Of a stretch of 64,000 bases of DNA, positions 1 to 64,000 are shown in pieces. The translations under genes and the position numbers were made by a program. Origin of the DNA: Mesostigma viride (lineage: Eukaryota; Streptophyta; Mesostigmatophyceae; Mesostigmatales; Mesostigmataceae); NCBI GenBank assembly GCA_009746045.1, contig RPFO01001209.1:122501-186500 (forward strand). Reading direction: 5' to 3'. Numbering within the stretch: the first letter of the stretch is position 1; each line of letters starts with the position of its first letter. Below the pieces are notes generated by a model that ran no database searches, was not told the origin of the DNA, and was given only the letters and a program-made list of their open reading frames with translations.

Positions 1-655
1 CGACATCACGCTACTCCGAGCATGACGCAAAAGGGATTAAAAATCGGCATGAAAAACCTGGTGAAAAATAAGAGGGAGAGGGGGGGGAGAGGGAGAGGGA
101 GAGAGAGTCGTCGTTCAGGAAGCCGGCATGACGCAAAATGGGATGAATACTCAACATGCCAGGTGAAAAAAAATTAGGAAAACCACGTACATAAAATCCC
201 GCAACTCACTCTTGTTGTTGCTGTGCAGGATGTGGTTGTTGTTTAGGGTTTAGGCTCCCCGTTGTTCTTGATTTAATGATGAGCATGCACGTGCTGCTCG
301 TACGCACTCCTCGTGACCTGCATGCACCCGCATGCGAACAATAACGAACCACAATGATAGCATTGTTGTGAGTGACAATTGACGACATCACGCTACTCCG
401 AGCATGACGCAAAAGGGATTAAAAATCGGCATGAAAAACCTGGTGAAAAATAAGAGGGAGAGGGGGGGAGAGGGAGAGGGAGAGAGAGTCGTCGTTCAGG
501 AAGCCGGCGTGACGCAAAATGGGATGGATACTCAACATGCCAGGTGAAAAAAAATTAGGAAAACCACGTACGTAAAATCCCGCAACTCACTCTTGTTGTT
601 GCGGTGCAGGATGTGGTTGTTGTTTAGGGTTTAGGCTCCCCGTTGTTCTTGATTT
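1..655. repeat. Tandem 382-bp duplication
   Basis: Bases 1-274 recur almost unchanged at 383-655, so the repeat period is 382 bp and the second copy lacks the unit tail (275-382). Each copy carries a purine-only GA/GGGGA tract (about 71-108 and 452-488) and a short TTTAGGGTTTAGG stretch. No believable gene is present; the small open frames are copies of each other because of the duplication. Copies differ at scattered single bases. Confidence 0.9.
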
Positions 656-1498
656 CCAAAGAAGAAAGCCGTGAAGCTGCTCGTACGCATTATGGGGGCT
701 GCACCCGCAGGCGAAAAAGAACGTGGACCACAGTCGGTCACTGGACGTGCGGTGGCGGGCGTGGTGGGCGCATCCGGCGATGCGCGCCTGCAAAACACCG
801 CATCAATTACCTGGGCGGGCTGGGTGCGCACCTTCCAAAGTCCCTGGTGTGTGTCAGTGCAGCGTCGACATGGCATGCGTGGAGGATATTTGCGTACGTA
901 CGACGAATCATGTGAAACGACTGGTCCAACCTGAAAAATTTTGAATTTTTGCCAGTAACGGTCCTAGGTTGCACCCGCGGGCCGTTCCGACAGCTGTACA
1001 GAAAAGATCACAAAGATACGCCGCGCAACGACGCCTGTGCCCGGAAAATGTGAGCCCGGAACTGAACAGTCACTGCAAATGTCGAGTATTTATTGCTCCA
1101 CCCCCACAAAAAAGCGTTCCGGACCTGTTCGAAGCGAAGAGCACTGACAGGGATCGGACCCGAGCCAGATTTGTGTGCGGACCATGATGGCTGGCCTCCC
1201 TCACTCCGCAACCTGACTCTGGACCCAGGTTCGATTCCTGGCAGTGCTATTCGCTTCGAACAGTTCCGGAACGCTTTTTTTGGGGGGGTGGAGCAATAGA
1301 TTTTCGACGTTTGTAGTGACTGTTCAGTTCCCGACTCACATTTGCCGGGCACTGGCGTCATTCCGCGGCGTATCTTTCTGATCTATTCTGTACAGCTGCC
1401 GGAACGGCCAGCGGGTGCAACCTAGGACCGTTACTGGACACGGCAAAAATTCAAAATTTTTCAGGTTGGACCAGTCGTTTCACATGATTCGTCGTACG

Positions 1499-1790
1499 TT
1501 TTCTGAGCTATCTGCTCATTTTATAGTTATGTTGCGGCGGGCTCAAAGGGGGCCGATCTGCCGCCTGTAGCGTAGCTCTACCGTACGTCACCTACACCAT
1601 GTTAGGTGCTTGTTGTTACTTAGGACTAGAGAGAGAAAGGGACCGGCGGTGCGCCGGTACTAGTGCCTACTGGCAACCGTGCCCGCCCTTGATTGAGGGG
1701 GGCGCGGCGCCTTGAGACATGTGCTTTGTTTTCCATTTTCACACCGTACTTAGAGTGGTGTGGTGAACGTAGGGAGGCCTTTTTGCAGCT
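1499..1790 (+). repeat. A1 repeat of PAT-like element 1
   Basis: 292 bp, nearly identical to A2 at 3321-3612. It begins with a short hairpin, TGAGC-N5-GCTCATTTTAT, and ends GGCCTTTTTGCAGCT. The matching start in element 2 reads TGAGC-TTC-GCTCATTTTAT, so the hairpin is conserved while its loop varies. Confidence 0.85.
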
Positions 1791-2547
1791 TCGCAACTTG
1801 ATCCCAGCATTTGCTGGCAAGGTCGGCTGGCCGCTATGGCGGCTGCGCTGAATGTAAGACGATGCTATCGGCCTCTCCGGGCGTGGAGAGGCCTGGAATA
1901 AAAGTCTTCATGATCGCCACCTACCGTTACAGGCCACGGTAATGGTTGTTGGGTGGGGGGCTCTACGATTTGAGTAAAAGGGTGTGATTTCCGGCGCTGG
2001 GCCCACTGACGATTCCCCTCTACCCCTGGGTGCGGCAAGCAGCTTCCTGACACTGGGGAAGCTGCGTTTTTAGTCGGACAACGTCAGGGAAGGAGCCATA
2101 CAGGCCAGGGCCAGCGGCTACGGTGGAAAGAATCACAGGTGGAGGCGAATCTGCCTTAAACGTGGAGATGGCTAGCGCGGGGTGCCAGGGTAGCCCATAA
2201 CTACCAGGAGCCTGACAGCGGACCCGATCTTTCGGCCTGTGGCCAGACGGGAGTTTCGGGGAGGATGCGGGGCTGGAGCGAATCTTGGTGGGAGGAGCGC
2301 GCTCTTCATAATTGCCCAGTTTTTCAGCAAAGGCAGCGGCTGCCGTGGGTCGGGGGGGGGTCCTGTCGGCTTGGGGAGGTCGGCAGGCACTCTGTACCCT
2401 CTCGGCGCTCCGGCGAGCAGGCCCCTTCTGCCCTTGGCGATAAGGGAGAGGTGGGAAGCTGCGGAAAACCGTGGGTATTCATGCGCACTTACAAAAAATC
2501 TGGTTAAGAAATTCTACAGCGCCTGGCAAGCCTGGGAAAAAATTTTC

Positions 2548-2650
2548 CCCTCGTGGGGGGCGCGTGAAAACGTCTAAGGCTCCGCTACGCCCGCCCAAAG
2601 GCGGCGGGCTCCGCTTTGCCTTTGCCGTTTTCACGCGCCCCCCACGAGGG
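2548..2650. repeat. Perfect 25-bp hairpin inside PAT-like element 1
   Basis: Arms 2548-2572 and 2626-2650 are exact reverse complements (CCCTCGTGGGGGGCGCG...) around a 53-bp GC-rich loop that itself contains CCGCCCAAAGGCGG. Position within the non-coding core suggests a small secondary insertion or a structured RNA segment. A related but imperfect hairpin occurs at 62941-63012. Confidence 0.8.
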
Positions 2651-3131
2651 GGGGTGCGTGTGGAATCCGGCAGTGCGGTCCGGCTTTGTTTTAAGAAAAT
2701 GCATTATATATACCATAATAAAGCTCCACTCGGCTGCGGCTGCGCCAAGGCTCGTGACACCATGGCGATGGTGAGCCTTGGCGCTAGGAGGTCCGCAGCC
2801 ATCATTATCACCAGGATGGGGGGTAATGGAGCCAGTGGCAGTGGCTCTACCCTCGGGAAATCCCAGCGGCTTTGCCGGTGGGCTGGTGATGGTGGTTGGG
2901 TGAGCTGGAGACGTTCCCAGGTGGCATAAGTCCTAAAGCGGCAGCACTGGGATGCGCCCCTCTAAGAAGGGGAACGCATGTGGCTCCGCCCTGCGTCCGC
3001 CGGGAGACCGTAGCGGCCACACGGGGGCGGGAAAGGGGGCATCATCACGCCAACAAGAGCCCAGCATTCCAAGTGGTTGCGTTCCTACCACCAGGGCTGG
3101 AAACGGCCTGGGTGGCCAGAGATGGTGATGT

Positions 3132-3320
3132 GGGACACGATTGGACCAAGGGGGCATGTGCTGGGCCCCAGCATGGTGAACTGGCCTAACTTGACAATGA
3201 CTTGTACAATGATTTTGAGGGTGTGGCTAGGCTCAACTGTTAAAGCCTGCACACACTTATTGTAATAAACTTGTTTCTCTGGTAGGAAGGCACTCCAATG
3301 GACCTTAGCTTCAGCACCTA
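3132..3320 (+). repeat. B1 repeat of PAT-like element 1
   Basis: Matches B2 (3638-3870) apart from a segment of about 41 bp present only in B2. It ends CTTCAGCACCTA immediately before A2, so B1 and A2 are directly abutted as in known PAT-like elements. A diverged homologue is at 11292-11482 on the minus strand. Confidence 0.8.
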
Positions 3321-3612
3321 TTTTCTGAGCTATCTGCTCATTTTATAGTTATGTTGCGGCGGGCTCAAAGGGGGCCGATCTGCCGCCTGTAGCGTAGCTC
3401 TACCGTACGTCACCTACACCATGTTAGGTGCTTGTTGTTACTTAGGACTAGAGAGAGAAAGGGACCGGCGGTGCGCCGGTACTAGTGCCTACTGGCAACC
3501 GTGCCCGCCCTTGATTGAGGGGGGCGCGGCGCCTTGAGACACGTGCTTTGTTTTCCATTTTCACACCGTACTTAGAGTGGTGTGGTGAACGTAGGGAGGC
3601 CTTTTTGCAGCT
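3321..3612 (+). repeat. A2 repeat of PAT-like element 1
   Basis: Second copy of the 292-bp A repeat, differing from A1 at very few positions (for example ACATG versus ACACG). It is followed by CCCACCCACCCACCC, a C-rich linker also seen after A2 of element 2. Confidence 0.85.
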
Positions 3613-3637
3613 CCCACCCACCCACCCTTGCTGCTGT

Positions 3638-3870
3638 TGGGGACAAGATTGGACCAAGGGGGCATGTGCTGGGCCCCAGCATGGTGAACTGGCCTAACTT
3701 GACAATGACTTGTACAATGATTTTGAGGGTGTGGCTAGGCACATGTCACGCATGGGGCGAAGAGACGTGCGTAGCGCATAATTGCATGATGAAGCCTGCA
3801 CACACTTATTGTAATAAACTTGTTTCTCTGGTAGGAAGGCACTCCAATGGACCTTAGCTTCAGCACCTAT
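3638..3870 (+). repeat. B2 repeat of PAT-like element 1
   Basis: Terminal copy of the B repeat; it ends CAGCACCTAT and is followed at once by the resumed palindrome arm (ACGCAAATATCC). It has a segment of about 41 bp not present in B1, so the two copies have diverged by an indel. Confidence 0.8.
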
Positions 3871-3938
3871 ACGCAAATATCCTCCACGCATGCCATGTCG
3901 ACGCTGCACTGACACACACCAGGGACTTTGGAAGGTGC

Positions 3939-6061
3939 CGTAAGAATTGTCTTGCGAAATGAAAGCTTAGCCGTATGCACTGTTCTGAAAAAATCTGATT
4001 TGTAAAAATGGAGAAAAAAAAAAAAAGGGAAAAAAACTAAAAAAAAAGAACACTGAAAACTGACATGCCGCAAAAAGGATTCGACACGGCGACTGCCGGT
4101 CTCATCCAGGTATTGGGGTAGGGTGTAGATCCCCACCGGGGGTGTAGATCCCCCTGCTATTCGCTCGAACAGTTCTGGATGTACCATCCTACATGCTATT
4201 GTACAATATATAGTGGTAACGGAGAATAAAAAATGCTGAGACGACAAAAATGCCGTTGCACCAATAGGAGTCGACACTGCGTGTTCAGACTCCAAGTATT
4301 CGGGCACCCACACCTGCCGGGGGAGTACATTGTAATGCTATTCACTAGAACAGTTCCGGATGTAGCGTTAGTGATGATGTTGTACAATATATTCCAATCA
4401 CGTTTGTCAGAGTGTGCGTTTTTCCGACATGTAGGGCAGGTTGTACAACATTCCGTGCGCCAACCATGTGTACTACATGTATCGATTAGTATCACTACAT
4501 GTATATTCCATCATGATCGCAGGATTAGTAACTACTGGGCTACATGTTAGTGTACCCTTACTAGGCTACTATGTAGAACCTTCAGAACCTGATTCTACCT
4601 TCCAAAATTCTAATTATGCGCCATGGATCAGTTCTGAAATGTAGAACGAGCCCTACGTGGAGGGCATGACATCAGTCCAGCTGGCACCGCCGCGCACCAT
4701 GACCGAGGGAACACGCCGTCACGTGCATGTAATGCAATGTTTGGAGACGACGGGCATGCATGCATGGTTAAATGCGCGCCACTGCACATAGCGGACGTGG
4801 TAGGATCGTGGGTGGCACATGCAGTTTACGTTTGCGGGCGAATTATCGCTGGCGAAACTCGGGAAATAGATTTTATATCGCCTATAGATTATGCACATCG
4901 CCCATTTTTTGCTCGCGGGGATGCGTTTTATTATAATTATGATGTCGGCATGCACAGGTCTGCTCAACAGCTATCTGCTGCAGGGAAAAAACGCAATCTG
5001 GCAGGTCGCCGGACTTGCTTTCCGGCGCAAGTCAAGGGGTTTATCGGTTTCTTTCTACCATTTTTCATGCGTGGTCTGTAGCCAGATTAAATTTAGTGGC
5101 AGTACAGATTTGACGATATATCGACCCCGATAGAGGGTGTCTATCCTCATATGATCATGGTTTGGGCCGCACAGACGTATCCGCCATGTTTGCGGGTACC
5201 GCCTGGGCCAAGGTGATGCCATCCGTGCCAGGTAAGGCTTCCCTATCGTTGCCTGTTGACATTGCTCCGATGATCTTCGTTTCTTGAAGTTTTTACAGAT
5301 GAGTTTAATTAAGCTGGTGAGGCTTCTTAATCTGTTAATTCGTCGAGTCTTGAAACAGTTTCTATACGGTTGCCCACAGGTTCATGGGACGTCACTAGTT
5401 TCCCTCGTGCTAAATAATAATATATGCCTAGTTTGCATGTTACCTTGGAGTAAGTTATGTACGCTGATGGCAAAATATTATGAGGCGGTGCGTGGTAGAC
5501 ATTGGTCATAGGTTCCAATGTCGTTTAGCAATTTAACTTTTTCTATTGTATGAATGCTTACATCGAGACGTGCCCACATGGATAACTTGGATACATGGAT
5601 GTTAGCTTGGCTTCGATATTGGACTTAAATTTTGTGCATGTGACATGAAACTTTGTGTGCTTGCAGAATTAACACTGAACACCGAGGTTGAATTCGACCA
5701 CGTGCTCATCAACGACAGCGACCATAGTCAAGAGTTCTCTCCTTGATACATACTCAAAACGTTGAAGGGTTGTGCATCCATGGCCCCATGAATCAACCAA
5801 CATGGTTGTCCACTCATGAATGTATTGCTTGTTTAGTTTAGTACTAAATGTTTAATTAGAACAATGCTATTATGGAATAATTATAAGTGCAAATCAAGCA
5901 TGCCATCCATTCATGTGAGTAAACATAAATGGCTGAATATGGTCATGTAAATGTTCAGCCCTTTTCGCATGCCCATATTTTTCTAACACGCACTAGGATT
6001 TGATTAAATCCTAGCCACTCGTTCGTAAAACGAACAATGCTAATTCGCCGAGGGTATCCTG
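3939..6061. other. No gene seen
   Basis: About 2.1 kb without a supportable gene. A homopurine A-tract lies at 4014-4050. Around 4080-4180 and 4250-4370 there are two diverged copies of a roughly 120-bp unit containing GGGGTGTAGATCCCC-like dyads and a GCTATTC...GAACAGTTC motif that also occurs in the foldback element at 1246-1265. The remainder is AT-rich and looks non-coding on both strands. Confidence 0.6.
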
Positions 6062-8135
6062 CATGTACATCCATTGCCCCACCATGATGACACCAAGGGA
6101 GGCTGCATGATCATGAATCCTCATCATTGACTACTTTATGACAATGATCCATGTAGGTATGCCAGCCATGATGACAACAAGAATGTCTGAATCCTCATCA
6201 TGAATTTACTATTCTTTGACATCCCTATACGTAGGCCAGCCATGATGACCCCAATGGAGCCTGAATCCTCATCATTTACTATTCCTTGACATCCATGTAC
6301 GTAGGCCAGCCATGATGACCCCAATGGAGCCTGAATCCTCATCATTTACTATTCCTTGACATCAATGTACGTAGGCCAGCCATGATGACCCCAATGGAGC
6401 CTGAATCCTCATCATTTACTATTCCTTGACATCCATGTACGTAGGCCAGCCATGATGACCCCAATGGAGCCTGAATCCTCATCATTTACTATTCCTTGAC
6501 ATCCATGTACGTAGGCCAGCCATGATGACACCATGGGAGCCTTAATCCTCATCATTAATTACATAAATGCCATCCATGTACGTAGACGGGCCATGATGAC
6601 ACCATGGGAGCCTGAATCCTCATCATTAAGTACATACATGCCATCCATGTACGTAGACGGGCCATGATGACACCATGGGAGCCTGAATCCTCATCATTTA
6701 CTATTCCTTGACATCCATGTACGTAGGCCAGCCATGGAGACACCATGGGAGCCTGAATCCTCATCATTTACTATTCCTTGACATCCATGTACGTAGACGG
6801 GCCATGATGACACCATGGGAGCCTGAATCCTCATCATTAATTACATAAATGCCAACCATGTACGTAGACAAGCCATGATGACACCATGGGAGCCTGAATC
6901 CTCAACATTAATTACATAAATGCCATCCATGTACGTAGACGGGCGATGATGACACCATGGGAGCCTGAATCCTCATCATTAATTACATAAATGCCAACCA
7001 TGTACGTAGGCCAGCCATGGAGACACCATGGGAGCCTGAATCCTCATCATTTACTATTCCTTGACATCCATGTACGTAGGCCAGCCATGATGACACCATG
7101 GGAGCCTGAATCCTCATCATTAATTACATAAATGCCATCCATGTACGTAGACGGGCGATGATGACACCATGGGAGCCTGAATCCTCATCATTAATTACAT
7201 AAATGCCATCCATGTACGTACACGGGCAATGATGACACCATGGGAGCCTGAATCCTCATCATTATATACATAAATGCCATCCATGTACTGTACACGGGCA
7301 ATGATGACACCATGGGAGCCTGAATCCTCATCATTAATTACATAAATGCCATCCATGTACGTAGACAAGCCATGATGACACCATGGGAGCCTGAATCCTC
7401 ATCATTTTTTTAATGAGACATCCATGTACGTAGGCCAGCCATGATGACACCATGGGAGCCTGAATCCTCATCATTTTTTTTTATTTGACATCCATGTACG
7501 TAGACGGGCCATGATGACACCATGGGAGCCTGAATCCTCATCATTTTTTCTATGAGACATCCATGTACGTAGGCCAGCCATGATGACACCATGGGAGCCT
7601 GAATCCTCATCATTAATTACATAAATGCCATCCATGTACGTAGACGGGCCATGATGACACCATGGGAGCCTGAATCCTCATCATTAATTACATACATGCC
7701 AACAACACGTAGACGAGCCATGATGACACCATGGGAGCCTGAATCCTCATCATTTACTATTCCTTGACATCCATGTACGTAGACGGGCCATGATGACACC
7801 ATGGGAGCCTGAATCCTCATCATTAATTACATAAATGCCAACCATGTACGTAGACAAGCCATGATGACACCATGGGAGCCTGAATCCTCATCATTAATTA
7901 CATACATGCCAACAACACGTAGACAAGCCATGATGACACCATGGGAGCCTGAATCCTCATCATTAATTACATACATGCCAACAACACGTAGACGGGCCAT
8001 GATGACACCATGGAAGCCTGAGTCCTCATCATTTATAACATAAATGCCAACAACACGTAGATGGGCCATGATGACACCATGGGAGCCTGAATCCTCATCA
8101 TTTATAACATAAATGCCAACAACACGTACATGGGG
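6062..8135 (-). repeat. About 70-bp satellite, left array (29 units)
   Basis: I count 29 units of 66-73 bp, each with a core that reads on the minus strand as AATGATGAGGATTCAGGCTC followed by CCATGGTGTCATCAT, then a variable linker (TACGTACATGGATGGC...). ATGATGA and TCATCAT bracket the core, so each unit can fold. Unit variants cluster in blocks: CCCCAATGGAG at 6240-6480, and AACAACACGT linkers from 7690 on. The same satellite appears on the plus strand from 29651 to 53716, so the two arrays face each other. Confidence 0.95.
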
Positions 8136-8337
8136 GTTGTTTGTTTGGGTTAGGAGAGATTTGGGAGGCTGCAGGTCTGTCCTAAATGAAAATTTGAAAA
8201 ATGTGTTTTTTGGATGCTGTGGACTTCCCAAAATAGTTTTATAGAAGGTTTTGGCAAATTTTTGCATTGGTCAAGGAGTTTCAAGTCAATAATTGTGTTA
8301 TATAATGACAAGTTGCCTTATATGCTGTAACCAAAAG

Positions 8338-9605
8338 GTGCAGCCGCGCCGGTGGCCGCAGGCGCGGGCGTAGGCGAGTTGGCAGGTGCAGCCACGCCGG
8401 CTGCCGCGCGCGCAGGCGCAGGCGAGTCGGCAGGTGCAGCCGCGCCGGGGGCCGCAGGCGACTTGCTAGGTGCAGCCGCGCCGGTGGTCGTGAGTGCAGG
8501 CGCAGCTAGGCGAGTTGGCAGGTGCTGCCGCGCGCGCAGGCGCATGCAAGCGAGTTGGCAGGTGCAGCCGCGCCGGTGGCCTCAGGCGTGGGCGTAGGCG
8601 ACTTGCTAGGTGCAGCCGCGCCGGTGGCCTCAGGCGCGGGCGTAGGCGACTTGCTAGGTGCAGCCGCGCCGGTGGCCGCGCGCGCGGGCGTAGGCGAGTT
8701 AGCAGGTGCAGCCACGCCGGCGGCCGCAGGCGCGGGCGTAGGCGACTTGCTAGGTGCAGCCGCGCCGGTGGCCGCGCGCGCGGGCGTAGGCGAGTTGGCA
8801 GGTGCAGCCACGCCGGCTGCCGCGCGCGCGGGCGTAGGCGACTTGCTAGGTGCAGCCGCGCCGGTGGCCGCGGGCGCAGGCGCAGACGAGTCGGCAGGTG
8901 CTGCCGCGCGCGCAGGCGCATGCAAGCGAGTTGGCAGGTGCAGCCGCGCCGGTGGCCGCAGGCGCGGGCGTAGGCGACTTGCTAGGTGCAGCCGCGCCGG
9001 TGGCCGCAGGCGCGGGCGTAGGCGAGTTGGCAGGTGCAGCCACGCCGGCTGCCGCGCGCGCAGGCGCAGGCGAGTCGGCAGGTGCAGCCACGCCGGGGGC
9101 CGCAGGCGACTTGCTAGGTGCAGCCGCGCCGGTGGTCGTGAGTGCAGGCGCAGGCGAGTTGGCAGGTGCTGCCGCGCGCGCAGGCGCAAGCGAGTTGGCA
9201 GGTGCAGCCACGCCGGGGGCCGCGCGCACAGGCGCAGGTGAGTTGGCAGGTGCTGCCGCGCCGGGGGCCGCAGGCGACTTGCTAGGTGCAGCCGCGCCGG
9301 TGGTCGTGAGTGCAGGCGCAGGCGAGTTGGCAGGTGCTGCCGCGCGCGCAGGCGCAAGCGAGTTGGCAGGTGCAGCCGCGCCGGTGGCCGCAGGCGCGGG
9401 CGTAGGCGACTTGCTAGGTGCAGCCGCGCCGGTGGCCGCAGGCGCGGGCGTAGGCGAGTTGGCAGGTGCAGCCACGCCGGCTGCCGCGCGCGCAGGCGCA
9501 GGCGAGTCGGAAGGTGCAGCCGCGCCGGTGCATGGCCGCGGGCGCAGGCGCAGACGAGTCGGCAGGTGCTGCCGCGCGCGCAGGCGCAAGCGAGTTGGCA
9601 GGTGC
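8338..9605 (+). repeat. GC-rich 48-bp minisatellite, left part
   Basis: Units of 48 bp (GGTGCAGCCGCGCCGGTGGC-type) with subtypes of 36-48 bp. Because the period is a multiple of three and the sequence is very GC-rich, long Ala/Gly or Arg-rich frames are open on both strands; reading frames switch inside the array, so I do not call a protein. Copia-1 is inserted here: the target duplication GGTGC occupies 9601-9605, and the array resumes at 28976. Confidence 0.95.
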
Positions 9606-9950
9606 AGTTGAGTAACTCTAGAGCCCTAGGATCTGGCTCTAAGTTCCCCATGTCCGTCCGCACGCCTTCCGCTAGCGTCCGCTAAGCCGCCGGCTATAAT
9701 CCGGCGGTCCGATGCGGTCGACCGGTCTAAGGGCGGCGCCTAGGGCCGGCGCCACCTAGGCCCCAGTCCGGGGCCTTATCCGGGTCGGTACGGACAGCTA
9801 GCTTGTCCCACGGTTACGGCTAACCGGATAGGGTTTGCTGGCTAAGACATAAACCAGTGGTGGGCCAGCTCCGACAGCAGTTCTCTGTGTTCACCTTATC
9901 CCAAGCTCAACGTGACCGACCGCCATAGCTGAGCCGGTCGGGCTTTAACT
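9606..9950 (+). repeat. 5' LTR of Copia-1
   Basis: 345 bp, effectively identical to 28631-28975. Termini AGTT...AACT are fixed by the flanking GGTGC duplication, so this is not a mis-set TG...CA boundary. It contains a GC-rich dyad (GGCGGCGCCTAGGGCCGGCG) near 9733 and CCGGCTATAATCCGG near 9690. Confidence 0.93.
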
Positions 9951-9969
9951 TGTATTCATAAAAATCCCG

Positions 9970-10477
9970 ATGACTTCCGGTACACGGGGCCGCACGGGCG
10001 AACACACAGGTACGCCAAGTGGCGAGGCCGCAGGGTCCGTCCTGCCACGCTTTAGTGCGGACGAGGCCACGAGGTTGATGCAAACCCTCGTGGCGCAACC
10101 TGAACTGGCCAAGCAGTTCAAGCATCTGATGCTTGCGGCTGACGATGCACTGAATCGCGGCCCTCTCAAGCAAACGGAGGTGCCCGCGGATCTACCTGCC
10201 GACTATACGGCGGACGACGCAGCAGATTTTCTAGCTGCTCTCAAGCGTCTGCGCGATGGACGCGCAGACAAAGATTCGGAGCTGATTGGCAAGTTCCGTG
10301 CAGTATTCTGCAGTACAACAAAGCACCCAAACATTGCCAATCTAGTTCGCATTGCGGACGACAACAAACAAACCTGGGAAGTTTTTTACAACGGTCTAGA
10401 TGCCCACTTGTCGCGGTCTAAGGAAGAGGCCGACGAGCAAGCCTTCAATGACTTCGAGGGCTATGCAGTTAATAAGG
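9970..10477 (+). pseudogene. Copia-1 gag, N-terminal part
   Basis: Starts 20 bp after the 5' LTR and encodes about 170 residues of a helical, acidic Gag-like region, with no trans-membrane or enzyme motif. The frame is cut by the MITE at 10478 and continues after it (GAARDFQVFVHKHK...). It is the structural capsid precursor by position; sequence alone does not identify the fold. The 561-bp open frame running to 10530 includes 18 codons contributed by the MITE and its stop codon. Confidence 0.7.
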
Positions 10478-10584
10478 CAAATTTAGTTGTACAAGCTAGC
10501 GCTTATACTTTTTATGCGCAAACCTTTTAGCTAAGGTTAACCTTTTAGCTAAGGTTATAAGCGCTAGCTTGTACAACTAATTTG
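10478..10584. mobile_element. 107-bp foldback MITE
   Basis: Terminal inverted repeats of about 30 bp (CAAATTTAGTTGTACAAGCT at the left end, complement at the right end with one base missing) enclose two copies of AACCTTTTAGCTAAGGTT. It sits inside Copia-1 gag and is the reason that frame stops early. No clear target duplication is visible. Too short to encode a transposase. Confidence 0.8.
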
Positions 10585-10736
10585 CCCGGGGCTGCACGTG
10601 ATTTCCAGGTCTTCGTGCACAAGCACAAGCTGCTAGATACTCTCAAGCCCATTTTCCTGTCCAATCGATTTCTCAAGAAATGCGACCTGTCGTCGGATGT
10701 GCATCTGACCATCGCGACGGAACTCAAAAAGAAGAG
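10585..10736 (+). pseudogene. Copia-1 gag, middle part
   Basis: About 50 codons (AARDFQVFVHKHKLLDTL...) that follow on from 9970-10477 across the MITE and end at the PAT-like insertion. The last codons before the insertion are Lys-rich; joining 10736 to 12861 restores a Lys-Lys-Ser-Ala-Val-Ser reading in the same frame, which is good evidence that the insertion made no target duplication. Confidence 0.7.
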
Positions 10737-10927
10737 AATACATTTCTTGTTTTTGGTCCATTGGAGTTCCTTCCCACCAAGAGAAACATTTATTTTACAT
10801 TTTTGTGTGCTAGGCTTTATACGGACAGCCTATACCACACCTTCAAACTCAGTGCACATCATTATCAAGTTGGTTATTGTAGCACCATGCTGGGGGCCCA
10901 GCATACTCGAACACAAGGTGTTGCCCC
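10737..10927 (-). repeat. B2 repeat of PAT-like element 2
   Basis: 191 bp, nearly identical to 11292-11482 (B1). Its outer end abuts Copia-1 gag directly. Contains AATAAA-like AAAATAAATGTTTC on the minus strand, in the same place as the AATAAACTTGTTTC of element 1, so it may carry the polyadenylation signal. Confidence 0.8.
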
Positions 10928-10954
10928 TCTTAGCAGCGTGGGTGGGTGGGTGGG

Positions 10955-11291
10955 AGCTGAAAAGAGGCCTCCCTACGTCCCCTACACCACTCTAAGTACT
11001 GACTATCATTCACATTGCGCCACGCAGGCCTGCCGGCTGGCGCAGGTACAAGGTGTACTGACTGCCAATCACAGTTGCGCCACGCCTGGCGGCTGGCGCA
11101 GGTAACAAGGTCTAGTGACGTACGTTAGAAGCTACCTAGGCCTGCACTCCGGAACCACACTCAGCCTAGGCACAAAAAGGGCCGGCCGGTGCAGTACCCT
11201 CGTGACAAGCGCTAGTCTTACGCTACCTACGGCAGGTCGGTCCCCTTTGAGCCCGTCCACGCGTCATATATAAAATGAGCGAAGCTCAGCA
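10955..11291 (-). repeat. A2 repeat of PAT-like element 2
   Basis: 337 bp, near-identical to 12524-12860. On the minus strand it begins TTGCTGAGCTTCGCTCATTT, with the TGAGC/GCTCA hairpin shared with element 1 and with the RT-bearing element at 53717. Confidence 0.85.
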
Positions 11292-11482
11292 AATACATTT
11301 CTTGTTTTTGGTCCATTGGAGTTCCTTCCCACCAAGAGAAACATTTATTTTACATTTTTGTGTGCTAGGCTTTATACGGACAGCCTATACCACACCTTCA
11401 AACTCAGTGCACATCATTATCAAGTTGGTTATTGTAGCACCATGCTGGGGGCCCAGCATACTCGAACACAAGGTGTTGCCCC
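11292..11482 (-). repeat. B1 repeat of PAT-like element 2
   Basis: Internal copy of the B repeat, directly abutting A2 at 11291/11292. It is almost the same as B2, so little time separates the two copies. Confidence 0.8.
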
Positions 11483-12523
11483 CACACCTCCTTCTTGGCC
11501 ACCAAGGCTGTCGCCAACCTTGGTGCCGATTTTCTTTCCGCCCATGGCCCCCCTCCTGCACGCTGCCACGGCTGTACTGCCGCCCCCGTGTGGCCGCTAC
11601 GGTTTCCCGGCGGACGCAGGGCGGCACCCATGTCGTTCCCCCCGTTAGGGGGGCGGTTTCCAGCGGCTGCTCATTAGGCCTTACGCCCCCGGACCGTCTC
11701 TCACAAGCCCAGGACCCATCACCAGCCCCACCCCCGAGGCTGGGATTTCCCGGCATTGAAACCTTTGTGGCGATAGGCCCTCTACCCTACCAAGGCCTTG
11801 GCTTGGAAACTGCTTAGCCAAGGCCCTGACCAGGGCTTGTGTTGTTGTAGGAAATTTTTTATGGCATAGATATGCCCCCCTGGCTGAACCGAACTCTTTA
11901 TCGCTTTTCCTATAATGCATCATACAGGATAAAAACAAGGCGATAAAACAGCAAGAATTTCAGCCCCGCCAGGCGAACATTCTTTGCTGAAAAACTGGGC
12001 AATGATGAAGAGCGCGCTCCTCCCACCAAGATTCGCTCCAGCCCCGCATCCTCCCCGAAACTCCCGTCTGGCCACAGGCCGAAAGATCGGGTCCGCTGTC
12101 AGGCTCCTGGCAGTTATGGGCTACCCTGGCACCCCGCGCTAGCCATCTCCACGTTTAAGGCAGATTCGCCTCCACCTGTGATTCTTTCCACCGTAGCCGC
12201 TGGCCCTGGCCTGTATGGCTCCTTCCCTGACGTTGTCCGACTAAAATCGCAGCTTCCCCAGTGTCAGGAAGCCGCTTGCCGCACCCAGGGGTAGAGGGGA
12301 ATCGTCAGTGGGCCCAGCGCCGGAAATCACACCATTTTACTCAAAACGTAGAGCCCCCCACCCAACAACCATTACCGTGGCCTGTAACGGTGGGTGGCGA
12401 ACATAAAGAATTTTATTCCAGGCCTCTCCACGCCCGGAGAGGCCGATAGCATCGTCTTACATTCAGCGCAGCCGCCATAGCGGCCAGCCGACCTTGCCAG
12501 CAAATGCTGGGATCAAGTTGCGA

Positions 12524-12860
12524 AGCTGAAAAGAGGCCTCCCTACGTCCCCTACACCACTCTAAGTACTGACTATCATTCACATTGCGCCACGCAGGCCT
12601 GCCGGCTGGCGCAGGTACAAGGTGTACTGACTGCCAATCACAGTTGCGCCACGCCTGGCGGCTGGCGCAGGTAACAAGGTCTAGTGACGTACGTTAGAAG
12701 CTACCTAGGCCTGCACTCCGGAACCACACTCAGCCTAGGCACAAAAAGGGCCGGCCCGTGCAGTACCCTCGTGACAAGCGCTAGTCTTACGCTACCTACG
12801 GCAGGTCGGTCCCCTTTGAGCCCGTCCACGCGTCATATATAAAATGAGCGAAGCTCAGCA
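12524..12860 (-). repeat. A1 repeat of PAT-like element 2
   Basis: Outer A repeat; differs from A2 by isolated substitutions (GGCCGGCCGG versus GGCCGGCCCG near 11185/12750). It adjoins gag codons for Ser-Ala-Val-Ser-Phe-Asp on the plus strand. Confidence 0.85.
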
Positions 12861-13787
12861 AGTGCTGTCAGTTTCGACGAGGGCATGCTGTATTTAATCT
12901 CATGCTTCAAGAGTGCGCAGTCCAAGCCGGCTGCCTCGGCTGCCCTGCCATCCCTGCGCAAGGTGGATGCCGGCGCGTCTTCTTCTTCAGGCGCAGAGGC
13001 TCCAATTACGCGGTCGGAGCTTACGGCCATCCTGAAAAAGGTCGTCGGCAACGGCAACAACGGGGGCCAGCGAGGGCGCAAGCGCGGGCATGGTGGCGAC
13101 GCCAAGCAGGGTGATCATCCCCCGGCCAAGCGGCAGCAGGGGGCGTCTACTGACCGCAAGCAACGCTGTGAGCGCTGCTTCGGACGTCGCCATGTCCGGG
13201 ATGACTGCCGAGTTCGCCCGGACCTGGAGCTCGAGGACAACCTTTGCCGCAAGTGCCACGACGTTCTGCGTGGTCACAGCGTGGAGGCGTGCAAGGCCAA
13301 GCGCATCGTCGTCCACGGCACACGCGAGGAGTGGGCGGAGCGACGGGCAGCACGAAAGTCAGGTGAGAGCACGCTCGATACCCCTTCTTTTGCTCAATGC
13401 GTCACGCTGAACCGGGCCGTCGTAGAGCCTGATGTCGTTCCTAAAAGCAACGTGACTGCATCCTCTGTCTCACTCCGTGATGTGCTCACGCAATCCGTTG
13501 ATGCTGCTCTGGCTCTGTCGCGCCAGGATCACGTGCTTCCTGAGCACGGGTCTACAATGCGTGACCTAAGCAATGTGGTGTCTTCTAGGTCGGGTGTGTA
13601 CAACGCCGAGCGACCAAGCACTACTGCAGCACCCCAGCTAGATACTGGGGCGGTTGGGCCTATGAGGAATGTTGTGACAGTGCAAGAGAATGCTGGGCGG
13701 GCAGATGTTCTCGGTACACACCACCCTAGCAGTGGATCTTCACATTGGCAAGGTGCTCACAAGGGCGGCCTTTCGTGCAGCCTCTGA
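12861..13787 (+). pseudogene. Copia-1 gag, C-terminal part with two zinc fingers
   Basis: The frame continues gag after the PAT-like insertion (SAVSFDEGMLYLISCFKS...), then a basic nucleocapsid-like stretch with RKRGHGG. Counting from Met at 12885, a canonical CCHC knuckle uses C95, C98, H103 and C108, and a second finger uses C121, C124, H131 and C136 (C-x2-C-x6-H-x4-C). The pair fits RNA packaging. A linker of low complexity follows to a stop at 13785-13787. A paired-finger layout recurs in Copia-4 and Copia-5, so it is a lineage feature. No protease motif lies between this and integrase. Confidence 0.8.
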
Positions 13788-13900
13788 AGCTGCCCAGTTA
13801 GCCAATTTCACTATACCCCAGTAGTCACCCCACCTGTTGAGAATCCTGACAATGCCACTGCACCTCAGGCTGTCACCCTGAAACTGTTAGCATATACCAG

Positions 13901-14110
13901 ATGCACCGTGCATACGGGCATGAGGCCCAAGCCGAGGTAGAGGGGGCACACATGTTGGGGGCACCTTTATACAACGAGCTGAAGAATGTGCGTGCTCAGT
14001 GTCCTGCCTGCATCAAGATCCGGAAGAACTCGCGTAGGCGGCATGCCAAGACTCCACCCTTGGAGCGAGGGTACCTTGTGGGGGATGTCATGCACATGGA
14101 AGGGGGGGAC
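13901..14110 (+). pseudogene. Copia-1 integrase, N-terminal zinc-binding part
   Basis: About 70 codons with HRAYGH and CPAC, an HHCC integrase zinc-binding pattern, then GDVMHMEGGD which should hold the first catalytic Asp. The frame is cut after GGGAC by Copia-2; the sequence resumes at 25092 with TYFIVKDRFSK in the correct frame once one GGGAC copy is discounted. The short stretch 13788-13900 upstream contains stops and links it to gag. Confidence 0.8.
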
Positions 14111-14727
14111 AGTTGTATGAGAGTGAATGCCACGAATTCCGCCATGGTTCTTGCAGGAAGTTGCCTTTATTAATAACAGGAAACACAGACGTAAGTCACG
14201 TCACTTCCAAGACTGCACGCAGCACAGACGACAGGGTCGCAGTGCCAAGAGAACGTGCACGCAAGAACTAGCGTCCCGGTGCGACCAAGTCACACATATA
14301 GGTTGTTAGGGACGCGTCCAAGTATTCAGCTGCACTGTCACAGCTGAACTGTCAATCAATTGATTACTCAGAGCTCTGGCACGCCTTTGGCGCGGAGATC
14401 TATCAATTGTCCATACGGCTAGTCCTGTGGACCTATCCGTACACTACTCAGCATCAATTGTCTCAAAGGTCCTGGCGCGCTACAGCGCGCCTACCTATCA
14501 ATTGACCATCAAGTCCTGTACAAGTCCTGTCAACGTCCTGCGGACTATCAAAGTGACACTTGTACATCCTGTGTCCGTACGCGCCCACAGTGGCGCGCCG
14601 GGTACTGTCGGCACAGCCTAGGAAACGTCATAACTTTTACGTTCCTTAACCAAATGAGGCGTTCAAGGTGCCGCTGGAAAGAGCGTAACAATCTCTATCC
14701 ATCTAACGTAAATCCTTTACGTTAACT
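14111..14727 (-). repeat. 3' LTR of Copia-2
   Basis: Matches 24471-25086 except for a few substitutions and a 1-bp length difference (CTCAGAGCTCTGGC versus CACAGACTCTGGC). Contains several ATCAATTG/CAATTGAT dyads that may be promoter or packaging elements. Confidence 0.93.
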
Positions 14728-15681
14728 CCAATCCCTTCTTTTCTTTAGGGATTACATCCCCTGCCAGGGACCCTTGAAGTAGCTTGAAATGTCCTTCACT
14801 CCAGCTTGAAGCTTGAACAGATGTCTTTAATGGCCATTGCCATTCCCCCAGCCTTTTCTTTTAAGGAACTGGAAAAGAAACAGATCTGCCACAGGGAAAA
14901 CCATTCCATGAGAAATGGATAAAAACCTATGGAAGTGGCATTACAGAGTACCACCAGATATTAGAAGCACACAAAATTAAATACATACAGGTTAATTCTA
15001 TGAGGTCTTCTCCAGGAATTAATCCCATCACCTCGGTAGAGCCTCCAGTACAATGACCTTCTGGCGGTGAGTTACATTAATCCCAGATACTAATCCCATA
15101 AAACCCAGTACATATTCAATATAAGTACAATAAATCCATGACAATTAAAATACCACTTGACAAAGTAAGGCGTATTACAATAGTTTGCCTGTCATTCTCT
15201 CAACAGGGGTCTATTGGCGCCCGTCTTACGGCGCCCGTCTACTTGCCAGATGGTAAACTGCCACAGCAAACAAATGACAAAATGAAACACATAGGCAACA
15301 ATTAAATCCTGCCCTGGGGAACTAGGGAAGTCTGAACAGGCAAACACCTGAACAGGCCAGCTTGTAGAAACATAATACCAGGGAATCGAACCCCGCCCTA
15401 TAAACCCCAGAATAAAGGTTCCCAGACCATTGTGAGAGGTATGTACAAATATACATTTCTTTTAAAATAGAATACATGGTCTGTAATGGACCTGTCAACC
15501 TTGTGTAGTCAACAGCATGAACCCCAGCCAAAACCTGGCTGTATCCTGATTAAAATCAGAGTGAGTGTACCATGGTCCATGAGCCTTAGTACAGATTAAA
15601 ATACAGGTATTATGCCAGTCACAATGCTGACACAGTCTACCACACAATCTGCTCTCCAATGCCCTATAACCATGCACCAGG
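14728..15681 (-). other. Copia-2 3' non-coding region and polypurine tract
   Basis: Nearly 1 kb between the RNase H stop and the 3' LTR. Read on the minus strand it ends AAAGAAAAGAAGGGATTGG at 14728-14746, directly before the LTR: a good polypurine primer for plus-strand DNA synthesis. Nothing else recognisable; AT-rich with no convincing open frame. Confidence 0.65.
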
Positions 15682-16140
15682 TTAGACAGCTTGCTGAGAT
15701 GGGTCCATCAGAGACTGAAGAACCTTGTATTGCACTGCTGCCTTCTGCACTAGTTTGGTCAAAGCATCAGCAGGATTGTCAACCCCAGGGATATGCTCAA
15801 TATTGGCCAAGGAGGACAACTCCTTAAGAAGGAGATAATCCAAGTCCCTACTTCTGGCCATCTGCCTGTGCACAAACTGCACCATCCCCATGGAGTCTGT
15901 TTTTAGAAGAGTGGTAACCTGAAGTGGCCAAGGAGTGTTAGAAGTCATCTGATGAAGCAACTCCTTCAGATAAAGGCTTGTGTGAATGCCTTCACAAATA
16001 GCCCTGCATTCTGCCACATCACTGCTGACAGCCACCCGTTTGTGCAGGCGACTAAACCAGCTCACCAAACTCCCCAGGCCTTCCTGTCTGAGCACAAAGA
16101 GCCCTGCAGCCCTGCCCCTGACCTTGGAGACCTGCCTGCT
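15682..16140 (-). pseudogene. Copia-2 RNase H, C-terminal part
   Basis: The frame begins at the Copia-3 junction and reads SRQVSKVRGRAAGLFVLRQE, then WFSRLHKRVAVSSDVAECRA (the catalytic Glu region), a TDS segment and NPADALTK (last catalytic Asp). This is the Copia-type RNase H that removes the RNA template strand. It continues the segment ending at 19296 after removal of Copia-3 and one CTGCT. Both halves are in one frame, so Copia-3 was inserted while this gene was still readable here. Confidence 0.85.
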
Positions 16141-16884
16141 TGTCAGCCGTAGTGGGCCAAGGCAGTCTCGGCACTAGTTTTTTGGCTGTGAGTTAGCCTA
16201 ATTAGTGGGACGACACAACTGTACTTATCCAGACTATTTAATTCGTGTTACGGATTTTTAGTGCTGCGCTTCAGGTCCGAGATACTGTACGGATCATACT
16301 TTTGAGACCCGTTGTAATTGTTTTTGGGTCCGGACTATATGTGGAGTGCTACAAAATATTGTACCGGTGCTGGTGTGGCACCGACGGTACATCTTGGATT
16401 GCTTATGCTGCCACCGTACGTTATGCAGCAGGATCCGCGCTTCGCGCAGATCTTAGGGACGTTGGTACTGTTTCTGGTTTTTCACCTATGTGAGTGATTT
16501 TGTCTAAGTCCGAGCGTGTGGCGCATGTCTGAGAAAGAAATCATAAGAATGGTAGAGTATCAGACGCGGCGCAACTTTTCAGTCCTTTGTGCATGTATGC
16601 ATGCACATGTGTGCTTGAATGCATCCGACCACCTAGAACGCGCCGCCACGTATCGTGCGGCTGTGATCTGTTTGTGTCGTGACCTGTCCTTTGGGCGGCG
16701 TAGCATTTAGCCTAGGCACTGCTCCTTGGCAACTCACGCTCATGCCTTATTTTCACACGTTTTTCACCATAAAAGACGTGAAATGTGGGCGTCGGCATTT
16801 GTGATTTAATGCTTGTCTTTTAAGCGTTATTTAATAACCAAGATCAATTTCCTCCGATCACCTTGGTTCAGTGCAAATGCAACA
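16141..16884 (+). repeat. 5' LTR of Copia-3
   Basis: 744 bp, TGTCAGCCG...AAATGCAACA. I see no difference from the 3' LTR over the compared stretches, implying a recent insertion. Open frames inside it exist twice only because the LTR is duplicated. Confidence 0.95.
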
Positions 16885-17566
16885 TGGTATCGCGTCAGAA
16901 AGTGACAGGCAAAATCTGGTGAAGCCAAACTTCATACACTTCACCTTGTCCAAGACTGTGAGGGGGACGCCCCACATCTACATTGCAGTCTTTGGATGCG
17001 CCTCTTTCGCTTCTTCTTGTTGAAACCGGGCCACCCAATTTGTGGGAGGTGTTCTTCTTGAGGGAACTGCAGTGTTCTGTTGAAAGTGTAAGACCCTTGG
17101 CATAAGGGCCACTTGAGTATTGGGAAGGTTGTCTTTATTCTTGAAGAATCTTTCCTGTGGAGACGTTTTCCTTTGGAGAAAACGTTTTTTCTGTTCTTCC
17201 TGGGCAGTAAAAATCTGGGTTTTCTGCAACATTTTTTCAGTGGGGAGAAACTTGTCTATGCAAAGGGATTTGACCACTGCTCTGTGGTGTCCCAGATCTG
17301 CTGGAGATCCTATTGTCATTCCGGATCCTGATTACAACACCGGCCATCAGGGGGTGTCCCCTTCTCCGAACAGAGCATCTGTGGAAGTACAGTATAGGGG
17401 CACCAGTTTTAATTGGGAGATCGTGTGCACCCCTCGAACTTTGCGCCGTTTGGCGGAATTCTTAGACCAGCTCATCCCTGAGGAGTCCGCAATAGTTCCT
17501 GAGAATCCTACAGTTCGTCCTACTGGTGAGGAGTGACAGTGATTGGTGTGACCATCCTGAGTAGGT
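16885..17566 (+). other. Copia-3 leader with primer-binding site and small ORF
   Basis: The leader starts TGGTATCGCGTCAGAAAG at the LTR edge, whose first seven bases match the usual TGGTATC tRNA-iMet primer site. An open frame of 138 codons (17120-17536) ends 30 bp before gag; its C-terminal third (SFNWEIVCTPRTLRRLAEFL) looks more protein-like than its start. I cannot assign it, and it could be a leader peptide or chance. Confidence 0.5.
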
Positions 17567-18460
17567 TTGAAAATGTCTGGGAATATGACTAATACACAAT
17601 CTGTTATTTCCAATGCCAAGAACATTCCCACTTTTGATGGATCAGACGTGGGGAAGTGGGACACAACTGTTATCAGGTTTCAGCGTCTCTTGAAGGCGCA
17701 TGAGTTGCAGGGGGTTTTGACTGGCGATGTCACTGATGCAAAGAAGGATGCAGCGGTGTTGTCTGCCATGAGCACGTTTCTGGATGGTTCCGCTCTGTTA
17801 CTCATCAAGCGGGCGGACACCTCTCAGGAGGCGTGGGCCATTCTTACAGACCGCTACGGCAAGGACAAGACTACGGAGACGTATCGCATGGAGCTGCGGC
17901 AGAAGCTGACATCCAGGGATCCTGTCACGGAGAGATCTCTCCGGCCAGTCCTTGTGGCCAGGGAGTACACGCGCGACGAGTATGAGTCCCTGGGAGGCAA
18001 GTTCGCTGACCTGGACCTTGTTCTGTCTACTCACGACGTGATGCCGGCTAGTATCCGAGCTGTGATGGCTGGACAGGACATCAAGGTGCACGAGATGTCC
18101 TGGGCCGATTACAAGGCTCGAGTACTGAGGGTGGAGGACAGCCTGAATGCACAAGCGGCTGTTCTCAGAGCCGCCAAGGGGGGCAGCAGCTCTGCTGCCA
18201 CTGACCCCACGGGGATCCTGGGGGTTTTCGCCACCATGGGGGTGGATGATCGGCGGGGGAAATGTCACCACTGTGGTAAGCCTGGCCACAAGGTGGCAAA
18301 CTGTTTCAAGAAGCACCCTCATCTCCGCAAGGGGGGAAGGGACGGAGAAGCCAAGACGCAGGCCAACTTGACGTCCACTCCTGATCCGCAGGAGGCACTG
18401 GAGGTGCCCCCTGGTTTTGTTTTCCACACTGGCGTGGAGGCTCCCGCTGACCAACTGTAG
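17567..18460 (+). CDS. Copia-3 Gag (UBN2-type) with CCHC knuckle
   Basis: Intact 297-codon frame. The N-terminal half is a Copia-type Gag: FDGSDVGKWDTTVIRFQRLL, then AWAILTDRYG and repeated helices typical of the UBN2/retrotran-gag family. Residues C233, C236, H241 and C246 form one CCHC zinc knuckle. It would build the cytoplasmic particle that packages RNA. It is flanked by the leader and a 91-bp 3' region; no pol follows. The intact frame in an otherwise pol-less element suggests selection or recent arrival. Product call is secure at family level. Confidence 0.88.
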   Translation: MKMSGNMTNTQSVISNAKNIPTFDGSDVGKWDTTVIRFQRLLKAHELQGVLTGDVTDAKKDAAVLSAMSTFLDGSALLLIKRADTSQEAWAILTDRYGKDKTTETYRMELRQKLTSRDPVTERSLRPVLVAREYTRDEYESLGGKFADLDLVLSTHDVMPASIRAVMAGQDIKVHEMSWADYKARVLRVEDSLNAQAAVLRAAKGGSSSAATDPTGILGVFATMGVDDRRGKCHHCGKPGHKVANCFKKHPHLRKGGRDGEAKTQANLTSTPDPQEALEVPPGFVFHTGVEAPADQL

Positions 18461-18543
18461 TATTTTTTGTTCAGTGGTGCGTTGCTCCAGGGGCGCCCTG
18501 GCCACCATACTTTTTCGAGTCATTGTTTCCAGCTTGTCCCACT

Positions 18544-18551
18544 AAGGGGGG
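18544..18551 (+). other. Polypurine tract of Copia-3
   Basis: AAGGGGGG immediately before the 3' LTR, the usual plus-strand primer position. Confidence 0.75.
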
Positions 18552-19295
18552 TGTCAGCCGTAGTGGGCCAAGGCAGTCTCGGCACTAGTTTTTTGGCTGT
18601 GAGTTAGCCTAATTAGTGGGACGACACAACTGTACTTATCCAGACTATTTAATTCGTGTTACGGATTTTTAGTGCTGCGCTTCAGGTCCGAGATACTGTA
18701 CGGATCATACTTTTGAGACCCGTTGTAATTGTTTTTGGGTCCGGACTATATGTGGAGTGCTACAAAATATTGTACCGGTGCTGGTGTGGCACCGACGGTA
18801 CATCTTGGATTGCTTATGCTGCCACCGTACGTTATGCAGCAGGATCCGCGCTTCGCGCAGATCTTAGGGACGTTGGTACTGTTTCTGGTTTTTCACCTAT
18901 GTGAGTGATTTTGTCTAAGTCCGAGCGTGTGGCGCATGTCTGAGAAAGAAATCATAAGAATGGTAGAGTATCAGACGCGGCGCAACTTTTCAGTCCTTTG
19001 TGCATGTATGCATGCACATGTGTGCTTGAATGCATCCGACCACCTAGAACGCGCCGCCACGTATCGTGCGGCTGTGATCTGTTTGTGTCGTGACCTGTCC
19101 TTTGGGCGGCGTAGCATTTAGCCTAGGCACTGCTCCTTGGCAACTCACGCTCATGCCTTATTTTCACACGTTTTTCACCATAAAAGACGTGAAATGTGGG
19201 CGTCGGCATTTGTGATTTAATGCTTGTCTTTTAAGCGTTATTTAATAACCAAGATCAATTTCCTCCGATCACCTTGGTTCAGTGCAAATGCAACA
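18552..19295 (+). repeat. 3' LTR of Copia-3
   Basis: 744-bp partner of 16141-16884, ending AATGCAACA and followed by the CTGCT target duplication that belongs to Copia-2 RNase H. Confidence 0.95.
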
Positions 19296-20664
19296 CTGCT
19301 GTCCATTGAGCTATCCACATACAGCTCCATGCAAATGGGTTGTGATAAATCCACTGCAGACAACAGAATGCCAGATGAAGCCCTGACCTGATCAGCCACC
19401 TTGGCAGACCCTAGCTCCACCAGCATGTCATCAGGCAACCTGGCTATGACCATAAGGTCTGGCCTGGAAATGCCTGCCACCCAAGCAACCATGCCCCTGA
19501 CCATAGGACACAGTGCCTGTGTGATGGTTGGAGGAAGCTTGCTAATGAGGGTCTCTTGATAATCATTGCCCCCCACCAGCAGCATACGCCACTCCCCCCT
19601 CTTCTTCACCAGTGTGGCCTCCATGCCCACAAACAGCAGAGGCTCATTCTCCACCTGCCATTGCTCCCTACCCAGAGGAAACTTGGACTTAATGATGGAG
19701 ATCAGCTCCTTAAGCCACGACGTGGGAGCTATCAGATGTAGGTCATCCCCGTGCAGCGAAGCATACACTGGTAGGCCTTCCCATTGCCCCAGAAACAGAC
19801 AGGGGTCTACAGGAGAGACCTTCAAGTTGCAATGCTCCTTCAGGAAACGGTTGAAGTCTCCCTCCAGATTATTGGACTTGACCTCAGGCCCTCCAGGCCC
19901 TTGAGGATTTTAAGGAACTCCGTGTGGATGTCCCTTTTCCATACAGCAGGCACCCTAACATAGAAAGGCGTCTTGCCCTCCCACTTTTCCTGTGCCACAT
20001 CTGCATCCCCCTCCAGAAATGCCCTCTTGAAGTCTACCACCACTGAGCCATAGTCCAAGCCCTTGTTGAGAAGGCCTAGAAATACACACAGCAGCAGCCT
20101 CCAAGTGTCATGCAACATGCCAGGGGTATACAACTCCTCAGCAGTGCACTCACCAGTACCCTTGAACTCATTCAGCACTGGCCTGACATGTGGTACCTTG
20201 ACCCCGTCCACCTCCTTCATCTTGATGACAAACTTGAGCTTGAGTAGACGTCGTGCAGGAGGCAGGTCATTGACAGGTTCCACGCATTTCTTGGAGATCC
20301 AGTCCTCCCCAGATTTAATCAGACCCAGTGTGACCTGGGGACACATAATGGGAGAGGACATGAGCTTCACCAGGCCTTGGTAGTTGATAGGGCTGTGTCC
20401 AGCAAGTGAGTGAGGACCAATGCCCAAACTGCTTGGATGACTAGCAGCTGGCAATATGAGGTCATCAACCAAGGGCTCCTGCCCCTGGCACACTTGCACA
20501 CGCTTAACCGTCCTGGTTACTGCACGTGATAGGTGAGTGGTCCTGAAATTAATCAGTGGGACCTGACCAGCCCCTTCCTTAGTCAGGAGAGAGGACGTGA
20601 TCACTACCCCATCCTGGCATAGGAAATTCTGCCCCAGAAGAGCAGGTCCTTGATAGCCCTCCAA
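19296..20664 (-). pseudogene. Copia-2 reverse transcriptase and start of RNase H
   Basis: Two frames make this region. 20664-19840 holds the end of the protease-like domain (GYQGPALLGQNFL) and the RT fingers and palm (LYTPGMLHDTWRLLL, VDFKRAFLEGDADVAQ, GLEGLRSSPIIW). 19825-19296 holds the polymerase centre LHGDDLHLIAP (HGDD at 19742-19753), then WVAGISRPDL and the first RNase H strand, ending MELYVDSSMDSS at the Copia-3 junction. A frameshift near 19840 separates them. Copia elements usually have YVDD; here Gly precedes the two Asp residues. Non-functional as it stands. Confidence 0.85.
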
Positions 20665-22325
20665 GACACAAAAGCAGTGTCCTGTCCAAGGATAGGAATG
20701 AATACCTCACCCAGTACCTTCACGTGTACCCCGCCACTGAAGTCAGACACAAACTGATAGCTGGGTTCAGACATGCTGTACCCTGCTGCAGCCCTGGTCC
20801 CAATGATGGAAACCTGAGAATTAGTGTCTACCTCTAAGGCAGTGTCCAGCCCCAGATTGCCATGCCACCTGAGCTTGGCTACCTTGGGCTGCTTCTTGGC
20901 TCTTTGTAGAGCCCCAATCAATCCAGCCAAACTTGTCCCCCTGGGCTTGGTTAGTGCCTTGGGCTTGACAGTTGACTCCCCAGCTGTTGACCTTGCAGCC
21001 TGTTCAACAAGTACCTCTGCAACCTGGCCAGGGCTGACAGATTCCCCTGCAACAGATGTGGTCGTTGCGTCAGTGATGTCACTTGGGACCTGAAAATCCT
21101 GCAGATCCTGTGAGCCTTGTGCCTGACTGCCCTCATTCATCAGGTTAGGCTTGACATATGACCAACTCAGCCGGTGCACATGCTTTGGTTCGTCCTCCAT
21201 GCTGACCAAGCATGCGTGGCTAGCTTCATCAACCTGGGTAACCACCCCAGGACTCCAGCTACCACGTTTGCCATAAAGGCTAGGTTCCTTCCAAGCTAGG
21301 ACCTTCTGACCCACTTGTGGCTCCAGCATCTTCCAACCCCGGTCCTTCTCCCTCAGCTTGGCAAAGGTGACATGTGCAGCATGTTTCCAGCCCTCCAGCA
21401 CATGTGGTGGGCACAGGCCATGATATAGACCCATTGGGCTGACAGCAACTCCATCATAGTAGAAGTTAACCCTGCTGTTCAGCTGCTGCTCCACGTTCCT
21501 CAGCCATGCACTCCTGACAAGTGCAGGTGCAGACAAGGGTACCCAGTCTTCAGAGATGATCAATTTCTTGACCTCCTGGATTGCCCTCTCGATAGCACCC
21601 TGCTGCCCATGAGCCTCCCTAGGTGTAACCAGCAACTCAGGAAGGGTAGGATCACCCTTGAGATGCTGAAACTGCATGTCCACCTGGATCCTTGTGGTAG
21701 GAAACTTGGCTCTTACATTCTGCAGGGCAGCCAGCAAGTACCTGTTCTTCATAGAAGGTAAATGCTCTAGCACCTTGTATTTCGTGTACCTGTCCACGCA
21801 CACCAACAGTTGCATGCCCCTGATGTGTTGGATATCACACTGCAGATCACCAATGCTCTGAGGTAGAGCTTTGGCATGTGATTTCCTGGGCTTGTTGGAG
21901 GACAACTGGCACTTACACCGTGAGGCAGCTTGCTGACACGCCTTAAGAAGGGGTGCCCTGCCCATACGGAAGGCAAAGTTGTTTGACAGAGAAGTGGCAT
22001 GCCCAAACATGTTGTGGATTCGGGCACCCAACTCCTGGTACACAGAGGAAGCAGTCCCTGGCACAGTCAGGACTGTGCTGTCAGGTTGTCCAGCATCACC
22101 ATGCTGACTTCCATCCTGTTCTGACTCAGAGCCTGAGTCACCCTGCTCATGCCCAACACCTGGACCGCCAGCAGGGACCACATGCATACCACCAGAGGCC
22201 TTCACACCCCTCTGTGGTTGTACATTGGTTTCTCTCAAAATGAGAGGTCCACCCTCGTGCCCAGCACGAGGATGCATGGGGTCAGACATTCTTACAGCTG
22301 CATCAGCTGTCAAGGACGTCTTCAT
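20604..22325 (-). pseudogene. Copia-2 integrase followed by retropepsin-like domain
   Basis: Frame of 573 codons. The HHCC part reads HNMFGH with RCKC (one residue short of the usual CxxC), followed by CDIQHIRG and VDRYTKYKVLEHLP (first catalytic Asp region), VDMQF (second) and GAIERAIQEVK (Glu). After the integrase tail comes a proline/serine-rich linker, then LEVDTNSQVSIIGTR (DTN at 20820-20828) and GEVFIPILGQDT, a retropepsin-like pattern with Asn in place of Gly. The frame breaks inside this domain and is continued by the frame starting at 20664. Order integrase-then-protease is the reverse of normal Copia. Confidence 0.8.
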
Positions 22326-22374
22326 AGGAACCTGTACCTCTCCAGGTGACCTGGGGCCACCCTGAACCTGGAGA

Positions 22375-23576
22375 TCACCCTCTTGTTGCCCAGATATAAA
22401 ATCTGCATTGGAGCACCTGGCCTCCCCCTGGGTGAATTAAGGTGTGTAGGGGTTGCCTCAGACAGTCACTGCTCCTTGTTGTCTTCTTGCTGACTGCCCT
22501 TTGAAGGCTGGCCCTGGGACTTGTTGTTGTTCTTCTTCTTGTTGTTGTTGTTATTCTTGTTGCTGCCCTGGCCCTGGGACTTCTTGAAGCTGGGACACTC
22601 CTTCTTGATGTGCCCCCACCCCTTGCACAGGTAGCATTGTATCTTTGACTTGCCCTGGCCTCCTCCCCCGTTGTCAGGCGCGTTGCCCTGCTTGGGCTTA
22701 CCACCCACCCGCCTGAACACCGACTTGGAGTGTGACCTCCTGTCAGAGTCGGGTGAATGATCGCCCTTGCGCTTGTTATGGTTGCCCCGTCCTCCTTGGC
22801 TTCTGTCAGCCTCAGACGTCTTGGAGCCCCCTGGGTACGCCCACCTGCCTGGGTAGCCTTCACTGCTGGCACTCCTCCCTCAAACAGCTCCTCTGCCTCG
22901 AGTGCTTGTTTGATTATGACCTTGTAGGCCTTGAGGGTTGAGTGTGGGGCACACATGACCTTTAAGGAGCCACGTGTCGCCTTATCCAGCCCAGAAACCT
23001 TGAGCCAGTTGGTCAGGGCTATGTTATCAGCAACATTAAAGCCGTGAGCCCTGCCCTCCTCAACCATTTTACAATAGTTAAGGAAGTTCTGGATCAGGTC
23101 CCCCTTGACCTCCCACCCCTGGTATTTATCCTGCCAATGGATCCCCACTTTCTTCCTCTGATCCTCCAGCAGCTCCTTTAACTCTGCCACGTAGCTGGAC
23201 CAGGCCTTGTTGGCCTTCTTACACTCTCTAGTGAGGTCCTTTATCTGATCTGTACACTTGCCAAAAGTCTGGCTACCTATCCAGATCTGGTAATAGTTTG
23301 TACCACCGTACAAACTTGGAAACCCCTCTAGCCCCTCCACAAACTCCTCAGCCTGCTTGGGCTTTGTGTCTGACGTGACAGGTTGCAGTTGATTCACAAT
23401 AAGCAAACCCTGGGTAGTGAGATCATAACCAAGAACAGCTTGTGCATTATTATTATTGTGATGAAGGTTGGTAATTCTCCGGTAACCCCCACGTCATCTA
23501 CGTGAGCGGTCCCACTACCAGCACCACCATTATTCCCACTGGCTGGGGCACCTTTGCTACGGCGCCCGTCTGCCAT
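22375..23576 (-). pseudogene. Copia-2 gag with one zinc knuckle
   Basis: Begins MADGRRSKGAPASG at 23576, changes frame near 23400, then runs as a helical Gag (VEGLEGFPSLYGGTNYYQIW and following) and shifts again near 22720 to CYLCKGWGHIKKEC, one CCHC knuckle, and an Asn/Lys-rich low-complexity tail ending at 22466. At least two frameshifts, so no intact Gag. It follows the extra ORF and precedes integrase with no protease between. Confidence 0.75.
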
Positions 23577-23736
23577 TCTGCACTACAAGCTATTCAAAAA
23601 CACCTCAGCAAAGCAGCAGAAAAGTATGTACAAAGAATTGTCGCAACTGCCGCCTGCGCCGGTGTCGCCCCCCCCGCGAATTGCCGTTAAAAATCGACAA
23701 AATGTCGACGAGTACTGGAAAAGAAAATTGGCCGAC

Positions 23737-24446
23737 CTAGTAGTCAAGGCCCCTGAAGTCGCAGTACTCGTATGCGAACTCACGATCCTCCATATCCAGC
23801 TCTGGACCTGCACCGGTATGTATCAGAACCGGTGTGCTCCCCGCCGCGTAAGTTGCGATGCGCCGACGCGCTACGAGTCGCAGAGGATGTGTAAAGATCG
23901 ACAACAATTCCCACCCCGCGGGAATCCACTCTCGCAGAGATGCGAGAAATGCCACCAGGTTAATGAGAACCTGGCGTTCGCGACTGCGTACGCCGCGTGT
24001 GAGCAGCGACAACAGCGCGAGATCTTGAAATAAGTTTGTCGACACCGCCGGCGCGCCCCCCGTGCGTAGCGATGCCCAGTTTTGTAAGTTTCTCTGGTAA
24101 CCGGTGAGTGAAGAGATGGCGTTGTCCAACTCCTCAATGGCAGTGGTGACTCGTTCACCGACCGCAAACCTCCCCGCACCTGGACCGTGAATTGCGATAA
24201 AATGTTGCGAATCTGGTCCAACAGTGCGCGTATAGCCGGCACCAGTGCTGGCAAATCGGGGTCCTCGGGGTTATCCCCGAGCAATGGAAGAACTGCGCGC
24301 TGCCGACGATGAAGTTCGTCCAGCGATATCGTGACCTCGTCAAGCAATTGCTGCCACGACGGCGCAGCCGGTCTTGGCAAAGGATCAGCCGGTGGTGCGG
24401 CTATTTCCTCATCGCCGGGAATCCGGAATTCTTCAGAATTTGGCAT
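23737..24446 (-). pseudogene. Copia-2 extra ORF upstream of gag (function unknown)
   Basis: Starts 25 bp inside the 5' LTR with MPNSEEFRIPGDEEIAAPPA and is broken by a frameshift near 24110, continuing as DNAISSLTGYQRNLQNWASL to a stop at 23737. About 230 residues in all, predicted mostly helical. I do not recognise it. A stretch with repeated Leu and a GVRSRERQ motif resembles, weakly, a GRRVQGSRVR stretch in the same position of Copia-4. Position before gag is unusual, since gag normally comes first. Confidence 0.5.
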
Positions 24447-24470
24447 ATTTGGAACGAGGCGTGTAATACG

Positions 24471-25086
24471 AGTTGTATGAGAGTGAATGCCACGAATTCC
24501 GCCATGGTTCTTGCAGGAAGTTGCCTTTATTAATAACAGGAAACACAGACGTAAGTCACGTCACTTCCAAGACTGCACGCAGCACAGACGACAGGGTCGC
24601 AGTGCCAAGAGAACGTGCACGCAAGAACTAGCGTCCCGGTGCGACCAAGTCACACATATAGGTTGTTAGGGACGCGTCCAAGTATTCAGCTGCACTGTCA
24701 CAGCTGAACTGTCAATCAATTGATTACACAGACTCTGGCACGCCTTTGGCGCGGAGATCTATCAATTGTCCATACGGCTAGTCCTGTGGACCTATCCGTA
24801 CACTACTCAGCATCAATTGTCTCATAGGTCCTGGCGCGCTACAGCGCGCCTACCTATCAATTGACCATCAAGTCCTGTACAAGTCCTGTCAACGTCCTGC
24901 GGACTATCAAAGTGACACTTGTACATCCTGTGTCCGTACGCGCCCACAGTGGCGCGCCGGGTACTGTCGGCACAGCCTAGGAAACGTCATAACTTTTACG
25001 TTCCTTAACCAAATGAGGCGTTCAAGGTGCCGCTGGAAAGAGCGTAACAATCTCTATCCATCTAACGTAAATCCTTTACGTTAACT
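24471..25086 (-). repeat. 5' LTR of Copia-2
   Basis: 616-bp partner of 14111-14727, ending (plus strand) CTTTACGTTAACT before target duplication GGGAC at 25087-25091. Confidence 0.93.
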
Positions 25087-25091
25087 GGGAC

Positions 25092-25964
25092 ACCTATTTC
25101 ATAGTCAAGGATAGGTTCAGCAAGGCCACCTACATTGAGCCGCTGCCTCACATGTTTGAGGCTGACCTGCACAGGGCTATCAAGATCAGCCTGGCTTTCT
25201 TTCATCCCGTAGTGGAGCTCATGCTAGACCAGCAGTTCCGCTGTGTGCAAGGTTTGCCGGGGATGGAGGCCGTGGTCATCGTGGGGCCTGAGGATCACGG
25301 CAATATGGGCATGATAGATCGCACTGTAAGCTATGTCAAGACTGTGGCAGCCAAGCGACAGGATAACCCACATGGCAAATCCTACGCGGTCAAGACGGCG
25401 TGGTGCAAGGAGCTCATGCATGTGTGCAACCATAGGCACGTGCTTGATGTCAAGGGCTTTGGGCAAGTCACGCCTCGGGGGCTGTCAGCGGGCACCTACT
25501 CACCCGAGGTAGTAGAGGCATACCAACAGCATCTACAGGATACCGCCGCCAAGCTGCGGCTCAAGGATGCCACGCTGCCTGATTTGTCTAGCGCTTTTGA
25601 GGTCGGGCAGTTGGTCATGTTCCACAAGGAGAGCTCGCCCAGCGGCAAACGGGGCACCATGCAGGGGCCTGGGGCCATCACAAAGTTAGACTGGCCGCTG
25701 CGGGTCATAGACATAGAGTGGAATGATCGGGTGTATAGGGTACCATGGGCATCGGTGGCAGGCTATAAGCAAGGGGATAGCATGGAGAGTGAGCTGGCAG
25801 CCAACAGGGCACTGGGGTGGGTAGTGAAGGATAATGCGCCTGTCGTAGCATCTGAGGTGGTACCCCACGGGTCGCTCCCAGGGGCAGACACAGCTACACC
25901 CCCCCCTCCCCTGGGCCCCAATATGACCCCGTGGATGGGTGGGATGAGGATGGGGTGGGTTTGA
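25092..25964 (+). pseudogene. Copia-1 integrase catalytic core and C-terminal part
   Basis: Continues 13901-14110 in frame: TYFIVKDRFSKATYIEPLP, then LMLDQQF (second catalytic Asp) and EDHGNMGMIDRTVSYVKT, where the third catalytic residue, Glu in the related copies (GLVERTM, GIIERAI), is Asp (25317-25319). Then comes a GKRGTMQGPGAITKL segment resembling the integrase C-terminal DNA-binding region. The frame ends at 25964 next to a C-run (about 25900) and the following domains are in another frame. DNA integration role is clear by family; this copy is unlikely to be active. Confidence 0.85.
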
Positions 25965-27682
25965 CGGGACCTAGTGCACGTAGTGACTCACCTCCTGTGC
26001 TAGCCACGGATAATGTGGGAGGCCCGCCTAGCGTGGCCTCGCCGGAGGGTCAGGGTCCTGCCCATGCGCCTCGCCCACCTAGGGACCTGGCTTCAACGGT
26101 CACGGCCTTGTGGCGTGCTCAGGCGCTTAAAGCGAAAGCTGCATCAGGGGTGGCTCAGGTCAAAACTCTCTCACAGGGGGTCAGGCCGGTTAAGTCAGCC
26201 TTGTTTCCTACGTGTAGACCGTGGCAGCTGGTGGCTGTGGACACGCAAGCATCCGTGTCTATTATCTCTCGTCGGGCAGCCACCCTGTATCCAGTGCTAG
26301 AGTCGCCGTACAAATCGGTGACCGACTTTGCAGGCACTTCGGCATATCAAGTTACCGGGATGGTGGTGCTGCCGGTGTTGGGCATTGACACGCCGTTTCA
26401 CGTCGTGGATGGCTACGAGGATGTGGCCTTGCTGGGCGAACCTTTCGTATCATACCCGGGGTTCTCAGTGTCCGCTGACTTGCTGTCAGTCGCGGGGGTG
26501 GGCAGCATCCCGCTTCGCGAGTACCACGCTCCATTGGGGGTGGTGGTCGGGCAGCCCGGCGTCGTGCGGCGCTTACCGATGGCGGCGTTTTCCACACCGC
26601 CGCTCGTCCAGTCCATCATTCAGCCTCAGGATTGGCACCCGCGCAGCTTCGGCCTCCACTCACACTCACTGGCGGCGGATAGCCCTGTGACGTGGGAGCA
26701 ACTTGTCCTGGACTGTCAAGATCCTCTCAAGTTTGCTTTGTGGCGCGACGCGTTCATTCGAGCCAAGGAGCAGTGGCGAGAGCGCGAGGTCTACCGAGGA
26801 TTGGAGAGTGTGCCAGCCGGGGCCACGCGGTTGCGGTTGAAGTTCGTGCTCACCTACAAGCCGGACGAGACCAACTCTTCGGTGGTGTTCCGGGTAAGGC
26901 CCGTGGTCACGGAGACGAAGGGGTCCTCCCCGCTGGACGCCAAGGATCTTTATACCCCTGGGCTCAACCATGTTTCGCATCGGCTACTGACGGTCATCTA
27001 CTTGGGCAAGCGGAACGCGGGCAAGGACTACGGGATGTGGTGCGGTGACTTTCAGCGGGCATTCCTCCACAGCGACGCTGGGGTCGCGCAGCAAACATGG
27101 CAAGGCACCCGCTACGTGGTGAAGGTCCCGGTGGTCTGGCAGGATGGCACCATTGGCAGCGAGTATATCGAGCTGTTGACAGGGGTGGAGGGGCTGCAGA
27201 GCTCTCCCATCATCTTCCGCATTTCCGCGGAGGAGGTCTTGCAGAGCTTAGGGGCCACGTACCATCGCGCGGATCCTAACTTCTTTGTGGCCCCCACCGG
27301 CGTCCCTGGCGAGCCAGCCCTCTTCGTGTGGCATGGCGATGACTCCAAGCTGGTGGCACCTCGCACCTTTGCTACCCAGTTTCTTGCTGCAGTGGCGGCT
27401 AAGTTTCCCCTGGGCAGGGCGGTGGATCATGAGGAGGGTAAACCCGTGGTGTTTTGCGGCGTGCAGTCTACGTTGCAGCGGGATTCGCGTTCTGGCGAAT
27501 GGGTCATGCACATGCAGGATAGCCGCAACTATGTGGTTGACCTGCTGGCCGACCTCCCGTCCCCGCTGTTGGCAACCCATGGGCCCTCGGTTAAGGGCAA
27601 GCTCGGGTGGTTGGCGGACACGGTGGCACCTGATTTGGCGGTGCTCGCTCGCCTGCCCGATGATGTGCTGGAAGGACTATAG
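25931..27682 (+). pseudogene. Copia-1 retropepsin-like domain plus reverse transcriptase
   Basis: 583-codon frame. After a linker, VAVDTQASVSIISRR (DTQ at 26240-26248) and GMVVLPVLGIDTPFHVVDGY...ALLGEPF make a retropepsin pattern with Gln for Gly. RT follows: LRLKFVLTYKP, RPVVTETKG, YTPGLNHVSHRLL, CGDFQRAFLHSD, GVEGLQSSPIIF and FVWHGDDSKLV with HGDD at 27332-27343 (residues 468-471). RT copies RNA to DNA in the cytoplasmic particle. The frame stops at 27682 by a shift just before RNase H. It overlaps the integrase frame by 34 bp; since other copies shift elsewhere, I read this as decay and not programmed frameshifting. Confidence 0.87.
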
Positions 27683-28251
27683 GGTCCATTCATGTTCGGC
27701 GGCAGCTGGCCATGACGCCCGGCATTGTGCTTCGTGGGCTCGATTGCTCACAGCCGGTGCACCTCGAGATAGTGACGGATGCTAATCTAGAGACGCGCAC
27801 AGTCAGCCAAGTGCGGGCCCGCATGGGGGCACTGTTCTTTATTAGCAATGAGGGACAGCCTGGCATGTTGTTAGATTGGTACTCGCGCTTGCACAGCCGC
27901 ATTGCCACTAGCCCCAACACGGCTGAATGCCGGGGCATTGTTTCAGCTATCTCACATGGCATGTGGCTGCGGTACTTGCTGGGTTGGGTATTTGGCTCGT
28001 GTGGGTTCACTCTTCACTGGACTAGCACGGTGCACACTGACTCACAAAGTTGTTTGGCCTTCCTTGACAATCCCTATGCGCGGTCACAGGACGTTGATTA
28101 CCTCGTACTCGCTGAGGCGGCCTCCTGCGTCACGCGTCTCCAGCACATCGCGGATGAACTCAATCCCGCGGATGCACTCACCAAGGAGGCGCGGGAGGCT
28201 GCCCCGCAGTACGCAGTGTTGCGCAAGCGCATGACGATGCAACACCCGTGA
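27683..28251 (+). pseudogene. Copia-1 RNase H
   Basis: Frame resumes directly after the RT stop (VRQLAMTPGIVLRGLDC...) with LEIVTDANLETRTVSQVRAR, WYSRLHSRIATSPNTAECRG, VHTDSQSCLAFL and NPADALTK, the four acidic positions of Copia-type RNase H. Stops at 28251, 380 bp before the 3' LTR. Only the frameshift near 27680 separates it from RT. Confidence 0.87.
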
Positions 28252-28630
28252 GCCACACAGGGTTACGGCTCGGGCGCTTTATGAATACAGCCATAACTCA
28301 CCCTGTGTTGCTAGCATTCACGAATATCATGGTGGTAGTTTTTTTGCTTGTCCTGACCATACCCTATAGCCACGTTGGACGGTGCCTTGGGCCCGTCGGC
28401 GGGTCACTGGTCCTAATAAATGGGTCACCTTTTGTCTGGTGGCATAGTTGTTTTTTTCTCGATACTTATTACATCACTATTCATGTGTGATCACAAGGGC
28501 GCAGGTCGATACCGTGGTGATTTTGACGGCCTTGAGGCCCCCTTGAGTTCCCTACCTTAGAGGGTTTTGTACGGTCTGCATTTGATGTAATTATTTTGAT
28601 AATTAATCAAAGAACAAAAGAGTATGTCGG
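28252..28630 (+). other. Copia-1 3' non-coding region
   Basis: 379 bp between the RNase H stop and the 3' LTR. CAAAGAACAAAAGAG at about 28608-28622 could be the polypurine primer, though eight other bases separate it from the LTR. No gene seen. Confidence 0.5.
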
Positions 28631-28975
28631 AGTTGAGTAACTCTAGAGCCCTAGGATCTGGCTCTAAGTTCCCCATGTCCGTCCGCACGCCTTCCGCTAG
28701 CGTCCGCTAAGCCGCCGGCTATAATCCGGCGGTCCGATGCGGTCGACCGGTCTAAGGGCGGCGCCTAGGGCCGGCGCCACCTAGGCCCCAGTCCGGGGCC
28801 TTATCCGGGTCGGTACGGACAGCTAGCTTGTCCCACGGTTACGGCTAACCGGATAGGGTTTGCTGGCTAAGACATAAACCAGTGGTGGGCCAGCTCCGAC
28901 AGCAGTTCTCTGTGTTCACCTTATCCCAAGCTCAACGTGACCGACCGCCATAGCTGAGCCGGTCGGGCTTTAACT
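28631..28975 (+). repeat. 3' LTR of Copia-1
   Basis: 345-bp partner of 9606-9950; ends GGGCTTTAACT and is followed by GGTGC, the target duplication that re-enters the 48-bp minisatellite. Confidence 0.93.
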
Positions 28976-29490
28976 GGTGCTGCCGCGCGCGCAGGCGCAA
29001 GCGAGTTGGCAGGTGCAGCCGCGCCGGTGGCCGCAGGCGCGGGCGTAGGCGAGTTGGCAGGTGCAGCCACGCCGGTGGCCGCGCGCACAGGCGCAGGTGA
29101 GTTGGCAGGTGCTGCCGCGTGCGCAGGCGCATGCAAGCGAGTTGGCAGGTGCAGCCGCGCCGGTGGCCTCAGGCGCGGGCGTACATAGGCGACTTGCTAG
29201 GTGCAGCCGCGCCGGTGGCCGCAGGCGCGGGCGTAGGCGAGTTGGCAGGCGCAGCCACGCCCGCTGCCGCGCGCGCAGGCGCAGGCGAGTCGGCAGGTGC
29301 AGCCGCGCCGGGGGCCGCAGGCGACTTGCTAGGTGCAGCCGCGCCGGTGGTCGTGAGTGCAGGCGCAGGCGAGTTGGCAGGTGCAGCCACGCCAGCTGCC
29401 GCGCGCGCGGGCGTAGGCGACTTGCTAGGTGCAGCCGCGCCGGTGGCCGCGCGCGCGGGCATAGGCGAGTTGGCAGCAGTGCCGGCACCA
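28976..29490 (+). repeat. GC-rich 48-bp minisatellite, right part
   Basis: Continuation of the 8338-9605 array beyond Copia-1, same unit and phase. One unit has an extra ACATA at about 29182. Confidence 0.95.
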
Positions 29491-29650
29491 GACTATGCGC
29501 CACGCGAGGCGCCGCGCATGTATGTGCCATACGAATCTGCGCCACGCGAGGCGAAGCCCATGTATGTGCCATGCGAATCTGCGCCGCGCATGTATGTGCC
29601 ATGCGAATCTGCGCCACGCGAGGCGCCGCGCATGTATGTGCCGTACGTCT
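29491..29650 (+). repeat. 42-bp repeat between minisatellite and satellite
   Basis: Four partial or complete units of 42 bp containing GCGCCACGCGAGGCGCCGCG then CATGTATGTGCCATGCGAA. Period is a multiple of three, and the plus frame reads SAPREAPRMYVPCE repeatedly and in phase with an Ala-rich frame of the minisatellite, but it runs into the satellite without a protein-like end. Coding status doubtful. Confidence 0.85.
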
Positions 29651-30086
29651 ACGTACATGGATGGCATGTATGTAATTAATGATGAGGATTCAGGCTCCCA
29701 TGGGGTCATCATGGCCCGTCTACGTACATGGATGGCATTTATGTAATTAATGATGAGGATTCAGGCTCCCATGGGGTCATCATGGCTTGTCTACGTACAT
29801 GGATGGCATGTATGTAATTAATGATGAGGATTCAGGCTCCCATGGTGTCATCATGGCTTGTCTACGTACATGGATGGCATTTATGTAATTAATTAATGAT
29901 GAGGATTCAGGCTCCCATGGTGTCATCATGGCCCGTGTACGTACATGGATGGCATTTATGTATATAATGATGAGGATTCAGGCTCCCATGGTGTCATCAT
30001 GGCTGGCCTACGTACATGGATGGCATGTATGTAATTAATGATGAGGATTCAGGCTCCATTGGTGTCATCATGGCTGGCCTACGTAC
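29651..30086 (+). repeat. Satellite, right array, segment 1
   Basis: About six roughly 70-bp units, same family as 6062-8135 in opposite orientation. Ends at GTAC (30083-30086), the target duplication of the next element. Confidence 0.95.
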
Positions 30087-33000
30087 AGGGGTCACCCGCA
30101 GTATCGCAACAAGAATCGCAACTCAAAAAAAAAAATTTTATCATCCACTTCGATTAAGGGCAGGTATGGGCACACCATGGCACCTTCACTTTTCAAAAGT
30201 GATGTTTGGATGAAAAATGGGAGCGTGCTCGAGTATCGCAACACCTAGTTCCGCAACTGAAAACCCACTAATTCTAGAGTTCCGCAATGCAACAGAATCG
30301 CAACAAACCTGGCAAGTATACCAAAAGTACGCCGTACACGTGCGCCGGAAGGAATAAATTGTCGCCAATCGGCGTGCAGGATCCGATATGTACTTGCAAT
30401 AGTTACCGCCGTTGACGATTGATTGGCCGCGCGGTGTTCAGTTCAGTTCAGTGGGATTCATCGCGCGGAAGTCAGTGCAATAATGAACAAAAACATAAGT
30501 GTGCCGCCTCTTCATTGAATAATCAACGACCTATAATTAGTCTACAACCACTAACCTTTCGTTATCAAACAGTTCCCTAATCATCACGCGCGTCATCGTC
30601 TCGTCATTGCGCGTCATTACCCCGTCATTGTCCCGCCGACATTACACAGCTATGGTCTTGAGGTATAGTCGGCGCCGTGGCATGTTCAACAAACTGCGTT
30701 GTTTCATTCACAGTGTGGTTTCATTATGTCGCTCTTTCGAACGGGGATGCATTAGGCAACAATACTGGACAGATTCTGAAAGAGGGTGTGTTTGTGAAGT
30801 GGGGATGGCAGCGGCCCAGCATTTGCTGGCCGTGCGGGTGCAACTTTGAGGCGACTACATATATCGCCCTGAACCGTCTTTGTTAAAGCGGTGAGACAGT
30901 CCAGTGTTACAGTCCGGCCGCAGGCCGGGCAAGGGAAATGCTGTGTTCACCATGATGCTGCGGGCCGAGGATGGGTGGCTGCATGGAAACGTGAATGCTT
31001 GCATCGAATGGATGGCGGTGTCTGCATGCATGGATTGCACGTGAATGTTCGCAGGATGGGTGGTAATTGCATGGATGCTCGCAGGATGGGTGCTAATTAC
31101 ACGAATCGATATTGCATTAATGCTTGCAGGGATGGATGGTGTTTGCATGCGTGGATACGTGAATGCTTGCAGGGATGGATGGTGTTTGCATTCATGGATA
31201 CGTGAATGCTTGCAGGGATGGGTGGTGTTTGCATGCATGGATACGTAAATGCTTGCAGGGATGGATGGTGTTTGCATGCATGAATGTGTGAATGCTTGCA
31301 TGGGTGGTTGGTGTTTGCATGCATGGATGGGTGGTGTTTGCATGCATGGATACCTGAAAGCTTGGGGTGGATGGTGTTTGCATGCATGGATACGTGAATG
31401 CTTGCATGGGTGGATGGTGTTTGCATGCATGGATGCGTGAATGCTTGCACGGATGGGTGGTGTTTGCATGCATGGATACGTGAATGCTTGCCTGGGTGGA
31501 TGGTGTTTGCATGCATGGATACGTGAATGCTTGCACGGATGGGTGGTGTTTGCATGCATGGATTCGTGAATGCTAGCATGGATGGATGGTGTTTGCATGC
31601 ATGAATGTGTGAATGCTTGGGGTGGATGGTGTTTGCATGCATGGATACGTGAATGCTTGCGTGGATGGATGGTGTTTGCATGCATGGATGCGTGAATGCT
31701 TGCAGGGATGGAAGTGATTGCATGCATGGATACGCGAATGCATGCATGAATGCGACCGAGGACAGTGTAAGCACCTTTTAGGGATTAATATAGTGGTGAA
31801 TATGGGCAGGCCCCCTGACCCATGTGAGTTATACATGTATTCAAGGAGACAACGATTCCAGTCCATGGCAGGATATATAAAGGATACCAACCCCAAGTCG
31901 GTGGGGGTATGCATGTGACCCAATTCAGTACAAGTGTAATAACAGTGATTCGGGCCGTGGTGTCAGCAACCCTGTCACTCAAGGTTACATTATAAATAAT
32001 AATTCCATCTCCGCCTCCACATCATTGAGGATGTAATATACGCGACAACTATTAATGTTCGCATGGCGGTCACGCGACGCCTGATCAACGCGTAGCGTCT
32101 GCGTGTCGTAATTTAATTTTTTAATATTAATGCACAGTCACCATTTTACCGCGTGCTGGCCTGCACTTAGCCCTTGGATGACCAGTGTGTAACTCTACCC
32201 CTAATTATGGCTGGTTGCACCTTGCATGATAATGTCCAGAAACCAGCCTGATAACAATCTAGTGTCCATACTGGGACCAAAGCACACGCATATAGGGAGT
32301 TACTTCGGGGTCATGTCATTAGTCATGTTGCAATGTCCTATATGTCCTATGGGTGCTAAATACAGCACTAATCTCAGGGGGGTGCACGGGTGCGATAAAA
32401 AAGACACTTACAATGCAATGTTAAGTGATAATGCAATATTGGACGTCTTCACAAACCAAGGCCCAAATGCACACGTAGCAAGGGGGTGCAAGGGGCGGTG
32501 TTACCCATGCATCCAGAACATGAGAAATGACCTCCATTTGCATGCCTAGGATGAAAATATACAAACACTGCATCGAACTTCTTTTCTACGTCAGCAAGGC
32601 ACTGGGGCCTCCATAGATGTTGCACGGACTGCACAACTGCACAGGCGTCCTTTACTAGCAAAGCCAAAAGGCTGACAAAAAACTGGCCATGATACCATCT
32701 TTCCTGAAGAATTTAGGCAATAGAAACCATCGTGCTACCATCTACAACTCCTTTAGATGTTAAATCAATCGTCATTCTAGAAAATTAGGTACAGACGCAG
32801 CTAATCATGAACAAAACTGATGAAAATCTTACGACGACGGTTGTACAAAACCACAACCACAAACTAGTACACAGGAGTAGTAAGTTAGCGAACTTAACAC
32901 CACAAACCTTCAACAACGTGTCCGAGATTACTTACCGAATGATATAACGACTTTACCTTGTTGACGGTATCCGCAGGTACACTAAACTGCGCCATGCCGA

Positions 33001-33502
33001 AACCGCAAAAAGAAGGCTAGCGGAAAGCTAGCAATCTCATGACAGAAAGGCAATCTCATCACGGCGTCGAGACTTTCCTGGCCCTGAACGATGATGAAAT
33101 ACGCGAAATACATCATACGAAAACAACTGGTTGCGAAAAATTCAATGATACAGAAGCTAATAACAAGTGCTGCCTTTCATCGTCACCCCCGTGATGATTA
33201 ACGCGTGTAGACGCAGTAAAAACCAGCCCGAGATAATGTGCGCATCATTAGATGTTGCGCGACTGCGGCTATAGCATTTTTCTGACGCCGCTCATTTCAG
33301 TTCGGTTGATTCTTCGCGCCGGTCAGCCAAGGAGTGACATACTTCACGTCGGGGTGTATCTTTAGTTGCGATACCACGCGTTTGCCGTTTCGCAACTTTT
33401 CGTCCAAATCGGTCCTCGCAAGAATCGCAACAAAAGTGTTTTTTGGTCCTCCTGGAAAGTTGCGTAGTTGCGATTCTTGTTGCGATACTGCGGGTGACCC
33501 CT
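30087..33502. mobile_element. 3.4-kb non-autonomous TIR element
   Basis: Ends AGGGGTCACCCGCAGTATCG and its complement; the inverted repeat is about 37 bp. Flanking GTAC occurs at 30083-30086 and 33503-33506, consistent with a 4-bp target duplication in the satellite. Both sub-terminal regions hold several copies of ATCGCAAC/TTGCGAT (near 30103, 30115, 30233, 30294; 33361, 33424, 33469, 33482), a pattern typical of transposase-binding arrays. No transposase frame is present. The interior holds a 43-bp minisatellite (30990-31755); 30300-30990 and 31756-33330 show no gene. Superfamily is not assigned. Confidence 0.75.
30990..31755. repeat. 43-bp minisatellite in the TIR element
   Basis: About 18 units built on GATACGTGAATGCTTGCAGG and GATGGTGTTTGCATGCATG, some shortened. 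The period is not a multiple of three, so the long His/Cys/Thr-rich frames on the minus strand are composition artefacts. Confidence 0.9.
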
Positions 33503-34224
33503 GTACATGGATGTCAAAGAAAAAAAAATGATGAGGATTCAGGCTCCCATGGTTTCATCATGCATGGCCCGTCTACGTACATGGATGGCATGTATGTACT
33601 TAATGATGAGGATTCAGGCTCCCATGGTGTCATCATGGCGTGTCTACGTACATGGATGGCAATTATGTAATTAATGATGAGGATTCAGGCTCCCATGGTG
33701 TCATCATTGCCCGTGTACGTACCTGGATGGCATTTATGTAATTAATGATGAGGATTCAGGCTCCCATAGTGTCATCATGGCTGGCCTACGTACATGGATG
33801 GCATTTATGTAATTAATGATGAGGATTCAGGCTCCATTGGGGTCATCATGGCTGGCCTACGTACATGGATGGCACATATGTAATTAATGATGAGGATTCA
33901 GGCTCCCATGGTGTCATCATGGCCCGTCTACGTACATGTTTGGCATTTATGTAATTAATGATGAGGATTCAGGCTCCCATGGGGTCATCATGGCTGGCCT
34001 ATACGTACATGGATGTCAAAGAAAAAAAAATGATGAGGATTAAGGCTCCCGTGGTGTCATTATGGCCCGTCTACGTGTTGTTGGCATGTATGTAATTAAT
34101 GATGAGGATTCAGGCTCCCATGGGGTCATCATGGCTGGCCTATGTACATGGATGTCAAAGAAAAATAAATGATGAGGATTCAGGCTCCCATGGTGTCATC
34201 ATGGCCCGTCTACGTGTTGTTGAC
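33503..34224 (+). repeat. Satellite, right array, segment 2
   Basis: About ten units, including variants with GATGTCAAAGAAAAAAAA linkers. The unit order closely matches 43345-43526 plus 45187-46087, so the two stretches are segmental duplicates. Ends TTGAC, the Copia-4 target duplication. Confidence 0.93.
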
Positions 34225-34682
34225 AGTTGGATGGAGACTAGGGACGACGAACAACTGCTGAAGCTGAAAGCGAATGATGATTGTATTATCAATAATACAA
34301 TGAGAGAGCAATGGAAGCTGAGGGCTCAGAATGGAACGTCTGGGCAAACTCGGGTGCTGCGGCACTCCCCAGTGCTACGCCTATATGCCTATGGCGGTGC
34401 TACCTGCAGCACCTCACCAGTGGACAACTGTACACTGCAATGCCATGCGACCACGTCACTAGCATCCACTACACTCGGCCCGTCCAGAACCGGATAACCC
34501 GGGTCTGGCGGGTCGAGCTAGAGTCTAGGCACAGTCTGGCACTAACCGCACATCGGTCCACATGACACCTCAGTACCGTACACCCTGCCGTACTGTACTG
34601 AGGTGTCCCGCTCAGCCGCGGTAGGCAATACGCGGCGCGCAGGCCGGAAATCCGTGTGTCAGCCTAAGCATCTCATCTAACT
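34225..34682 (-). repeat. 3' LTR of Copia-4
   Basis: 458 bp; differs from 42258-42714 at a handful of sites (ATTATCAATAAT versus ATTACAATAAT, AAGCTGAGG versus AAGCCGAGG, CACCCTGCC versus CACCGTGCC), which points to some age. Confidence 0.93.
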
Positions 34683-35743
34683 CCCATTATGTTTTCCTTT
34701 CAGGTTGAAGGCTAGCGACTTCAAGCCTGACCCTGCCCAGCTAGGAGACTGACTCCAAGCTGACTGAGGTGCTGAGCAACTGACACCCATACTGCAACAT
34801 CTGGACTGAAAAAGATGGGCCCCAGAACTCGTGCAATACTTGTGATGGCATCACGTTTAGCTCAACATGCCCGGGGAGTTCCTCCTCCTCGCGAGCTCAC
34901 AAGGGAGATAGCTATGCCTGTCTGCCTATCCAGGGAGTGCATCACCAGCCAAGAGAGCCATTGTAAAAAATGCCAAGGTAACCGTTTAAGAGGTTCCATG
35001 TTGTTCCATCATCATCGCCCACTCAGAGAAAAATACCCAGCCAGGCTGGGTCAACTGAGCTCAGGTTACCTGCAACCTGAGGAGTGACAGTGGACAGGTT
35101 TATTGCACCCTGCACTGTCCATGTTGTACCTGCACAACATGTGAGGACCAGCCACCCCTGCCCTGCACAGAGGGGGCTGAAGTCCGAGTGACAGGTGACA
35201 GGACTATGACATCCTGGACCTGGCCACGTTGCACCTGCACAACGTGTGGGACCAGCCACCCCTGCCCTGCACATGGTGACTGAAGTCCTGGTGACAGGTG
35301 ACAGGAATATTTCATCCTGCACCTGTGCTGAGCACGTTGTACTAGACAACATGACAGCACCCATGCCTTTACTGCCACTGAACAGTAAGGCCAGGTGGCC
35401 CAGGATATCCACAGTGAACTGGGGTCCTGGGTAACCACCTGTCAAGGGAGCTTTGACCCTCCACTTGAATGGGGGCACCTGAGCCACTGAGCTCAAGGCC
35501 AATCCACCAAGGCATACGCCCTAGTGGAAAAATGTGAGATACATCCCATGCCCACCTATGAAGGTGTGCATAACGAAATTCCATGGTGTTGAAAAAATCA
35601 AAACAGATTTTATTGGGCATAGGGCACGCAGATGTATGAAAACAGACTCCAACCAACCCCCCTTGCTGGAAGCCACAACCTACCCCTTGGACCTGCCCAA
35701 GGGGTACTGGGTGACCTAGGCGGCCCTGGTGAACAGGACCCTG
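34683..35743 (-). other. Copia-4 3' non-coding region with internal tandem repeat
   Basis: Just over 1 kb after RNase H. On the minus strand GAAAGGAAAACATAATGGG (34683-34701) abuts the LTR and is a plausible polypurine tract. A roughly 115-bp unit recurs about 2.5 times at 35108-35355 (GACCAGCCACCCCTGCCCTG ... GACAGGTGACAGG). No supported gene. Confidence 0.6.
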
Positions 35744-36295
35744 CTAGGCGTCCCCCCTATGGGGCAGGGTTGCCTGCTTGCCATAGGGGTTCATCAAGTG
35801 GTACAACAGCTGATATTGTTCAGCTGCCTGCTGAGGCACTTTAGTGAGTGCATCAGCAGCGTTGTGTTTGTCCTCCACGTGACGGGTGGACTCCCAGTAG
35901 GTGGACTCCTGTTTCAGGACCACCCAGTCAAGATCAGTGTGCACAGCATAGGGGTTAGCAAGGAAACTGAGGACTGACTGACTGTCAGTGAGCAAGTGTG
36001 CCACCACCCCAGCATTGCTGCCTGCTTGCATCTGCAACCAAACCAGCACATGATTCAAGTACCTGGCATGAAGCACTGCTGACACCACTGCCCTGCACTC
36101 AGCAGCATTGCTGCTGACAGCCTTGCGTCTATGCAACCGGCTGTACCATGAAATGAGAGACAAGGGTGCATCATCATTCTGCACAAAATACAAGCCTGAC
36201 TCCCTTGCCTGCAACTTGGTAATCTGCCTGGACTCCATGGAACTATCCATCATAGCTTGGATGTGAATGGTTTTGTGGAGATCCAAGGAGTGCAA
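35744..36295 (-). pseudogene. Copia-4 RNase H
   Basis: 183 codons: MMDSSMESRQITKLQARESG, WYSRLHRRKAVSSNAAECRA, LLTDSQSVLSFL and NAADALTKVP give all four acidic positions of Copia-type RNase H. The RT in front is in different frames, so the polyprotein is broken, but this domain itself is complete. Confidence 0.87.
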
Positions 36296-37741
36296 GATAA
36301 GGGGAGGGCCTCCTGGAGAGTTTTGGTGATGGCTTTGTGACCTACTTGCATCAAGACATCATCATCAACTCTGCTAACCACAGCCAGGTGAGGTGCACAC
36401 GTTGAGCACAACCACCCCAGCTTGCCTCTAATGGTAGGACAGGCTCCAGGTTTGATTTTTGTTTGCAAAACCTCCAAGCAGCTGTGCATGTAATCATTGG
36501 GAGAGTAAGTGCACACACCCACTGGTTTTGATGCTGCTGGAGTTGTAACATTGTGCCACAAAATTTTATGGCAGTGGTGCCCAGCTCTACTTGCTTGCCA
36601 ATCTCAAAATGCTGTGACACTTGTTGAATAAAATCATCCACAGCACGCCTTGGCCCAGCAATCAGCTGATCATCCCCATGCCACACAAAGGTGAGAATGC
36701 CATGAGGGTGTGGGACCACAAAGAAGCAAGGGTCTATGTCATCATATCTAGCCCCTAGCTTTTCAAACACAGCCTGAGCTGACATCCTGAAAATGCGAGG
36801 AGCTGATTGCAGCCCTTCAACACCTATGTTAGCTTTCAGGTACTGCTGAGGGATGTGTTTTGCCCAAACTCTGGGAGTGGAGACTACATACACCTGACCA
36901 TGCCACACTTGTTGTGCTATCTCAGGTGAGCCTTTCAGGAAAGCCCTTTTAATGTCTGTAGCCTTACATACATAGTCATCCCCATCATTGAGATGACCCA
37001 CAAAGACAGACAGCAAGATTTTTAGGGATGTTTGCTGAATGCCTGGCGTGTACAACTCTGCCTCTGTCAGATCAGTGGTGCCCTTGAACTCTGTCACACA
37101 AGGTCTAGCATGAAAATGACTGACCCATCTGCTGCTGGCTTATGTTTACACACAAACTTCAGGCGCAAGTGCTTGCACCCTGCAGGCTTTTTGTCAATAG
37201 GTGTGACAGGTGGAGTATGAGAAGGACTAAGAGGATCTGGCACTACCCATTCTTCCCTGGCCTTGTTAAAGGCCTCCACCCATTTTAGGAATCCTATGTG
37301 TGTGCGACAGTCTTGCTCTATCTGTTCATAAGAAAGAGGAGACATTTTAGCCACATCATGCTTGCCCAATCCAAATGAGTTGGGATGAAGTTTTTGGTTG
37401 TGAACCAAGTCTGCCACACAGGGTTCTTGCCCTGGGGCATACTTGGGTGTAGCAAATTTTACAGAAGCAATGTTGGTGTTAAGAAGTTTTTCAAGAGAAA
37501 TTTTGAAATGATTCAGATCAACACCACCCATGTCCTGGATGGATAGTCTATCACTGGAGATGAGGACACCAGGGTAACAGAGAAAAGGATCCCCCAACAA
37601 AGCATTCCCTTTATAACCTTCCAAGACCTGAAAAGGAGTGGGGATACCGAGTATAGTCAACATGACCTGACCTAATACCTTGAGGGATGACTGCCCTGAG
37701 AAATCAGCCACATGGTGCCAGGGTGAAGGTTCCAAAGGCAA
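36296..37741 (-). pseudogene. Copia-4 protease C-terminal part and reverse transcriptase
   Basis: The frame 37741-37094 has DFSGQSSLKVLGQVMLTILG and GNALLGDPFLCYPG (retropepsin flap and hydrophobic-LG motif), then the RT N-terminus LRLKFVCKHKP. After a frameshift 37097-36351 has TEAELYTPGIQQTSLKILL, KATDIKRAFLKGS, GVEGLQSAPRIF and FVWHGDDQLIAG (HGDD at 36669-36680). Another shift near 36560 leads to WLCSTCAPHLAVVSRVDDDV before RNase H. Polymerase function is clear by family; this copy is broken. Confidence 0.85.
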
Positions 37742-39180
37742 TGGGGCACAGCCAGGGCACTGATAATGCTGACCTGGGCTTGTGTGTCCACTGCAACCAT
37801 AAATGGGCTATTGTCATTCTGCCCAACCTTCCCCACCTTAGCTGATCCTGCAGCAGTTTGAGCTTTGGCTCTATGAGCTGCTTGTAAAATGCGAACAGCG
37901 TCTGCTAGGCTGCGTTTGGAAGGTGCAGCTAGTGGCTGAGCTATGTTCACACTTGAAGAGGTGATAGGTTGCTGATCACCTGTTTTGCCAATGTGACCCT
38001 CTGCTGCAGGGGGCCAATCCTGCAGTGACTGCCTGCAATCATCAAGGGTGACCTGGGTGTCACAGTGGGTGTGGCTCTCACACTCACCAGTGGGTGTTCC
38101 AAACAACCACTCACTGGGCAACGCTGGGATGCCAGGCAACTGTACAGGGCTGTCGGCCAACAGCTCTTCCTCCTCTGCCACGTCTGACACAGTTGGAAAA
38201 TACAATTTCATCCTGTGAGGTGAACACCTGTGAATCTTTCCCGTGTCATTGTGTTTAACTAACACTGTCCTGCCAGTGGTGTTAAACTTTAGGATGGTGG
38301 CTGGCCCATGCCAGGTACCCACCTTGCCTAGTCCCGACTCCTTGTAGAATAGGACCTGATCCCCTTCTCTGAAGGTGGGACGTGGATGCTTTGCATCCTT
38401 GACAGCTAACCTGCTAGCTGTCTGTGCTCGCTGTGCGTTGTATAGGGCTAGTACCTCAGGTGGATAAATGCCTGCATGCAATCCATCTGGTGTAATGACC
38501 ACCCCTTGTGGGGTTTTCATGAGTGGCCTCCTGTTGAGGACTTGGCACAACCTGGTGGACCACAGAGCTCTGTCAGCATATGACCCACTGTCAGCCAGCA
38601 GATTGCCATCTTCTTTGGCTACAAGGGTTTTAATGGACCTGATGGCCCTTTCAATAATGCCTTGCCTCTCATGATCTTCTAGCCCAGCCAGATCAATAGC
38701 CTCACACCCTGGTTCATTGGCAAGACACGTGAACTGCTGATCCAGTAACAATGCCTCCACAGGGTAGTACCTGGCCTGAGCAATCAAGAGAGCCCTGAGC
38801 AACTGTGTCTTGTCCATTCCAGGTAATGGTTCAATGGTTGTGTACCTTGACCATGCATCTTTAAGTGCCAAGTAAGATTGTCCTTTGATATGAAAGACAT
38901 CTCCTACCACCCTGCCCTTGCTCTTAGGTGGGGTAGCTACATGCCACTTAGGGGGTTTGGGTGCATTGAACTGACAATGCTGGCAGTGGGATCTGACCAC
39001 CTGGCATGCACGTCTGAGTGCTGCCCCCCCTATTGCTGCTGCCACCACCTCTGCACTCACTTCATGCCCATAAAGGAAATGCAACTGCAAAGCAAGCTCC
39101 TGAAAACTGATCTGAGCATCCTCTGGGGGACACTCTGCACACCTTGGGAACCATAGATGTGAAGGTTGGTTTAGAGACAT
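37672..39180 (-). pseudogene. Copia-4 integrase followed by start of retropepsin-like domain
   Basis: 502-codon frame. HHCC: HFLYGH and CQHC. Catalytic core: GDVFHIKGQSYLALKDAWSR (first Asp region), LLLDQQF (second Asp), EDHERQGIIERAIRSIKTLV (Glu). C-terminal part with VGTWHGPATILKF. Then an Ala/Gln-rich linker and MVAVDTQAQVSIISAL (DTQ at 37780-37788), after which the frame is lost. Shows integrase and protease in one continuous frame in the order INT then PR, which rules out a chimeric assembly of the order. Confidence 0.88.
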
Positions 39181-39479
39181 AATCTTCTGAAACCAGCTGT
39201 AGCACCTTTCCAGAACTGCTCACTGCTCTGACAGTGGGGCATGCAGATGAAAGAGGTGAAGCAGGCACACTCAAGCCAGCATGAGAGGGAGACTCACACT
39301 TCTTGCCGTAAGGAGGCCGCTTGCAGTCCTTGGGGTCACCGTGGGGCGGCCCGTGGCACTTGTGGCACAGGACGTCCAAATGCCCCAGCTCGTCCACGTT
39401 CTTGCGGCAGGTGGGCCGCAGGTGGTACTTCATGCCACAGCGGGTGCACCGCTGAGAAGACTTGTCCTCCTTGTCCTGC

Positions 39480-39550
<71 letters not shown>

Positions 39551-40437
39551 GCTGTTGCTGTTGTTGTTGTTGTTGCTGGAGCTGCCCCCCTTGGAGGGAG
39601 ACTGCCCCTTACCCTTGCCCTTGCCCCAGCCCCTGCCCTTGCCCTTGCCCTTGCCCTTGCCCTTGCCCTTGCCCTTAAACATTTGTCCCAGCAGGGACTT
39701 GACTTCTGCCATAGTGACAGGTCTCTTGCTCCTGTCTTCCCTCTCCCTATCCTCCTCCTCCCTCTCTTCCCCCCTGACCCTCTTTACAGAGGTGCCCATG
39801 GCCCCCTGGCTAAGGGGAGCCAAGGCCAGCTTGATATAATCCAATGCCTCCTTCATGTCCTCCCAGTACTTTGCCATTCCTGTTGCAAGCATAGCGTAGG
39901 TGTTTTTGTCAAGTTTGAGTTTCTCAAGGAAGGAACGCAGCAAGAACTTGTGATCTAGCTGCTGGACATCAGGACGTGCTTTGATGGCTAGCTCATATTT
40001 CTTTGTCTCAGCCACATAGTCCACTGATGTGACCCTGTATTCCTCTACCCACCTGAATGCCCCATATATGTCCACAGATGAGGGGGTGGAGAGGAGGTCA
40101 GTTAGCTCCTTCATGAAAGCCTCCCAAACTGCCCTAGCCTGCGTGTCCTGCCACTTGGGATACCTACGCTGGAAGACAAGAATGAGATTCTGAATCTGAG
40201 AGAGGACTGATGGTAGAAATCCCCCTGCATGAGAGATCCAAACCAATTCTTGACATTCAGTTCCTCCCTAGCCAGCTGCAGAGAGAGAAGTGCATGATTC
40301 CCCTGCTCCCTAGTATACCCCTCAGGCAGCCCCCTGACATTAATCCTATCCACAGGACGGTTTTCATTGTAAGTGGGCAACCTAGAGGGGGATGCAGGGG
40401 GAGAGGGAGAAGATGGTGTTGCTGCTGCAGCATTCAC
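39181..40437 (-). pseudogene. Copia-4 gag with (GK)n, poly-Asn and two zinc fingers
   Basis: Starts MNAAAATPSSPSPPASPSRL at 40437, shifts frame near 40240, then continues as helical Gag homologous to that of Copia-5 (RWVEEYRVTSVDYVAETKKY; AKYWEDMKEALDYIKLALAP). A GKGKGK tract and about 30 Asn precede CTRCGMKYHLRPTC (CCHC) and a second finger CHKCHGPPHGDPKDC. The frame then runs out at 39062 while integrase begins in another frame at 39180. Packages RNA by family role. Confidence 0.8.
39478..39578. repeat. (AAC)n microsatellite encoding poly-Asn
   Basis: Nearly pure GTT repeat on the plus strand (AAC on the coding strand), about 33 triplets with two CTG interruptions, in frame inside Copia-4 gag. 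Confidence 0.95.
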
Positions 40438-40462
40438 AGGAGAGACTGCTGAGAGGGAAGTG

Positions 40463-42216
40463 CTACTTGAGTGAGCTGAGCAGGATGGGCAAACATGGGC
40501 TGTGTAGGAGGGTTAGACAACATAGGGGTGGGCTGGTGGGGGTGTGAGTGTGTGTCACTTCCCGCCTCCTGCTGCGGGCCTCCTCCCAATCATGGAAGGT
40601 GGGAGAGAGGGACACTTCATCGTCAGTAGGGTTAGTAAGATCATGATGCAGCCAGGTAGGCAGCCACCTACCCGCCCCTCTCAGGATGGCGTTGTGCAGG
40701 AGCTCCAGACGCACCAGACGCACCCTGCTGCCCTGCACCCTCCTCCCTGAGAGGAGAGCCTGCAGGGCAGGCAGCAGGTCGTCGCACACCCTGCGTGTGC
40801 CCTGCTTGGAGGTTGGGCAGGCCCAGGATGTGCGTGATGATGCACACACCAGGCTGCCCGCCTCCGCGACGTGCATCTGCTGGCTCCTGTCGGCCAGCCC
40901 ACGGAAGGAGGCTGTGGCTGTCTGTATGGCACGCCACACGGCCTCATCACCCAGGGTGATGAAGTCGCGACCTTCCAGGTCGCCCTCCAGCAGTGCTGGT
41001 TGCTGCCCAGCTGGTGGGACCCTGAGGCCCCTCCGGCCCTGCCAGGGACTTGTCCTTGTTGCGGCTAGAGGGGGCCTGCCCCCCAGAGCCGCTGGAGGTG
41101 CCCGTGACACCCTCCATGGGGGCTGCATCCCCCGCCAGCGCCGGAGGCGCCGGCGTCGCTGCCGGGGTCCCTGCGACCCCGGGCGCTTGTGTCGCCGCCG
41201 GGGTCCCTGCGACCCCGGTGGCCTCCTCAGCCACCTGGCCCCCCACGCTGGGCGGGGGAGCCTGCGGCTGAGGTTGGACCCTCTGACCTGCCAGAGGGTC
41301 CTGGGTGGCTTCACCACCCATGGGCGTGTTGGGGGCGTCTGCCGCCCCGCGCTCCGTCGCAGGCGGCATCGCAGCCGCCTCACGCCTATCCGGGCCCCAG
41401 CCAACTGGCGTGACTTGGGGCCACGGCCCCAACGGAGTCAGCGTGATCTCCTGTCGGGCGACCACGCGCAGCGCCTCTCTCTGGCGCTGCCTGGACGCCC
41501 ACTGATCAACAGTGCCGGGTTGTGCCTCGGCCGATTGGCGAAACAGTACAGCCAAACTGCCACCTGAACCAGTGGGACTGCATCCTCAAACGCCCCTCGA
41601 TCAGCGTTTGCACCCGATGAACCTCTATCGCGTGTATCTCCTCATCTGGAAGCAACTGAAAACGTTGATGTATGATCCGGCCGTTCACCGAAATGAACGC
41701 CGGGATGTCGTCCTCCCCAATGGGGAGAAAATGGGGTGGGCGCCCGAACGCGACCGGGGGCGGAACATGTTCCCCATACCGGTCAATGTCCATGATGGCC
41801 ATCTGTCGGCCCACGGAAAGGTTGCCAGACGTCGCAGGTGTCTGCGACGAAAGCTCAAGCGAAGGCCGAGGCCTCGCAGGCTGCACCTCCCATCCTCCTC
41901 GAGGAATCACTCCGCTCACGACCCCCGTCACCTGCGACGGGGGAATTACGTGCCCGGGGGACCTGCCCCCCAGGTGCCATGGCGGACGAACCGCCAGTGG
42001 CAAACGGACGACCGCTCGCCATCCCCCGGGCGCCGGGCCCCACCTGCGGGCCCCGACGCCTGGGTGGTCAGCGACCACCGTGCGGAAGGTGACGTTGGGC
42101 GTCACCCTCGCATCGTTGGTGGAGGGCGTGCCCTCCGGCGAAAGGCGGGGTGAGGTGCGCCTGGCAGGCGCCTTCCCATTGTTGTTGTTGCCGTTGTTGC
42201 CGTTGTTGGAAGCCAT
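40463..42216 (-). pseudogene. Copia-4 extra ORF upstream of gag (function unknown)
   Basis: Begins 41 bp after the 5' LTR with MASNNGNNGNNNNGKAPARR and covers about 580 residues across three frames (42216-41506, 41555-40947, 41404-40463). The N-terminal part is Pro/Gly/Arg-rich, the middle is Ala/Pro/Gly-rich and the C-terminal part is helical (ILRGAGRWLPTWLHHDLTNP). I do not recognise a domain. It is separate from gag, which starts at 40437. The same slot is filled by other unrecognised proteins in Copia-2 and Copia-5. Confidence 0.5.
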
Positions 42217-42257
42217 ATTTTTTTGATTTGCTAAAAAATATCGAACTTTTCAGTCCA

Positions 42258-42714
42258 AGTTGGATGGAGACTAGGGACGACGAACAACTGCTGAAGCTGA
42301 AAGCGAATGATGATTGTATTACAATAATACAATGAGAGAGCAATGGAAGCCGAGGGCTCAGAATGGAACGTCTGGGCAAACTCGGGTGCTGCGGCACTCC
42401 CCGGTGCTACGCCTATATGCCTATGGCGGTGCTACCTGCAGCACCTCACCAGTGGACAACTGTACACTGCAATGCCATGCGACCACGTCACTAGCATCCA
42501 CTACACTCGGCCCGTCCAGAACCGGATAACCCGGGTCTGGCGGGTCGAGCTAGAGTCTAGGCACAGTCTGGCACTAACCGCACATCGGTCCACATGACAC
42601 CTCAGTACCGTACACCGTGCCGTACTGTACTGAGGTGTCCCGCTCAGCCGCGGTAGGCAATACGCGGCGCGCAGGCCGGAAATCCGTGTGTCAGCCTAAG
42701 CATCTCATCTAACT
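42258..42714 (-). repeat. 5' LTR of Copia-4
   Basis: 457-bp partner of 34225-34682; ends CATCTCATCTAACT and is followed by the TTGAC duplication and satellite. Confidence 0.93.
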
Positions 42715-43526
42715 TTGACATGTATGTAACTAATGATGAGGATTCAGGCTCCCATGGTGTCATCATGGCTGGCCTACGTACATGGACGTCTCATAAAAAA
42801 AATGATGAGGATTCAGGCTCCCATGGTGTCATCATGGCTTGTCTACGTACATGGATGGCATTCATGTAATTAATGATGAGGATTCAGGCTCCCATGGGGT
42901 CATCATGGCCCGTCTACGTACATGGACGGCATTTATGTAATGAATGATGAGGATTCAGGCTCCCATGGGGTCATCATGGCTTGTCTACGTACATGGATGT
43001 CAAAGAAAAAAAATGATGAGGATTCAGGCTTCCATGGTGTGATCATGGCCCGTCTACGTACATGGATGGCATTTATGTAATTAATGATTAGGATTCAGGC
43101 TCCCATGGTGTCATCATGGCTTGTCTACGTACATGGTTGGCATTTACGTAATTAATGATGAGGATTCAGGCTCCCATGGTGTCATCATTGCCCGTGTATG
43201 TACATGGTTGGCATTTATGTAATTAATGATGAGGATTCAGGCTCCATTGGTGTCATCATGGCCCGTCTACGTACATGGATGGCATGTATGTAATTAATGA
43301 TGAGGATTCAGGCTCCATTGGTGTCATCATGGCTGGCCTACGTATGTACATGGATGTCAAAGAAAAAAAAATGATGAGGATTCAGGCTCCCATGGTTTCA
43401 TCATGCATGGCCCGTCTACGTACATGGATGGCATGTATGTACTTAATGATGAGGATTCAGGCTCCCATGGTGTCATCATGGCGTGTCTACGTACATGGAT
43501 GGCAATTATGTAATTAATGATGAGGA
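42715..43526 (+). repeat. Satellite, right array, segment 3
   Basis: About twelve units. Contains CTACGTATGTACATGG (43338-43353) where the paralogous stretch carries the 3.4-kb TIR element flanked by GTAC. Ends AGGA (43523-43526). Confidence 0.95.
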
Positions 43527-45186
43527 TGTCGCGTTTGCGTGCCATATCATCCTGGACTGGTCATTACCGCTACTTGGAATGCATCCACTATCAGCAGTAA
43601 TCATGTGTGAGATATGCCACCTCCCCCCCCACTATTTAGCTCACAACAACGTGAGAGCAAAAAGTGAAAGAAAGGCAGCTCACACAAAAGAAGGAAGCCC
43701 AAAGAGGGCGTCATTCCAGGCAGCAGCAAAAAAAAGAAAAAAAAATCCAGCTGCTCAAAGATGCTTTTCCAGGATCAGCAACAACCTTAACATGCATGCT
43801 TTTAAAGGCTTAGCAATAACCCCTGACATGCATGCTTTTAATAAAGGCTTAGCAATAACCCCTTCAATGGCTTTTTACAGGGAAAAGCCTAACCTCTTCA
43901 GATGCTTTTGATCAAAGGCTAAGCAATAACCTCTTTCCACCACTAGGCCGGTAGGCCTGACTCCTAACAAGGTTGTTCGTTCAGTTACGGTTGATGATAT
44001 GTGGGCTCTGCCCCACTGGCAGCCACCCGTTGCAAGAGCAGTTCCTACCGACCTTTATGACATAACGCTTAACAAGATTTGGTTATTCACAAATAAAATT
44101 GAGAATACATTTTAGCCAAAACCAATGTTCATCAACAAGAAAGACTGGCTTATTCCAGCCCCTGGCCTGCCTAGCTTCGAGCAAACAAGTCCGGCATGTC
44201 CAATACCGTGAACATCCGCTACCCGCTCTCCTTTATACGGAAGTTGGCCTTGTCCGGATGTATGCCAACACCCAGCCAACCGCTCTCATCCTAAGCTACC
44301 GACAGTGCCCAGGCGAATCTACCATACTGGTAGTCCCTGCGACGACTGTCCTCGAGACAAATCCAAAAAGGCTTAACTTGTATGCCTATCTCGCCTCGAC
44401 CCATGAAAACAATCTCGCAACCATCACGGAGGTTGCGGCCGGGTTGTTCGACTACTAGTTAATCACATGAAGACAACTGCGTCGTTGTGAAGTGAAAACT
44501 GAACGAACAACGACCACAATGGCCGACTGTTCATCCTTTTAACCTGCGCAAGCTAACCTTTCCAACGTGACATCAGCCAGTGACGACCAAAATACGCTGA
44601 ACAAGGTGCCGCAAATCTAGCATGCGCTTTTTAACGTTAGATCAGGTGCTTGCCTGACACATACCAAATCTCATGAACAAATCTGTCCAAGCACAAGCTA
44701 AACAACTTGTAGATATTTTGCAACACTAAAAAGCGCTGCCGCAATCAGAAATTAACCAGGCTAAATTGCCGGCCATCTCAGGCACCGCTGCTCAAAGCGT
44801 GCTGACCGTTCGCGACGTTTCACGTGTAGCCCTGGTCGTTCTCCACAAAGTCTGGTGTCCCTCGTTGTAGTCCTGGCAGAGCACGTGATCACTGGCCCGG
44901 CAGCCAGCCCAACATGCCTGGCCTGCCTTAGTGGCGCGCGCCAGCGCCTGGACTGCCCTGGTGACGACCGGTAGCCCAAATCCCCCCTTAGCCCACTGCC
45001 GCAAATGCGAACGCACTCGCACTTGGACGAATTCAGAAGATCCGCCGACGATTCAGTGGACGCGTGATTACAACTGAGATCCGCGGCGTCAGTACCGGGC
45101 CGCGGTATAGCAACCCGCACAAGGCTGCGGACGTCAGAATTACGCTAAAATCTGAATTGCGGACGTGATAGATCACGGACGCGACA
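43527..45186. mobile_element. 1.66-kb TIR element
   Basis: Short inverted ends TGTCGCGT...ACGCGACA interrupt a satellite unit with AGGA repeated on both sides (43523-43526, 45187-45190); the empty version of this unit exists at about 33666-33690 and 45530-45555. The interior has three AGGCTTAGCAATAACC repeats (about 43803-43930) and one open stretch of about 100 codons (to 44458, LLYTEVGLVRMYANTQPTAL...) whose composition looks protein-like but which I cannot identify. No transposase motif seen, so probably non-autonomous or a captured exon fragment. Confidence 0.65.
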
Positions 45187-46203
45187 AGGATTCAGGCTCC
45201 CATGGGGTCATCATGGCCCGTCTACGTACCTGGATGGCATTTATGTAATTAATGATGAGGATTCAGGCTCCCATAGTGTCATCATGGCTGGCCTACGTAC
45301 ATGGATGGCATTTATGTATATAATGATGAGGATTCAGGCTCCCATGGGGTCATCATGGCTGGCCTACGTACATGGATGGCACATATGTAATTAATGATGA
45401 GGATTCAGGCTCCCATGGTGTCATCATGGCCCGTCTACGTACATGTTTGGCATTTATGTAATTGATGATGAGGATTCAGGCTCCCATGGTGTCATCATGG
45501 CGTGTCTACGTACATGGATGGCAATTATGTAATTAATGATGAGGATTCAGGCTCCCATGGTGTCATCATTGCCCGTGTACGTACCTGGATGGCATTTATG
45601 TAATTAATGATGAGGATTCAGGCTCCCATGGTGTCATCATGGCTGGCCTACGTACATGGATGGCATTTATGTAATTAATGATGAGGATTCAGGCTCCCAT
45701 GGGGTCATCATGGCTGGCCTACGTACATGGATGGCACATATGTAATTAATGATGAGGATTCAGGCTCCCATGGTGTCATCATGGCCCGTCTACGTACATG
45801 TTTGGCATTTATGTAATTAATGATGAGGATTCAGGCTCCCATGGGGTCATCATGGCTTGCCTATACGTACATGGATGTCAAAGAAAAAAAAAATGATGAG
45901 GATTAAGGCTCCCGTGGTGTCATTATGGCCCGTCTACGTGTTGTTGGCATGTATGTAATTAATGATGAGGATTCAGGCTCCCATGGGGTCATCATAGATG
46001 GCCTATGTACATGGATGTCAAAGAAAAATAAATGATGAGGATTCAGGCTCCCATGGTGTCATCATGGCCCGTCTACGTGTTGTTGACATGTATGTAATTA
46101 ATGATGAGGATTCAGGCTCCCATGGTGTCATCATGGCTGGCCTACGTACATGGACGTCTCATAAAAAAAATGATGAGGATTCAGGCTCCCATGGTGTCAT
46201 CAT
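45187..46203 (+). repeat. Satellite, right array, segment 4
   Basis: About fifteen units; internally duplicated (45225-45480 resembles 45580-45835) and collinear with 33503-34224. Ends ATCAT, the Copia-5 target duplication. Confidence 0.95.
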
Positions 46204-46582
46204 AGTTATGCAACACAAAGCTTGGAATGCTTGGGCACTGCCAAATGGCGTGTGTGTGCGTGAACGACGAGACACCTTGGCATTAGGATAATGTGACACA
46301 TATACTGCTGGCCAGCCGCCAACTATGGCTGGCCAGACTTTGCGTAAGTTAAACTAACTTACTGATCCTGGACGGACTAGCCTATCAGTTACAACCTGAT
46401 CTAGTCAGTCCTAACATGACAACTACAGTCCCGGTACTGAGGTACCGGCTCATCACATACTGAGTACAGCCACGTGTCCATGCCACGACTGCTCTAGTCC
46501 AGCACCGTCCCAGTACCCAATTGGGCGCCGGCGGTGCTGGCACGTGTCCACTTAGGCTACAGGCGGGAGACTTAGACTAACT
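46204..46582 (-). repeat. 3' LTR of Copia-5
   Basis: 379 bp, matching 53317-53695 throughout. Contains the dyads CTGGCCAGCCGCC...GGCTGGCCAG and CGGTACTGAGGTACCG. Confidence 0.95.
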
Positions 46583-46965
46583 CCCACTTTAAGTTTTCTT
46601 TGGGTTTCAACAGAAACACACATAGCCATCAAATGGACGCAGCCATTCCCAATGCCTTAAAAAACTGTCAGATAACCTACTAGGACCCAAAGGTCACCTC
46701 ACACATGTACAAGAGATGCATTAAAAAGGCCCCATGTCTCAAGCATGGTTTCTTAACTGAGTGAGATGGGTGCTCCAGGCCCCAGCATGTCATGGTCATC
46801 CAAACAAGTGTCTCACAAAATTTTATTCAATAAATAACACATTCATCATGTCCCAACTTTCTAGACCAGTGCTTCTCACTGTCAGAAAACTACCCAGCTG
46901 CCACTGCAGCCTTTCAGCTGCAGTATTAGGCAGGGGGTCATGGGCTAACATGTACAATGTGCCAG
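46583..46965 (-). other. Copia-5 3' non-coding region and polypurine tract
   Basis: 383 bp. On the minus strand it ends AAAGAAAACTTAAAGTGGG directly before the LTR, a plausible polypurine primer that resembles those of Copia-2 and Copia-4. No gene. Confidence 0.65.
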
Positions 46966-49092
46966 TCACTTCAGACTGTAACCAGGGTTCATCAACCCAT
47001 ACAAGACCTGGTATTGTGGTCCTGCTGCTTGTGGCACCTTGGTCAGTGCATCTGCAGCATTGTCTTTGTCCCTGACGTGGGCTTTAGACTCCAGGTACTT
47101 GCATTCCTGTTTTAGCACAATCCAATCCAGGTCCGAGTGTACAGCCAAAGGATTGGCAAGGAAAGAGATGATAGATTGAGAGTCAGTCAGCAAATGTGCT
47201 TTCACTCCTGCAGAGCTACCAGCCTGGTGTTGAAGCCAGACCAGCAAGTGATTGAGATACCTTGCATGCAAGACAGAAGATACCACAGCCCTGCATTCAG
47301 CTACATTGCTACTCACAGCTTTCCTCTTGTGCAATCTACTGAACCAGGAGACTAGTGACTTCTTCCCACCTTGGTTATGCAGGAAAAACAATCCAGCCTC
47401 TCTGGCTTGAACCTTGGTAACTACCCTGGACTCCATTGAACTATCCATCATGCACGTGATGTGAATGGGAGTAAACAGGTCCAGTGAGTGAAGCATCAAA
47501 GGTGGACCATCATGCAACAACTGCTTGATTGCCCGTGCTCCTACCTCCTGTAGTACCTCATCATCTACCCTGCTCACAAAAGCCAGGTGGGGTGCACATG
47601 TAGCACATAGCCAACCAAGCTTGCCTCTAATGGTAGGGCACATGTCAGGGGTGATGTGAACAGGCAGGACATCCAGACAAGACTTAATGTATTCAGCAGA
47701 GGCCTGCATGGAACAAACCCAGCTGCCCTGCTGCTGCAGCAACTCAAGCATCATGCCACAGAACTTGACTGGCTCCTTGCCCAGCTCTAGCTGCTTGCCA
47801 ATCTCAAAACTGGCAGACACCTGAGCTATGAAAGCATCCACTGCAGCTCTAGGACCTGAGATTAACTGATCATCCCCATGCCAGACAAACATCATCATTC
47901 CATCAGGGTGTGGGATGACAAACAGGCAAGGGTCAATGTCATCATAGGTGGCCCCTAGCTTCATGAATACCTCCTGTGCAGACAGCCTAAAAATTTTTGG
48001 AGCTGACTGCAACCCTTCAACCCCCAGGTTTGGCCTCAACAAGGGTTGAACAATATCCCTGTGCCACACCTTAGGAGTATTCACCACGTATACCTGACCT
48101 CTCCAGACCTGCTGTGCTATGGCAGGGTCCCCCTTTAGAAAGGCTCTTTTGATATCTGTGGCTTTACACACATAATCCTTCCCTGTATTAAGCTGATGCA
48201 AAAACAAGGAAAGCAACACCTTGAGAGACGTTTGCTGAATACCAGGAGTATAAAGCTCAGCCTCTGTCAGCTCTGTAGAGCCCCTGAACTCAGTAACACA
48301 TGGCCTAGCATGGAAAATGGGTGGTCCCCCATCAGCCTGAGGTTTATGCTTGCACACAAACTTTAACCTTAGCTTCTTGGCTCCAGCTGGCATAGCATCA
48401 AGAGGAGTCACAGGTGGTGTGTGTGTGGGACTACGTGCATCTGGAACAACCCACTCCTCCCTGGCTTTGGTAAAAGCCTCAAGCCACTTAAGAAACCCAA
48501 TCTGCGTCTGGCAGTCCCGTACAATATCATCATAGGACAGGGGAGACATGGATGCAACATCCCATCTACCAAGCCCAAACGCTGAAGGGTGTAGCTTTTG
48601 AGAGTGTATGAGGTCCTCCACACACGGTTCCTGACCTGGGAGGTACTTGGGCTTAACTGCATTGATGGCAGCATCCAACCCAGTGCTAATCTGGCTCAAA
48701 GGGATTTTAAAATGATCTAGAGGCACCTGTCCTACCCCTGCCACACTCAACCTCCCAGCTGAGATGACAACACCAGGGTAAGATACAAAAGGTTCCCCTA
48801 ACAGGGCATTCCCTGAGTAACCCTCAACCACCTGAAATGGAGTGGGCATACCCAAGATTTGAATGCTCACCTGACCTTTGACCTGCATTTTGGTTTTGCC
48901 TGAAAAATCTGACACTCTAGCCCATGGTGAGGCCTTCATTTTCAGACCAGATACAGCTTCTGCACTGATGATACTCACCTGTGCTTGGGTGTCTACAGCC
49001 AAAATACTAGGATCTTGACCTGCATCCCCTACAGCATTGACCTGTGCTGTACCTGTTGCCACAACTGCTTTAGTGTTGTGTGCCTTGTGCAA
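46966..49092 (-). CDS. Copia-5 retropepsin-like domain, reverse transcriptase and RNase H
   Basis: Unbroken 708-codon frame. Residues about 30-110: LAVDTQAQVSIIS (DTQ = residues 34-36, 48985-48993) and VSIQILGMPTPFQVVEGYSG then NALLGEPFVSYPG, a retropepsin layout with Gln replacing Gly. RT: LRLKFVCKHKP, ELYTPGIQQTSLKVLLSLF, KATDIKRAFLKGD, GVEGLQSAPKIF and FVWHGDDQLISG (HGDD from residue 405, 47869-47880). RNase H: DSSMESRVVTKVQAREAG, WFSRLHKRKAVSSNVAECRA, LLTDSQSIISFL, NAADALTKVP. It should generate and mature the element's DNA. The true N-terminus probably lies upstream in the integrase polyprotein, reached by the shift near 49150. Confidence 0.92.
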   Translation of the reverse strand: MHKAHNTKAVVATGTAQVNAVGDAGQDPSILAVDTQAQVSIISAEAVSGLKMKASPWARVSDFSGKTKMQVKGQVSIQILGMPTPFQVVEGYSGNALLGEPFVSYPGVVISAGRLSVAGVGQVPLDHFKIPLSQISTGLDAAINAVKPKYLPGQEPCVEDLIHSQKLHPSAFGLGRWDVASMSPLSYDDIVRDCQTQIGFLKWLEAFTKAREEWVVPDARSPTHTPPVTPLDAMPAGAKKLRLKFVCKHKPQADGGPPIFHARPCVTEFRGSTELTEAELYTPGIQQTSLKVLLSLFLHQLNTGKDYVCKATDIKRAFLKGDPAIAQQVWRGQVYVVNTPKVWHRDIVQPLLRPNLGVEGLQSAPKIFRLSAQEVFMKLGATYDDIDPCLFVIPHPDGMMMFVWHGDDQLISGPRAAVDAFIAQVSASFEIGKQLELGKEPVKFCGMMLELLQQQGSWVCSMQASAEYIKSCLDVLPVHITPDMCPTIRGKLGWLCATCAPHLAFVSRVDDEVLQEVGARAIKQLLHDGPPLMLHSLDLFTPIHITCMMDSSMESRVVTKVQAREAGLFFLHNQGGKKSLVSWFSRLHKRKAVSSNVAECRAVVSSVLHARYLNHLLVWLQHQAGSSAGVKAHLLTDSQSIISFLANPLAVHSDLDWIVLKQECKYLESKAHVRDKDNAADALTKVPQAAGPQYQVLYGLMNPGYSLK

Positions 49093-50790
49093 GGCCTTAA
49101 GAATCTCAGCAAATGACTTCCTGGGAACGACAGGATCTGCTCTTTTTGTGACTCCTCCAGGTGTGAGGGAGGTGCTACCTGCTGCTCACCCTGTGCACCG
49201 TCCTCCTGCCCAGGTGGACTATTGGGTTGTAGTGGGGCTGCACTACTGAGGAACACAGGAGCTTCTACTGTGGTGCTAGTGCTTGCATCAATGACGTCCT
49301 TAGCCAATTCATTGGGTGAGATCAATCCACCAGACTCCTGCTCTGAATCCATGTCCAAGAATTCTACCCCTGACACGTCTGCCAGTGGTGGGTAATAAAG
49401 CTTGAGTCTATGCTTGCTGACCACACGCTCTCTGTCATGTTGTATAGTGACTGCAGTCCCTTCTTCATGAATTTTGGTGACTACAGCTGGACCGTGCCAT
49501 CTGGCAGAGTGTGCTCTTCCTCTGTCACCCTCTCTGAAAAATAACACATGGTCCCCCACTTCAAACACAGGCCTGGCATTGTTTTTGTCTTTCTTTGCCA
49601 GCAACTTGGCTAAGTGCTGCCTTTGTGTGTTGTAGTGAGTGTGTACCTCTGAAGCATAGCTGCCTGACTGAAGGCCAGTTGGGGTGATTTCCCCAAAAGG
49701 TGAGGACATTATTGGTTTGGCGTTTAGCTGGGTAGTCACCCCTGCTGCCCAAGATGCCCTGTCAGCATAGCTACCAGAGTCAGCCAACCTGGATGGCATT
49801 TTTCTTATCACATCCCTGATGGCTCTCATGGTACGTTCTACCAACCCCTGACGTTCATGATCTTGAGCCCCAGACACTTCTATCTTGGGCAGGTCATTCC
49901 TGTCCTGGATGCAGAGAAACTGCTGATCCAGCATTACTTTTTCAATGGGGTGAAAACGTGCCAAGGCTATCTGTAAAGCTCTGTGCAGCTGCTCTTTATC
50001 CATCCCAGGCAGGGGCTCCACTACCACAAACCTTGACCAGGCATCCTTTATGACTAGGTAGTATACCGTGTCCTTCACCACGTGTATAACATCCCCAACC
50101 AGTTTGCCTCTAGCCAGTGGTGGTGTGGCCACATGCCATTTTCTGGGCTTAGGAGCATATAGCTGACATTGCTCACAGTGCTTACGTACGTGCCTGCACA
50201 TCTGTTCCAGATCATGGCCTTGTATTTTATTGGCTAGCCTTTCAGCCACAGCCTCATGGCCCATAACCTTGTGCAGTTGCTCTGCTAGAGCACCATACGT
50301 GATTACCTTTTCTGCTGCTGCACTAAGGGAAGCTATGGTGGGGTCACGCATCATGTGTGACAGTGTCATGTCATATGCCACTTCCCAATCCACATCATCA
50401 CACTCAGGCAACACTTGGCAGACAGAAGGTAACAGGAAACCATTTGTGAAAAATGGTGAGGGTAGCTTACAGGTGTCACCCTGGTCTGCCGCCCCCGCGC
50501 GGTTGTAGCGCCCTGGCGTGGTCTTGTTGTGCCTGGGTGCCGTGCAGCGCGCTCCTGCTGCAATGGGGTGACGTGTTTTCCAGCATCCAGGACAAACATC
50601 AACGTCAGAACCATAGTCGGGTTTGCCTTTCCAGCAGTCATCTTTTAGGTGCCCCTTACAAAGGCACCTAGTGCAATGCTTGGTGGGGTCATGAGGCAAC
50701 CTCTTGTCCCCCCCTGCTGGCTTAGCACCCCCTGGCTTGCTAGCTCCCCCACTTTGTTTTCTGTTTTTATTGTTATTGTTCTTTCCCCCC
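49029..50790 (-). pseudogene. Copia-5 gag zinc fingers and integrase
   Basis: The frame is open from about 50790 (KNNNNKNRKQSGGASKPGG). It has CTRCLCKGHLKDDC (CCHC) and CPGCWKTRHPIAAGARC as second finger, then a linker and integrase: HKVMGH with CEQC (HHCC), GDVIHVVKDTVYYLVIKDAW, VMLDQQF, QDHERQGLVERTMRAIRDVI (intact catalytic Glu) and ARWHGPAVVTKIHEEG in the C-terminal part. It ends at 49029 out of frame with the protease; RKSFAEILKALHKAHN before the protease is readable in the next frame, so one indel separates them. Integrase otherwise looks complete. Confidence 0.87.
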
Positions 50791-51534
50791 CCTTGTTTCC
50801 ACCTCCCCCACTTTTGTTGTTTTTGTTTTTATCCCCCCCATTACCGCCTTTACCTGGGCTACCAGCGACTGCATCTGCTTCTTGGAGAGCCCCGTACCTG
50901 AGGCTTCCTCCCCCTTTACCTGCTTCACCTTTCCCTCCTTGGCTGCAGCAGCAAACGGCTCTAGGCATTGCTGCACATAGGCCATTGCCTTCCTGAAGTC
51001 CTCCCACTTATCCTTCAGACCTGCCAGGATTACTGACAGGGTGGTGGGGTCCAGTTCTGCCTTTTGTAGCCATAGGTGTACTAGGTACTTGGCATTGAGC
51101 TTCTTCAGCTCCTCATCTCCCTCTATGTACATGACATATTTTTTGTTGTCACTCACATAGTCACGCTTATTGACCTTATAGGCCTCTATCCACTGGAAGC
51201 CCTTAAGCACTTCTAAGTGCTCCCCCGTGGTAACAAGTGCCCTAAGATCAACCATGAACTGCGCCCACAACACATTTTCTGCCACGTCTACCCCGCTGCT
51301 GGCACGCTTTTGGTACAATTGTACCAACTGCTGGATAGGCTTGGCAGATTGATGGATGGGTGTGGACGCACGTAGAGAGGCAAACCAATCACGGACATTG
51401 TCGCTAGCATATGCATGTGACAACTTAAACAACCACTCCCTAGCTTCGTCCTGGGTATGGCCCTCTGGCAAACCCGGAAACACTAGCTTGTCCTCTTTCT
51501 TTTTTGGATCAAACCTGGGCCTAGTCAAGGCCAT
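50773..51534 (-). CDS. Copia-5 Gag N-terminal region
   Basis: 253 codons: MALTRPRFDPKKKEDKLVFP, LPEGHTQDEAREWLFKLSHA, QWIEAYKVNKRDYVSDNKKY, GLKDKWEDFRKAMAYVQQCL, then a Lys-rich stretch. It aligns along its length with Copia-4 Gag, so it is the capsid part. The frame leaves the zinc-finger/integrase frame at a run of eight C on the plus strand near 50785; one base there would join the two. Its start overlaps the end of the extra ORF by 10 bp. Confidence 0.82.
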   Translation of the reverse strand: MALTRPRFDPKKKEDKLVFPGLPEGHTQDEAREWLFKLSHAYASDNVRDWFASLRASTPIHQSAKPIQQLVQLYQKRASSGVDVAENVLWAQFMVDLRALVTTGEHLEVLKGFQWIEAYKVNKRDYVSDNKKYVMYIEGDEELKKLNAKYLVHLWLQKAELDPTTLSVILAGLKDKWEDFRKAMAYVQQCLEPFAAAAKEGKVKQVKGEEASGTGLSKKQMQSLVAQVKAVMGGIKTKTTKVGEVETRGGKEQ

Positions 51535-53207
51535 GTTGGAGGTTGTTGTCGTTCCTGCAGTTGGCGGTTGCTGCTGCTGCTGCTGTTGCTGTCGCTGCTG
51601 CTGCTGCTGCCGCTCCCCGCCCTCGTGCCGTGTTGGTGCAGACTCCTGCGTGCCGTGTCCTGCCCCGCCCTGGTTCCCCCCCTCTCCCCGTCATCCGCCC
51701 CCTCGTCCCTCCTCCGCTTTGGCTGGGGTGCGCATGCCTCTGCCTGCGCCCTTCGCTTGGCCGGCTTCAGCGATGCCACTAGCCTGGCCACCGTGTCGGC
51801 CAACGTCGCCTGCTCGCCTGGAGACAGCGGGTATCTGCTTCCAGCATGGCTTGCGCCAGCTGAAGCTGATCAATGAGGTCCTCCCTGTTGGACAGGTTAG
51901 ACGGTCCGGCTTCACCAGGCTGCCTGTAAACACGCGTGCGTGCGGCAGTGCCATCACGGTTGGTGATGGTCTTCTTAGGCTGCGACAAATAATAAAACAT
52001 TTGGCTTGCAGAAACATCCTCATCCGGCCCAAGGCCAAACTCGACTCTCACCGCTTCACCAAGCGGTCCCCTCACCGCTGTCTTACGTGCATGCTTGAGC
52101 ATGCGTCGTCGCTGCTTCAGGATGCGCTGCTCCATCCTTCCCACATTGGCTTCCCACCGTGCCAGCGAGCGTCTGTAACGTTCCTGCGCCTCCGGCCTGC
52201 CAGGCGCCTCCATCTCAGCCATATGCTGCAGCTTCATCGCCTGCGCCTTTTTCCATACCCTGAGTTCGCGGACCATCCGGTCCCGGCGCACCTGGGTGAT
52301 CGACATTTTGAGCTTGATGCGCTCCGTCAGCGCGATTTGCCTCACCCGCTCCGCCTGCTCGCGCTCCTTCTTGGCCTCTGCCGCGGCCCTCCGCGCCTGC
52401 CGACGCTGCTTGTCGGCGTGAACGTCGCCATGCGCTTCTGCGCTCACGCTCCCGCGCCGTCATTGCCGGGGTCATGAGGATCTCGTCCTCAGCAGATGCC
52501 CCCGACGGACCTGTCAAAGAGAACTCCGACTCCTGATGCACACCTAGGTGTACCTTCGGCTCACGAGACCGACGCAAACTTTTAAAACATGCAAGGTCCC
52601 CCCGACGCATCACCTCAAACTGCTCCTCGCCAGAAGCCAGCTCACTGCTGTGAAACAACGCCCGGCGCACGTTCTCAGCATCCGCCCTCTGCTGGGCGCG
52701 AGCACGTGCGTGCGTGTCTGCGCGCCGAAGCTCCCGCTCCTCGCGCTCAGCCATCGCCCTAGCGAGGCCTTCATCCGCAGCCACCTGTCGCGAGCGTGCG
52801 TCGTCCTGCTCCTCGGCTGAGGAACCAGGCTGGAGCCCATACAGCTCCATGGACTCCTCCTCTGCAGGAGGTGCCGAAGGTCCAGCCCCCGCCGCTGCAG
52901 CTGTCGGTGCGTAGGGAGGACCCCTCGGCCTGTTCACCACAGGCGTGGATCCCCTCCCCTGCGGATACAGGGGGACTCGCAGCACCACGCTGCTGTACGA
53001 ACCCTCGGACAAGTGGCCCGACGAAGACGTTCCCGACGTCGAGGGATCAGCCTCCATGGACTGATTGAAACTACGAGCCGCCCGCTCGATCTCTTTCTGA
53101 GCCGCGAGCTCAGAGTCGGACGTCCCCGAAGACGAGGACGTCGGGGAGCTAGACCTGCTCCTGGCATGCATCGGCGCCTTGCCCTTGTTGCTGTTGGGGT
53201 TAGACAT
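51525..53207 (-). pseudogene. Copia-5 extra ORF upstream of gag, charged coiled-coil protein
   Basis: Starts MSNPNSNKGKAPMHARSRSS about 110 bp after the 5' LTR and covers about 560 residues in three frames (53207-52215, 52447-51779, 51803-51525). N-terminal part: Ser/Pro/Gly-rich. Middle: Arg/Glu/Ala-rich long helices (AEREERELRRADTHARARAQ; ERVRQIALTERIKLKMSITQ) likely forming coiled coil. C-terminal part: PKRRRDEGADDGERG, basic, then Ser-rich. No enzymatic motif. Family unknown. The overlap with gag by a few bases suggests the two may be translated together. Confidence 0.55.
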
Positions 53208-53316
53208 TTTTCCAAAAAAAAAAAACTGGAGGTCGAAAAATGGAATGGGTTGTTTTTGTTCGCGAAATGAACGCTCGTCGTCCTGTTGTGTGTATGTTTT
53301 TGGAGTTTTTAATGCA

Positions 53317-53695
53317 AGTTATGCAACACAAAGCTTGGAATGCTTGGGCACTGCCAAATGGCGTGTGTGTGCGTGAACGACGAGACACCTTGGCATTAGG
53401 ATAATGTGACACATATACTGCTGGCCAGCCGCCAACTATGGCTGGCCAGACTTTGCGTAAGTTAAACTAACTTACTGATCCTGGACGGACTAGCCTATCA
53501 GTTACAACCTGATCTAGTCAGTCCTAACATGACAACTACAGTCCCGGTACTGAGGTACCGGCTCATCACATACTGAGTACAGCCACGTGTCCATGCCACG
53601 ACTGCTCTAGTCCAGCACCGTCCCAGTACCCAATTGGGCGCCGGCGGTGCTGGCACGTGTCCACTTAGGCTACAGGCGGGAGACTTAGACTAACT
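53317..53695 (-). repeat. 5' LTR of Copia-5
   Basis: 379-bp partner of 46204-46582, followed at 53696 by ATCAT and a 21-bp satellite remnant that ends where the next element starts. Confidence 0.95.
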
Positions 53696-53995
53696 ATCAT
53701 GGCTTGTCTACGTACATTTGGTGAGCTATGCTCATTTTATCTATGACTAACCTGCTGAGCGGAGAATGCAACGCCGTATAGCACCAAAAGAAAAAAAATA
53801 ATTTTAGAAAAAATATTTTTTGTGCTGGCACCCGTACCCCAGCCACCCAGGTAGGGGTTGGCTGGAGAGGTGGTTGCTATAAAGGGTGGGCTTCCATTCT
53901 AGGGAAGCAGGTTGTTTTCTTTTGCCTGAGAACCTCACGTGACCACAACACAAAAAACAAAACGCAAGATAACACATCAAGCAGTATAACCTACC

Positions 53996-55099
53996 ATGTC
54001 CACAGTGACAGCCCCAGACCGGAATTTCCTAGCGAAACTCAAGCAAGCAGCCAAGGAGGGATGCACCCCAAAGGAGGCCGCCACTGCGGTTCAGAAGATC
54101 CTAGGGGAGGGGAACTGGCTAGAGCGGATCCAGAAGCTCACTCCGGGGCGTGCCAAGAACGTCATGGACGTCCTGGAGGAACGGGGGTTTGTCAGCGACT
54201 GGGATGGGGAGGAGGCCCTGGCCGATGTGCTAGCAGCGCAACTGGGGGAGGCTATTGCAGAGCCGGACCCACCAGTATCAGCAGGTGCGGTGGGAACGGG
54301 GGGTGTTCCCCCTTCGGCAGGTGGAAGCGGAGGGGCGGGGCATGGTGGAGCGGGCGCTGGGGAGGACGATGGCGCTCCTGGGGCGATCGACCAGGCTGTG
54401 GCGGACCTGGACCGAAACCTAGGTCGGCTGCTGGGGACCGAGACGGGCTATGCAACGCCAGCTGGAGGGCTTCCATCCCGGCCGGGCAACGCCCGCACTG
54501 GCGGAGATATTGGCGACCTAATATCGGCTATGTCGAAGCTGCTGGACCAGGCAAAGACTCCAGCAGCTGCAAGCCCAGCCGCAGCGACGACTGCTGGCAG
54601 GCTGGCGCGCACGAAGGGGGTGGCGCTGAGTGGGCATGCAGTGCCGGTGCTGGTGAGCAACATGCTGGAGGCGGTGCTGCCGGGAATGCTGGACTACGCG
54701 GAGAGCGTGGGGGGGAAGTCCATCCGTGCATCGTTAATGCTGACGATGCACGGCAGCTCAGCCAGCGGGGAGAGGCGGATGCTGCTCCTGCAGATGGCAG
54801 GAATTCTGGACACGATGGTGACAGAATTTGGCTACTGGGCCACGCCACGCTCCGAAGTAATTCTGGAGCTGGCAGCAGCCGAGTACCTGGCAAAGCTGAT
54901 CACGGCATGCCAGCTGGTGGATGTGGGGTCGACGGGGTGGAAGGGGACGCCGTCGGCAATGCTGCCATTCCAGGAGGGTGGAGCAATGCTGGCGTCTCCG
55001 GCGGTGCGGGCGGCGATGAGCATGGGGAAGCTGCAGCACAAGCTGGAGCAGGGTCCCGGCAAGAAGGGGCAGGGCGGCCCGTCCAACAACAACAAGTGA
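53996..55099 (+). CDS. Gag-like ORF1 of the DIRS/PAT-like element
   Basis: 367 codons starting MSTVTAPDRNFLAKLKQAAK, with an ATG preceded by about 270 bp of leader. The N-terminal 85 residues are helical, a Gly/Ala/Pro-rich linker follows (about 90-200), and the C-terminal 150 residues are a helical domain (MLTMHGSSASGERRMLLLQM; SEVILELAAAEYLAKLITAC) ending in a basic, Asn-rich tail. No zinc knuckle. Position and composition fit a structural ORF1 as in DIRS-group elements, but I do not recognise the family. Intact frame. Confidence 0.6.
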   Translation: MSTVTAPDRNFLAKLKQAAKEGCTPKEAATAVQKILGEGNWLERIQKLTPGRAKNVMDVLEERGFVSDWDGEEALADVLAAQLGEAIAEPDPPVSAGAVGTGGVPPSAGGSGGAGHGGAGAGEDDGAPGAIDQAVADLDRNLGRLLGTETGYATPAGGLPSRPGNARTGGDIGDLISAMSKLLDQAKTPAAASPAAATTAGRLARTKGVALSGHAVPVLVSNMLEAVLPGMLDYAESVGGKSIRASLMLTMHGSSASGERRMLLLQMAGILDTMVTEFGYWATPRSEVILELAAAEYLAKLITACQLVDVGSTGWKGTPSAMLPFQEGGAMLASPAVRAAMSMGKLQHKLEQGPGKKGQGGPSNNNK

Positions 55100-55238
55100 G
55101 GGAGCGGTGCCTTCTTCCACCACCTCTTCCAGCACCCCTGCCACCTCGTGACTGGTGGCAGCAGGTACGCTCAGGCCGTAGGCGCGATAGGATGAGTCGG
55201 GCTTTTAATGCTCGCACACTAGCCTGTCAGACGGTTAG

Positions 55239-57637
55239 GGCGTTAAACTGGATGGGGGGGGGGGGCGAGACCCGCCTGCTGTAGATTCAGCCCGTGTGCC
55301 CGGGCCTCTGCAGCAGGCGGCCCTAGATGGGATCGATGATGCTTGCAGGTCCTTTGTCCGCCGGAACGGTGGTTCCGTAGCGGCAATGGCAGGATCTGTA
55401 GTGGATGGGGGTGAATATGCTGAAGGAGCCCCTTACGAACCGTTAGTGGCCGCTCGCTTGGCTTTGCCTGGTCCGGGGGAAGGTGGCCAAGTGGATGTGC
55501 TGAACTTACTACCCCCCTCTTGGGGAGCAATTTTGAATGATGAGAGTAGGATGGTACGGACGCTGAGCCCAGCAGAGCGGATCTTGCAGAAGTCGATGCG
55601 GATCTCGCGGGGGTGTAGCATGGAGGAGTTCGCGCGGGTTTGCACGGTGTGTGTGGAGAGGGGGATTTTGGGTGGATTTTTTGAGGAGGAGCCGCCTATG
55701 GTGAACGGTACTTTTGGGGTCGGAAAGCCCGACGGCCGTATACGGCTGATTGTGGACAACCGGCGTGGCAACATGCCACTACCTGATCCTATGCCCGCTT
55801 TTTTACCACACCTTGGCGTGATTTGCGATTTGCCCACGCGCGCTGGGGAGGATGTTTTTGGGGGCGTATCAGATTTGGATTCGTACTACAACAGACTCCG
55901 CCTGCCAGTTTGGATGCGGCGGTACTGTGCGTGGATGCCGGTGTGGTCGGATCTGGTGGGCCTGAGTGGGGCTCGTCGGAAGGTGTGGCCGTGGATGTTG
56001 TGCTGGCCAATGGGCAACAAGCTGGCCGTCGCGGTGGCCCAGTGTGTGCATCAGTCTGTGTTGTACCGCTGTGGCCCCAAGCCGCCGTTGGAGGCTAGTC
56101 GTGGGCTGAGCATCAACATGTCCGCGCTGATCCTGGTGGCGGAGGCCAACGAGGCGGGGGAGACCGTCCGGCTGAGGCTGGAGGAGGACCCTGCTGCGCC
56201 CTTGGCGCCCTCGCCGTGCTTCGAATCTCGGCAGGATCTGGAAGGTATGCATGCTGTGACGATCGATGACCTCCATTTCACCCACTGTGCGTCGGTGGAT
56301 GGGGTGAATCAGCAGCTAGATCGTGTTCAGGCTGCCTACGCCGCTGTTGGGCTGGTGCAGAAGTCTGACAAGGTGGTACGGGCGACAGCAGAGCAGACTG
56401 GTGTGCAGGCGGTGGGGGTCATTCACCAAAGGGATGGTGACGTGGTGCCTGTTCCTGAGCGTGTGGTGGCAGTTATCGCCGCTACTCATAGAATCTTAGA
56501 TCGCGGGTTTACATACTACCGCGAACTTAGTTCTGTGCTTGGGAAGTGGGTGTGGATGCATCTGCTGTGCCGCCCCATGCTTTCGGTGTGGTCTGAGACG
56601 TACCGGCTGCTAGCAGCCATGAATGCCTCCCTGCCTGGGCGCCGCTGGCGCCTCCCTGCGGGGGCCCGCCAGGAGCTTCAGGCGGCGATCGACCTGGCCC
56701 CCTTTTTGAGGGCGGCCAGGGCCCGGCCCCTTTCTGACCGGGTCGTCGCAAGTGATGCGAGCGGCTCCGGGGTGGGGTGGTCTACAGGGACCTGCCTGGG
56801 GCCGATTGTGCCCGGCTGGCGACCCGGCGCGAAGCGCGGGGGTGGCGGACGACAGCTTTAACGTCTGGGGAGGACTGGGACCTGGAGCGCATGGAGGAGG
56901 GGGACTACAGCCTGCTGGATAGTGGCCACTGGCGTACGGCACTGTCCTACCGGTGGCGGGGGCAGCCTAACCACATCAACGTCAAGGAGGCGATTGCTGC
57001 GACACAGGGGGTCGAGTGGTCGTGCCGGACCAAGGCGTGTCGGGGTAAGCGAGTCGTCCGGCTCGTAGACTCCAGTGCTGTGGTGGGGGCGTTTGTCAGA
57101 GGGCGGTCGTCTTCCTACCGTCTCAACCAGCTGGTTCGACGCTACTGCGCTCTGTCACTGGCTGGCGACATGCAGAGCCACTGGGTCTGGGTGGCTACCA
57201 ACCACAACCCAGCTGACAAGGCCAGTCGGCGTGGCGCTTGGGTTCCTGACTTGACCCGGTGTGGTGACGTGCATCCCAACCCTGGGCCTGAGGGGGCGCG
57301 ACGCCCTCGGGACTTGGCACTTTTGGAGGGCACAGTCAACCCTGTGTCTACCTTGCCAGCGTACCGACGTGCGGCGGCTGTCTACGTGGCGTGGGCGCCA
57401 CCTGGCCCTGTCGACCCAGCTGACGCCGAAGCCATTTTCTGTGAGTGGATTTCTGCTGTCTACCATGCCAGAGGCGGGCGGGGGCGTACCTTATGCCAGC
57501 ATGCCAAGGCCTGTCTACACCTGTACTACCCCGACATTGTTCGGAATTGGGTACTGGCGGACCGCCTGCTAGCAGGTTGGCACCAGCAACTACGTGAGCT
57601 ACCCCCCCAGAGCCTCTGCAGCCCCCAGTCCCCCTAG
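55239..57637 (+). pseudogene. RT and RNase H of the DIRS/PAT-like element, with recombinase-like remnant
   Basis: The frame from 55239 has RT motifs KPDGRIRLIVDNRRGN, GVSDLDSYYNRLRLP (motif A Asp), WPMGNKLAVAVAQ (motif B) and HAVTIDDLHF (motif C), then GKWVWMHLLCRP and VASDASGSGVGW, the first RNase H strand. A -1 shift at about 56840 (GCGGGGGTGG) continues as VKEAIAATQ, RLVDSSAVVGAF and NHNPADKASR (remaining RNase H acidic residues). GDVHPNPGP follows, then about 115 residues (AEAIFCEWISAVYHARGGRG; HAKACLHLYYPDIV) resembling a recombinase core-binding domain, ending at 57637 before any catalytic Arg-His-Arg-Tyr. Resembles DIRS-group RT. No ATG is visible near the start, so it may be read from ORF1 by fusion or reinitiation. 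Confidence 0.75.
57263..57289 (+). other. 2A-like motif GDVHPNPGP
   Basis: Codons for Gly-Asp-Val-His-Pro-Asn-Pro-Gly-Pro between the RNase H end and the recombinase-like segment. The 2A consensus is D-V/I-E-x-N-P-G-P; here Glu is His. Ribosome skipping between the last Gly and Pro would release RT-RNase H from the downstream protein. Upstream context is not the usual hydrophobic run, so activity is uncertain. Confidence 0.6.
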
Positions 57638-57744
57638 ACCCCCTAGACCCCTTGGACCCCCCGGAGCCCCCGGTCCGAACAGAAGTCCTGTAATCTCCAC
57701 CGCCGCCGTCGCCTGTCCCGGCCCTGGGAGGCGGCGAAGGGGTA

Positions 57745-58095
57745 AACGAGGGGGGAGAAGGTAATCCACCTCCGACCGGCGAGAGGGGCCGGAGAGGCCC
57801 CGCCAATTTCACTCGCCCCCCGCCCCGGCCCTCCCGATGGGCGACGCTTGCTTGGATTCTCTTGCACTACTTCTTTTTTAGACTCTTTCAAAAATAATTA
57901 TATGGGTAATGAAAAATTGCAAAGGGTATAGGCTATATATAGGGCTATATATACAGGAATAATATTTCCCGGGGTGGCTGAAAAAGAAGTCGTGCACGAG
58001 AATCCACTCCACCTCCGATGGTCGGGGGCGGCGGGAGAGGTGGCGGCAGGTTCGCTCGCCCCCCGTCCCGGGTCCGTCGCGCCCCGAGTCTGGAT
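57745..58095. repeat. Duplicated GC-rich unit with inverted flank
   Basis: 57761-57845 and 58001-58090 are direct, diverged copies of one GC-rich unit (CCACCTCCGA...TCGCTCGCCCCCCG...CCCGG). In addition, 57852-57880 is the inverted complement of 57977-58006 (GAGAATCCA/TGGATTCTC with AAAAAGAAGT), bracketing an AT-rich spacer with CTATATATA. On the minus strand both copies can be read as PGRGASE....SPA....RRW..FS, so they may be a decayed coding duplication. Function not known. Confidence 0.7.
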
Positions 58096-58329
58096 GTGTT
58101 TGAAACGCTCCAACCCACTAACACGCGCGATTGATGATAGCATTATAAACCCTAGCTATATCATGTACATCATATAGATAGATATATGTATTGGCATATG
58201 GCATAATCTAGGGGGTATAATAGTATTATATATTGTATAGGGTTGTAGTCTGTATAAATTAGGAATAACCATAGATAATATTAGTTAGATATATATATGT
58301 CATGTATAGGCATTAGACTATAGGCGCGG

Positions 58330-59345
58330 ATGAACTATAGTGATTGTAGGACACTGTACAGGCGCAAGTCATCGAACGAGCACCCCGACAAGTGGGTGTG
58401 CGTGGGCCGCAAGCCGGGAGAGCCGAAGGTGACGAAGATATACAACGAGGAGATCCTCCTCTACAACCACCGACAGAGGGACGAAACGCTAGCGGTCAGG
58501 AACGCGTGTCCACACCGCGGGGCTAGGTTATCTCACAACTGCAGGGTGGATGACGGCCGCGTCCGTTGCGCGTACCACGGGATGTACTGGGGCAAGCATA
58601 ACAACGGAGACAACTACCTGGACGCGAAGGAGGACACGGACCTGGTCTGGGTGAACACCGGCATCGGCGACGGCGAGTCATCCCCGCCGACCATGCCCGA
58701 GTTCTCCGACGACGGATACCGTACGTTTTCGTACTCCTCGTCCATCGGCGCGCATCCGATGATCGTGATGGAGAACCTACTGGACCACGTGCATCTCCCG
58801 CACGTCCACAAGGTGAAAATCGTGGACGACAAGAGCACCGACGTGAAGACCGAGACGGACGGGTCCGGGGACCTTCTCACCGGGAGGAGCGTGTACAGCT
58901 ATCCGGTGACCGCCGATCTCGTGGGACGCCTGCTCCTCGGCCTCATGCCTGACGAGGGCAGGGCGTCGCCGCCGCCCGCGAAAGGGTCCCTCACGATCTC
59001 GGTCGACAACGAGTTCCACCTGCCGTACACCGCCAGCCTGAGGTTCGCGATATCCGGGCACGAGAAGCCCGTGTTCGCCCTATGGTTCAGCGTGCAGCCG
59101 TACGAGTCGACCAAGTCGCTCCTCACCTGCCGGGTGTCTCGCAACATCCTGACGGACCCTGCGTGGGACTTCCTGTTCTGGCTGTTGAACGCGTTGCCGC
59201 TGAAGGAGGACGACGACATCGTCGCGAACGTGGTCGCGGAGGAGTGGTGGCGCAATCGCCTGACCCCGGTGACGCGTTCGTGAAATTGTACAGGGACCGC
59301 ATGAAGAAGGTCTACGGCATCATGTGCCCCGAACCCTTTGCCTAG
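58330..59345 (+). pseudogene. Rieske non-haem iron oxygenase (viral-like block), frameshifted
   Basis: Starts MNYSDCRTLYRRKSSNEHPD. The Rieske [2Fe-2S] ligands are C60, H62, C80 and H83 (CPHRG and CAYHG). The mononuclear iron site follows the pattern E148-N149-x2-D152-x2-H155-x4-H160. Such proteins use O2 and two electrons to oxidise an organic substrate, such as chlorophyll breakdown or choline enzymes; the substrate cannot be told here. The main frame stops at 59283, but GDAFVKLYRDRMKKVYGIMC continues in the next frame to 59345, so a single-base indel in CCCCGG near 59265 removed the last 25 residues. Upstream 58100-58329 is very AT-rich and would contain its promoter. Confidence 0.85.
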
Positions 59346-59433
59346 GAGGGACAGGAGACGGTACGGGAGGGCAGGCGGATTCGCTTACACGCGCAAATAG
59401 TTTTTCTCGCACAAGGTAAGGCACCGGGCGAGG

Positions 59434-60075
59434 ATGGAGGGCAAGGGCAAGTTCATGAACATGAGCGTCGGCGCCCCCATCGTGCTGACCCAGGAGGAGC
59501 ACGAGCGGTTCCAGTCCTCCGGGCAGATGCCCGATTTCGCGGACGGCCCGCCGCCGCCGCAACCGCAGGCGGACACAAGCGTCGACCCCCCCGTGCCCGT
59601 GTCCACCCCCCCGTCCGAGGTTCGCAAGACGCAGGAGGCGAGCCCCGACCCCCCCCACCTGCACGTCCCGGGGCAGTGTTACGCGGTGGTGAGCGTCGTC
59701 GTGCCCCCCCAGAGCAACCACATGGCGCTGAAGATCCGCGGCGTGTTCGAGACGGTGGAGAAGGCGGGCGAGCACGCGGACCAGCTGATGGGCGCGGACC
59801 CCCGCTTTGACATATTCGTGGTGAGCATGTACAATTGGCTGGTGCTGCCCCTGCCGGACGAGCTCCGGGGGGAGATCCAGCACAAGTACTCGGACGAGCG
59901 TCTGAACAAGATCATGGGCGGCTACCACTCGCAGAGAGAGAAGGTGAAGGCCTTCAACGACAAGCGCATCCAGGACGCCAAGGAGGCGGGCGAGCAAGGC
60001 GTGCAAGGGGACATCCAAGAGGACGTGGCCGTCGAAACCGAGGTGGCGGTGGAGGAGGCCGCCGCCCCGCCTTAG
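59434..60075 (+). CDS. DUF5832-like protein of giant viruses
   Basis: 213 codons, MEGKGKFMNMSVGAPIVLTQ. N-terminal region, then a Pro-rich linker (about residues 43-80), then the conserved part: CYAVVSVVVPPQ, LKIRGVFETVEKAGEHADQL, DPRFDIFVVSMYNWLVLPLP and a charged helix IMGGYHSQREKVKAFNDKRI. From memory this matches the uncharacterised DUF5832 family of nucleocytoplasmic large DNA viruses; function unknown. The acidic C-terminal tail (EDVAVETEVAVEEAA) ends in a stop that overlaps the stop of the convergent gene at 60072. The frame is intact. A profile search is needed to confirm. Confidence 0.75.
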   Translation: MEGKGKFMNMSVGAPIVLTQEEHERFQSSGQMPDFADGPPPPQPQADTSVDPPVPVSTPPSEVRKTQEASPDPPHLHVPGQCYAVVSVVVPPQSNHMALKIRGVFETVEKAGEHADQLMGADPRFDIFVVSMYNWLVLPLPDELRGEIQHKYSDERLNKIMGGYHSQREKVKAFNDKRIQDAKEAGEQGVQGDIQEDVAVETEVAVEEAAAPP

Positions 60076-60230
60076 CCAATCAGCATGCCTTCGCCCGCGC
60101 CATAGGCCGCCATCTCCCCTGGCGGGCCGCGCCCGGCAGGGATCGTGTACAGCACGCCATTCGAGTTGGACGAGCGGCGCCAGATGAAATACGCCCCGAC
60201 CGCGATCGCCACGAGGGCGGCGATGGTCAT
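60072..60230 (-). CDS. Small single-pass membrane protein, viral-like
   Basis: 52 codons: MTIAALVAIAVGAYFIWRRS, a hydrophobic segment followed by basic residues, then a Gly/Pro-rich tail. It looks like a small virion or membrane protein with the N-terminus outside the cytosol. The stop overlaps the stop of the DUF5832-like gene on the other strand (shared TTAG), as often in compact viral genomes. Upstream on the minus strand is an AT-rich stretch with AAAAAAAACC. No family recognised. Confidence 0.55.
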   Translation of the reverse strand: MTIAALVAIAVGAYFIWRRSSNSNGVLYTIPAGRGPPGEMAAYGAGEGMLIG

Positions 60231-60349
60231 GGGGGACACCGGGCTGGTTTTTTTTAGTATGTTAAAATCTGAACCGTTTATTAAAAATTTATCAAGATGC
60301 GACATTTCCCATGCTTTTGGCCACCTAAACCACCTGCCACATGCCCTGG

Positions 60350-60625
60350 AACTGTGCCCTAGTGATGCTCTAATATGCCCCATGCCCCATGGCTCATGCC
60401 CCATCATGCCCCATGCCCCATGCCCTTCTACAGCATGTTCGATGCTCCATGCCACACATGCCACGAACCGCAAGCCAACTGTCAAACATCGTTGCTCCCA
60501 TTCCCCCATACCCCATGCCCCATGCCCCATGCCCCATGTGCCCAAAACCAAGCCCCCCATGCCCGGCCATATATATGGCCTGATTGCTACATGCTCCATG
60601 CCCCATGCACCAGTTAAGTGCCCTG
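60350..60625. repeat. CATGCCC-rich simple repeat
   Basis: Irregular array of CCCCATG / CATGCCC words of about 7 bp, densest at 60370-60425 and 60510-60545. Open frames through it on both strands are Met/Pro/Cys/His or Gly/Met-rich and are not protein-like. Confidence 0.9.
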
Positions 60626-61022
60626 GCACATCCCATGCCATATTACAATGCGCGTGATTTTCATCAATGATGTGTGTGTGCTTCTTGTGCCTACTTGCCT
60701 GTGTTATGACCATGCCAATGCAGTTTGAAGTCACAACAACTACTGATCAAGGAGCTGCAGTCCAAGTATATTGCATGAGGGACCCAGCACAAGAACCTTT
60801 ATGATGTCAAGTGCAGCTGGGCACTGTCAAGACGAAATGGCAGCCAGCTTACATGCTGACTCTCTTGGCCATCACATTTTTCGCAAGCCCAATACCTTGT
60901 CATCCTGCTATGTCCAAGGTAGCCACTAAAAGCCAGCCACATTGGCAAGAAAGTTGTCTCCACCGATAGGTCACTGTACCTTGGTCACTGGTCAGCCTCT
61001 AACAAAAGGATGGCAGCACCTA
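60626..61022. other. No gene seen
   Basis: About 400 bp between the simple repeat and the next minus-strand frame. No convincing open frame, repeat or RNA signature. Confidence 0.6.
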
Positions 61023-62502
61023 CTATTGCATGTGACACCCGCTAGGTTGCCCATAGATGCTGCCGTTGAACTGGTACGGCAACCCGCGCCCCGCGCTGGC
61101 ATTGCCATGGTACGCCGACAGTGGCAGAGCGCCATGGGACTCAGTACGGCTGTTAGGTACTAGGAGGCATGCAAAGCGATCCATCGTGTCTGCCAGCCCG
61201 TGCATGGCTAGCTGTACACCATGGTCAGCTGCCATGCCTGAATGGTTGAGAACACCGCGGTCGCTCATGCTTCTGACTGCTGATGTATCGCCCATGCCGA
61301 TGCCCAGCAACCCATAGTTTCGCTGCAACTGCGGCTGAACAGGCTGCAACATCTGGTGCAAGAACTGCTGCTGCTGCTCCCGCGGCTGCTGCTCCACTAG
61401 ATGCCACATCTGTTGCAAAAACTGCAACCTCGTTTGCGGCTGCAGCTGCGGTTGTGGCTGCTGTGGCGGAGGCGGTGGCGGCGGGGGTGGCACCGGCTGC
61501 AAGTGCGGCTGCGGCTCCAACATGTCCAACAGCTGCTGCAGGATCGGCTGACTTGTTTGCGATGGCTGTGGTGATGGTGATGGCGGCAGAGGCTGCTGCC
61601 GTTGCAGCAGTGGCCACGGCAGTGACGGCAGCGACTGCGGCTGCTGCGACGGCAGCGACTGCGGCTGCTGCGACGGCAGCGACTGCGGCTGCTGCGACGG
61701 CAGCGACTGCGGCTGCTGCGACTCCTCCCCGCGCTTACGTAGCTGCGCCACCTCTTCCTCCAACTTGCGCCGCTCTTGCTCCAACTTGCGCCGCTCTTCC
61801 TCCATCTTGCGCCGCTCTTCCTCCATCTTGCGCCGCTCTCCAGCTGCATTTTCCAGCTCCTTAGTGTACTGCTGCAGCTTGTTGTCAGATGCGCGCTGCA
61901 CGCTTTGCCTGGTCGCCAGTGGCTGTGCTTCTTGGTGTGCAAGCATGGTTTCATCGTCGGTGTCTGTAATCATCATGTCCGCACCATGACTGGTCAATCC
62001 AATCCTCATCGTCATCCACAGACACCACAGCAACCCTGCCTTTAGCTGCCCTGGATACGCCCTTAGCTTGGCCATTGGATGTTGGTCGAATGTTTTCCTT
62101 GCCAGCAGAAGGTGCCACCTTCCTCTTTTGTCTTGTTGCCGTGCTTGCCGCTGCCTTGGGCGCGGGTGCAGCTTTGGACCCGGCTCCCTTGGATCCCGCT
62201 GCCGTGGTTGCCGCTGCCTTGGGCGCGGCTCCAGCCCTGGTCCGGGTCGCTGCCGTAGGCTCTGCCGTGGGCGCACTCGGTTCGATGACCTTGTTTCGCT
62301 GGCTCTCTGTTTCTGTGGCCGGCATGGCCGTGATCGCTGGAGTTGGTTGGCCAGGGGTAATGGAGCTCACCGCGCATGGGCCAAAGCCGCTGTTGCGGTG
62401 AGATTGTGCAGTGCGTTGTGGCACTGCTGGACCGACAAGACTTGGAGCCCACCGGTAACCTTCATGACTGATTTGCTCCCGCGCCTCACGACTGGTGTGC
62501 AT
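61023..62502 (-). pseudogene. Unrecognised coiled-coil, Gln-rich protein
   Basis: Two minus-strand frames. 62502-61951 has EGYRWAPSLVG, Thr/Ala/Pro-rich and Ala/Lys-rich stretches (KKR-like RQKRKVAPSAGKENIRP, a possible nuclear signal) and an acidic VVSVDDDEDWIDQSW. After a shift near 61985 the second frame has TDTDDETMLAHQEAQP, a heptad coiled coil of RRKMEEE repeats (about 61765-61850, 21-bp period), four QQPQSLPS repeats (24-bp period), a Pro/Gln-rich region and QQMLQPVQPQLQRNYGLLGI to a stop at 61023. Composition suggests a nuclear regulatory or transposon-encoded protein. A short intron in place of the shift cannot be excluded. Function unknown. Confidence 0.5.
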
Positions 62503-62511
62503 GGAGGCTCA

Positions 62512-62832
62512 TCAGTGGCGGTGCATGCAGCGCAGGTAATAGAATTCATGCCAAAGTCGCAACGTATTCTCGTCACAATGCTGACGCACCCGACTGCATG
62601 ATCGATTGTCTGGCCCGACCCTGCAGTTTGTAGGTGCCAGCACGAAACCGGCATTTGGGTGCACAATAACCACGCAGCACGCTTGGTCTGACACGTAGCT
62701 GTGTGGGGCGACCACGTCACCCACACTGACTTGACAAAATTGTCCAGCAGCATTTGTCCAGGAGACCGTTCCCTGCAAAAGTCGCGGTATATGGGAAGAC
62801 AAGCAATGCAATTTACATAAAAACGCAAGCAC
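62512..62832 (-). pseudogene. Unrecognised exon-like frame upstream of the coiled-coil frame
   Basis: About 85 codons beginning after a good splice acceptor (TTTTGCAG at about 62771-62778): GTVSWTNAAGQFCQVSVGDV, VAPHSYVSDQACCVVIVHPN and TLRLWHEFYYLRCMHRH. It looks like a small globular, Cys-containing domain. It is in the same frame as 62502-61951 but separated by two adjacent TGA codons, so either the gene is decayed, an intron is removed between, or TGA is read through. Confidence 0.45.
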
Positions 62833-62940
62833 TAGTCAGCTACCATTCCCATTGAATCACAATCAACAAGCAAGCCATAGTCTAGGTGGCTGAAGCTAAG
62901 TTCAATCCGAGTGCCTTCCTACGTCCAAGAGAAACAGATT

Positions 62941-63012
62941 CCCTCGCGGGGGCGTGCAAACTCAGGCATAGCGTTGAGCCCGCAGCCCTACCGCTTTGCA
63001 ACCCCCCACGAG
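62941..63012. repeat. Imperfect hairpin with CCCTCGCGGGGG arm
   Basis: Arms 62943-62960 and 62995-63012 pair imperfectly (CTCGCGGGGGCGTGCAAA with TTTGCAACCCCCCACGAG). The arm resembles that at 2548-2572 (CCCTCGTGGGGGG), in a different context. It is followed by TATA-like ATTTTATATTTTATAG at 63015-63031. Confidence 0.6.
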
Positions 63013-63101
63013 TGAAATTTTATATTTTATAGTGCCAAGCCGTGCAGGGTTTTATATACACACAGTGTAGAGCACTACTGTACACACAGTCTATAGCATT
63101 G

Positions 63102-63782
63102 TCAAGCAAGCCAATCCAAATACATGTCACAGAAACAGTTTTCCTTCAAACACACCTGGTATAACGAGCCGCCAGGAGCAAACTCGACCGGCGAGGTGCC
63201 GGTCTCACTCTGAGAAACCAAAGGAGTGTCAACAGGAACTCCTACAGTGATAGGAACTCCTTCCGCCGTCGCGTTGCTCAGCGTCGTTTGCGGCACTTCA
63301 CCGGACGGCTGCACATCGCCGTTCGCCAGCCCTGAGACTTCCGGCAAGTGGCTCTGCGGCGTTTCCTGTGTGACCCCAGATGTCGCAGCCGTTCCCGGAT
63401 GCGTGATTCCTGGTGAGGACCCTGCTCCGAAATCCACCTCTAGCTGCCGTGCCAGTGAGGTGGGGTCGTTGGGACGCAGCCTAAACCTGTTAGCAAAGGC
63501 AGCCATGGCCGCATCGTCTGGGGCATCTCCTGGTAACTGAGCATCGGGCACCGTGCACTGCACACATTTCCAAACAGTCTGTCCACTGCTGTTAGTACCG
63601 GTAGGGTTCGGTGACAGCAAAAACGTGCATGCAGCATGCGCCTTTCTCCCGCACTTTCCGGAGCATTCGCAGGTAGCGCCCTTGAGAAACTTAGGGTCAT
63701 TGCCATTTGCGGAGGCTACATGGCACTCCGCGATACCAGCCTCACAGTTAGCATCGTCCAATGCATCGTCGGCAGTAGGCAT
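63102..63782 (-). CDS. Cys/His-rich (PHD-like) protein, N-terminal exon
   Basis: 226 codons from an ATG at 63782. The first 75 residues hold a zinc-binding pattern: CEAGIAEC, CECSGKC, HAAC and WKCVQC, spaced like a PHD finger, although assignment is by eye. A Thr/Pro/Ser-rich low-complexity tail with repeated VP/TP follows to a stop at 63102. It may be the first exon of a longer minus-strand gene with 62832-61023, or a separate reading frame. PHD fingers bind histone tails and also occur in some algal DNA transposons; neither is proven here. Upstream 63783-64000 has three GAGATGTCAAGTTG-like words and no gene. Confidence 0.5.
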   Translation of the reverse strand: MPTADDALDDANCEAGIAECHVASANGNDPKFLKGATCECSGKCGRKAHAACTFLLSPNPTGTNSSGQTVWKCVQCTVPDAQLPGDAPDDAAMAAFANRFRLRPNDPTSLARQLEVDFGAGSSPGITHPGTAATSGVTQETPQSHLPEVSGLANGDVQPSGEVPQTTLSNATAEGVPITVGVPVDTPLVSQSETGTSPVEFAPGGSLYQVCLKENCFCDMYLDWLA

Positions 63783-64000
63783 GGGAGAAACCTCACGTAA
63801 TTGTTACTGATCATAGTCAGAGCCGGTTGATCAATGCGCTTTGCGACTTGCGGGCACAATTAAAGTTGGAACTCCCGCGCTCACAGCCTCCGTTGAGCAA
63901 ACCTGTTTCAATTGCCAACCGAGATGTCAAGTTGTCAAACGAGATGTCAAGTTGACAACCGAAGTGCCTCCTGAACTGTCAACTAAAAGTCTAAAGCCGC

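What the first reader, a model, noticed from the sequence alone, without database searches (positions are those of the whole stretch)
46966..50790. Retropepsin-like domain lies between integrase and RT, with DTQ or DTN instead of DTG
In Copia the order is gag-PR-INT-RT-RH. Here no protease motif lies between the gag zinc fingers and integrase. Instead VDTQAQVSIIS plus a downstream ALLGEPF motif occurs after integrase in Copia-5 (48985), Copia-4 (37780), Copia-1 (26240) and Copia-2 (DTN, 20820). In Copia-4 and Copia-2 integrase and this motif share one frame, so it is not an assembly artefact. The third active-site residue is Gln or Asn in all four, while Asp and Thr are kept. The domain could be an altered protease or a structural relic under selection.
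Basis: partly seen in the sequence, partly recalled or inferred. Interest (0 to 1): 0.88.

Follow-up and report, generated by a model that had tools for sequence, protein, structure and literature searches.

The report
Relocated protease-like domain in algal retrotransposons
A group of jumping genes in the green alga Mesostigma carries a protease-like domain in an unusual place, after the integrase, and with an unusual residue in its active-site motif, although many copies look recently made.

Summary
In four LTR elements of the window (Mesostigma viride) a ~90-aa domain with D-T-[Q/Q/Q/N] and a downstream A-L-L-G lies between integrase and reverse transcriptase. No protease domain was recognised between gag zinc knuckles and integrase; one stray DTGA in Copia-1 and one DSGS in Copia-2 do not look like proteases. 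The domain is retropepsin-like: Pfam clan-AA families match below cut-off; a PDB profile search returned only HIV-1 protease (E 0.22-1.7); AlphaFold models of two families (pLDDT 82, 76) match Ddi1 and viral proteases in all 50 Foldseek rows shown for each. Genome-wide, 48 of 63 scored Copia-5 matches are identical to the query protein, and in 42 of 63 the open frame runs on upstream; the one read at the junction holds integrase and DTQ in one frame. A second family has DTM, with 13 of 71 matches in a 1249-aa frame. Asp and Thr are kept in all five families through synonymous changes; the third residue is Gln, Asn or Met, never Gly; the domain is about as conserved as RT. Best reading: Copia-like elements ordered gag-INT-PR-RT-RH with a glycine-free, ILG-type protease. 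Whether it cuts, and its spread beyond Mesostigma, remain open.

The parts
46204..53695 (-). Copia-5 element, LTRs 46204-46582 and 53317-53695, 5-bp target duplication ATCAT
   Evidence: LTRs 100% identical over 379 bp; termini and duplication
50773..51690 (-). Copia-5 gag-like open frame (stop to stop); no protease family matched
49029..50828 (-). Copia-5 zinc knuckles and integrase, open frame stop to stop
   Evidence: rve E 1.9e-5, below cut-off; zinc knuckles and HHCC read
48745..49005 (-). Copia-5 retropepsin-like domain, DTQ at 48993, ALLGEPF at 48807
46966..48744 (-). Copia-5 linker, reverse transcriptase (HGDD box) and RNase H ending ADALTK
   Evidence: RVT_2 E 3.7e-7, 30.4 bits against cut-off 31.6; residues read
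34225..42714 (-). Copia-4 element, LTR pair 99.1% identical, target duplication TTGAC
37540..37800 (-). Copia-4 domain, DTQ at 37788 in the integrase frame, ALLGDPF at 37603 in another frame (end approximate)
14111..25086 (-). Copia-2 element, LTR pair 99.5% identical, target duplication GGGAC, holds a nested gag-only element 16141-19295; itself inserted into Copia-1
20580..20840 (-). Copia-2 domain, DTN at 20828 in the integrase frame, ALLGQNF at 20643 in another frame (end approximate)
9606..28975 (+). Copia-1 element, LTR pair 100% identical over 345 bp, target duplication GGTGC, integrase split by Copia-2
26228..26488 (+). Copia-1 retropepsin-like domain, DTQ at 26240, ALLGEPF at 26426

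Best explanation
These are recently amplified Copia-like LTR retrotransposons of Mesostigma viride with the coding order gag - INT - PR - RT - RH. The PR is a retropepsin-fold domain directly upstream of RT, as in Gypsy elements and retroviruses, but downstream of integrase. I infer that it acts as a homodimeric aspartic protease that frees itself, INT and RT-RH from the polyprotein: catalytic Asp and the following Thr are kept, the usual Gly is replaced by Gln, Asn or Met. Shown: place, fold similarity, constraint, many copies with open frames. Inferred: dimer, catalysis, cleavage sites, and descent from an ILG-type (non-Copia) protease that replaced a lost Copia protease.
Confidence: 0.57

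Rival explanations
1. Pseudoprotease: the domain keeps the retropepsin fold and perhaps the dimer but does not cut. It serves as a dimerisation or spacing module between INT and RT; processing is done by a host enzyme or is not needed.
For: The Gly of the triad is missing in all five families examined and is described as wholly conserved in active A2 enzymes (PMC11957791 passage).
Against: Asp is kept in all five families despite dS near 2, which a purely structural role does not obviously need; no other protease was recognised in the frames scanned.
Confidence: 0.33
2. The domain is not retropepsin-related: a beta-rich linker whose DTx and LLG motifs resemble a protease by chance.
For: Each sequence score is below threshold and TM-scores are 0.4-0.6.
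Against: Pfam, PDB profile and two models point to the same clan, with the motifs at the proper places; 0 of 200 shuffles give the motif pair (pattern post hoc).
Confidence: 0.05
3. The working protease sits upstream of integrase after all (as the DTGA of Copia-1 at 13641 might suggest) and the downstream domain is a duplicate or extra.
For: LDTGAVG lies in the Copia-1 frame that follows the zinc knuckles, 85 codons before the integrase histidine region.
Against: No LLG-type motif at the expected distance, 0 Pfam families at E<=10, and no such motif in the same interval of Copia-5, Copia-4 or the related DTM-family copy.
Confidence: 0.03

Closest known systems
Ty1/Copia LTR retrotransposons (Pseudoviridae)
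   Same: INT upstream of RT; RVT_2-type RT in Copia-5; RNase H ends ADxxTK, a signature reported for Copia GalEa elements (PMC5445492 passage); 5-bp target duplication
   Different: PR after instead of before INT; LLG/LIG instead of the ILS reported for Copia proteases (PMC2642776 passage); HGDD instead of the usual YVDD RT box (usual form recalled)
Ddi1/Ddi2 retroviral protease-like domain
   Same: Best structural match of both models
   Different: A cellular protein; its motif has Gly (recalled); 16-22% identity in the Ddi1 rows
Ty3/Gypsy and retroviral PR-RT units, PF12382 (A2E, Tf1 type)
   Same: PR directly upstream of RT; PF12382 is the best Pfam match of Copia-5 (E 0.0017, below cut-off)
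   Different: Gypsy INT lies after RNase H; DTG/DSG motif; different RT family
Human ERVK protease loci with altered triads
   Same: Third residue altered with Asp-Thr kept (DTR, DTE, DTV, DTD; PMC6058741 Table 4, passage)
   Different: Those are few loci within DTG groups; here no examined family has Gly and copies are many

Membership tests
Retropepsin-like aspartic protease (clan AA) | Retropepsin fold | tested here: met
Retropepsin-like aspartic protease (clan AA) | Catalytic Asp and following Thr/Ser | tested here: met
   D-T in five of five families
Retropepsin-like aspartic protease (clan AA) | Gly as third residue of the triad | tested here: not met
   Gln, Gln, Gln, Asn, Met
Retropepsin-like aspartic protease (clan AA) | C-terminal ILG-type motif | tested here: met
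   LLG in four window elements, LIG in P0002
Retropepsin-like aspartic protease (clan AA) | Pfam clan-AA match above curated cut-off | tested here: not met
   Best 18.8 bits against 27
Retropepsin-like aspartic protease (clan AA) | Dimer and proteolysis | not testable with these tools
   Needs experiment
Ty1/Copia | Order gag-PR-INT-RT-RH | tested here: not met
   Domain follows INT
Ty1/Copia | RVT_2 reverse transcriptase | tested here: inconclusive
   Copia-5 E 3.7e-7 but 30.4 bits against 31.6; P0001, P0002 and the Copia-1 ORF give no match; no tree built
Ty1/Copia | INT upstream of RT, RNase H ending ADxxTK | tested here: met
Ty1/Copia | ILS-type protease motif | tested here: not met
   LLG/LIG; criterion from PMC2642776 (usual, not absolute)
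Ty3/Gypsy | INT after RNase H | tested here: not met

The most novel reading that the evidence does not exclude
A lineage of LTR retrotransposons with an unrecorded order, gag-INT-PR-RT-RH: the original Copia protease was lost and an ILG-type (Gypsy/Ddi1-like) retropepsin took over next to RT, and it catalyses without the active-site glycine (DT[Q/N/M]).
Probability: 0.4. Interest if true: 0.85.

Novelty: new variant of a known kind. Interest (0 to 1): 0.7.

Why it matters
The order of pol domains is used to define LTR retrotransposon superfamilies. A large plant survey removed elements with unexpected order as likely mispredictions (PMC6317226 passage), so such lineages may have been filtered out. 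If the enzyme is active, the glycine of the retropepsin triad can be dispensed with in nature, which one purified domain could test. If it is inactive, it is a conserved pseudoprotease inside a replicating element.

Tried and rejected
Misassembly or nesting: rejected, since four elements with their own LTR pairs and target duplications, and copies elsewhere, share the order. Programmed frameshift between INT and PR: considered because all four window copies change frame; the places differ and many other copies of two families have longer continuous frames (junction read in L031, and L003), so it is not needed. A DTG protease before INT: none recognised in the frames scanned; the Copia-1 DTGA and Copia-2 DSGS are told above.

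Relatives outside Mesostigma: three protein searches returned only proteins with Mesvir1 names (7994, 7997 and 7995 candidates scored; one search did not list P0002 although it was in the query, so sensitivity is limited). Three viral-contig scans and two genome-contig scans gave none; request 17 was not run for want of conserved stretches. Those two collections are viral and prokaryotic, so the absence says little. NCBIfam gave nothing useful. PDB sequence search with Copia-5 alone: 0 hits at E<=10. Exceptions among 30 fetched copies: L028 has a stop in the motif; L027 lacks it, being a deletion copy with gag joined to the second half of the domain; 20 of 30 have an unbroken domain. Genome-wide searches with Copia-2 and Copia-1 pieces and for the Copia-type protease family PF22936 got no answer; Copia-4 was not asked. 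Unanswered own-genome requests.

Literature: ten searches (open-access library). No title or abstract start in their listings reports an INT-PR-RT order or a DTQ/DTN/DTM retropepsin. I saw passages, not whole texts, of PMC2642776, PMC6058741, PMC6317226, PMC6947507, PMC7027972, PMC3248453, PMC11957791 and PMC5445492. PMC3248453 notes that retrotransposon proteases form no well-defined groups, which weakens inference of origin from protease similarity.

Full report
Source. The window is G000:C645:122501-186500 of a 439.9-Mb, 2243-contig assembly.

Anatomy. Four elements are bounded by LTR pairs of 99.1-100% identity with exact 5-bp target duplications. Copia-5, 5' to 3': gag-like frame (50773-51690); two zinc knuckles and integrase (49029-50828); the domain in question (48745-49005); RT and RNase H (to 46966). 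The stretch between the second zinc knuckle and the integrase histidine region is about 80-130 residues by my reading, and the frame matches only rve. In a DTM-family copy the gag frame, ending in zinc knuckles, is followed after a TGA in the same frame by the INT frame, with no DTG/DSG between. In Copia-1 a DTGA does lie there (13641), but without a second motif at the right distance and without a Pfam match; in Copia-2 a DSGS lies in an acidic stretch.

Frames. Every window copy changes frame somewhere between INT and the end of the domain, at different places. With the 708-aa Copia-5 PR-RT-RH protein as query, 63 own-genome candidates were scored: 48 of 63 reach the full score of 1630.9 bits over residues 1-708; 42 of 63 lie in an open frame of 1000 aa or more (10 of them 1287 aa); 21 of 63, with the window copy, have 735-864 aa. 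One 1287-aa copy was read at the junction: integrase tail and DTQ domain are in one frame (L031). For P0002, 13 of 71 matches lie in a 1249-aa frame; upstream of it in L003 is integrase. The tool scores only the best candidates, so counts are lower bounds.

Constraint. In five families (Copia-5, -4, -2, -1, P0002) the Asp codon is GAC x4 or GAT x1, the Thr codon takes all four synonymous forms, and the next codon is CAA x3, AAT or ATG. Among the three families with unbroken sequence the domain is 46-54% identical, RT 45-53%, thumb-RNase H 39-44%, linker 37-43%; in the domain pS 0.69-0.71, pN 0.36-0.42, dN/dS about 0.2-0.3 with dS near saturation. DTM is present in 28 of 30 fetched copies of its family. 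No copy read here has Gly at this place.

How it most likely works. Kept Asp and Thr, the LLG motif, the place next to RT and no other recognised protease suggest a dimeric aspartic protease processing a gag-INT-PR-RT-RH product (inference, 0.57). A conserved pseudoprotease is the main rival (0.33), because the Gly is described as wholly conserved in A2 proteases (PMC11957791 passage). I know of no active natural enzyme without it (recall).

Origin. Copia proteases usually carry ILS in place of ILG (PMC2642776 passage). Here it is LLG/LIG, and the best Pfam match of Copia-5 is PF12382, the A2E family (PMC3248453 passage) that PMC2642776 assigns to Tf1-2. This favours replacement by a non-Copia protease over a simple move, but no tree was built and PMC3248453 found that such proteases do not group well. 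RT of Copia-5 is RVT_2 just under cut-off, and RNase H ends in ADxxTK (PMC5445492 passage). I call the elements Copia-like and do not file them as Ty1/Copia, whose defining order is not met.

Known or new. The ten literature searches named under Tried and rejected listed no report of this order or triad. A plant survey with 5410 Copia polyproteins removed elements with unexpected order as likely mispredictions (PMC6317226 passage). The main texts of two Mesostigma genome papers do not contain the words copia or gypsy.

Noticed in passing
46204-53695, 34225-42714, 14111-25086, 9606-28975: All four elements have LTR ends AGTT...AACT instead of TG...CA, with exact 5-bp target duplications; the sequence after the 5' LTR does not look like an initiator-tRNA primer site.
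   Followed up: partly
Copia-5, -4, -2, -1 and P0002: The RT catalytic box is HGDD in five of five families, where Copia elements usually have YVDD (usual form recalled).
   Followed up: no
25152-25961 (+), P0004, compared with 49032-50699, 37675-39180, 20607-22325, P0003: The third catalytic integrase residue reads Asp in Copia-1 and the DTM family but Glu in Copia-5, -4, -2 and P0003.
   Followed up: no
16141-19295 (+): A gag-only LTR element (744-bp LTRs 100% identical, TG...CA ends, target duplication CTGCT, Copia-type gag below cut-off and zinc knuckle, no pol seen), nested in Copia-2.
   Followed up: partly
13641 (+): DTGA in the Copia-1 frame between zinc knuckles and integrase; taken as chance, but intact copies of that family were not read.
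   Followed up: partly
just upstream of the DT motif in Copia-5, -4, -2, -1 and P0004: A helix-like stretch such as SLADAVRILQAAHRAKA is alike by eye in all five; it may belong to the domain or mark the INT-PR junction.
   Followed up: no
L032 1828-1830: In a DTM-family copy gag and pol are in one frame separated by a single TGA, which could mean stop-codon readthrough.
   Followed up: no
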